A stretch of DNA of 43,671 nt from Candidatus Woesearchaeota archaeon. Lineage in GTDB: Archaea > Nanobdellota > Nanobdellia > Woesearchaeales > B72-G16. A program made the position numbers and the translations under genes. Position 1 is the first letter of the stretch; every line of letters starts with the position of its first letter. The stretch spans positions 1 through 43,671 of the forward strand of contig QMQO01000006.1 in NCBI GenBank assembly GCA_003650545.1. Direction: 5' to 3'. The notes under the pieces were generated by a model, which saw only the letters and a program-made list of their open reading frames with translations, made no database searches and was not told the DNA's origin. Of the stretch, positions 1-43,671 are shown one piece after another.

Positions 1-151
1 AGGTTAATTAATTAAAAAAAATATTTTTTTAATGTTTGAAGTTAATAATTCTTAAAATAAAGTAAAAAGTGAACATTTTTAAAAAAATTATAAAAATTAA
101 ACAAATAAAGTAAAAAAATCACAAATTTTATAACTGATTGGATTTTATTTT

Positions 152-703
152 ATGGCATTAAGCAAATTGGGTGATGATGGAGAAGTAGTGAGGGGGGGTA
201 ATGAGCTTAATAAAGTTCTATCTAAAAAAGATGCTGAAAATCTGTTAAAACTTGTTCTTAACATACTTGTTAAGGATTTTAACATAACTCAAAAAGATGT
301 TCTCTGTATTTTTGAAGAGATTTATGAAAAGAACATTCCTATTTCTATCTTTGGAACTAGGCTTAATCCTAGCGAAGCTCTTGTTAAATTCCTAAAAGAA
401 GAAAAGGGAATGAACTATCACGAGATTGCTATGGCTATTAACAGAGATGAGCGCGGTATATGGGGAAGTTATCATCGTGCCGTAGAGTCTTTTCATGATA
501 GGTTACCATTAGAAAGCAAATATCATATTCCTCTTGAAATTTTTAGAGACAGAAAATTTAGCATCCTCGAAAATGTTATTATGTTCTTAAGAGATGTACT
601 AAGATTGAAGAATCCAGATATTGCTAAATTGTTAAATAAAACACCAAGTACTGTAGCTACTGTTTACAATAGAGCCAAGAAAAAACAAAAAGTTGGAAAA
701 TGA
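152..703 (+). CDS. DNA-binding protein with two tandem sigma-70 region 4-like helix-turn-helix units
   Basis: 183-aa ORF. Internal repeat IPISIF...EIAMAINRDERGIWGSYHRA / IPLEIF...DIAKLLNKTPSTVATVYNRA. Stop overlaps the next start (ATGA at 700-703). Confidence 0.7.
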   Translation: MALSKLGDDGEVVRGGNELNKVLSKKDAENLLKLVLNILVKDFNITQKDVLCIFEEIYEKNIPISIFGTRLNPSEALVKFLKEEKGMNYHEIAMAINRDERGIWGSYHRAVESFHDRLPLESKYHIPLEIFRDRKFSILENVIMFLRDVLRLKNPDIAKLLNKTPSTVATVYNRAKKKQKVGK

Positions 704-3700
704 AACCCGGAACTAGAGAAAGAAGTGTAAAGGGAGTGAAACAATATACAAGAAATAATGCAAGAAACAAGTTCGTTGTAGGGGTAGCAATTGTAGTGGC
801 TTTAATGGTTATAGTACTTCTGCCACTTAGTTTTGTGGGAATGAGCACTAAAAATGATACTTCTGAAATTAACCCTAAACCTTTGGTTGAATTAAAAGAT
901 AAATTTGGAGATTATTCTGGCAGCTATAACATAAAAGAAATTAATGGAAAATACGATGTTGTACTAGTTAGAGATCAAAAAAACAACATAGAGATTAAAG
1001 GTGTTAAGGGCACAGTAATAAAAGCAAAGATTGACAGTGTTGAAGATAAAAAAATTAAGACAGAGGTTGCTGCAGTTGAGAGTTTGGAATTTGATTCTGC
1101 CACGATTAAATTAGAAAAAAAAGACTTTGTTGATGTTATTCTGAAATGTAATAACTTTAATGTTGATTCATTTGAATGTGAGTCTGACTGGGATGAAACT
1201 AATATCCCTTTTGTTGATTTGGGAGATAGCATTGAGTTTAATGTTACAAGCTTTAGTGGATATGCAGGTGGTAAAATAGAAGAAAGCGAAGTTGAAATAA
1301 AATCTGTTACAAATGTTGATAATTGCATTAACATCACTTCTTCAGGAAGCTATAAGATGATCCAGAGTATATCAAATGCAGTTAATTATTGTATAAATAT
1401 AAGCACAAGCAATGTAACTTTTGACTGTGATGGAAATACAATTACTGGCAGCAGAGGAGTAAATATAATATTTGCAGTGAATCAATCAAACATAACTATT
1501 AAAAACTGTGTGTTGAAAGATTCTTCCAGAGGAATTCTTTTCTTAAATATCAATGACACAATTATCGAATATAATAATATATCCAACATGAGCGCTATGG
1601 CAATCTGGTTGCAAAAAGTTGATTTGTTTGGCCATAATAACACTATCAGAAATAATAACTGCAGTCACAGTGGTAGAGGTATTGCTTTAGAAGCCCACGA
1701 TTCAGTTATCGATAATAATGTAGTTAATTATAACTCTGTATACGGAATTTCCTGGGTTGGAAACAGAAATAATATCACAAATAACATTGTAAATTATAAT
1801 GTGAATGGATTGGCTGCAACATGTTCTTCATATTATAACTTAGTAGATAATAATGACTTTAGATTTAATAATCAGAACAGTTTATACTGTGCATGTTGCA
1901 CAACAGTGTTAAACAATGACTTTAGCAATAACACTGGCCAATATTGCCTTGTTATAAATTATGCATACAATAGTTATCTAAAGAACAATACGTTTAACAG
2001 TTGCGATATTGGCATTGATATTAATTCTGGTAAAAATAGTACAATTATTGATAATGAGATCAAAAACAATTCTATCTTTGGGATAAGGTTAATATCTCGG
2101 GGAACAGCAGGGTATTATGTAGCTGATAACTTGATTACTAAAAATAATATAACAAATTCTGGTGTTAGCGGAATATATATTAACTCAAGCGCAGGAGAGC
2201 CTGTTGAGAACAACACATTCTATGATAATATAATCAATGAAACCACACATGTGCTCTTTGAAGGTGTTAACTATACAAATTATTGGAACACTACAAAGAC
2301 AACTGCAACAAACATCGTTGGGGGAAACTACATAGGGGGAAATTATTGGGGAAAGCCTGATGGAACAGGCTTTAGCGATACGTGCATTGACTCTAATTAT
2401 GATGGAATCTGTGATGTTGTATATGATGTTATAAATGATAGTACATGTACACTCGGTGTAAATTGTACTAATAATGTTGATTATTTGCCGTTGGCAACCC
2501 CGCCACCTAGAACTAACTTAACAATATGGGATAGTAACGATACTGCAGGTGGAGGGACAATAGCGTACACAAATGCACAGATTATCTTTTATGCAAATTA
2601 TACATATGCAAACGGAACAGTTATAAATGATACAATGGGTGGTAGCTGTAAGATTAATTTTAGCGATTCTACTAATAATGATATGAATTTTAATTCCAGT
2701 TCTGGACTATACGAATACAACAGAATATTCTTAACAACAGGGTTCAGGGTGTACAATGTAACTTGTACTGGTGTTGGGCTTGGAATCAATATTTCGGATA
2801 ATCTAACTTTAGAACTTGGTAATGGAACTGTGACAACAACAATCGTGTCACCTACTGGGACTAGTTATAATTCTTCAGAAAACGAATTTTTCTTGGTTAA
2901 AGTTAATGTTAGTTGTAGCGGAGGTGATTGCAAAAATGTAAATGTATCACTCGATCCAAAACCAAATGTCTATTCTCTATTCTTAGATCCGAGTCCTGTA
3001 TATTTTAATGCTGTTACTTACTGTAAAATTAATATTAGTAATGCCTCAGGTGATCTGTTGCGTGTAGAATTTAATCTAACTTCGCCAAGAGGAATTAGTT
3101 ATATTTCAAATGGAACGCCTTATGAAAATTTATATTTCTCAGAAGAATTCGTGGCAAACGAAACGGGAACATGGATTTGTAATATCACTGCGCAAAGTAC
3201 TGATGGAAATATTACTAAAAACAGCACAACGTTTGTACCATCATCAAAATCAGGTGCTGTTTCAACTACAACTGGTGATGTACCCTTCTATACAAACACT
3301 AGCAATCCAAAAAATTGTACGTTGAGCAACCACGGTCAATATTGTCTTTTAAGTTGGTGGGTGAACGCTACAGGTAGTATTAACACAATGTGGGAATTCT
3401 ATGCAGAAGCAAACTCTACTGTTACAAGCGATATATCAAATAAAGTAAATGTTACAATAGTCGGAAGTGTACAACCTTTAATATCAAACATAACTTTAAA
3501 TAGCATTGTAGAAAGTCTCACAAATACAACCATCATAGCTATTGGTGAGAAAGATTACGAACAGGAAAACTTAACATTTTACTGTTCGTATAGTAATTTA
3601 CCAAACGCTACAAATACTTTCTGTATCGGAGGAAGTATTTTCCAGATTAGTGCACCATACAATTTGAATTGTACCTTTACAGCTGATAACAATAGCGCAA

Positions 3701-6700
3701 ATGACGTGGTTTACTGTAGGGTTTGGGATGGCTACAAATATTCTAAAACTGTTTCGACTAGTTATCTTGACAACCATAGACCAAGTTTAACAAGTTTAAG
3801 TATTTCTCCTAACACTGGAAAATATAATGTATCAATAAACGTGACATCTGTTAGTGCTTTTGATAGTGATGGGCACAATCTAAGAATTAAGTGTGGAAAT
3901 AGTTCTAACCAATATAATTTATGCACAAGTGGCTTCGGTGCTGGTCAGAGAAGTTGCACTTTTAATAGCCCTTGGACAGACAACGCTAATCACCAAATAT
4001 ATTGTGTTGTTGAGGATATATACAGTTACATGTCTGCTGAAAGAAATATCAAATTTGTTTCAGATAACACACCACCAATACAAGGGGTTGTTGATAATGT
4101 TGAAGGAGATATGACACCAAAATATTGGGATACAGATGACGATGATAACACAGTGATACAGATCAATGTGTTTGAAACAGGCGTGAAGTGTAGATACTCC
4201 AGCACTGATTTAAATTACAGTAGCATGCCCTGGACGCAGAATTGTAGTGTTGCGGGAAGTATTGCTAGTTGTAATGTCTGGAATCTTGTTGGTGGACAGA
4301 CCAACGAAACTAATGTTTCTATAAGTTGTATTGACATGTATGGTAATGAGCAGAATGCTAGCTCTAATAGTGACGTTGTATTTGGCATTGACTGGACAAA
4401 ACCAAGCATTAGCACTGATAACGATGGTGCAATTCATCTACCTGGATATGTTGTTAATTTCACTGTCAACGATCAGCCTCCTGGAACAATAGTTTATGCT
4501 AAATATTGTAATGACACTACCGGAATTTGTGGTCCCTATTTTGATATAATTAACGGAAGTTATGTTGTGTTTAATCAGCGCGGGGTTTGGTACTTAAGGT
4601 ATAATGCAAGTGACGAGGCTGGTAATTATAATGAAACCAAACAAACTGTTGTAATGATTAATCAGCTCCCACAGATTAGTCCATTGCAGTTTGTAAATAT
4701 AACACCGCACAAGTTCAATGCAACATCTATTGTACTAGACAATGATAGCTCACAAACATTGCATTGTAAAATATATCACAGAATTGTCAACAATCTATAT
4801 GGGAATAAAACATTAATCTTGGTAGATGGTATTTCGACAAATGGGACCTACACACAAAACATCTCAGATGCTGATGGATATAATATCACTGATGTTGTTG
4901 AGATGTATGTGAATTGTAATGATACTCTGGAAGAGATTAACTCTTCAATCCTGTATCATAGGATACCTAACTTTATACCAACTTATACAATAATTAACGA
5001 TAGATATTGGGACGAAGATATGAACCTAACAAACAACATTAGTCTTGATTCTTTGTTTGCTGATCTGGATGGAGATACATTAACGTATACTTCAAATGGG
5101 ACTATTAACATAACTGTAGATATAATCTCAGGTAATGTTTCTTTCATTGTACCTGAGGACTGGTTTGGTAGAGAGTATGTGCAGTTTAGAGCGAATGATA
5201 GTAGCAAAAGTAGTAATATAACTAATGTTGTCCAGCTAACTGTGTACTCTATACCAGACATCACCATGACAGCATATAATGGAACTAATTATGACGGAAT
5301 CACAAAAGAGTTTGTTGGGAATATGTATGTCAAAGTTGCAGATGAACATTCTTATATCGAGAACATATCTGCAGGAAAGATTAACTTTACAGAAAAAATC
5401 AATTTTACAAGAGACATAAATATTGATAGCACTGTGACGCTAAAACATAACTATGTTGAAATTGATGGATCTACATGGCCTGAATTAGATAAAAAAGCCA
5501 TAATCACATTTACTGGTTTGACTGAACTGTTCACACCAAACATTTACATATTGAAAGATGGAATTAGGTGTGATAATACAACTGACTGTGATATAATTTA
5601 TTATAACAAAACTGAAGGTGTGGTCATATTTAATGTAACAGGATTTAGCAACTACACTGCTGTTAATGAGAATACACCTCCTAACATAACAAACATAAAC
5701 ATAATACCCAGTTTTGCATATTCCAGGAGTAACTTAAATTGCTCTGTAATTGCCTATGATTTTGAACAAGCGAATTTGAATGTTAGTTTTTATTGGTACA
5801 AGAATGGTGTAAGAAATACAACATGGGATTCTAATGTTAGCTGTATTAAGAATGTTTTATGTTACACAGGTGTTTTAGTACCTAATGCTAGCACTTCGCG
5901 CTATGATAACTTCACTTGTGTTGCTTATGCTAGTGATGGAACTTATTATAGTAATTTATCAAACACAACTAAAATGATCATTAATGAACCACCTTATTTT
6001 GATTTTGCTTTAACAGCACAAACAATTAACCACACACAGAACCTTATTTATGACATCAATTGTACAGATTACGATTCTGGAGATATAATAACTTACTATG
6101 ATAACACTACTTTGTTTGATATAAATAGTTCAACTGGTCTGATATTTGACGCTCCCACACAAGCAGAAACTGGTACTTATAACGTGCTGATAACTTGTAG
6201 TGATGGTTTGGATAACACAACACATAGCTTCGTCTATACAATAGTTAATAATGCACCTCTGTTACAAAATATTGTACTTAATTCAACAGACGCTCTAAAT
6301 AGAACAGTTGGAAATATAAGTGTGTACTACACATATTATGATCCTGATCTCGACCCTGAGCAAAACTATATTATTAAATGGTATAATAATTCTGTTGAAG
6401 TTGGTGCTTTTGAAAATCTCACAACGGTTTTAAATGGAAACATAACAAAAGGAGAAACATGGAAAACAAGCATAAATGTGTATGATGGCCTCTACTGGAG
6501 CGGGTGGTACAATTCCTCGCAGTTATTAATTAGAAACTATGCACCTGCTGTTGTAAATGCCACGTTAAATTCAACAGATCTCTTAAACAGAAGTAATGGC
6601 AGCTTGAATGCGTATTATGTTTTTGTTGATAATGACACCATTGACTCTGAGCAGACAAAAATAATAAAGTGGTACAGGAATGGATTTGTGCAACCTTTAC

Positions 6701-9700
6701 TTGAAAACTTAACAACTGTACCACCAAGCAAATTAAGTAAAGGGATAACTTGGTACTTTAGAGTAAGCGTGTTTGATGGAACAGATTGGAGCAGTTATGC
6801 ACAATCTAACAGCATTCTTATACAGAATTTTGCACCAGAAGCGCAAAATGTTAGTGTTAGATCAACCGATGATCCGTTCAACAGAACAAATGGTAGCTTA
6901 ACTGTAGGTTATACATACTTTGATTATGACGGTGATGTGGAGGTATCTAAACAAATAATATGGTATAAGAATGGTGCTGAGATAACTAGCCTAGAAAATG
7001 AAACAACCGTCCTAAGTGGAAACACTTCAAAAGATGATGCATGGAATTTTACAATAAGGGTGTATGACGGAACAGATTGGAGCGTGTATACTGCCTCAAA
7101 TGTACTTTTAGTAGAAAATACACCGCCTACTCAAGCAACTCCTATTTTATTTCCAGACCCTGCTTACAGGTTGGATAACATAACGTGTTACAATCAGTCA
7201 ACAGCAGATGTTGACGCTGATAATGTTATAAATTATTATAACTGGTATGTGAATGGTGTTCCTGTATGGACCACAAGTAACACACACATACTAGGAACAG
7301 GAAATTTTAGCAGCGGCGATCTAGTGGTTTGTCAGGTTACGCCTTATGATGGTGATGATAACGGAACTAGCTTAAATGGCTCAATTGTTATATCGAATCA
7401 TGCTCCAACTTTGACGGCGATCAATATAGAGCCCAATGCAGGCAGATACAATACAGATTTACGTGTTGTGAGCTTTAACGCGTCTGACCTTGATGGTCAT
7501 AACTTATCCTTAAGGTGTGGTGATGTTTCAGGCATACGTAATTTGTGTAATTCGTCCTATGGTGTGCCAGAAAGATTGTGTGTGTTTGCATCGCTTTGGA
7601 GTGACGATGTCGCGCATATAGTGTACTGTGTTGTGGATGATAACATAAATGAATCAGGTGAGGTTGCAGCAACATTCCTTGCAGATAACACACCTCCTTC
7701 TAGTTTGAGCATTATCAATATAGGAGGGGATACAACGCCACCCTACTGGGATACTGTGAATGATAATCAAACAGTTGTTTATGCTCAAGGAGAACTTCTA
7801 ATGGTGTGTAGATGGGCTAGGCAAGATATAAACTTTAGTAGTATGCCTGTGAACCAGCAATGTATAATATCTGGTACAACCGCCATGTGTAACTTCGGTA
7901 GCCTAGACTTAAACATATCTAATACAGGATATTATATCAGTTGTGAAGATCAATACGGTAATGAACAAAATAGCAGTAATAACCTTGATGTGCCTGCGTT
8001 TGGTACTGATTGGAGTGCACCACAAACAACACACAACATAGTCCCTGGTTATATATACAAACCACCATTTAATGTGACATTGTTTGAGTTTGATGTTCCT
8101 GTTGGAACAAATGTCACTACATACTGTTGTGTTGATTTAGCCGGAATATGTACACCAAGTATCACATGTGACGATGGATTGGTTGGATTTAATAACATAA
8201 ATGTTTCAATAAATGAATCTTATCGTGGCATTGCTCATCTAAGATATTACTCAATTGATTCTGCAAATAATAATCAGACGCCGTTAGTAGATATTCCTGT
8301 GATTGTAAATAATCTTTCGGTTGTAAATGCCATGAGCTATACTAATTTGACTAAGCACAAATTTACTGCTAGTTTGGATGCATATGATGTAAATTATCAG
8401 AACTTGACGTGCTGGCTACATCATAGACTTTCTACAAATGGAATATACAACACAACCCAGATGATATTTGTATCAGGATTGTCATACAATGGCACATTTG
8501 CTGCAAACATATCTAGTGGTGAACTGGTCAGGATAAATGCAGAAGATGTCGACGATAGTGCTGGAGAGTTTAATTCTGGGACGCATGGCTTTACAACTTA
8601 TAATGCAGGACTCAGGTTAAAGAACTGGAGCCTAAATTATGCAGGGGATGCTAGCACGGCAGCGAGCACAAATAACGGACTTACAAGTAAGATTAATGAT
8701 GGTGATATTAATACGTATTGGCAGGGAACAAATGCAAGCTTGCCTGCATGGATAACATTGACATTCCCTGAACCAAGGGTTGTGAAGAGATTCGAGTTTA
8801 ATTTTAGCCATGACTTGAACTATACACCAAGCGATTATTGGTTGCAGTACGACGACAATGGTAATTTTGCAGATGGTGGAACTGTTAACATAACTGTTGT
8901 TGCAGGCAACACGAACAAAGAGCCTGTATATAGCTTTTCTCCTGTAACAAGTAAATATTTTAGGATATACATAACAGCAACAAATGGAAATAACCAAACA
9001 CAAGAGAACATAACACTTGTTGAATGGGAGGTTTATGAGCAACCACAATATTTTGGGAACTTTACCTCAGCTACGATTGATGGTGGCGTAGATGTAAACT
9101 GGAGGAATATCAGCTGGGTGAGCAGCATTACAGCTGGAAATAATATAACTATGTACACAAGGAGTGCTGCAACAATTCAAGGACTAAGCGGAGCCGCATG
9201 GCAACAAGTCTATAACAGCAGCGGAGATTTTATACCTAGTTTAGATCTTAGATATTTACAATATCGTGCTGTTTTCGCAACTAATGATACAAATATAACA
9301 CCTGTATTGACAAAGGTCAATATTACATATATCCGAAACTATAATTATACTATTTATGATGCAATCGAAACGTATGTAAATTGCTCTGATGGCTTAGAGA
9401 ATGGAACAGGGACAACAAGTATTAATTCAATACCAAATTACGCACCAACAAAACCAATATTACTGGCGCCTTCTAACTTGTCTGTTGTATATAACCCAAG
9501 TGTAATGCTTAACTTTACAGCAAGCGATGCTGATAATGATACTATTACTTATTATATCTATGCTGACACAACTACATCACCGACAACTCTGAGAGGTATT
9601 ACAAACAATAACTACTATGACTTAACTATCGTAACTGGTTCGTATAACTGGAGGGTGCGTGCATATGACGGGACTGATTGGAGCGATTATAGCGACGTGT

Positions 9701-11931
9701 GGAACTTTACAATATATAACTTAGACACGTGGTTCCCTGAAACTGACGATAACACAACCGAGAGCTGGCAAAACTGGTACACAACAGATCAACTAATCAA
9801 GCTTAATGCTAGCGATATTGGCCTTGGCTTGAACTACACTGCATACTGTACATACGATTATGGAGCAAGCCCTTGTAGCAACTTTACATTAAGTTATAGT
9901 AATGAGACATTTATTTCTTTAGTCTGTCCTACTGGAACTGGTTGTCAGAAAAAGATCAGATATTATAGTGTAGATAAACAGCCAAATGTAGAAGCGATAC
10001 AAGAGACTCATGTGATATACATAAACAAAGCAGGCGGGTTGATTAATCTGACGAATGCTAGCAAATGTTACATAGCAATTGCAACAAACATGACCAACAG
10101 TGTGTGTAATAACTCTGACAAGATTAATTCTAGTATATTTAGCAGTACGAATGTTAATTCTAAGGTGTGGAACTCGTATGAAAACAACTGTAATATATAC
10201 GATTCTCAGTTTAATTATAGCACCTGTGTTACATCAACAATAAACATCTCAACAATACTACATAGTAGTGTAGATACATGTCTATTAACAAATGTTACAT
10301 ATAACTCAGCAACATGTCTGAATAGTAACGATAGTTATTCTACACAATATTCTGGAAGCTTGTTGATAGATCCATCTGATGCTAGCAATAACTCTTATTA
10401 TGGGATTGTTGAGATACATAATACTTCAGTTTATAATTCTATTTTAGATGATTGTGTTCTCAATAGAGATACTATTAACTACACTAATTGTAATGAATCG
10501 AGAATTGATGATAGCGATGTTTATTTATCAACACTAACAGAATCAAATGTTTCTGAATCAACTGTGATTAACTCAACTATTATCGGTTCATATGTGTATA
10601 ATATTACTCTGATTAATGTAACGATCATCAACGGTGTTATAACTTCTGGTAATGTTACCTATATGGGGGTCACGTATACAGCAGGGGATAACTTAATTGC
10701 AGTATATTGTGGCGATAATATAATTAATTACCCGATCATTGGCATATTCGAGACTTGTCTAAGTTGTCCTGCTGATCTTGGACCTTGTCCTACAACACCA
10801 ACAGGTGGTGGGGGTGGGAGGGGTAGATGTTATCCTAGATATAATTGTAGTGAATGGACACAATGCATGTTCGGAGAGCAAACACGGAGATGTGTTGATA
10901 AAAATAAATGTAGAATCATGCCATTTGTAGAAGAAAACGGAGAAATAGTACAATACCAAACAAGAGTTTGTGAAGTTGTATCTTGTTTAGATGGGATACT
11001 TAACCAGGATGAAACAGATGTCGATTGCGGTGGATCAATTTGTGATCCTTGTAAGGATGGCAAGACTTGTGCTACTGGTATGGATTGTCTGAGTGGAGCA
11101 TGTGAACGCTTTATGTGTGTGAGCTGTAAAGACGGTATATTAAACCAAGATGAAGAATCGATTGATTGTGGTGGTGTTTGTGGTGAATGTGTTCTTATGA
11201 TAAGAGGTGTTGAAAAAGAATATAATATGAGTCAGGTTATGATTTTAAGTGTGGTTGATATTAATGAGAACCCTGTTTCAAATGTAACTGTTATTATAAC
11301 TACACCTTCTGAAAAAAAGATCGAACTTGTAACTGACATTTATGGTAAGATTAGTTTAGTAATTGAAGAGAAAGGTGAATATAAGATAGAAGCCAATAAG
11401 GCAGGTTACCATAAACAAGAGACTAAAACAAAAGGACAATTTATCATAGTACCAAAACCTTATAGAGTAAACATTTCAGATGTACTATATGATTTGTTAT
11501 TGAAAATGTCATTGAAAATCGGCAACATTGCTGAAAATTATAAATATTATATTACTAGCATTGGTATTGTACTTGTACTACTGTTTATAGTATTGGATTT
11601 AAAAAAAGTCCGCTATGTTAGACACCTAGCAGAATTCAGCTATTATCAACATAAGAGTAAGAGGAGTGTAATTAACAAACTCAAAAAAGAAAATCTTGCA
11701 AAGAAAAAGAAAATAGTTGACAAAGTATACAATGTTCTTCAAGCAAGAGATAAAGCAAAGCAATTAAAAGAAAAAGAGAGAAAGGAAAAGATGAGAACAT
11801 TAAAAAAAATGATTGGTTGGGATGGTGTAAGAAAGACTGCCCGCACAAGGAAAATTGAGATGAAACTGGAGGAAGAAGATAAAAAATTAATTGATAGGCT
11901 AGATAAACTTAGTAAAAAATTTAAAAAATGA
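700..11931 (+). CDS. Giant membrane-anchored surface protein A (3743 aa): N-terminal TM, parallel beta-helix, Ig/cadherin-like repeats, F5/8 type C-like domain, Cys-rich stalk, C-terminal TM, basic cytoplasmic tail
   Basis: Continuous ORF. Hydrophobic segments FVVGVAIVVALMVIVLLPL and YYITSIGIVLVLLFIVL. Very dense N-x-S/T sequons. CPADLGPCPTTPTGGGGG linker. Repeated C-DG-LNQDE-DCGG motifs. Confidence 0.9.
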   Translation: MKPGTRERSVKGVKQYTRNNARNKFVVGVAIVVALMVIVLLPLSFVGMSTKNDTSEINPKPLVELKDKFGDYSGSYNIKEINGKYDVVLVRDQKNNIEIKGVKGTVIKAKIDSVEDKKIKTEVAAVESLEFDSATIKLEKKDFVDVILKCNNFNVDSFECESDWDETNIPFVDLGDSIEFNVTSFSGYAGGKIEESEVEIKSVTNVDNCINITSSGSYKMIQSISNAVNYCINISTSNVTFDCDGNTITGSRGVNIIFAVNQSNITIKNCVLKDSSRGILFLNINDTIIEYNNISNMSAMAIWLQKVDLFGHNNTIRNNNCSHSGRGIALEAHDSVIDNNVVNYNSVYGISWVGNRNNITNNIVNYNVNGLAATCSSYYNLVDNNDFRFNNQNSLYCACCTTVLNNDFSNNTGQYCLVINYAYNSYLKNNTFNSCDIGIDINSGKNSTIIDNEIKNNSIFGIRLISRGTAGYYVADNLITKNNITNSGVSGIYINSSAGEPVENNTFYDNIINETTHVLFEGVNYTNYWNTTKTTATNIVGGNYIGGNYWGKPDGTGFSDTCIDSNYDGICDVVYDVINDSTCTLGVNCTNNVDYLPLATPPPRTNLTIWDSNDTAGGGTIAYTNAQIIFYANYTYANGTVINDTMGGSCKINFSDSTNNDMNFNSSSGLYEYNRIFLTTGFRVYNVTCTGVGLGINISDNLTLELGNGTVTTTIVSPTGTSYNSSENEFFLVKVNVSCSGGDCKNVNVSLDPKPNVYSLFLDPSPVYFNAVTYCKINISNASGDLLRVEFNLTSPRGISYISNGTPYENLYFSEEFVANETGTWICNITAQSTDGNITKNSTTFVPSSKSGAVSTTTGDVPFYTNTSNPKNCTLSNHGQYCLLSWWVNATGSINTMWEFYAEANSTVTSDISNKVNVTIVGSVQPLISNITLNSIVESLTNTTIIAIGEKDYEQENLTFYCSYSNLPNATNTFCIGGSIFQISAPYNLNCTFTADNNSANDVVYCRVWDGYKYSKTVSTSYLDNHRPSLTSLSISPNTGKYNVSINVTSVSAFDSDGHNLRIKCGNSSNQYNLCTSGFGAGQRSCTFNSPWTDNANHQIYCVVEDIYSYMSAERNIKFVSDNTPPIQGVVDNVEGDMTPKYWDTDDDDNTVIQINVFETGVKCRYSSTDLNYSSMPWTQNCSVAGSIASCNVWNLVGGQTNETNVSISCIDMYGNEQNASSNSDVVFGIDWTKPSISTDNDGAIHLPGYVVNFTVNDQPPGTIVYAKYCNDTTGICGPYFDIINGSYVVFNQRGVWYLRYNASDEAGNYNETKQTVVMINQLPQISPLQFVNITPHKFNATSIVLDNDSSQTLHCKIYHRIVNNLYGNKTLILVDGISTNGTYTQNISDADGYNITDVVEMYVNCNDTLEEINSSILYHRIPNFIPTYTIINDRYWDEDMNLTNNISLDSLFADLDGDTLTYTSNGTINITVDIISGNVSFIVPEDWFGREYVQFRANDSSKSSNITNVVQLTVYSIPDITMTAYNGTNYDGITKEFVGNMYVKVADEHSYIENISAGKINFTEKINFTRDINIDSTVTLKHNYVEIDGSTWPELDKKAIITFTGLTELFTPNIYILKDGIRCDNTTDCDIIYYNKTEGVVIFNVTGFSNYTAVNENTPPNITNINIIPSFAYSRSNLNCSVIAYDFEQANLNVSFYWYKNGVRNTTWDSNVSCIKNVLCYTGVLVPNASTSRYDNFTCVAYASDGTYYSNLSNTTKMIINEPPYFDFALTAQTINHTQNLIYDINCTDYDSGDIITYYDNTTLFDINSSTGLIFDAPTQAETGTYNVLITCSDGLDNTTHSFVYTIVNNAPLLQNIVLNSTDALNRTVGNISVYYTYYDPDLDPEQNYIIKWYNNSVEVGAFENLTTVLNGNITKGETWKTSINVYDGLYWSGWYNSSQLLIRNYAPAVVNATLNSTDLLNRSNGSLNAYYVFVDNDTIDSEQTKIIKWYRNGFVQPLLENLTTVPPSKLSKGITWYFRVSVFDGTDWSSYAQSNSILIQNFAPEAQNVSVRSTDDPFNRTNGSLTVGYTYFDYDGDVEVSKQIIWYKNGAEITSLENETTVLSGNTSKDDAWNFTIRVYDGTDWSVYTASNVLLVENTPPTQATPILFPDPAYRLDNITCYNQSTADVDADNVINYYNWYVNGVPVWTTSNTHILGTGNFSSGDLVVCQVTPYDGDDNGTSLNGSIVISNHAPTLTAINIEPNAGRYNTDLRVVSFNASDLDGHNLSLRCGDVSGIRNLCNSSYGVPERLCVFASLWSDDVAHIVYCVVDDNINESGEVAATFLADNTPPSSLSIINIGGDTTPPYWDTVNDNQTVVYAQGELLMVCRWARQDINFSSMPVNQQCIISGTTAMCNFGSLDLNISNTGYYISCEDQYGNEQNSSNNLDVPAFGTDWSAPQTTHNIVPGYIYKPPFNVTLFEFDVPVGTNVTTYCCVDLAGICTPSITCDDGLVGFNNINVSINESYRGIAHLRYYSIDSANNNQTPLVDIPVIVNNLSVVNAMSYTNLTKHKFTASLDAYDVNYQNLTCWLHHRLSTNGIYNTTQMIFVSGLSYNGTFAANISSGELVRINAEDVDDSAGEFNSGTHGFTTYNAGLRLKNWSLNYAGDASTAASTNNGLTSKINDGDINTYWQGTNASLPAWITLTFPEPRVVKRFEFNFSHDLNYTPSDYWLQYDDNGNFADGGTVNITVVAGNTNKEPVYSFSPVTSKYFRIYITATNGNNQTQENITLVEWEVYEQPQYFGNFTSATIDGGVDVNWRNISWVSSITAGNNITMYTRSAATIQGLSGAAWQQVYNSSGDFIPSLDLRYLQYRAVFATNDTNITPVLTKVNITYIRNYNYTIYDAIETYVNCSDGLENGTGTTSINSIPNYAPTKPILLAPSNLSVVYNPSVMLNFTASDADNDTITYYIYADTTTSPTTLRGITNNNYYDLTIVTGSYNWRVRAYDGTDWSDYSDVWNFTIYNLDTWFPETDDNTTESWQNWYTTDQLIKLNASDIGLGLNYTAYCTYDYGASPCSNFTLSYSNETFISLVCPTGTGCQKKIRYYSVDKQPNVEAIQETHVIYINKAGGLINLTNASKCYIAIATNMTNSVCNNSDKINSSIFSSTNVNSKVWNSYENNCNIYDSQFNYSTCVTSTINISTILHSSVDTCLLTNVTYNSATCLNSNDSYSTQYSGSLLIDPSDASNNSYYGIVEIHNTSVYNSILDDCVLNRDTINYTNCNESRIDDSDVYLSTLTESNVSESTVINSTIIGSYVYNITLINVTIINGVITSGNVTYMGVTYTAGDNLIAVYCGDNIINYPIIGIFETCLSCPADLGPCPTTPTGGGGGRGRCYPRYNCSEWTQCMFGEQTRRCVDKNKCRIMPFVEENGEIVQYQTRVCEVVSCLDGILNQDETDVDCGGSICDPCKDGKTCATGMDCLSGACERFMCVSCKDGILNQDEESIDCGGVCGECVLMIRGVEKEYNMSQVMILSVVDINENPVSNVTVIITTPSEKKIELVTDIYGKISLVIEEKGEYKIEANKAGYHKQETKTKGQFIIVPKPYRVNISDVLYDLLLKMSLKIGNIAENYKYYITSIGIVLVLLFIVLDLKKVRYVRHLAEFSYYQHKSKRSVINKLKKENLAKKKKIVDKVYNVLQARDKAKQLKEKERKEKMRTLKKMIGWDGVRKTARTRKIEMKLEEEDKKLIDRLDKLSKKFKK
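1300..2490 (+). other. Right-handed parallel beta-helix (PbH1/NosD-like) domain of giant protein A
   Basis: Repeating N-rich rungs such as NSTIIDNEIKNNSIFGIRL and NNITNNIVNYNVNGL. Confidence 0.75.
3892..4005 (+). repeat. Four-Cys module copy A1 (C-x9-C-x10-C-x15-C)
   Basis: CGNSSNQYNLCTSGFGAGQRSCTFNSPWTDNANHQIYC. Confidence 0.85.
7516..7629 (+). repeat. Four-Cys module copy A2
   Basis: CGDVSGIRNLCNSSYGVPERLCVFASLWSDDVAHIVYC. Confidence 0.85.
8611..9060 (+). other. F5/8 type C (discoidin)-like domain in giant protein A
   Basis: ASTNNGLTSKINDGDINTYWQG...WITLTFPEPRVVKRFEFNF...SKYFRIYITATNG...ITLVEWEVYEQ matches the discoidin-like pattern. Confidence 0.7.
10030..10680 (+). other. Ser/Asn/Thr-rich short-period repeat region, probable beta-solenoid stalk
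   Basis: Short-period S/N-x-hydrophobic pattern, e.g. ESNVSESTVINSTIIGSYVYNITLINVTIINGVI. Confidence 0.5.
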
Positions 11932-14900
11932 ATAGAAAAGTTTTGAATTTGATTATCGTAATTGTTCTAGTATTCTGCGCAATGATAATGGTAAATATAT
12001 CCATAAATGTACTTGCTTTTGAAAGTGCAGGGGTAGACACAACTGCGAGTCTTGATTATATAGAAATTAATCCTGAACGTGGCAAATATAATGTGTTAAT
12101 CACTGTAAATAGCTCTGGTGCTGATGGTGGTGATGTTGATAATGTAACTCTGATGTGTGGCAACATAACTGGCGTATATAACTTGTGTAATTCTACATGG
12201 GGTTCTCCCGAAAGAAGTTGTAATTTTAACAGTCCTTGGGTTGATGATGCATTGCACACTATTTATTGTGTTGTTAAAAATACATTTAATAATACATCCC
12301 CTGAAAGAAATGCTATCTTCACTGCAGATAACACAGCTCCTATAACATTAGGGGTACTTAATGTAGAAGGAGATACCGATGCTAAATTTTGGGATACAGA
12401 TGATGATAGCAATACAGTTATTCAGGTTAACCTAAACGAAACTGGTGCTGCGTGCAGGTATTCTAGTTTAGACATAAATTATAGTAGTATGCCTCCGGCT
12501 CAGAGCTGCTCTGTTGTTGGAAGTTTGGTAAGCTGTAATGTTTGGAATCTTGTTGGAGGACAGATTAACGAGACTAATGTTTCTATAAGTTGTATTGATA
12601 TGTATAATAACGAGCAAAACTCCACACAAAACATAGATGTTGTGTTTGGAGTAGACTGGACTGAGCCAAGTATTAATACAGATAATGATGGCCAGATCCA
12701 TCTACCAGGCTACGTTATCAACCTTAGCGTGAATGATCAGCCTCCCGGAACAATAGTTTATGCTAAATATTGTAATGACACTATTGGAACTTGTGAACCT
12801 TATCTTCCATTTAATGATGGAGATAGCGTAACATTCGACCAGAGAGGTACTTGGTATTTGAAATATAATGCTAGCGATGAAGCAGGTAATTATAATGAGA
12901 CAAAGGAAACGATTATATTCATAAACCAGATGCCGGCTGTTAGTGCTCAAGTATATAGTTATCAAGCGCCACACAATATTGTAGTAAATATTACTGTTTT
13001 GGAGAATGATTCATCGCAATCAGTAGTCTGTTCTATTAAACACAGAAAAAATGCTAGCTTTGACGTTTTTAGCAATAAAACAATGTCTCTGGTTTCAGGT
13101 GTTTCAACTAATGGAACATTCCAAGCGATACTATCGCATCTTGATGGTTACTTTATTGGCCAAGCACTCCAGACTTATGTTAGTTGCTATGATGGCATGG
13201 AGTTTGTTAATTCTACTTTTAACTCCACAATTATGCCTAATATAAAACCAATTCTTTTAGTAGATGTGCCTGATGTTTATATGAAAGAAGACACGCCATC
13301 TGTTGACGTATTTGATTTGGATAATTATTTCAATGATCCTGATGGAGACATGTTGACATATACTTCTAATGGAAGTCATATTTTTTCTAGCTTTGATGGT
13401 GATAATAATGTAACTTTTCTCTCTACCCCCCAAAACTGGTACGGTTTTGAGTACATACAATTTAGAGCGAATGATAGTAGTATAGATAGTAACACAAGTA
13501 ATATTGTGAATGTAACTGTCTATTCTGTACCGGATATTCAACTTGGCATGTATTCTGGTACAGATTATGATTCACTAGCAGAAATATTTGCTGGAGATAA
13601 ATATGTAAAGATTGCTAACAAATATAGTTATATCTATAATAGTTCGTACACTACGATCAATTTTAGTGATAAAATCAATTTTACAAGGGATATTAACATA
13701 AGCGATGTGTTTGTGATAAAAAGGAATTATGTTAGTGCTAACACAACTGCTTGGCCTGAGATCAACAAGAGCGCAATAATTACATTTAATCAGTTAGATG
13801 AGATATATACTGACGAGATTTATATAATTAAAGACGGTATCCGGTGTGACCACACAAATCTTTGTGATGTCATTGAATGGAACAAAACAACCAAAACCGT
13901 TATTATAAATGTTACATCATTCAGCACATATTGGATTGCAAATTCGCAGACATTGCCAAATGTTACCACGCCAAATATAACGCCAAGTCCTGCATATGCT
14001 AATGACACATTAAGTTGTATAACCAATGTAACCGATGTGGAGCAGGAACTTGTAAATGTAAGCTTTACATGGTATGTGAATGGTGTGTACAACAGTACTT
14101 GGGATACTACTGTGACCTGCAATACTACAATCAAGATTTGCCATACTAATGTACCAATAGACAGCAGCTACTTAACTAAGTTTGACAATTTTACATGTAG
14201 CGTGCAGGCGTACGATGGGATTAACTACAGTGTTCCAAAGAATAATTCACAAGTAATTAGTAATTATATACCTGTGTTTGATTTTGTGTTGACGGATCAA
14301 AGCATTAATCATACAGAAAACTTAACTTATGACATAAATTGTTCAGATCCTGTTGACTTTGATACTTTGTACTATTATGATAATACATCATTGTTTGATA
14401 TTGATATCAATAACGGAAGTATTGTAGATGATCCGACTGTGTTTGATACCGGTCAACATTCTATACTAATAACATGCGGCGATAACTGGGACAACAGTAC
14501 AAATAGTTTTAATTACGAAGTGAAGGATGTTGCGCCTGTTGTGACAAATGTTATCTTAAATTCAACTGACATAGGCAACTTAACGACAGGGAACCTTACT
14601 GTCTATCACACATATAGCGATTATGAAGGTGATACTGAACAAGGTATTTGGATCAAATGGTATATTAACGCGAGTGAACAAACTAACCTTGAAAACTTTA
14701 CTGTTGTGTTAGAAGGAAACACAAGCAAGCATGAAGTATGGTGGGTGCGTATTGCAGTGTTTGATGGAGCCAAATGGAGTGCTTTCAATAATTCCAATAA
14801 TGTAACTATACGAAATACGGCGCCTGTTTTTGACTTTTCATTAGGAAAACAAAGTCTGAATCATACAGAAAACCTAACTTATGACATAAATTGTAGCGAT

Positions 14901-17900
14901 AATGATGGTGATGTAATTATTTACTATGATAATACTACGTTGTTTAGCATAAATGCTTCAACAGGATTAATAAAAGACAACCCAACTGTATTTGAGACTG
15001 GTGAATATGCTATATTGATAATTTGTAGTGATGGGGAAGTTAATGTAACAGGTAACTTTGTATATGAGATCAATGACAGTACACCATATTTAACCAATGT
15101 GCTTATAAACAGCACAGATCCTGGAAATAGAACAAATGGAAGCCTTATGTTGAATTATGTGTTTAATGATTTCGACAACGATTCTGAAATCGATAGAGAG
15201 GTTATTTGGTATAAAGGGGATGTTGTGCAGCCTGCTTTAGAAAATCAGACTGTTGTGCTGAGTGAAAATACTACGCGTGATGACGTGTGGGTTGCACGTG
15301 TTAAGGTTTTTGATGGTGCTAAATGGAGCGACGTTGTAAATTCTACTAGCATAACAATTGAAAATAGTGTTTTGGTATTTAGTCCAGATTTGGTTAACCA
15401 AAGTGTGTACCACAACACAAATTTAGTCTATGATATTAACTGTACTGACAATGATGGTGATGTTAAATATTTTGATAATACAAGCTTGTTTGATATAAAT
15501 CTTGATACTGGATTGATAGTTGATAACCCTTCCCAAGTCGAAACAGGGATTTATGCAATTAATATAACCTGTACATCTGAAGGTGATACAGAAACTGTTA
15601 GTCAAGTGTTCTTCTATACAATATTAAACAGATATCCCAATGCGACCAATGTGAGGCTCGTTTCAGATGATCTGTTGAATAGAACAAATGGAACACTAAT
15701 AGCTAGCTTCACATATAATGATGCTGATGGTGATGCTAAGCAAGATCAGCAAATAATTTGGTATAAAAATGATGTTCCACAAGCGGGTCTTGAGAATCGG
15801 ACAAGCATAGAAAATTATATAACTACAAAGCATGAGAACTGGAGTTTCTCTCTCAGAGTCTACGACGGGTTGTATTGGAGTAATTACACTAATTCGACCA
15901 CATTAACCATAAAAAATAGTAAACCTACACATACCTACCCTAGAATAACTCCTGATCCTGTGTTGTTCGATTATAATCTAACGTGTTATAATCAGTCTAC
16001 TAATGATAATGACGAAGATTCTGTCACGAATTACTATATGTGGTATGTTAACGACACACTTGTGTGGACAGCTAGCAATTATTTAATATTTGATAATTTT
16101 AGCATTGGTGACAATATTACTTGTCAGGTTATTCCATTTGATGGTGAAGAGAACGGTACTGCTCTAAACACGACTGTTGAAGCGACAAACGGCGAGCCAA
16201 CATTCAGCACTGTATTGGTTAATCCTGCAGCAGGAAAACTAAACACAAACATAACCCTTACAACTATTAATGCGATTGATTATGAAGGAGATGATATCCA
16301 ACTAAGATGTGGTGATTCTCCAGGTGTAAGAAATCTATGTAATTCTACATTTGGACAACCAGAAAGGAGCTGTAGTTTCTATAGTCCATGGAACGATAAC
16401 GAAATTCACGCAATATATTGTGTTGTTGTAGATGCTACAGATGTTTCGCTTGAGAAAACTGTTACTTTTATAGCAGACAATCTTGCACCTATAATAAGCA
16501 CTAGCAACCTGTCGGATATTGCTGGCGATTCTATTGCACCTTATTGGGACGTCATTAATGATGGACAAACTGCATTAACATTTAACTTCAGTGAACCTTT
16601 GTTAAGATGTAGATGGTCTACAACAGATACAAATTATAATAATATAAGTTCAAGTCACGAGTGTTTGATTGTTGGTAATGATTCAATCTGTTACCTAGGT
16701 AGCCTTGCGATGTCTGTTTCTAACATAGGTTATTATGTAAGTTGTATCGACATATACGATAATGAAAACACTCAAACGGATAATGTTGATGTCCCTATAT
16801 TTGGTACCGACTGGAGAGCACCGGATACATATACGGATGTGAATGAAAGCGAGGTTTATGTTCCAGCACATGATGTCATTATTATAGAACACGATTTGCC
16901 TACAGGGACAAATGTGACGACATATTGTTGTTTGGATCAAGCAAATGTATGCGTTCCAAATAGCAACTGTGATGATGGTGCAACTGGACAAAACAATATA
17001 ACTATTCCTGTAGCAATAAGAGGGACTAACTTCATCAGATATTACTCAATAGATGGTGCTGGCAATAATCAATCATTACAGAGCAAAAATGTTACAATAA
17101 ATAGTTTACCTGTAATAGCTGCACAGGAATATTTCAACTACACCAAAAATCACATATTTAGTGTGATTGTCAATGCTTCCGATGTTAATGAACAAACGTT
17201 AAAGTGTTATCTACAGCACAGATTGGCAGGAGAGATTGATTATACTACTAAGCTAATGTCTTTGACTAGTCTTATTGCAAGTAATGGAACATTTGCTGTA
17301 AATATTAGCATGGCTGATGGCTATACGCCTGGAGATAACATAGAGATGTATGTAAACTGTTCGGATGGGCTCGAGAATTCAAGCACTGCTCTTACTAGAA
17401 ATATGCTACCAAATAATGCACCTGCTGTACCAACCTTAATCTCTCCTGTAAACGAAACGATCACAAACAGTAGCCCAATATTATTTAATTATTCGAGTAA
17501 TGATGTTGACACCATAGATAATCTAACGTATTACATAATAGCAGACACTAATCGTAGTCCAACAACAGTGATATTTGTAACACCTAATACAAGTTATAGC
17601 TGGACGCCTATCGAGAATAGATATTATTGGAAAATAATTGTAAGCGATGGGTTTAGTAACACAACCTCTGATACAAAAACATTCTTATTAGATACCTCTT
17701 CTCCAGTTACAACAGACAATGTAAGTAACTGGTATGATTATGTGCCTACTGTAATTGGCTTGAATGCTACAGATAATCTGGCTGGAATCAACTACACTAG
17801 GTATTGTGTGACAGATGCCAATTCAACATGCGATCCTATAAATAACGGGACTTACGGGACTGAGATAACTATTTTGTGCGGTGTAAATACAGCTTGCCAA

Positions 17901-19559
17901 AAAATAATAAGATACTATAGTTTTGATAATGCAAATAACCAAGAAATTATTGAGCAGAACTTTGTCTACATACAAACAGCAGGAGGAGTTGTTAACACTA
18001 CAGAAGCTGTAAATTGTACAATTTATGATTATACAAACATGACTAACAGTGTGTGTAATGATAGTGTAAAACGACGTTCTTTGATAATAAACAGTTTCAA
18101 CTATGATGGAACCTATGTTGAGAATAGTACAGAGATAAATAGCACCCTCAAAAATGTTGATGTGTTCTTGAGTCAGATATTTAATTCAAGTGTTAGCGAC
18201 TCATACTTATACAATATGACGTTGTATTCTGCAAATGTCACAGATAATAAAATAATTAACGGAACTATTGGATATCTAGGTATAAATTATACAAGTGGAT
18301 CTGTAATATCTTTACTATGTGGAGACGGTATTCTTGATTATCCTGTTCTTGGAACATTTGAAACGTGTTCAAGCTGTCCTGCTGATCTCGGACCTTGCCC
18401 TACAACACCAACAGGTGGCGGGGGTGGACCAAGCAGAAGGGGAGGGGGCGCCTTTTATGGTGTTGGATTAGAATGTATACCAATATGGACTTGTGAACCA
18501 TGGGGAGAGTGCGTATTTGGTTTGCAAAATAGAACTTGTAAAGACACTCACAGATGTCGCCCCTCACAAGAAGATCTTATGTCTGGGTTGATGTATATTA
18601 AAGGTATCGATGTTTATAGAACAGAGACGCAAGCGTGTGAATTCATGACTAAAGAGAAAGCAGATCTGGATGTTGTAAACACTAGTAGAGATGTGTTCTT
18701 AGAAAAAGAATATTTCTTGATAACCATAAATGGAGAGGAACATAAAATTGTTGTAAGTAAGGTTTATAAGAAATATGTAGACCTTATAATTTACTCATCA
18801 GAGATGCATTTAAACATAAACATTGGCGAAAGTGTGGATCTTGATTTGGATGAGGATGGAACTAATGACTTGAGAATTATCTTAGAGGATATTGTCGAAG
18901 GTAAAGCAATCATAAGGTTTGAAAAAATAAAAATAGTTTTAGTAGAGGAAAAGCCGACACTGGAAGAGGTTTCGGCTATCTCTGATGTTGAAAAATATAG
19001 CTTGATTTTCTATTTAACAGGAATATTCTATGGGGTTATGTTATTTATTGCTTTATTTGTTATCGTTAATTTGGTGATAAAAGCAGTTTATGTGATTTAC
19101 GAAAAGAGTCAACCCCCAGAATTCAAGTTCACAAAGGCCAAGGAAAAGAGAATGAAGACTCTTAGGGAATACAAATTAGAAAAGAAAGTGAAGACTGTTG
19201 GTAGAATTAAAAAGATGAAAGGTGTTGATGTCACTGTTTTAAAGAAAGTACATGATGGCAAAACACTAAGAATGATGCAGAAGCTGAAGCCAACAGATGA
19301 AGAGATAAAAGATATTAATAAAAAGATCAAGCTTCTAAGTATGGGAAAAGGGATAGAGACAGACAAAGGACTTGAACAGATAGAAGAATTGTTGAAGAAG
19401 ATTAAAATCAAGAGCCAAGAAGAGAAAGAAAAAGAAAATATTGAGAAAAGAGTTAAGCAACTAAAAAGAAAGCAAAAGAAAGGACATAAGTTGGACGAAA
19501 AAGAAAAAAGGGAGCTTATTAGTTTAGAATCCAAAGTCAAAAGAGTCAAAGTAAGATGA
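11928..19559 (+). CDS. Giant membrane-anchored surface protein B (2543 aa), paralogue of A lacking the N-terminal beta-helix region and the F5/8C-like domain
   Basis: Continuous ORF with ATGA overlap to A. N-terminal hydrophobic segment, Ig/cadherin-like repeats, CPADLGPCPTTPTGGGGG linker shared with A, C-terminal TM (YSLIFYLTGIFYGVMLFIALFVIVNLVI), K/E-rich tail. Confidence 0.9.
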   Translation: MNRKVLNLIIVIVLVFCAMIMVNISINVLAFESAGVDTTASLDYIEINPERGKYNVLITVNSSGADGGDVDNVTLMCGNITGVYNLCNSTWGSPERSCNFNSPWVDDALHTIYCVVKNTFNNTSPERNAIFTADNTAPITLGVLNVEGDTDAKFWDTDDDSNTVIQVNLNETGAACRYSSLDINYSSMPPAQSCSVVGSLVSCNVWNLVGGQINETNVSISCIDMYNNEQNSTQNIDVVFGVDWTEPSINTDNDGQIHLPGYVINLSVNDQPPGTIVYAKYCNDTIGTCEPYLPFNDGDSVTFDQRGTWYLKYNASDEAGNYNETKETIIFINQMPAVSAQVYSYQAPHNIVVNITVLENDSSQSVVCSIKHRKNASFDVFSNKTMSLVSGVSTNGTFQAILSHLDGYFIGQALQTYVSCYDGMEFVNSTFNSTIMPNIKPILLVDVPDVYMKEDTPSVDVFDLDNYFNDPDGDMLTYTSNGSHIFSSFDGDNNVTFLSTPQNWYGFEYIQFRANDSSIDSNTSNIVNVTVYSVPDIQLGMYSGTDYDSLAEIFAGDKYVKIANKYSYIYNSSYTTINFSDKINFTRDINISDVFVIKRNYVSANTTAWPEINKSAIITFNQLDEIYTDEIYIIKDGIRCDHTNLCDVIEWNKTTKTVIINVTSFSTYWIANSQTLPNVTTPNITPSPAYANDTLSCITNVTDVEQELVNVSFTWYVNGVYNSTWDTTVTCNTTIKICHTNVPIDSSYLTKFDNFTCSVQAYDGINYSVPKNNSQVISNYIPVFDFVLTDQSINHTENLTYDINCSDPVDFDTLYYYDNTSLFDIDINNGSIVDDPTVFDTGQHSILITCGDNWDNSTNSFNYEVKDVAPVVTNVILNSTDIGNLTTGNLTVYHTYSDYEGDTEQGIWIKWYINASEQTNLENFTVVLEGNTSKHEVWWVRIAVFDGAKWSAFNNSNNVTIRNTAPVFDFSLGKQSLNHTENLTYDINCSDNDGDVIIYYDNTTLFSINASTGLIKDNPTVFETGEYAILIICSDGEVNVTGNFVYEINDSTPYLTNVLINSTDPGNRTNGSLMLNYVFNDFDNDSEIDREVIWYKGDVVQPALENQTVVLSENTTRDDVWVARVKVFDGAKWSDVVNSTSITIENSVLVFSPDLVNQSVYHNTNLVYDINCTDNDGDVKYFDNTSLFDINLDTGLIVDNPSQVETGIYAINITCTSEGDTETVSQVFFYTILNRYPNATNVRLVSDDLLNRTNGTLIASFTYNDADGDAKQDQQIIWYKNDVPQAGLENRTSIENYITTKHENWSFSLRVYDGLYWSNYTNSTTLTIKNSKPTHTYPRITPDPVLFDYNLTCYNQSTNDNDEDSVTNYYMWYVNDTLVWTASNYLIFDNFSIGDNITCQVIPFDGEENGTALNTTVEATNGEPTFSTVLVNPAAGKLNTNITLTTINAIDYEGDDIQLRCGDSPGVRNLCNSTFGQPERSCSFYSPWNDNEIHAIYCVVVDATDVSLEKTVTFIADNLAPIISTSNLSDIAGDSIAPYWDVINDGQTALTFNFSEPLLRCRWSTTDTNYNNISSSHECLIVGNDSICYLGSLAMSVSNIGYYVSCIDIYDNENTQTDNVDVPIFGTDWRAPDTYTDVNESEVYVPAHDVIIIEHDLPTGTNVTTYCCLDQANVCVPNSNCDDGATGQNNITIPVAIRGTNFIRYYSIDGAGNNQSLQSKNVTINSLPVIAAQEYFNYTKNHIFSVIVNASDVNEQTLKCYLQHRLAGEIDYTTKLMSLTSLIASNGTFAVNISMADGYTPGDNIEMYVNCSDGLENSSTALTRNMLPNNAPAVPTLISPVNETITNSSPILFNYSSNDVDTIDNLTYYIIADTNRSPTTVIFVTPNTSYSWTPIENRYYWKIIVSDGFSNTTSDTKTFLLDTSSPVTTDNVSNWYDYVPTVIGLNATDNLAGINYTRYCVTDANSTCDPINNGTYGTEITILCGVNTACQKIIRYYSFDNANNQEIIEQNFVYIQTAGGVVNTTEAVNCTIYDYTNMTNSVCNDSVKRRSLIINSFNYDGTYVENSTEINSTLKNVDVFLSQIFNSSVSDSYLYNMTLYSANVTDNKIINGTIGYLGINYTSGSVISLLCGDGILDYPVLGTFETCSSCPADLGPCPTTPTGGGGGPSRRGGGAFYGVGLECIPIWTCEPWGECVFGLQNRTCKDTHRCRPSQEDLMSGLMYIKGIDVYRTETQACEFMTKEKADLDVVNTSRDVFLEKEYFLITINGEEHKIVVSKVYKKYVDLIIYSSEMHLNINIGESVDLDLDEDGTNDLRIILEDIVEGKAIIRFEKIKIVLVEEKPTLEEVSAISDVEKYSLIFYLTGIFYGVMLFIALFVIVNLVIKAVYVIYEKSQPPEFKFTKAKEKRMKTLREYKLEKKVKTVGRIKKMKGVDVTVLKKVHDGKTLRMMQKLKPTDEEIKDINKKIKLLSMGKGIETDKGLEQIEELLKKIKIKSQEEKEKENIEKRVKQLKRKQKKGHKLDEKEKRELISLESKVKRVKVR
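12156..12269 (+). repeat. Four-Cys module copy B1
   Basis: CGNITGVYNLCNSTWGSPERSCNFNSPWVDDALHTIYC. Confidence 0.85.
16308..16421 (+). repeat. Four-Cys module copy B2
   Basis: CGDSPGVRNLCNSTFGQPERSCSFYSPWNDNEIHAIYC. Confidence 0.85.
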
Positions 19560-19591
19560 TAGCAAAATGATTTAAATGGTTAATTATTTCC

Positions 19592-19870
19592 TTGAGTCAG
19601 ATGCTTATTGTAAAATTTTTGGGGTTAATGGATTTGTTTTGTGCAGTTACGATTGTGTTGTTGAATTATGGTCTTATAAACAAACTCATTGCTGTTGGAG
19701 CAATTCTATATTTGATTGTAAAAGGTTTTATGTTTAGAAAGGATATCTCAAGTATCTTAGACGTAATAAGCGGATTATATATGTGTTTACTACTTCTAGG
19801 CTTTGGCTCTATTTTAACATTTATTTTTGTGGTGTATCTTGTTGAGAAAGGCATTATTTCTTTGGCATAG
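19592..19870 (+). CDS. Small multi-pass membrane protein
   Basis: 92-aa hydrophobic ORF, same strand, 32 nt after protein B. Confidence 0.6.
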   Translation: MSQMLIVKFLGLMDLFCAVTIVLLNYGLINKLIAVGAILYLIVKGFMFRKDISSILDVISGLYMCLLLLGFGSILTFIFVVYLVEKGIISLA

Positions 19871-19910
19871 CTTCATATTTCTTTATCTGAACAGAACTAA
19901 TCTATTTTTC

Positions 19911-20657
19911 TTAATCTATTTTTTTATAAAAGAATAAAAACATAAGCATCACAAGCAGGCCTATTGCTACTGATAAGAAGAGTAGTAAAATCAAGGGGGT
20001 ATGTAATAGTAGTAGTATTGAAGCTACAACTATAAAACCAAAAATAAAGAAGTAGGCTAGTTTGTTACCAAAGAAGATATTCATACCATCTGTATATGGT
20101 ATTGGAAGCACACTAAATATGGCAAACCAGATGTTGACAAATATAGCTGTGTTTATTAACGGATTCCCTTGGAACGGTGTTCTTAAAAGATAGAAAATAA
20201 ATGCGAGGGCTAGATTTGAGAGGGGACCTGCTGCAGAGACCATTGAGTGTGCACCTACATTAACACCGTATGGAAAATAACCAAGCCTGTGCTTAGCCAT
20301 TTTAGTTAGAATAATGGCTCCTGGTAAAATTATTAGTAGCTTTGCTTGAGATATTAAAGCTATTACTAAACTAACAAATAAACCAAGATACCAAGCTTTA
20401 AACTCTGCTTTATAGCCTAACTTTAAAGCGTATATTTTTTGTATAGATATGTGAACAACAACTGCTAATGTAACGATGAGAAACATGCTGAGTAAGTTGT
20501 GATACCAGTAAAAACCTAGTTCTTTCGATCCTGTCTTATCATCTATTCCAAAGATAAAACCAAAGATTAGAATGGTTAAGATCAAACCAGTAAATTCTCT
20601 TTTAGAGAAACGAAAATACCTTTTTATTTTGTCATACCAGTTATACAAACCACACAT
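19911..20657 (-). CDS. Site-2-protease-like (M50-like) membrane protein with degenerate HExxH
   Basis: AAGPLSNLALAF and LPIPYTDGMNIFFG resemble S2P GPxxN and PxxDG motifs. VVVHISIQKIYALKLGYKAEFKAW lies at the HExxH position. Confidence 0.65.
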   Translation of the reverse strand: MCGLYNWYDKIKRYFRFSKREFTGLILTILIFGFIFGIDDKTGSKELGFYWYHNLLSMFLIVTLAVVVHISIQKIYALKLGYKAEFKAWYLGLFVSLVIALISQAKLLIILPGAIILTKMAKHRLGYFPYGVNVGAHSMVSAAGPLSNLALAFIFYLLRTPFQGNPLINTAIFVNIWFAIFSVLPIPYTDGMNIFFGNKLAYFFIFGFIVVASILLLLHTPLILLLFLSVAIGLLVMLMFLFFYKKID

Positions 20658-20667
20658 ATTTTTATGA

Positions 20668-21378
20668 CTAAGTAGTGCTTGTTTTTATATATTTTGTTTT
20701 TACTAATTTGAGAATAGCTTCTTCATGACCTGCACCAACAATAGCTAATATTTTTTTATCTGGGAAATGTTTCATTAGCCCTGTCAGATTTTTAGCCATT
20801 ACTCTGTTTCTATCTACAATCAAACTTTTGTAGATGTTAGGATAACGATATTTCAGGTCTTGAATTAATTTATTTATTGTTGCTTGGCTAGGTACCTTAG
20901 ACAAATCAAGATTTTCCAAACCGTATTTTTTAAGTTGTTTTTTTTTGAAGAATATTCCTTTGAATACATCTGCAATAAAGCGAAAACGTTCTTTCCAAGT
21001 GAAAGTTTTTGAGAATTCTTTCATGGTGACTAATATATCCTGATCAATTAAGGCTAATCTAAGTTGTAGCTTTTGAGCTAACCTTATAGCCTCTTTCATC
21101 TCTTCCCCAGGAAGTACGCCAACTTTGCTTCCTAATTTTTTTTGAATATAAGAACCAATCAAAGTAAATAAATAACCTTTTAGACCAATGTGTTTTATTA
21201 AAGCCAGGTTAGGTCTTGGGCGTTCTTTTGACATTAAAGCTGCAAGACGTTGTTTGTCAAGTTCAAGGGCTATTATCCCCGGCATCTCGGTTAGTATTAA
21301 ATGTCTTACTTCCTTATAAGACTGTCTAGCTATATGAGATGTACCGATTATAATCAAATTTTTATATCTTAATACCAT
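20668..21378 (-). CDS. TraB/PrgY-family protein
   Basis: N-terminal IIGTSHIA, IALELDKQRL, C-terminal AIVGAGHEEAIL. Confidence 0.8.
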   Translation of the reverse strand: MVLRYKNLIIIGTSHIARQSYKEVRHLILTEMPGIIALELDKQRLAALMSKERPRPNLALIKHIGLKGYLFTLIGSYIQKKLGSKVGVLPGEEMKEAIRLAQKLQLRLALIDQDILVTMKEFSKTFTWKERFRFIADVFKGIFFKKKQLKKYGLENLDLSKVPSQATINKLIQDLKYRYPNIYKSLIVDRNRVMAKNLTGLMKHFPDKKILAIVGAGHEEAILKLVKTKYIKTSTT

Positions 21379-21542
21379 ATTTGCAAGATTGTAAGCAATT
21401 TATTTAAATATTACTTATTTAAATATTGCTGGTTTTATTGCCATTCTGTAGTACTGGCGAATAGAAAAGTATTTAAAGTTCTTGCTTTTAATTGTTGTTT
21501 AATTGTTGATATCAGTAAGATATATGCAAAGGAGGGATAATC

Positions 21543-21812
21543 GTGTTAAAGATGAAAAAAATTTCTGAAACTTATGATATGAAAGTTTTTACAGATTCTG
21601 GTGAATATTTCGGCGATATTGAAGAGAGTATACTAACTCAGAATAAGATCTTTGGTTGGCGTGTGAAAGCAACAAAAAATTCTTTCCTAAACAAGGTTCT
21701 TGGTAGTGCAAAAGGCGTTATAGTGCCTCATCAGCTAGTCAAATCAATCGGAGATATAATGATAATAAGCAGGGCTGCTGTTCCAAGTTATTCGGGAGAA
21801 GAGGAGAAGTAA
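21543..21812 (+). CDS. PRC-barrel domain protein
   Basis: KVFTDSGEYFGDIEES...IIVPHQLVKSIGDIMIIS pattern. GTG start preceded by AAAGGAGGG at 21528-21536. Confidence 0.65.
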   Translation: MLKMKKISETYDMKVFTDSGEYFGDIEESILTQNKIFGWRVKATKNSFLNKVLGSAKGVIVPHQLVKSIGDIMIISRAAVPSYSGEEEK

Positions 21813-21845
21813 CCTTTCCTAATTCTTTTTGATTTTATAAACACA

Positions 21846-22490
21846 ATGAGATACGACTTACACATCCACACAAAGTATTCGCGTTGTTCAGCATTACAAC
21901 CAGCGAGAATTCTTAAAATCGCAAAAAAGAAAAAGCTTGATGGAATTGCAATAACAGATCACAATACAGTTAGAGGAGCGTTAGCAGTAAATAAACTTAA
22001 TAAGGACCCTGATTTTGAGGTTGTGGTTGGGAGCGAAATGAAATCAGAGTATGGAGATGTTCTTATTTATTATCAAAATGAAGAGATCAAAACCCGCAAT
22101 TTTTTAGAATTGATTGATGCTGTAAAGCAGCAAGGTGCGATGTTGGCTGTTGCACACCCGTTTAGAATTGTACCTTGGCTGAAGTTTAAACTGCCGTTAA
22201 AAAATTTGGTTGGTAAGGTTGATGCTGTTGAAACTTTTAATTCTAGGAATGCTTTCTGGTCAAATACGATTGCAACTAAAGAAGCCAAAAAATATGGTTT
22301 TGCAGGTGTTGGTGGTTCTGACGCACACTGGCCTTTTGATATTGGGAATGGTTATACAATATTCAGAGATAACTTAATAAAAGCTATTAAGACAAAACAA
22401 ACTGAAGTTGGAGGCACAACATATATGGTTGGGTTAAGTGCAATTCTTAGCACGGTTCAATCTAGAATAATCTATCCTATTTTTTCTTGA
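21846..22490 (+). CDS. PHP-domain metal-dependent phosphoesterase
   Basis: MRYDLHIHTKYSRCS, GIAITDHNTVRGA, VAHPFR, GSDAHWP. Confidence 0.85.
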   Translation: MRYDLHIHTKYSRCSALQPARILKIAKKKKLDGIAITDHNTVRGALAVNKLNKDPDFEVVVGSEMKSEYGDVLIYYQNEEIKTRNFLELIDAVKQQGAMLAVAHPFRIVPWLKFKLPLKNLVGKVDAVETFNSRNAFWSNTIATKEAKKYGFAGVGGSDAHWPFDIGNGYTIFRDNLIKAIKTKQTEVGGTTYMVGLSAILSTVQSRIIYPIFS

Positions 22491-23031
22491 TTTTTTTCTT
22501 AAGAATTTGTTTGATCTCTTTATCAATTTTAATTATATACTCGATACATGTATATGATGTATAAATTGTGACAACTAGTAATGCCCAGTACGCGGCCGGG
22601 AAACTTAATAGAATGTAGATTATAACAAGTGTTTGTAATATCATTTTAATCTTGCCAGAGGTTTTGGCCTGGACAACCACGCCATATGAAGCAGCAACCA
22701 TTCTAAAACCGCTGACCAAAAATTCCCTTGCCAAGATTATGAAAACCATCCAGTAGAATGAAGGTTGCAAAGTTATTATATATAAAAAGGCTAAGGTTAT
22801 TAGTAATTTGTCTGCAATTTGGTCAAATACCTTCCCAAAAGCAGTTACTTTTTTGGTTTTTCTCGCGACATAGCCATCTAATATGTCAGTAACGGAAATT
22901 GCAATAAAAACAATTGTCAGAATATAATTCTTATTAGGAAAACTCAATAACATCAAAACCAGTAAGCCAAAAATCATAAATATTCTTGCAACAGTTATTT
23001 TATTAGCTGTATTCATTTGCTTTCTTCTCAA
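22477..23031 (-). CDS. pgsA: CDP-alcohol phosphatidyltransferase, PgsA-like
   Basis: Complete DxxDGxxARx8Gx3Dx3D motif (DILDGYVARKTKKVTAFGKVFDQIAD); AREFLVSGFRMVAASYGVVVQAKTSGKIKMILQ is PgsA-like. Confidence 0.8.
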   Translation of the reverse strand: MRRKQMNTANKITVARIFMIFGLLVLMLLSFPNKNYILTIVFIAISVTDILDGYVARKTKKVTAFGKVFDQIADKLLITLAFLYIITLQPSFYWMVFIILAREFLVSGFRMVAASYGVVVQAKTSGKIKMILQTLVIIYILLSFPAAYWALLVVTIYTSYTCIEYIIKIDKEIKQILKKKIKKK

Positions 23032-23455
23032 ACTCCTCTAATGAAATTTTTTCAACCGAGCTTTGCAATGTGCTAAGACCATGTTTAAATCGATCTGTGA
23101 CTATATAGTGGGTTGCTGGAAATAACGCCCAGTGTTTACCTGTTTCTGAAAATGGATTGATAAAATATATTGAGAAATTTCTATAAGATATTAAAGTTTT
23201 CCATAATTTGATAACTTTTTTGAGATTCTCGCTGTTGTTGACACAAACGAGGGACAAATCGCGGTTGTTTTCTAACTCTTCTATGAGTTTTTTAGGGATG
23301 ATGTCTAGTTGTATTAGATATTTGGTTTTTCTTTCATTAAAAATAATTGTAAAAGAATCACTTTCTTCTTTAATATCTTTTATCTTCTTAAATAAGACAT
23401 CTTTGTTTTTCAAATAATCTATTAAATATTTTTTTGCTAATTCAATTGTATTCAT
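23003..23455 (-). CDS. Hypothetical protein
   Basis: 150-aa ORF overlapping the pgsA-like start by 29 nt; no family recognised. Confidence 0.6.
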   Translation of the reverse strand: MNTIELAKKYLIDYLKNKDVLFKKIKDIKEESDSFTIIFNERKTKYLIQLDIIPKKLIEELENNRDLSLVCVNNSENLKKVIKLWKTLISYRNFSIYFINPFSETGKHWALFPATHYIVTDRFKHGLSTLQSSVEKISLEEFEKKANEYS

Positions 23456-23579
23456 CTAACTTAAGTAAACATTGAGTTATTTAAAATTTTTTGTTGGGTT
23501 TAAGGGGGATTAATTATTCACCACAAAGTTTATAAAAACAAATAAACTTAACAATTTAATAACGTAAAAAAGATTTTAA

Positions 23580-24026
23580 ATGGAAAAAGAATACCTAGAA
23601 AAAGCAAAAGAGGAACTTAAGAGGGTTGATCATCTAATTTTTGTCAGTCTTAAGTATACAAGAACAGTAGATGTAATAAGGAACATCATTCAAAGGATGA
23701 TTGCTAGTTTTGATTTTCTTGTTGAAGGGTTATGTGTTGAGCTAAAGGAGAGTAAGAAGATTGAGTCTGTTCCACAAGCGCCAGGGATGAGATGTAACAT
23801 AATTAAAGAGTATATAAAAGATGAGAGAATACTAGAGTTTGTTGATTTTTACTTGTATTTAAGAAAGCTTATTCTTAGCAAGTTTGATAGGCAACAAGAA
23901 TTTAGAAGGCATGTTACAATGATGACTTTTGTAAATGGAGAACAAATTAAGATTGATATCGACGCTGTAACAGAGTACTATAAAAAAGCAAAGAGTTATG
24001 TTGAATATATTGAAGGTGAAAAATGA
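23580..24026 (+). CDS. Hypothetical alpha-helical protein
   Basis: 148-aa ORF with ATGA overlap to the MinD-like ATPase. Confidence 0.65.
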   Translation: MEKEYLEKAKEELKRVDHLIFVSLKYTRTVDVIRNIIQRMIASFDFLVEGLCVELKESKKIESVPQAPGMRCNIIKEYIKDERILEFVDFYLYLRKLILSKFDRQQEFRRHVTMMTFVNGEQIKIDIDAVTEYYKKAKSYVEYIEGEK

Positions 24027-24736
24027 CCAAAATTTTAGGTATCTTATCTGGAAAGAGCGGAGTTGGAAAAACAACAGTCTCTATGAACTTAGGGATTGCA
24101 CTAGGAAATCATGGTAAAAATGTTATTCTTGTTGACGCAGATCTAGAGAGACCTAACTTAGGACTTTATCTTGGTGTTATTAAACCTGAAGCAACCTTGC
24201 ATGGTGCTTTAAAGGGTGAAATTAGCTTGGGAGACGCCTTGTACATGCATCGCTCGGGCCTCAAAGTTATTTTAGGTGATATCTCGGAACAGGATATAGG
24301 GAATAAATTTAAGAAATTAAAATTGTTGATTTCCGAACTTGAAAATAAGGCGGACGTTGTTATATTAGATACAGGTGGTTTTAATAAGGAACTCGCAGAT
24401 GTAATTGATCTAGCAATAATAGTTGTTAGTCCAGAGATGCCTGCTGTTGCTGATGCTTTGAGGGCTGTTAATGTGTTGCAAACGAGTGGTGTGAAACTTC
24501 TTGGTTGTATTGTTAATAAAGTAAGCCAAATATTAGATGTGACTATAGAAAATATACAAACTATTCTAGGCGTACCGGTTATCGCAGTAATACCCGACGA
24601 TAAAAAGATGAAAGAGGCTGTTAAGTTGAAGCACCCCATTGTATATAGCCATCCTGAAGCTGACTCTAGCAGCGTGTTTGATGCGCTCGCACTCTGCCTC
24701 GTGAATGATTATGATGATAGACGCAGAAATACTTAG
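24023..24736 (+). CDS. MinD/ParA-family P-loop ATPase
   Basis: Deviant Walker A GKSGVGKTT; VILVDADLERPNLG; VVILDTGG. Confidence 0.85.
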   Translation: MTKILGILSGKSGVGKTTVSMNLGIALGNHGKNVILVDADLERPNLGLYLGVIKPEATLHGALKGEISLGDALYMHRSGLKVILGDISEQDIGNKFKKLKLLISELENKADVVILDTGGFNKELADVIDLAIIVVSPEMPAVADALRAVNVLQTSGVKLLGCIVNKVSQILDVTIENIQTILGVPVIAVIPDDKKMKEAVKLKHPIVYSHPEADSSSVFDALALCLVNDYDDRRRNT

Positions 24737-25247
24737 GAGAAAGGGTTGGACTGAAACTGAAATTGAAAGAGCATTTCTGATACTTAATTCAGCATATAAG
24801 AAAAAATCTCCCAAGATCAAATTTCTAGATAAAGCAATCTACTGGATTGTGTTGATTTTTCTGATAATTATTAACATAGCTACTGTTGGGTTGTTTGTGC
24901 CGATTTTTTTAGTCATAGGAGGGTTCTTCTTGTATTTCTTAGTGTTTATTGTAGGGCTCGTGTTTGGCTGGTTATTTAGTTTTATGATTAATGAGATTGA
25001 AGAGCTTGACCAAAAGGATCACCTTGTGGATGGTTTGATGATAATAGCGCTTGCACTGGTGGGTGTCTGGGTGAGTCTTAGTTTACTAAGCAAAGTGTCT
25101 CAATTACGCGCTAATTCTTTTTTGGTAGCTGCGATTTATGTTGTAGCGTATATGTTACCTTATTCTTATAGAAAAGCTAGAGGTAAAGTCATAACAGGTA
25201 AACAAGAAAGTAAACAAGAAAGTGAAAGGGTGACCGCCGGGATTTGA
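24705..25247 (+). CDS. Multi-pass membrane protein
   Basis: 180-aa ORF with several hydrophobic segments. The 3' end overlaps the antisense tRNA-His gene. Confidence 0.65.
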   Translation: MIMMIDAEILRRKGWTETEIERAFLILNSAYKKKSPKIKFLDKAIYWIVLIFLIIINIATVGLFVPIFLVIGGFFLYFLVFIVGLVFGWLFSFMINEIEELDQKDHLVDGLMIIALALVGVWVSLSLLSKVSQLRANSFLVAAIYVVAYMLPYSYRKARGKVITGKQESKQESERVTAGI

Positions 25248-25318
25248 ACCCGGGCTAAAGGATAACTGTAGATTGTCTTCCACAGTCCTTTGTGCTGCCA
25301 GACTACACCACGGCCACC
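25229..25318 (-). tRNA. tRNA-His(GTG) with a 16-nt intron at 37/38; CCA not encoded
   Basis: Acceptor GTGGCCG/CGGTCAC, encoded G-1 and C73, anticodon loop CTGTGG|A, anticodon stem AAGGA/TCCTT, T-arm CCGGG TTCAAAT CCCGG. Confidence 0.92.
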
Positions 25319-25342
25319 ATGGATGTTGAGAAAGAAAAATCG

Positions 25343-25350
25343 TTTATAAA
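25343..25350. promoter_or_regulatory. Palindromic TATA box (TTTATAAA), suited to tRNA-His on the minus strand and possibly a plus-strand transcript
   Basis: About 25 nt upstream of the tRNA-His 5' end; the plus-strand reading TTTATAAATC also fits the archaeal TATA consensus. Confidence 0.6.
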
Positions 25351-25449
25351 TCTTACCAAAAGGGTTAAGTCAATTAACTGCTCTTTTCAATCACAAGGTG
25401 ACCAGAGCGTGATATTAGCAGCACCTAAAAATGACTCATAAACAAAACC

Positions 25450-25458
25450 TTTATAAAT
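25450..25458 (+). promoter_or_regulatory. TATA box for the S13-RpoN operon
   Basis: TTTATAAAT, about 127 nt upstream of the S13 start codon. Confidence 0.65.
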
Positions 25459-25496
25459 CGATCTGAAAACCTTGTTGAAAGTAGTGCTAAAAATAC

Positions 25497-25550
25497 AACC
25501 CGAGTCCTTTGGGCGTTTTAGGGAAATAAGTCTTATTTCTCTAACGGGTT
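25497..25550 (+). promoter_or_regulatory. Structured 5' leader of the S13 operon
   Basis: AACCCG (25497-25502) pairs with CGGGTT (25545-25550) and encloses a ~10-bp hairpin, AGGGAAATAA/TTATTTCTCT. Confidence 0.5.
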
Positions 25551-25584
25551 ATTGTTGTTAAGTTGTTGTTAAGAGGTAAACAAA

Positions 25585-26055
25585 TTGGCTAACGATAAGT
25601 TAAAACACATCGTAAGGGTCGCAAATACAGATTTAAAGGGCGATAAACAGATAGTCTATGCTCTAACTAAGATAAAGGGTGTTGGCAACAACTTTGCTAA
25701 TTTTGTTTGTTGCGCCGCAAATATAAACAAACAAAAAAAGGCTGGTGCATTAAATGATTCTGAAGTAGAAATGCTAAATAAAGTGATTGCAGACCCTATT
25801 TCTCATGGTGCACCAACATGGCTCTTGAATAGGCAGAAAGATTATGATACTGGTGAAGATAAGCATCTTATTCTTGGAAAACTGACGTTTCAACAAGAAA
25901 CAGATGTTAAAAGGATGATGAAGACCAAAAGTTATCGTGGTCTAAGGCACCATTGGAAACTTCCACTAAGAGGGCAGCGCACCAGATCTAACTTCAGAAA
26001 GAGCAAGGGAAAAGGCCTTGGTGTGCAGAGAAAGAAAAAAGGAGGCAAAAAATAA
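25585..26055 (+). CDS. rps13: 30S ribosomal protein S13
   Basis: IVRVANTDLKGDKQIVYALTKIKGVGNNFA, C-terminal YRGLRHHWKLPLRGQRTRSN. TTG start with GAGGT upstream. Confidence 0.95.
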   Translation: MANDKLKHIVRVANTDLKGDKQIVYALTKIKGVGNNFANFVCCAANINKQKKAGALNDSEVEMLNKVIADPISHGAPTWLLNRQKDYDTGEDKHLILGKLTFQQETDVKRMMKTKSYRGLRHHWKLPLRGQRTRSNFRKSKGKGLGVQRKKKGGKK

Positions 26056-26062
26056 CTAAAAA

Positions 26063-26614
26063 ATGGGCGATCCAAAGAAACAAAGGAAAAAATATTCGAC
26101 GCCTAGTCATCCATGGCAACGTATAAGAATTGATGAAGAAAGAATCTTATTAAGAGAATATGGATTAAAAAATAAGAGAGAGATTTGGAAAGCTGACTCT
26201 ATACAGAAAAAACTTAAAGATCAGTTTAAAAAGCTAGTTGCAGAGAAAAGAGAGCAAGCGGACATAGAGAGAAAGCAATTGTATGATAAAGTAATTGCTT
26301 TGGGTGTTCTTAAACCAGAAAGTAAGTTTGATGACGTTCTTAATATCGGAACAAAAGATATTCTTAATAGAAGACTTCAAACAATACTGTTCCTGAAAAA
26401 TCTTGCTAGAAGTATTAAACAAGCAAGACAGTTCATAGTTCACGGTCATATATGTGTTGCTGGAAAAAAGATAACCTCGCCGTCTTACTTGGTTAGAGTT
26501 AATGAAGAAGACACTGTTTGTTTTGCTGAGAATTCTTCTTTAAAAGATGAGATGCATCCTGAAAGGGTTGCTATAAAAGAAAAAAAATCAGGAGTTGGTA
26601 GTGAAGAAAAATGA
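26063..26614 (+). CDS. rps4: 30S ribosomal protein S4
   Basis: Archaeal S4 pattern [26 protein letters not shown]...[42 protein letters not shown]. Confidence 0.95.
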
Positions 26615-27012
26615 AGTCACAGAAACAACCAAGATGGGGAATTGCGCATATTTATTCTTCATATAATAACACGATTATAACAATCACAGATATCACTGGG
26701 ACCGAGACTATTGCTCGCACTTCTGGAGGACAAATGGTTAAATCTGATAGAATGGAAGCTAGCCCGACAGCTGCGATGGCGGCTGCAAAAAAAGCTGCTG
26801 AGATCGCAATGGAAGCAGGAATAAATGCAATCCATGTTAAGATAAGAGCTCCTGGTGGTCACAATGGACCTAATTCGCCTGGACCTGGTGCTCAAGCTTC
26901 TGTTAGAAGCCTTTCTAGGAGTGGCTTAAGAATTGGTATAATCGAAGATGTTACCGCTATTCCGCACGACAGTTGTAGGAAAAAAGGTGGAAGGAGGGGG
27001 AGGCGCGTATAA
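26611..27012 (+). CDS. rps11: 30S ribosomal protein S11
   Basis: [32 protein letters not shown]...[18 protein letters not shown]-type C-terminus. ATGA overlap with S4. Confidence 0.95.
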
Positions 27013-27013
27013 A

Positions 27014-27811
27014 ATGAAACTCGAGGTAATTGAAAATAACAAAACAGATAATATACTCACTTTTATTTTGAAAGATAGTAGTGTGGCATTTGCAAACGTT
27101 CTAAGAAAAAATATAATTGCAAAAGTCCCTACAATGGCTATAGAAGAGGTTGATTTTAAGAAGAATAGTTCTGTTTTATATGATGAGATAATTGCACACA
27201 GGCTTGGTCTATTACCATTGACCACTGATTTGAAATCTTATGTGCTACCTGAAAAATGTAAATGTAAAGGAGCTGGGTGTGCTAGATGCCAACTCAAACT
27301 AACACTAAATGTAAAGACTCCCGGAATTATAGAAGCTAGTAAGATCAAGTCTCAAGACCCTAAGATAAAACCAGTATACCCTGAGACGCCAATTGTAAAG
27401 CTTTTAGATGGACAGGCTTTGCAGTTCGAAGCTACTGCTATCTTAGGTAAAGGAGAGCAGCATAGCAAGTGGTCTCCTGGACACGCGTATTATAAACATG
27501 TGCCTATTTTAACAATAAAAAAGAATCCTAAGGATGCTGAAGCAATTGTTAAAAGCTGTCCACAGAAGATATTCGAGCTTGATAAAAACAACAATCTTAA
27601 GATTAACAAGGAGAGGGTTATGTTGTGTCATGCGTGTGAAGCTTGTGCTGATGTAAGTAATGGCGCTGTTGAACTTGGCAGAGAAGAAAATTCGTTTATA
27701 TTTACTGTAGAGTCTTGGGGGCAGATATCTTGCAGAGAGATGGTTATCCAAGCGATAGATGTTTTGATAGAAGAACTAAATGAACTTGAAATGCTCCTCA
27801 AGCAAAAGTAA
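27014..27811 (+). CDS. rpoD: DNA-directed RNA polymerase subunit D
   Basis: Archaeal RpoD features DSSVAFANVLRKNIIAKVPTMAIEEVDF and a C-x22-C-x2-C-x2-C ferredoxin-like set. Start re-placed at MKLEVIE. Confidence 0.93.
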   Translation: MKLEVIENNKTDNILTFILKDSSVAFANVLRKNIIAKVPTMAIEEVDFKKNSSVLYDEIIAHRLGLLPLTTDLKSYVLPEKCKCKGAGCARCQLKLTLNVKTPGIIEASKIKSQDPKIKPVYPETPIVKLLDGQALQFEATAILGKGEQHSKWSPGHAYYKHVPILTIKKNPKDAEAIVKSCPQKIFELDKNNNLKINKERVMLCHACEACADVSNGAVELGREENSFIFTVESWGQISCREMVIQAIDVLIEELNELEMLLKQK

Positions 27812-27827
27812 CCCTTGCGTGTTTAAC

Positions 27828-27911
27828 GCGGGGGTGTCAGAGTGGTCAAATGAGCAAGGTTGAGGGCCTTGTGGCTTAGTGCCTGCGCGGGTTCGAATCC
27901 CGTCCCCCGCA
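27828..27911 (+). tRNA. tRNA-Leu(GAG), class II; CCA not encoded
   Basis: Acceptor GCGGGGG/CCCCCGC, anticodon stem-loop CAAGG TTGAGGG CCTTG, variable arm GGC TTAGT GCC, T-loop TTCGAAT, A73. Confidence 0.95.
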
Positions 27912-27933
27912 TTTAAGAAATTGATTTGAAAAA

Positions 27934-28293
27934 ATGAAAAGAAAACACACAAATGTTTATTTGAAGAAACTTGTAGAAGAGTTACGTGAAAAAGCTAGAA
28001 GTGAGAATGTAAAACTGTGGGCAAGAGTAGCGAATGATCTTGAAAAATCAACTAGGAAAAGGAGAGTTGTTAACTTAACCAGAATCGAAAAGAATGTTAA
28101 GAGTGGAGAGATCATTCTCGTTCCAGGTAAAGTGTTAGCTGGGGGAGAGCTTGATAAGAAAGTTGATATAGCTGCGTTTAATTTTTCTGAAAGTGCTCAG
28201 AAAAAAATCAAAAAAGTAAACGGCAAATGTTTGACTATTGCCGAGCTAATGAAAAACAACCCAAAAGGAAGTAAAGTGAGGATTATAGGATGA
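27934..28293 (+). CDS. rpl18e: 50S ribosomal protein L18e
   Basis: L18e-type sequence; LWARVANDLEKSTRKRRVVNLTRIE; operon position. Confidence 0.93.
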   Translation: MKRKHTNVYLKKLVEELREKARSENVKLWARVANDLEKSTRKRRVVNLTRIEKNVKSGEIILVPGKVLAGGELDKKVDIAAFNFSESAQKKIKKVNGKCLTIAELMKNNPKGSKVRIIG

Positions 28294-28706
28294 TAATAGA
28301 TGGAGAAAACTTAATACTTGGAAGATTGGCAAGTGTTGCGGCTAAGAAAGCTTTACTTGGAGAAGAAATAATTATAATAAATTGTGATAAAATAATGATA
28401 ACAGGCAACAAGAAACAAATATTGGCAAGATATATACAGAAAGTACAAATGGGTGGACCATTTAAAGGGCCATTTCTTTCGAGATCTTCTGATAAATTAA
28501 CATTAAGGGCTATTAGGAATATGCTGCCTTATAAACAAAAAAAAGGTATGCTTGCTTTTAAAAGGATTAAATGTTATGCTGGCATCCCGGAAAAGATTAA
28601 AACAGAAGAAATAGAGACAATTGAAAGTGCAAGCATAAATAAAGTTCCAAATCTGAAATATATTAAGTTGGGAAGGATTTCCAAATTGATCGGGGGTATG
28701 AAATGA
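28290..28706 (+). CDS. rpl13: 50S ribosomal protein L13
   Basis: IIDGENLILGRLASVAAKKALLGEEIIIINCDKIMITG; ATGA overlaps on both sides. Confidence 0.95.
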   Translation: MIIDGENLILGRLASVAAKKALLGEEIIIINCDKIMITGNKKQILARYIQKVQMGGPFKGPFLSRSSDKLTLRAIRNMLPYKQKKGMLAFKRIKCYAGIPEKIKTEEIETIESASINKVPNLKYIKLGRISKLIGGMK

Positions 28707-29098
28707 GAGTAATCAACGAGTCAGGCAAGCGAAAAAGAGCTATTGCGAGGGCTACACTAAAGAAGGGCGTTGGAAAAATAAAGGTAAATGGTGTTTTGAT
28801 AGATCTTATCATGCCAAAGCTTGCCAGAATGAAGATGATGGAACCTTTGGTGCTTGCAGAAAGTTTTGCTAAAGAAGTTGATATTAATGTAAAGGTTAGG
28901 GGGGGTGGTGTTATGTCACAGGCAGATGCTGTCAGACTGGCGATTGCCCGTGCATTAAACGAATACAGCAACAATAGACTGGAAAAAGTGTTTTTGGATT
29001 ACGATAGGCATCTGTTAGTGGCTGATGTTCGTAGGAAAGAAGTTTGTAAACCAAACGATTCTAAGGCGAGAGCTAAGAGACAAAAGAGTTATAGGTGA
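28703..29098 (+). CDS. rps9: 30S ribosomal protein S9
   Basis: [23 protein letters not shown]...[22 protein letters not shown]. Confidence 0.95.
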
Positions 29099-29304
29099 AG
29101 TTAAAAATGATAATACCAATACGTTGTTGGAGCTGTGGAAAACCTGTTGCTCATCTGTGGAAAGAGTTCAAGGAACGAACAGAGAAAGGGGAAGATAAAG
29201 GTAAGGTTATGGATGATCTGGGGCTAAAGCGGTATTGCTGTAGAAGTATGTTTTTAGGACATGTTGACTTGATTGATATAACTGCTAGGTTCAAGAAAGT
29301 TTGA
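29095..29304 (+). CDS. rpoN: DNA-directed RNA polymerase subunit N
   Basis: [18 protein letters not shown]...[18 protein letters not shown]. True start may be 29107 (MIIPIRC). Confidence 0.95.
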
Positions 29305-29505
29305 TTTTTGTATTTTGTTTCTTTATGAGATCTTACCTGATTTTAACATTTTTTAGTTAGTATTCAGAAACAAACTCAGAGATCGTAAATTTAACTAAAC
29401 AGTTAGCTAAACATTTAGAATCTGTTTAACGCCTGATGTTTTTTGAATTAGAGCCTTGTGATAAATTGAATTCTTTTAAATAATAAACTGATTCTAACTT
29501 TTATA

Positions 29506-30033
29506 TTACTTCAATCCATGCCTATTAGGCATACTTCCGCGATTGTACTGCGTCTTTAAGACCCTTCCTGATCTGTACGAATGTTTAGCATTCAAATTGG
29601 ATCTGTGGTCTCCGTGATCATAACCAACCGGATTGTAACGACGCCATCTACTCAGCTTATAATGTCCACTAGAATAGCTGTAACTATATCTGACTGGGTA
29701 AGCACCATAGTAGTGCGGGGCATTCCTTCTCGACAATGAGTATATCACACCATTCTTTCTATAAAATTTACCACTCTCCCAAACACGATAATAATGTTTT
29801 TTTGTATATTTTTGGGTGTATAATCTACTCCTAAATTTATATGGGAACTTTTTGGATTCTTTAATATTACTAATATGCTCGTAACCATAACTGATTGTTG
29901 AACTATAGCTTAGTGCTTTTGGTGTAGTATCTTCATAACAAGAATACAAATGACATTCGTCAGCCCTAGCTGCAGCTACTGTAAATAAGAAGAAAGTTAT
30001 TGTTAATAGTAATAATAACATTGCCTTTTTCAT
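29506..30033 (-). CDS. Secreted Tyr/Arg/His-rich protein
   Basis: Signal-peptide-like MKKAMLLLLLTITFFLFTVAAARADE, then a low-complexity Tyr/Arg/Ser-rich mature region. Confidence 0.6.
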   Translation of the reverse strand: MKKAMLLLLLTITFFLFTVAAARADECHLYSCYEDTTPKALSYSSTISYGYEHISNIKESKKFPYKFRSRLYTQKYTKKHYYRVWESGKFYRKNGVIYSLSRRNAPHYYGAYPVRYSYSYSSGHYKLSRWRRYNPVGYDHGDHRSNLNAKHSYRSGRVLKTQYNRGSMPNRHGLK

Positions 30034-30149
30034 GTAAACACCTAAGAAATTTGAAGATTTTGCTTTATTTAAATGTTTTGGTTGTCGTCTCTATCTGGTG
30101 GTAATCAGCTCCGTGAAAGTTTTATATATAGCCCAAATATTCGAAATTT

Positions 30150-32783
30150 ATGGATTTCAATGAAATTGAAAAGAAATGGCAAAAAAGGTGGGAATTAGCA
30201 AATGTGTTTGAAGCAAAGGAAGAGTCTAAAAAGAAGAAGTACTATGTTTTAGAGATGTTTCCTTACCCATCTGGATCTGGCTTACATATGGGTCATGCTC
30301 GAAATTATATCATAGGGGATGTATATGCTAGATTCAAAAGAATGACTGGTTGGAACGTACTATACCCTATGGGATATGATGCTCTTGGCCTTCCAGCAGA
30401 AAATGCTGCAATTCAGGCTGGAAAACATCCAAAGATATTCACCTTAAATGCGATTAAGAATTTCATTAAGCAACAGAAAGAGCTTGGACTGAGTTATGAT
30501 TGGAATCGATTGTTGAAGAGCTGTGATGTGGAATATTATAAATGGAACCAATATTTCTTCTTAAAACTATATAAAAAAGGCCTTGTGTATCGAAAGAAAG
30601 CTCCTGTTAACTGGTGTCCAGAGTGTAACACTGTATTAGCTAACGAACAGGTACATGGCGGAAAATGTTGGAGGCATACCGATGTAGATGTAGAAATTAA
30701 ACATCTCGAACAATGGTTTATCAAAACAACTGCATATGCTGATGAACTTCTTGAAGATGTTGAAAAATTAGATTGGCCAGAAAGAATTAAGACTATGCAA
30801 AGAAACTGGATTGGTAAAAGCCACGGAACAGATATTTATTTTAAGATTAATAATCAAAACTGGAGAATATTTACAACCAGAGCAGATACAATTTACGGTG
30901 TTACTTTCATGGTTATATCAGCACAACATCCTAAATTGATGGAACTTGTATCAGAAAGACAAAAGAAAGAAGTTGAAGCATTCTTGAAGAGAATAAAATC
31001 AACAAGCGAAAAGGATATAGAAGAGCTTGAAAAGGATGGCGTATTTACAGGAAGCTATGCAATAAACCCTTTGACAAATGAGAAAGTTCCTGTTTATGCA
31101 GGTAATTTTGTTTTGGCAGAATATGGTAGCGGAATGGTTATGGCTGTTCCTGCGCATGACCAAAGAGATTTTGAGTTCGCCAAAAAATATAAAATACCCA
31201 TAAAGGTTGTTATTGAGCCAGGCGAGTATTCTTTAAATCCAGAAAAGATGTCTAGAGCTTACACTGGAGATGGAACATTGATCAACTCAGGGGAGTTCAA
31301 TGGGTTGAATAACAGAGATGCTATTGAAGAAATATCAAAATATCTAGAAAAGAAAAAATTGGGCAAAAGAACTGTCCAGTATAAGCTAAGGGACTGGCTG
31401 ATATCAAGACAAAGATATTGGGGAACCCCTATACCTTTTATATACTGTGAAAAATGTGGACTTGTTCCTGTTCCTGAAAAAGATTTGCCAGTTGTTCTAC
31501 CTGATGATGTAAAATTTGGTGAGGGCAATCCGTTAGCGACAAACAAAGATTTTGTAAACACAAAATGCCCTGCTTGTGGCGGATCCGCCAAAAGAGAGAC
31601 TGATACGATGGATACATTTTTTGATAGTAGCTGGTATTTCTTAAGATTCACAGATAACAAAAACGATAAAGAGCCGTTCAGTAAAAAGAATGTGACTTAC
31701 TGGATGCCAGTAGATACATATATTGGTGGAGCTGAGCACGCATGTATGCATTTGATTTATGCGAGGTTCTTCACAAAAGCATTAAGAGATCTGGGGTATT
31801 TTAAGTTTGATGAGCCATTTACCAAACTCTATAACCAAGGTATGCTCCATGGTGAAGACGGCCACGTGATGTCTAAGTCACGCGGAAATGTTGTGTTGCC
31901 TGAAGAGATATCCAAAAGATTCGGTATAGATGCTGCCCGTTTCTTTTTGATGTTCGTTGCTGCACCTGACAAGGATGTGTTGTGGAGTGATAAGGGGATA
32001 CAGGGTAGCTTCAGGTTTGTGCATAAACTAATTTCTTTATTTGATAAGAAAAAATCTACAGAGTCTGACTCATTACTAGATACTAAAATGCATAAAACAA
32101 TAAGAGAAGTAACAATGAAAATTGAAAACTTCCAATACAATCTTGCATTAATAGATTTGATGGAGTTTGTTAAGTTTTTGTCTGACAGAGAAAAAGTAAC
32201 AAAAAAGTGTCTAGAGAATTTACTTTTGATGTTATCGCCATTCTGTCCACATCTGTGTGAAGAACTGTGGGAAAAATTAGGAAATGTGGAAATGGCTGTA
32301 ACGCAAAATTGGCCAGAGTATGATGAAAAAAAGATCGATGAAAGAGCAGAAGCCATAGAAGAATTAGTTTCTGGTCTAAGAAGTAATATCTTAGATATTC
32401 AAAGGTTAACTAAAAAAAAGAGATTGAGAAAAATTACGCTGATAATTGCTAAAGATTGGAAATCCAAATTAATGAAGTCAATTAAAAAAGAATTAGAAAA
32501 AATATACGATGTTGGAGAAATCATGAAAAATATATTAAAGAACAAAGACTTAAAAGACCATAGCAAGGATATACAAAAACTATTACCTAAATTGGTTAAG
32601 AAACCTGGCTTAATACCAAGAATTGTTTTGGCGCAGACCGAAGAAGAAGCTGAGATTAATAAAAGGAAAGATAAATTAGAAAAGGAATTCTGTTGTGAGA
32701 TTGAAGTTGTCAGAGAACAAGATAGCAAAGAAACAAAAGCTAAACACGCCATGCCTGGGAAACCAGCCATAATTGTCGAATAA
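30150..32783 (+). CDS. leuS: Leucyl-tRNA synthetase: bacterial-type body with archaeal-type C-terminal domain
   Basis: EMFPYPSGSGLHMGHARNYIIGDVYARF, NWCPECNTVLANEQV, AVPAHDQRDFEFA, VMSKSRGNVV; C-terminus KAKHAMPGKPAIIVE. Confidence 0.95.
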   Translation: MDFNEIEKKWQKRWELANVFEAKEESKKKKYYVLEMFPYPSGSGLHMGHARNYIIGDVYARFKRMTGWNVLYPMGYDALGLPAENAAIQAGKHPKIFTLNAIKNFIKQQKELGLSYDWNRLLKSCDVEYYKWNQYFFLKLYKKGLVYRKKAPVNWCPECNTVLANEQVHGGKCWRHTDVDVEIKHLEQWFIKTTAYADELLEDVEKLDWPERIKTMQRNWIGKSHGTDIYFKINNQNWRIFTTRADTIYGVTFMVISAQHPKLMELVSERQKKEVEAFLKRIKSTSEKDIEELEKDGVFTGSYAINPLTNEKVPVYAGNFVLAEYGSGMVMAVPAHDQRDFEFAKKYKIPIKVVIEPGEYSLNPEKMSRAYTGDGTLINSGEFNGLNNRDAIEEISKYLEKKKLGKRTVQYKLRDWLISRQRYWGTPIPFIYCEKCGLVPVPEKDLPVVLPDDVKFGEGNPLATNKDFVNTKCPACGGSAKRETDTMDTFFDSSWYFLRFTDNKNDKEPFSKKNVTYWMPVDTYIGGAEHACMHLIYARFFTKALRDLGYFKFDEPFTKLYNQGMLHGEDGHVMSKSRGNVVLPEEISKRFGIDAARFFLMFVAAPDKDVLWSDKGIQGSFRFVHKLISLFDKKKSTESDSLLDTKMHKTIREVTMKIENFQYNLALIDLMEFVKFLSDREKVTKKCLENLLLMLSPFCPHLCEELWEKLGNVEMAVTQNWPEYDEKKIDERAEAIEELVSGLRSNILDIQRLTKKKRLRKITLIIAKDWKSKLMKSIKKELEKIYDVGEIMKNILKNKDLKDHSKDIQKLLPKLVKKPGLIPRIVLAQTEEEAEINKRKDKLEKEFCCEIEVVREQDSKETKAKHAMPGKPAIIVE

Positions 32784-32829
32784 ATTTAATAAAGAATTTG
32801 TTTGAAAATGCATTGAAATTTAAAATAAA

Positions 32830-33324
32830 TCAGGGAATTCTCTTTAATTGTTTGATTAAATAATTTTCTGTTTCTGTGATTATCTCCTTTCTTTTCTCAT
32901 CCATATCAACTGCTTCTGTTTTTTCTTCTATCTCTCTTTCAATTGGTAACGCATCTTTGATTCGCTCTAATAAAGAATCCATTTCCGTTTGATTAACTGT
33001 TAATGGGTCCCAAGTAAAATCTAACGTATCGTCTCTCTTTCTAGGAATAATGTTGATTGTGAAATGATCATTTATGTTTGTAGATATTATGTTTGTACCA
33101 TCCAGTTTTAAAAGTTCAAAAATAATTGAAGCTGCAAAGTTGGCAGCATAGTATAACTGAACTATTTGTCCTTCACTTAATTGATCTAACGTCAGATGAT
33201 TCTTTGTTGTAACTAAGACATGACCTTGTGCGACTGCTTCTTTTAGCAATAGAGCTATAACCAAATCGTCTTCATAAACTATGTGTTCTCTTTCCTTTAT
33301 TTTTTTGCAAAGGGCGCATTCCAT
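32830..33324 (-). CDS. HIT-domain protein (short paralogue) with HFTINII in place of HxHxHxx
   Basis: CALCKKIKEREHIVYEDDLVIALLLKEAVAQGHVLVTTKNH...NDHFTINIIPRKRDD. Confidence 0.8.
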   Translation of the reverse strand: MECALCKKIKEREHIVYEDDLVIALLLKEAVAQGHVLVTTKNHLTLDQLSEGQIVQLYYAANFAASIIFELLKLDGTNIISTNINDHFTINIIPRKRDDTLDFTWDPLTVNQTEMDSLLERIKDALPIEREIEEKTEAVDMDEKRKEIITETENYLIKQLKRIP

Positions 33325-34224
33325 TTACTTAAACAATCTAGAGATCTCATCTAAGTTGATCTCATCCTCCTCACCGTTTTCTTCTGTTTTCTCGGGTTCT
33401 TCGTCTCTTTCTTCACGGGCTTCTTTTTCCTCTCCCTCTAATTCTTTAAAAATCTCTTCTTCTGGTAGCGATCTTTTGTCTTTATCTTTCTCTTCTGTTT
33501 TTTCTTTTTCCTTTTCTTTCTCAACTTTTGATTCTTTTATCTGTTCTGATTTCTCTTTCTTTACTATCTCTGATATCTCATCTATGTTGATGTTACCAAA
33601 TATTTGTTTGAGCTGGGGATTAGCATCTATTATTTTCTTAAATTTCTCTGAATCCTCAAGAATGATTTTCTTTAAATCTGGGTTCTGGTTAAGGATCTGA
33701 AGAACTTCTTCTCTTGTTATCTTTCTCTGTTGAGGTTTTCCAATTTTCGACAGGTAATTATTCATCGCCATCTTTAGGTTTGCCGAAATCGGTTTTTCTA
33801 TCTCTTCTAGTTGTGTTTCAAGAAGTTCTGATAATGAAAGTTCAAATACAGAAATACCATCACCAATGTCACGGGGAATTATGTGAACTGTTACGTGTGG
33901 AAATTGTTGTCCTGATGTGAAATTAAAGCCGTTTGAAATGAACAATGTTGAACCTTGAGCAGGGACTCCCTTGACCTGAGCAGTCATTAGCTTTTTTGCA
34001 ACTGAAAAGAGCCGTGTGAACACTTTCAAGGGGAGAATCGGAAGAATCTGATAATGCTCCTTCGGCATTAATAGTATGTGACCTTTTGCAACCGGTCTTA
34101 TATCCAAAACTGCAACAACTAAATCGTCTTCATAGACTTTTCTTGAAGAAATTTCTCCTGAGACAATCTTGCACATAATACATTGCTTCTTTTGCTGTTC
34201 AAGTAGTTCTTGTTCTGTTGCCAT
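33325..34224 (-). CDS. HIT-domain protein (long paralogue) with charged C-terminal extension
   Basis: CIMCKIVSGEISSRKVYEDDLVVAVLDIRPVAKGHILLMPKEHY...FPHVTVHIIPR, then a K/E-rich tail. Start placed at MATEQELLEQ. Confidence 0.85.
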   Translation of the reverse strand: MATEQELLEQQKKQCIMCKIVSGEISSRKVYEDDLVVAVLDIRPVAKGHILLMPKEHYQILPILPLKVFTRLFSVAKKLMTAQVKGVPAQGSTLFISNGFNFTSGQQFPHVTVHIIPRDIGDGISVFELSLSELLETQLEEIEKPISANLKMAMNNYLSKIGKPQQRKITREEVLQILNQNPDLKKIILEDSEKFKKIIDANPQLKQIFGNINIDEISEIVKKEKSEQIKESKVEKEKEKEKTEEKDKDKRSLPEEEIFKELEGEEKEAREERDEEPEKTEENGEEDEINLDEISRLFK

Positions 34225-34236
34225 CGTAATAAAAGT

Positions 34237-34508
34237 GGTGGGCACAACCAAAGATGGATATAAACACAGGCCATCAGCGACCTTGACTTTTCCTCATTTC
34301 CGCTACCCTGTAAGCACCCACCACAACAGGTAGTGCTGCTACATTCCTGTCCTGACACGATTACTGCTGAGGTAGATCCTACAGGACAGAAAGTCATTGT
34401 ACGAGCCAAGACTGATAGTCTGGGCTTATACCTCTCTCAGGTCTTCGACCCCGTCATATAGCCCATTTACGGTTACAACGCAGGACTAGTGCGCCGGTCT
34501 AGCCCACC
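34237..34508 (-). ncRNA. ffs: Archaeal SRP RNA (7S)
   Basis: Closing helix GGTGGGC/GCCCACC; Alu-domain-like GTAACCGTAAATGGGCTATATGACGGGGTCGAAGACC; helix-8-like GTCAGGACAGGAATGTAGCAGC (34335-34356). Confidence 0.9.
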
Positions 34509-34526
34509 AATATTGTTCAGAGCGAA

Positions 34527-34536
34527 GATATTTAAA
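34527..34536 (-). promoter_or_regulatory. TATA box for SRP RNA
   Basis: TTTAAATATC on the minus strand, about 20-28 nt upstream of the SRP RNA 5' end. Confidence 0.5.
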
Positions 34537-34620
34537 AAGGTTTCGGCTGAAAAACGCGTTTCATTCATCGTTGTAATATATCACAATAATATTTAATTAT
34601 CGATTGCTTTTTGTATAAAT

Positions 34621-35424
34621 ATGCAATCTAAGATTGTATTTCTTGGTACAGCTGGTGGCTTTGAAGTTGTTGGAAAACAGCTAAGGGCGTCTGGTGGTAT
34701 TGTTATACAAACTGAGGGTTTACAGTTTTTGATTGATCCCGGACCTGGCTGTCTTGCAAAAGCACAAGAATACGGCATAAATATTCGTCAAACAAATGCC
34801 ATATTTCTAAGTCACATACATTACGGGCATTCTAATGATTTAAATGTTTCAATACAAGCAATGACTTTGAATGGATTGGATAAAAGAGGATTTTTGCTAG
34901 CTAGTAAAGAGGTGTTAAAAGATGTCCCTAAAGACAGCAAAGATAAACTACAACAAGTTGTTGAAGTTTCACCCGGAAAAAGGGTTAGGATAAATAATGT
35001 TGAAATAATTCCTATAATAGCACAACACAATGTGCCCTGTTTAAGCTTTAAGATAATTAGCAAGGATTTTACACTCGTATATGTTTCAGACACCAGATAT
35101 ATTCGTGAGCTTGAAAAGGAAGTCAGAAATGTTGATGTGCTTCTATGTAACTGTAAATTGCCGGCAGGTATTAAAGACGGCAATAATTTGAACACCTCAG
35201 ATGTTATAAGGTTGGCCAACAAAACCAGACCACTGTTAGTCATCATAACCCATTTTGGATCTGAGATGTTAAAAAAAGATCCCTTATTTGAGGCGCGCGA
35301 TATTCAACGTGAGATAAAGATCCATACGATTGCTGCTAAAGATGGTATGATTATAAATCCTACAAGCTATGCTGCTAAAGTTAGACAACGTACTCTGCTC
35401 GGTTTTGCTAAAAAAGAAGGATGA
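34621..35424 (+). CDS. Metallo-beta-lactamase-fold hydrolase
   Basis: IVFLGTAGG, FLIDPGPG, LSHIHYGHSND, YVSDTR, ITHFGSEML. Confidence 0.8.
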   Translation: MQSKIVFLGTAGGFEVVGKQLRASGGIVIQTEGLQFLIDPGPGCLAKAQEYGINIRQTNAIFLSHIHYGHSNDLNVSIQAMTLNGLDKRGFLLASKEVLKDVPKDSKDKLQQVVEVSPGKRVRINNVEIIPIIAQHNVPCLSFKIISKDFTLVYVSDTRYIRELEKEVRNVDVLLCNCKLPAGIKDGNNLNTSDVIRLANKTRPLLVIITHFGSEMLKKDPLFEARDIQREIKIHTIAAKDGMIINPTSYAAKVRQRTLLGFAKKEG

Positions 35425-36373
35425 TCATTAGATATCCAAACAGGCAACCTGTTGTTACAAAGGGCATTGCGGGATAGTAACGGTCTCTCTTGCCAAAAAT
35501 AAACAGAAGTAGTATAGCGCTTGTTGTTGTGAAAGAGATGATTAATGTTTGTAGAAAAGCGATGTTGGGTGAAATGTTTTTTAAAATAAGAGACTCCATA
35601 ACAACGGCAGAGAATAAAAGGGGGAATGCTATATCACCACCGCCGAGGATGGCGTTCTTTGGTTGCCCTATTTTGGCTCTTTTAAGATTTTTTATTTTTT
35701 TTGTTTTTTTTATTTGTAAAGCAACTCTTCTAGCTTTTTTCGATTTGTATGGAAAATAGATTCCAGCGAACAGCTTAGACTCCATTGTAAATTTCGCCAT
35801 CTTGACCATGTGTCTGCTATGCCATACTGCAATAATATCATAGATCGAGATTGCGATTAGTAAAATTGTAGCCCACAGAATGTTAAAGAAAGATACAAAT
35901 AAAACCGCGATGCCTGTGTACATAAATATCTCTGTGATATTGTGTATTATGATGTTTTGTCTGTAGATTTTGATGAATGCTAAAACTGCTGCTGTAACTA
36001 ATGCGATAACATAGCCGTGAGGAATTCTTTGGAAATAAACTCCTAGAGTTACAGCTGTCGTTACTAAAACCGCAAAGAAAAACCAAATCGCCCAAAACTT
36101 GTGACCACGAAATTTTATTAACAAAAGGAGCAGGACTGTGCCAGCAGCTATCGCTGTTAAAACATAAACGAAACCAGTAGAAGGTGCAACGTCTGGCGCC
36201 TCTCCCACAATTGTTGCATTATGTAATATTATTGTTTTGTTGATTTGTGTACCATTAAGATACGAACCGGGTGGCAGAACCTCTATGTATTTGTTAACCG
36301 TAAATAAGCCAAAAACCTGAGTTGCTAAGAATATTAGTACAAGAATAATCGTTATTGTCCATGTGTGCTTCAT
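35408..36373 (-). CDS. Presenilin/signal peptide peptidase-like intramembrane aspartyl protease (A22-like)
   Basis: SIYDIIAVW and LGGGDIAFPLLF carry the YD and GxGD motifs; C-terminal PAMPF resembles the PAL motif. Multi-pass. Start placed at MKHTWT. Confidence 0.85.
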   Translation of the reverse strand: MKHTWTITIILVLIFLATQVFGLFTVNKYIEVLPPGSYLNGTQINKTIILHNATIVGEAPDVAPSTGFVYVLTAIAAGTVLLLLLIKFRGHKFWAIWFFFAVLVTTAVTLGVYFQRIPHGYVIALVTAAVLAFIKIYRQNIIIHNITEIFMYTGIAVLFVSFFNILWATILLIAISIYDIIAVWHSRHMVKMAKFTMESKLFAGIYFPYKSKKARRVALQIKKTKKIKNLKRAKIGQPKNAILGGGDIAFPLLFSAVVMESLILKNISPNIAFLQTLIISFTTTSAILLLFIFGKRDRYYPAMPFVTTGCLFGYLMIILLF

Positions 36374-36596
36374 CGTGTTTGAGAAAGGTGGTGTTTTTAT
36401 AAAACTTTTTGTTTTGGTTGAATAAAAATCAATATTTTGTTGTGTTTCGTTTTTATGTTCTCGATACAAATCAAAACAGGCTTAAATTTGTTATAGCCAT
36501 TTAAACAGAAATATTTATATAATAATTAACATATTTTTTGTGTATTTAAATTAGAAAAATGAAAGCAAAAAGATACAAAAGTTAAGGTTTTTATAG

Positions 36597-37724
36597 ATGG
36601 AAGGAAAAAAATTTGTTGTTACACCATGGGAAGTTAAAGGGAAAATAGATTATGACAAGCTTATTAAAAAGTTCGGTGTGGAAGCCATAGATGATAAATT
36701 ACTGAAAAGGATTCAAAATCATACCGGTGAACTGCATCATTTCTTAAGAAGAAAAATTTTTTTCGCTCACAGAGATCTAAATTGGATTCTAGACGAATAT
36801 GAGAAAGGAAATAAATTCTTTCTTTATACGGGAAGAGCACCTTCGGGAAAAAACCATATCGGTCATTTGGTGCCCTGGATGTTTACAAAATGGTTACAAG
36901 ACAAGTTTGATGTTGAGCTTTGGTTTCAGTTCCCTGACGAAGAAAAATTTCTCTTTAAAGAAAATTTGTCTTTAGAAGACACAGAAAGGTACACATACGA
37001 TAACGCTTTGGATGTAATCGCACTTGGTTTTAAACCTGAAAAAACTAAATTTTTGATTGATACAAAAAACGCCGGACTTATGTATAAAGAAGCTTTGAAG
37101 GTTGCAAAAAGAATTACATTTTCGACAGTAAAAGCTGCTTTCGGTTTCACAAATGAGCAAAATATTGGCGCAATATTTTATACAGCTATGCAAGCTGTAC
37201 CTTCTTTTTTACCTTCAGTTATCAAAAATAAAAAAATTCCTTGTCTGATTCCCCATGCCATTGATCAAGATCCCCACTTCAGAATCTCGAGAGATGTTAT
37301 TCCTAAAATTGGGTTTTACAAGCCAGCAAGCATACAATGTAGATTTTTGCCGGGGTTGGGTGGGATGTTGGAAGAAGGAAAGATGTCTGCATCTGAAAAA
37401 CAGACTGCGATCTATGTTACTGACGATGAAACAACTGTTACAAAGAAAATAAATAAATATGCCTTTTCTGGTGGACAGGCAACGGTTGAAGAGCATAGAA
37501 AAATTGGTGGAAATCCTGATGTTGATATATCATATCAGTGGTTGACGTTTTTTGAAGAAGACGATAGAAAATTAGAGAATATATATAATGATTATAAATC
37601 AGGAAAACTATTAACAGGAGAGCTTAAAACGATATTAATAGAAAAATTGAACAAATTTTTGAAAGAACATCAAAAAAAGAGAGAAAAAGCAAAAAAGGTT
37701 TATGATAAATTCCTGATAAAATAG
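36597..37724 (+). CDS. trpS: Tryptophanyl-tRNA synthetase, archaeal/eukaryotic type
   Basis: FVVTPWEVKGKIDYDKLIKKFG, YTGRAPSGKNHIGHLVPW, IPHAIDQDPHFRISRDV, GKMSAS. Confidence 0.93.
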   Translation: MEGKKFVVTPWEVKGKIDYDKLIKKFGVEAIDDKLLKRIQNHTGELHHFLRRKIFFAHRDLNWILDEYEKGNKFFLYTGRAPSGKNHIGHLVPWMFTKWLQDKFDVELWFQFPDEEKFLFKENLSLEDTERYTYDNALDVIALGFKPEKTKFLIDTKNAGLMYKEALKVAKRITFSTVKAAFGFTNEQNIGAIFYTAMQAVPSFLPSVIKNKKIPCLIPHAIDQDPHFRISRDVIPKIGFYKPASIQCRFLPGLGGMLEEGKMSASEKQTAIYVTDDETTVTKKINKYAFSGGQATVEEHRKIGGNPDVDISYQWLTFFEEDDRKLENIYNDYKSGKLLTGELKTILIEKLNKFLKEHQKKREKAKKVYDKFLIK

Positions 37725-37787
37725 TCACAGAAGCGGGGCAAATGTAAGGAAAAATATAAAAACACTTAAATTTATCTGATTTAAGAG

Positions 37788-38204
37788 GTGATGAATAAAG
37801 TGCAAACAGACAAATCCAATGTTAGTCCGCTTTCAGGGGGGTTTATGCTTTTTTCTATGCTTGCATTTGTTGTTTCTTTGATATATACAGTTTATTCTGT
37901 GAATGGAAAGACTGTTTTCAATGTCTGGTTTGGTGAAATGGGCCAATATTATGGTGTTGCTTTTATGATTGTGTTTGCGGCTATGTTTTTTGCCAGTATT
38001 AGAAGTATGACGAGGGCTAGCGCTGTTGCTGAATTAAAGCTTGATAAGAAGCACAAACACAGTGCAGAGAAACTTATTCTTGGGGATGTTTATCCGAAAA
38101 TAATGAAATACTCTCGGATAAAAGAAAAAAAGGTAAAGAAAAAAAGAAAGACTAAAAAGAAAATAAAGAAGAAAAAGAAAATAAAGAAGAAGATTAAGAA
38201 ATAA
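37788..38204 (+). CDS. Two-TM membrane protein with poly-lysine C-terminal tail
   Basis: Two hydrophobic segments, then KEKKVKKKRKTKKKIKKKKKIKKKIKK. GAGGTGA upstream suggests the start may be the GTG at 37800. Confidence 0.65.
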   Translation: MMNKVQTDKSNVSPLSGGFMLFSMLAFVVSLIYTVYSVNGKTVFNVWFGEMGQYYGVAFMIVFAAMFFASIRSMTRASAVAELKLDKKHKHSAEKLILGDVYPKIMKYSRIKEKKVKKKRKTKKKIKKKKKIKKKIKK

Positions 38205-38243
38205 AAGATTTTTACTTTGGTCTTGTTCGTTATTTACCAATTT

Positions 38244-38774
38244 TTATGGTTTTTTCCATCTGATCTCATAATATGTAACATCCCCTTCATCATCAACTAC
38301 ACAGATAAGTAAGCGTTTCTTTGTTGAGTGCGCAACCCTGTTTTTTGCAGAGAACTCATGCCATGTTAGTGTAGAACCTTCTGAAACAGGAAAAGCAACC
38401 CATTTTGCGTGATCCTCTCCGGGTTTTATGCCGCGATCATAGACGCGAAAATCGGCACCAAATTTTAATGCGGTTTTTACGACATAGCCACGGTTTCTAA
38501 GATCACTGTATACGCGATAACGGACCCAAAAATTTGGTTCGTGACGTTTAGCTAATTTTAAAAAGCGTTCGAACTCGTAAGAGCGGTTTTTGCCATCAAG
38601 TATGTCAAGACGACCTTTTTCTAATAAGAATGCTGCTTCTATTAATGAGAGCTGAATCTTATTTTCAATTGGTTTGCCAAAGACACTTTTGATGTAAAGC
38701 TCGCGAGCTGCATCACTATCTTCAGTAAGCACTTTATCGTTAATAACTATTGCCATTATCTTGCTTTTCACCAT
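38244..38774 (-). CDS. endA: tRNA-splicing endonuclease, short (alpha4-like) form
   Basis: 176-aa ORF with KFGADFRVYDRG, EDHAKWVAFP, RVAHSTKKRLLICVVD; conserved Tyr/His/Lys positions. Confidence 0.9.
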   Translation of the reverse strand: MVKSKIMAIVINDKVLTEDSDAARELYIKSVFGKPIENKIQLSLIEAAFLLEKGRLDILDGKNRSYEFERFLKLAKRHEPNFWVRYRVYSDLRNRGYVVKTALKFGADFRVYDRGIKPGEDHAKWVAFPVSEGSTLTWHEFSAKNRVAHSTKKRLLICVVDDEGDVTYYEIRWKKP

Positions 38775-38892
38775 AAAATGTCAGGTTTAATGGATATTTA
38801 ATAATCTTTTCTTTTAAGGATAAATCTTCAATATTGAAATTTAAGTTTTGTTATTAGAAACTCATAAATATGCTTTTGAATTCATTGCTATT

Positions 38893-39792
38893 ATGGAGCT
38901 TACAATACTCGGAACTAGCAGCATGGTTCCTACAAAAGAAAGAAATGTAACTGCTTTTTTTATCAGATATAAGACAGAAGGAATTTTAGTGGATTGTGGC
39001 GAAGGAACACAGAGACAGATGAATATTGCAGGAATTAATAGAAACAAAATAACAAAGATTTTAATAACTCACTGGCACGGGGATCATGTTTCTGGGTTAA
39101 TGGGCTTGTTTCATACTTTGGGAAATATAGATGGTAAGCATAAAATTAGCCTTTATGGTCCTAGAGGAACAAAAAATTATATTAAGCATTTATTACAAGC
39201 ATGTTTTTTTGATGTTAGAATTGACTTGACCGTTACTGAGATAGAACCACACGGAGTTGAAAAATTCTTTGAGAATAAGGATTTCTATCTAGAGTGTACA
39301 AAAATGAAACATGGCACAGATTGCCTAGCTTATAGTTTTGTTGAAAAGGATAAAAGAAAGATTATAAAATCTTTTTTAAAAAGAAACAATGTGCCAGATG
39401 GACCTCATTTGAAAATGTTGCAAGCCGGCAAATCGATTGTTTATAATGGTGTTAAAATTGATGTTGAGAAAGCAACCACGGTTGTAAAAGGAAGAAAAGT
39501 AACTTTTATTTTGGATACTTTGTTGAATGATAATTGTTTTAAAATTGCTAAAGATGCCAATTTATTGGTCTGTGAAGCATGTTATACAAGTCAGCTAGCT
39601 CATAAAGGTGAAGCATATCAACATTTGACAGCAAAAGAAGCAGCGTTGATTGCAAGTAGAGCTGGTGTAAAAGAATTAATATTAACTCATTTCTCTCAGC
39701 GTTATAAAAGTGCTTATGAAATAGAAGAAGATGCAAAAATTTATTTTGACAATGTGAGGGTTGGAGAAGATTTGATGAGGGTTAAATTTTGA
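38893..39792 (+). CDS. rnz: Ribonuclease Z
   Basis: LTILGTSSMVPTKERN, GILVDCGEGTQRQM, ITHWHGDHVSGLMGL, LTHFSQRY. Start re-placed at MELTIL. Confidence 0.93.
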   Translation: MELTILGTSSMVPTKERNVTAFFIRYKTEGILVDCGEGTQRQMNIAGINRNKITKILITHWHGDHVSGLMGLFHTLGNIDGKHKISLYGPRGTKNYIKHLLQACFFDVRIDLTVTEIEPHGVEKFFENKDFYLECTKMKHGTDCLAYSFVEKDKRKIIKSFLKRNNVPDGPHLKMLQAGKSIVYNGVKIDVEKATTVVKGRKVTFILDTLLNDNCFKIAKDANLLVCEACYTSQLAHKGEAYQHLTAKEAALIASRAGVKELILTHFSQRYKSAYEIEEDAKIYFDNVRVGEDLMRVKF

Positions 39793-39795
39793 TTG

Positions 39796-40008
39796 TTATT
39801 TCTGTTTTGTTGCCAGCTTGATATCACCAGCTTTAATGGTTTTTCTACCAGCATGCATCGCTAACCTGATTGAAGCCTCGGCTATCTTTTCTGCTTCATC
39901 TTCTAGTGCTATTTTTAAAGCTATCTTTGCTTTGTCTGAAACACGCTCTGCACCTGCTTTTTTCATTAATTTTCCCATTGCAGCCAATGGCAACTGTTTT
40001 TTGATCAT
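39796..40008 (-). CDS. Archaeal histone
   Basis: 70-aa histone fold: LPLAAMGKLMKKAGAERVSDKAKIALKIALEDEAEKIAEASIRLAMHAGRKTIKAGDIKLA. Confidence 0.92.
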   Translation of the reverse strand: MIKKQLPLAAMGKLMKKAGAERVSDKAKIALKIALEDEAEKIAEASIRLAMHAGRKTIKAGDIKLATKQK

Positions 40009-40128
40009 TTTTATCTCAAATTATTTTGTTTTTTAAACATATATAAATATTTCTGAATTTATAAGGTTAAAGCAATTTTAAAGATAAAAAGACAAGATTT
40101 ATTAGGAATCTAAAAATTTGGATTTTAA

Positions 40129-40509
40129 ATGAGCAAACGAAAAGGTGTAAATGCAGAACGGGAACTATTTCACATGTTTTGGCAAAATGGGTGGGCTTGT
40201 AGTAGAATTGCGGGTTCTGGCAGTAATCAATATCCTAGCCCAGATCTGCTTGCAGGAAATGGTGGTAGATTGCTTGCCATAGAATGCAAATTTACAAAAA
40301 ATAATAGGGTTTATCTGCCTATTAAAAGGGCTAAGGCCCTGGCAGATTATTCACGGAAAATTGGGGCAGAATGTTGGTTAGCTGTGCGTTTTTCTGAATG
40401 GTATTTTTTTTCACTAGAAGATCTTAATCTGACAAAAAAAAGCTTAGTTATAAATAGGGATGTATTAAGGAACAAAGGCATTTTTTTTGAGGATCTTATC
40501 AAAAGGTAA
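40129..40509 (+). CDS. hjc: Holliday junction resolvase Hjc
   Basis: KGVNAERELFHMFW...AGSGSNQYPSPDLLAGNGGRLLAIECKFTKNN...IPIKRA-like region. Confidence 0.9.
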   Translation: MSKRKGVNAERELFHMFWQNGWACSRIAGSGSNQYPSPDLLAGNGGRLLAIECKFTKNNRVYLPIKRAKALADYSRKIGAECWLAVRFSEWYFFSLEDLNLTKKSLVINRDVLRNKGIFFEDLIKR

Positions 40510-40643
40510 TAGCAGAATTGTGGAATTTGATAAAATTGGCTAATAAGATGAAAGTAGAGACAAACAGGAGAAGTGTTTTGTTCTCTTCTGACTAAAAAAT
40601 CCGAAAGATTTATAAATGTTTATGTTGGGTGTTTTTGTGTAAA

Positions 40644-41162
40644 ATGAGATTATCTAATAAATTAATTGATGAGGTTATTGCTGAGGTTGCAGGAGAAGAC
40701 GTTATTCCTCTAGTCAAAGCAATGAAAAATAAAAAGAATATTTCTGAATTTAAGTTGGCAGAAAATATAGAACGCGAAGTAAATGAAACAAGAAATATGT
40801 TGTACAGGTTGCATAATGCCAATTTGGTTACTTTTATAAGAAGAAAAGATAAAAAGAAAGGTTGGTATATTTATTATTGGACATTTAATGCTAAAAGGAT
40901 TAAGCACCTTGTGTTCAAACTTAAAAAAGAGCGTGTTGAGAAGCTTAAAGACAGATTAATCCGCGAAAAAAATCATTATTTCTTTAGCTGCTCAAATAAA
41001 TGTATTAGGCTTGACTTTGAACAAGCAACAGAGTTTGAATTTAAATGCCCAGAGTGTGGTAGTCTGATCGAACAAGAAGATAACACCTTGATTATTAAAA
41101 ATGTTGAAGATGAAATTTTTAAACTTGAAAAAGAATTAAAAACTTATAATAGTTCTGGGTAG
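40644..41162 (+). CDS. tfe: Transcription initiation factor TFE alpha
   Basis: N-terminal winged-helix-like region and C-terminal zinc ribbon (FFSCSNKCIRLDFEQATEFEFKCPECGSL). Confidence 0.85.
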   Translation: MRLSNKLIDEVIAEVAGEDVIPLVKAMKNKKNISEFKLAENIEREVNETRNMLYRLHNANLVTFIRRKDKKKGWYIYYWTFNAKRIKHLVFKLKKERVEKLKDRLIREKNHYFFSCSNKCIRLDFEQATEFEFKCPECGSLIEQEDNTLIIKNVEDEIFKLEKELKTYNSSG

Positions 41163-42043
41163 GTACGTTTGAATTCTGATACGAATAGTTGTGGTCTGTA
41201 CACCCCAAGCTCAGAAATTATTGCGGTTATCAACTCTGGAGAAACGCGCTCAAATGCAAAATTAAAGATTTGAACTTTTTTTGGTGGGGATGACCAAATC
41301 TCTTTAGCAGGCCTTAATTCTATCATTGTTTCTTTTCCGTAAATTGTGTTTGGATCAAATTTCCATGAATTTGTGCAACAATACAAAGGGACATCAAGTT
41401 TTTTTGCTGCTTCTGCAATGAGTTCCGAACCTATTTTATTAATCACTTTTGTTTCGCTTGTGATTGCATCTGCTCCAATTAAGGCTATATCTGCTTTTTT
41501 AAGGGCTATTCTTGCAGCAGAATCTATATAGTGTTTTACTGGTATGCCTGCCTTTGATAGTTCCCTTGCTGTTATTCTCCCTTGCAAGGTTGGTCTGGTT
41601 TCTGTGTTGTGAACTTCTATTTTCTTTCCATTCGCTTTAGCATGTTTTAATATTGCGGTTACTGTAGACGAATGGCAATGCGTATATACTGTGCTCTTAT
41701 CAGGTATCTTTTGAACTCCAAACGCAATTATTTTTTCTCTGGATTCTTTAATGTGTGATCTGATTTTTCTGATTTCTTCAATGGTGTCTGGCTTTGAAAG
41801 AACATAGTTTAAACAGTTTTTAAGCATGGGTTCTGTTGGCCGACTTGTAAGTATGTCTTTTATTGTCACGAGAATTTCTTTTTCTGATAATTTTAGTTTG
41901 ATCGCCTTTTCAAGAACTTTAAGTCCGGCAAGAGCTACATTTTCGGCGCCTTGTATGCGTAGTGTTTTTATGTCTTTAATAATTTTTTTATATGGCGTTC
42001 TCATGTTCTTTGGTGTTCTGTTTTTATTAAATAGCACCATCAA
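41144..42043 (-). CDS. Ribose-1,5-bisphosphate isomerase / eIF2B-like family protein
   Basis: YTHCHSSTVTAIL, VHNTETRPTLQGRITARELS, IGADAITSETKVINKIGSELIA, NSWKFDP. Confidence 0.8.
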   Translation of the reverse strand: MMVLFNKNRTPKNMRTPYKKIIKDIKTLRIQGAENVALAGLKVLEKAIKLKLSEKEILVTIKDILTSRPTEPMLKNCLNYVLSKPDTIEEIRKIRSHIKESREKIIAFGVQKIPDKSTVYTHCHSSTVTAILKHAKANGKKIEVHNTETRPTLQGRITARELSKAGIPVKHYIDSAARIALKKADIALIGADAITSETKVINKIGSELIAEAAKKLDVPLYCCTNSWKFDPNTIYGKETMIELRPAKEIWSSPPKKVQIFNFAFERVSPELITAIISELGVYRPQLFVSEFKRTYPELL

Positions 42044-42090
42044 AACAACTAATGAAAATTCATTTTAAATTTTTAATTAAAAAAGAAAAA

Positions 42091-42318
42091 TCATCTCTTT
42101 TTCTTTTTTAGTGCTCTTTGAATTTGCGTCTCTTTTCTTTTTATTTTTTTTTCTTCCATTAAAATTTGTTTTGCTAGATTCTCTATATGTTTATCAATTC
42201 TTGCGACACGACGTTCCATCAAAACAAGAACACGCAAACTATAAACTATAGCTAAGAGTGTAGCTATCGTAACCGCAGCTATCACTTGGGTAAAATCAAG
42301 ACCTGCCATAAACACCAT
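42091..42318 (-). CDS. Small single-TM coiled-coil protein
   Basis: 75-aa ORF: N-terminal TM, then a charged helix ending in KKKKR. Confidence 0.5.
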   Translation of the reverse strand: MVFMAGLDFTQVIAAVTIATLLAIVYSLRVLVLMERRVARIDKHIENLAKQILMEEKKIKRKETQIQRALKKKKR

Positions 42319-42386
42319 CCTCCTTTTTAGTCATTAAGTAGTTAAAAAGTTCAAATCATATAAAAAACTTTCTTTTTAAATAGAAA

Positions 42387-42420
42387 CCTTGGAAAGAACC
42401 CTGAAGGGTTCTTTCCATGG
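42387..42420. terminator. Perfect-core inverted repeat 3' of the TrmB-like gene, possible terminator
   Basis: GGAAAGAACCC TGAA GGGTTCTTTCC, extended by CCTT/ATGG with one mismatch; 13 nt beyond the stop of the minus-strand TrmB gene. Confidence 0.5.
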
Positions 42421-42432
42421 AAAAAGAGGTGA

Positions 42433-43260
42433 TTATTTTGCTTTGATTGTTTGTTGAACCGGCTTCATTTTTTCCCACGCGGTTTTTAAAAAGTTTACAA
42501 TGGTTTTTGTAAAAATGGGTGTATTAACCCACACACCAACATCATATGTTGAATGCACTTTTACATCATCTAACAACATAAACATGAGTTCTTTATCATC
42601 AACAATACAGAATCTTGCTTTTATGTTGGTGTTGTTTGTGTTTCTGATCTCAGCATAAGCAGATATATCTTTTATGTACGGTAAGCACTCTTTTGTGATG
42701 GGTGCAGCGATTTTTATTTTGATTCCGCGATCTTTTGCTTTTTTCATAGCTCTTTTTAATGTTTCTGCTTTTCTTATGAAGCCATTGGTTGTAGTAACAA
42801 TAAAAACATTTTTTTCTGCTCCTTTAATCATAGCATCAAGGTGAGAGTATATATTGTGCCTACCTTTCACACAGCCAGACAATTCTGTAGGCTCAACATG
42901 TTCAATCCCTTGGTTATGCAAAATATTCAATTCTGCTAACACTTCACTTTCTTTTAGTTTGTCTAGATTTTTTGTTTGTCTTTCTGCTTCTTGATTTATC
43001 TTTTTTTGGACACGATCAAGGACCTCTGCAGGTGAAACAGCTATATACTTTATTGGTTTACCTAATTTCATAATAATAAAGCCTTTACGTTCTAATGATT
43101 CGAGAACATCGTAGCTACGAGAACGCGGAACATTAGCTATATCACTAAGTTCTCCTGCTGTCGCAACACCCCTAGAAAGAAGGGCTGTCCAAAGTTTTGA
43201 TTCATAACTGTTTAGACCAAAGTCTTTTAGCTTATTCAAAAAATCTTTGTTAACAATCAT
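42433..43260 (-). CDS. TrmB-family transcriptional regulator
   Basis: N-terminal HTH (LNSYESKLWTALLSRGVATAGELSDIANVPRSRSYDVLESLERKGFI) plus C-terminal sensor domain. Confidence 0.85.
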   Translation of the reverse strand: MIVNKDFLNKLKDFGLNSYESKLWTALLSRGVATAGELSDIANVPRSRSYDVLESLERKGFIIMKLGKPIKYIAVSPAEVLDRVQKKINQEAERQTKNLDKLKESEVLAELNILHNQGIEHVEPTELSGCVKGRHNIYSHLDAMIKGAEKNVFIVTTTNGFIRKAETLKRAMKKAKDRGIKIKIAAPITKECLPYIKDISAYAEIRNTNNTNIKARFCIVDDKELMFMLLDDVKVHSTYDVGVWVNTPIFTKTIVNFLKTAWEKMKPVQQTIKAK

Positions 43261-43671
43261 TTTTGAATTCCCCCAAACATTTATAATGAATTACTATTGG
43301 AAAGGAATAACCTTTATTTAAATATTTCTGTTGTTTATTATCTAATAGTAAGTATATATAAAGAAATAGTATAGTTTTTTGTGTTTTTTGGTTTTAAATT
43401 AGATTATTTTTTTATTTTAAAGCATTCTTTATGAGCTATGTTAGAAGCCAGATGGAGATAGGGGATGATTTCTTATGGAATGTGCTTTTCTGGTGGAGTG
43501 TTAGTCATGAGATTAGTTGTAAGATTTAGTGTTAATAGGGTTTAGTTTTAAGATTTATAAATCTTAATTATTTTTAATTTTATAATCTTAATTATCCAAA
43601 ATTTAATACATATACAAAAAATGATTTTTGTATTTTTTATTTCTCAATTTTTTTATTTTTCAATATAGAAT

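Follow-up and report, generated by a model that had tools for sequence, protein, structure and literature searches.

Can a membrane protein that resembles a site-2 protease (S2P), but has lost the catalytic motif of these enzymes, be a maintained protein with a function of its own, and does the gene next to it indicate what that function might be? This question is raised by a locus within a contiguous stretch of 43,671 nucleotides (contig QMQO01000006.1, hereafter the window) from a Candidatus Woesearchaeota archaeon. A sequence-only reading of the window had described an S2P-like protein with a broken HExxH motif, encoded next to a TraB-family gene, and had suggested that it is an inactive pseudoprotease, perhaps a sensor or chaperone. 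We followed up this reading by comparison with relatives from the same order and beyond.

The S2P-like protein and its family

The gene located at positions 19911–20657 on the minus strand is a full-length open reading frame that begins with ATG and is free of internal stop codons; it encodes a membrane protein of 248 amino acids predicted to adopt the S2P/M50 fold. At the position of HExxH (residues 69–73; 20439–20453, minus strand) the protein reads HISIQ, within the interval 20430–20460 to which the broken motif had been assigned. As the catalytic glutamate and the second histidine are gone, the protein ought not to be classified as an active protease. The GPxxN and DG-like motifs are retained as had been claimed, namely as GPLSN (residues 144–148; 20214–20228, minus strand) and as LPIPYTDG (residues 184–191; 20085–20108, minus strand), the latter representing the metal-ligand DG motif of S2Ps. 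The tripeptide PGA (residues 112–114; 20316–20324, minus strand) corresponds to the "PG" segment of S2Ps, which is retained across the TraB-linked family. Between the PG and GPxxN motifs lies a segment of the type HRLGxFRYGxN that is conserved in the TraB-linked S2P family; in the window protein it reads MAKHRLGYFPYGVN (residues 120–133; 20259–20300, minus strand), and its residues R124 and G126 are found in 125 and 123 of 126 family members, respectively. No such segment was found in the three other M50 proteins of the window genome.

Compared with Pfam M50 on its own, the window protein gave a weak match (E = 0.062; 13.1 bits at a cut-off of 27.2 bits), and the family assignment was therefore examined via its relatives. 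A scan of genome contigs with the window protein alone returned zero relatives; a protein search, covering 288 genomes of the order, identified relatives in 273. The family most often matched by these relatives was PF02163 (19 of 20 members, best E = 1.2e-7). A profile constructed from 20 members recovered true intact archaeal S2Ps at 35–126 bits and placed HISIQ without gaps on the HESAH or HETAH of orthologous proteins. The gap-free alignment together with the PF02163 matches of the relatives indicates that the alignment of the broken motif is real and not due to chance. One single NCBIfam name for the TraB-linked S2P-like family was looked for and not found.

A model of the window protein calculated by AlphaFold from its sequence and those of 17 relatives reached a pLDDT of 89.5 and a pTM of 0.87. 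The best PDB match of this model found by Foldseek was the S2P of Methanocaldococcus jannaschii (MjS2P, PDB code 3b4r) with a probability of 0.99 and E = 0.044, followed by structures with probabilities of at most 0.41. TM-scores were low (0.36–0.39; 0.36 for 3b4r). For the intact family member L069, which carries HEAAH, 3b4r and SpoIVFB filled the top three places with a probability of 1.00, and the TM-scores were likewise about 0.4; low TM-scores are thus a trait of the family and no sign that the window protein differs from it. With relatives matching PF02163, GPxxN and PxPxxDG motifs present and a predicted S2P-like fold, the original family assignment stands.

The genome was also inspected for a second, intact S2P, as the sequence-only reading had recommended, and three further M50 genes with intact motifs were identified, encoding proteins of 392 (HEFAH), 208 (HELAH) and 216 amino acids (HELAH). 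A full-length M50 match above the cut-off was likewise present in all 45 tested relatives with a completeness of at least 90%. Even with activity lost at the locus studied here, the cell may therefore retain S2P function.

Recurrent loss of the HExxH motif

The state of the motif was determined for 126 distinct homologues at the level of the order. Glutamine occupies the position of the second histidine in 82 of them, histidine in 33 and another residue in 11. A fully intact HExxH occurs in 23 members (about 18%), 22 of which also possess the DG aspartate, and in these lineages the protein may still cut. The family is thus far from being intact throughout, the situation in which the sequence-only reading would have ascribed HISIQ to a sequencing error or a single decay. 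The catalytic glutamate is retained in 27 of the 33 members with the second histidine versus 2 of the 82 with glutamine. Both residues go missing together (Fisher p = 1e-17, computed on rows), and phylogenetically independent pairs changed the same way in 6.8 cases and the opposite way in 0.0 cases on average.

Members of the glutamine type include, besides HISIQ, motifs such as HISAQ, HDFGQ, RLSCQ and KVSVQ. Constant in this group are Gln73, by which it is defined, several glycine and proline positions, R124 and the glycine of the DG motif, which is found in 126 of 126 homologues. What is conserved among relatives is consequently the glutamine at the second-histidine position, whereas the HISIQ string as such, the first histidine and the position of the glutamate vary. 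Gln73 is unlikely to be a mutational accident: seven residues are one step away from the histidine codons, yet glutamine accounts for 82 of the 93 rows without histidine, these rows not being independent of each other. One can speculate that such a fold binds metal or catalyses a reaction by means of H69, Q73, D190 and the HR..FR segment. The retention of Asp190 in 73 and of the first histidine in 54 of the 82 glutamine-type members, the recurrence of the same replacement and the nearly invariant, family-specific R124 are consistent with a non-canonical enzyme of this kind. However, the catalytic glutamate has mostly been exchanged for isoleucine, leucine or valine, 28 of the 82 glutamine-type members have R, Y, K, Q, N or W instead of the first histidine, and glutamine is a poor zinc ligand as a matter of general chemistry, so that we consider this explanation quite improbable.

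A phylogenetic tree was constructed from 95 rows with the motif columns left out; it is unrooted by itself and moderately supported. Intact and broken members interleave on this tree. The intact/broken label requires 13 changes, at least 7 of which are forced by well-supported branches, and none of 200 bootstrap trees explained it with one change; for the glutamine label, 24 changes are required and at least 14 forced. Clear switches are seen where L153 (HESAH) adjoins L175 (HVSIQ), where L177 (HQSVQ) is nested in a clade with HESAH and HETAH, and where L240 and L248 are nested in a clade with HEAGH, HEIGH and HESAH. TraB-linked members from this and other orders fall almost all into one clade nested among ordinary S2Ps with HELAHK, which makes loss the likely direction of change. 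Gene conversion by an intact paralogue may also have restored the motif. Several independent losses within the TraB-linked S2P family are, in our view, highly likely.

The ratio dN/dS of closely related broken pairs was about 0.04–0.21 versus 0.06–0.14 for intact pairs. These pairs come from relatives, since the window genome is the sole one sampled from its family, and constraint in the lineage of the window is accordingly read from its kin. Catalytic residues have thus been lost in proteins that are under purifying selection, as judged from 82 glutamine-type members among 126 and from the dN/dS values of relatives. The lack of any close kin with which HISIQ could be compared, together with the long branch of the window protein, would fit a relaxed, decaying gene or an error of sequencing or assembly in this genome alone. 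The open reading frame is nevertheless full-length, the same glutamine is shared by 82 of the 126 relatives, which belong to tens of families, and selection on these relatives is strong. The decay or error reading is thereby largely refuted, and we assign it a very slight chance. It is very probable, with hardly any reservation, that the window encodes a dead S2P-fold protein and no artefact. The initial suggestion of an inactive pseudoprotease is thus well borne out at the family level as far as sequence can tell, given the widespread and recurrent loss, purifying selection, the predicted S2P-like fold and the intact S2Ps elsewhere in the genome. Apparently, M50 annotations in these archaeal genomes often tag dead proteins.

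Two further observations were made among class-level loci. L216 and L221 encode S2P-like proteins with YETCM/YETGI motifs and no TraB gene nearby; here HExxH was lost independently once more, in proteins that do not belong to the TraB-linked group. Three S2P relatives of 470–490 amino acids (L275:3773–5251, L276:1839–3308 and L278:890–2305, all on the minus strand) carry an additional N-terminal multi-helix membrane domain of about 230 amino acids; HExxH is intact in two of them and not in the third.

A short TraB protein as conserved neighbour

The gene upstream of the S2P-like gene (20668–21378, minus strand) encodes a short-form TraB/PrgY protein of the TIKI fold with 236 amino acids (PF01963, E = 1.6e-19). 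It stops 10 nt ahead of the start codon of the S2P-like gene; close adjacency on the same strand had been recognised before, albeit with a gap given as 11 nt. Both GxxH motifs were located in its sequence, the first as GTSH (21334–21345, minus strand) and the second as GAGH (20725–20736, minus strand), and GxSH and GAGH are both present in 69 of 73 TraB partners, so that TraB, for its part, appears to be intact. Paired histidine and glutamate residues are used by TIKI-fold enzymes (PMC6254334). With the PF01963 match, the TraB assignment of the neighbour is firm. Compared with TIGR00261, the window TraB scored 142 bits (curated cut-off 178) and covered positions 3–215 of 380, so it is not a full-length member. 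TraB proteins of the order are generally short, extending over positions 3–219 of this 380-position model, and the window TraB lacks the C-terminal membrane half. The idea that the C-terminal membrane half of full-length TraB is itself an S2P homologue was considered, but on inspection by eye the sequences of L290 and L291 showed no S2P motifs. An apparent TraB–S2P fusion in L175 (open frame of 497 amino acids) was likewise dismissed: its N-terminal portion stems from a spurious frame that overlaps TraB, which the TraB profile detects at this place in another frame.

Of 104 order-level loci, 73 have TraB upstream in the same orientation (59 of them as the direct neighbour), and about 30% lack it at this place; these locus counts are approximate because a few loci duplicate one another. 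It adjoins 16 of 22 intact, 42 of 65 glutamine-type and 14 of 16 other members at order loci. The presence of intact and broken copies at one and the same locus identifies them as orthologues rather than mixed paralogues. Beyond the order, TraB-linked S2P-like genes were broken in 13 of 14 cases versus 7 of 34 unlinked genes (Fisher p = 4.6e-6 on phylogenetically non-independent rows). In five genomes of one family, a short TraB was present and the TraB-linked S2P was not detectable, which indicates that TraB can do without the pseudo-S2P.

Other neighbours are conserved as well. A divergently oriented gene for a PRC-barrel protein (21543–21812, plus strand) is conserved in 59 of 104 loci and is probably a matter of synteny only. 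A helicase-like gene, Hef-type by eye, is found downstream in 67 of 104 order loci. In 75 of 104 loci, the S2P-like gene is followed by a gene for a membrane protein of about 110 amino acids (e.g. L066:3501–3830 and L069:5716–6051) for which no convincing Pfam family was found; in the window genome, which is about 85% complete, it was not found by a search that had no positive control. As the PRC, small membrane and helicase-like genes are conserved nearby too, a conserved operon can persist for reasons other than a joint function of TraB and the S2P-like protein.

This leads to the reading that the protein is a stand-alone pseudoprotease (sensor, chaperone or substrate trap, comparable to EGY3 or the iRhoms) for which adjacency to TraB is leftover synteny. 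Loss of the catalytic residues from an otherwise strongly conserved protein agrees with such a role, as do the conserved PRC and other neighbours and EGY3 of plants, a protein without HExxH that stabilises other proteins of the chloroplast (PMC10978774). Yet TraB remains adjacent in loci from outside the order, which no longer have the small downstream gene, and there its presence tracks the broken motif; we therefore regard leftover synteny as unlikely, though still worth considering. An ordinary operon, in which TraB and the S2P would act on the same small peptides one after the other and loss of S2P activity marks lineages with the TraB step alone, appears somewhat less likely still. It would account for the intact S2Ps adjoining TraB in 16 of 22 intact loci and has a parallel in Enterococcus, where the S2P Eep reportedly processes a pheromone that is under the control of the TraB homologue PrgY (PMC7117660, PMC10202637), but it leaves the strong constraint on a dead protein unexplained.

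The remaining part of the window contains several features that are recorded here for completeness. A gene for a membrane protein of 92 amino acids without a Pfam match (19592–19870, plus strand) is convergent with the S2P-like gene, and relatives occur at the matching place (+1/+2, opposite strand) in eight other loci. Two tandem giant open reading frames on the plus strand (700–11931 and 11928–19559; 3743 and 2543 amino acids), the ends of which overlap by 4 nt, likely encode huge surface proteins; the second, which has no match in Pfam, is rich in Asn, Thr and Ser and appears to begin with a signal segment and to contain a membrane stretch close to its C-terminus. At 30150–32783 (plus strand), a leucyl-tRNA synthetase is encoded; the editing domain PF13603, its highest-ranking hit in Pfam, is typical of the bacterial-type enzyme, and a horizontal origin in this archaeon is possible.

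A putative membrane partner of TraB and comparison with known systems

The conserved linkage to TraB is the strongest clue to function and, combined with the strong conservation of the protein, suggests a role as partner or scaffold rather than as protease. We somewhat favour the explanation that a dead S2P-family member, genetically paired with a short TraB hydrolase, has shed proteolysis repeatedly and is now the membrane partner or adaptor of TraB. For a functional partnership as such, for which gene linkage is the basis, we see an even chance. The family would have originated from ordinary intact S2Ps of the HELAHK type. Once paired with TraB, the zinc/glutamate catalytic site would have become dispensable and then been lost many times independently, mostly ending in glutamine at the second histidine, whereas the six-helix membrane scaffold, the GPxxN and DG segments and the HRLGxFRYG segment were retained under strong selection. 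The pseudo-S2P might then be a membrane-embedded subunit which tethers TraB to the membrane and binds or presents its membrane-associated peptide or protein substrate, while the chemistry would be done by TraB; it may thereby stand in for the C-terminal membrane domain that is found in archaeal TraB of full length and missing from the short form. This adaptor mechanism is put forward tentatively in its details, and we infer the absence of activity, the physical contact with TraB and the presentation of substrate. With similar caution, one may picture a two-gene membrane system, widespread in a large archaeal clade, whose TIKI/TraB hydrolase would employ a former S2P as membrane subunit. Several lineages would then have given up the S2P active site independently, each tending towards His-to-Gln, so that Gln73 together with Asp190 would have taken on a new structural or binding role.

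Work on pseudoenzymes has mostly dealt with individual cases of loss. The present gene repeatedly has a live catalytic site in one lineage and a dead one in its sister lineage while keeping its syntenic position: in a large group of tiny archaea, the site appears to have been lost several times from a protein that is still strongly conserved, mostly beside a TraB gene. The locus hence resembles an experiment replicated by nature, which bears on the conditions under which an intramembrane protease can quit cutting and yet stay needed, and TraB is a concrete candidate partner for this enzyme family in these archaea. The papers searched yielded neither an account of S2Ps in Woesearchaeota or DPANN archaea nor one of an archaeal TraB–S2P pair.

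Among known systems, archaeal S2Ps of the MjS2P type (MEROPS M50; PDB code 3b4r) share the predicted fold, the PG segment, GPxxN and PxPxxDG with the window protein and provide its top structural match; the window protein differs by HISIQ in place of HExxH, the extra HRLGxFRYG segment and the pairing with TraB. The neighbour is a true member of the TraB/PrgY/TIKI N-terminal domain family (PF01963, TIGR00261) with both GxxH motifs; in contrast to it, the TraB proteins of Nanohaloarchaea and Methanobrevibacter carry a C-terminal membrane half. The enterococcal pair Eep and PrgY likewise places an S2P and a TraB protein in the same peptide pathway and is a lead only; there, Eep is chromosomal and active, and PrgY is plasmid-encoded. 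The well-studied iRhoms, pseudoproteases of the rhomboid type (PMC3149277), also maintain an intramembrane protease fold without its catalytic residues, but this is an unrelated serine-protease fold of animals. EGY3 of plant chloroplasts is, by its description, a maintained S2P homologue without HExxH to which a non-proteolytic role has been ascribed; it is a single plant protein, whereas the family described here spans an archaeal order, with repeated losses, convergent glutamine and a TraB neighbour. Pseudo-S2Ps are thus already known from plants, and parallel loss, the convergent glutamine and the link to TraB are what is new.
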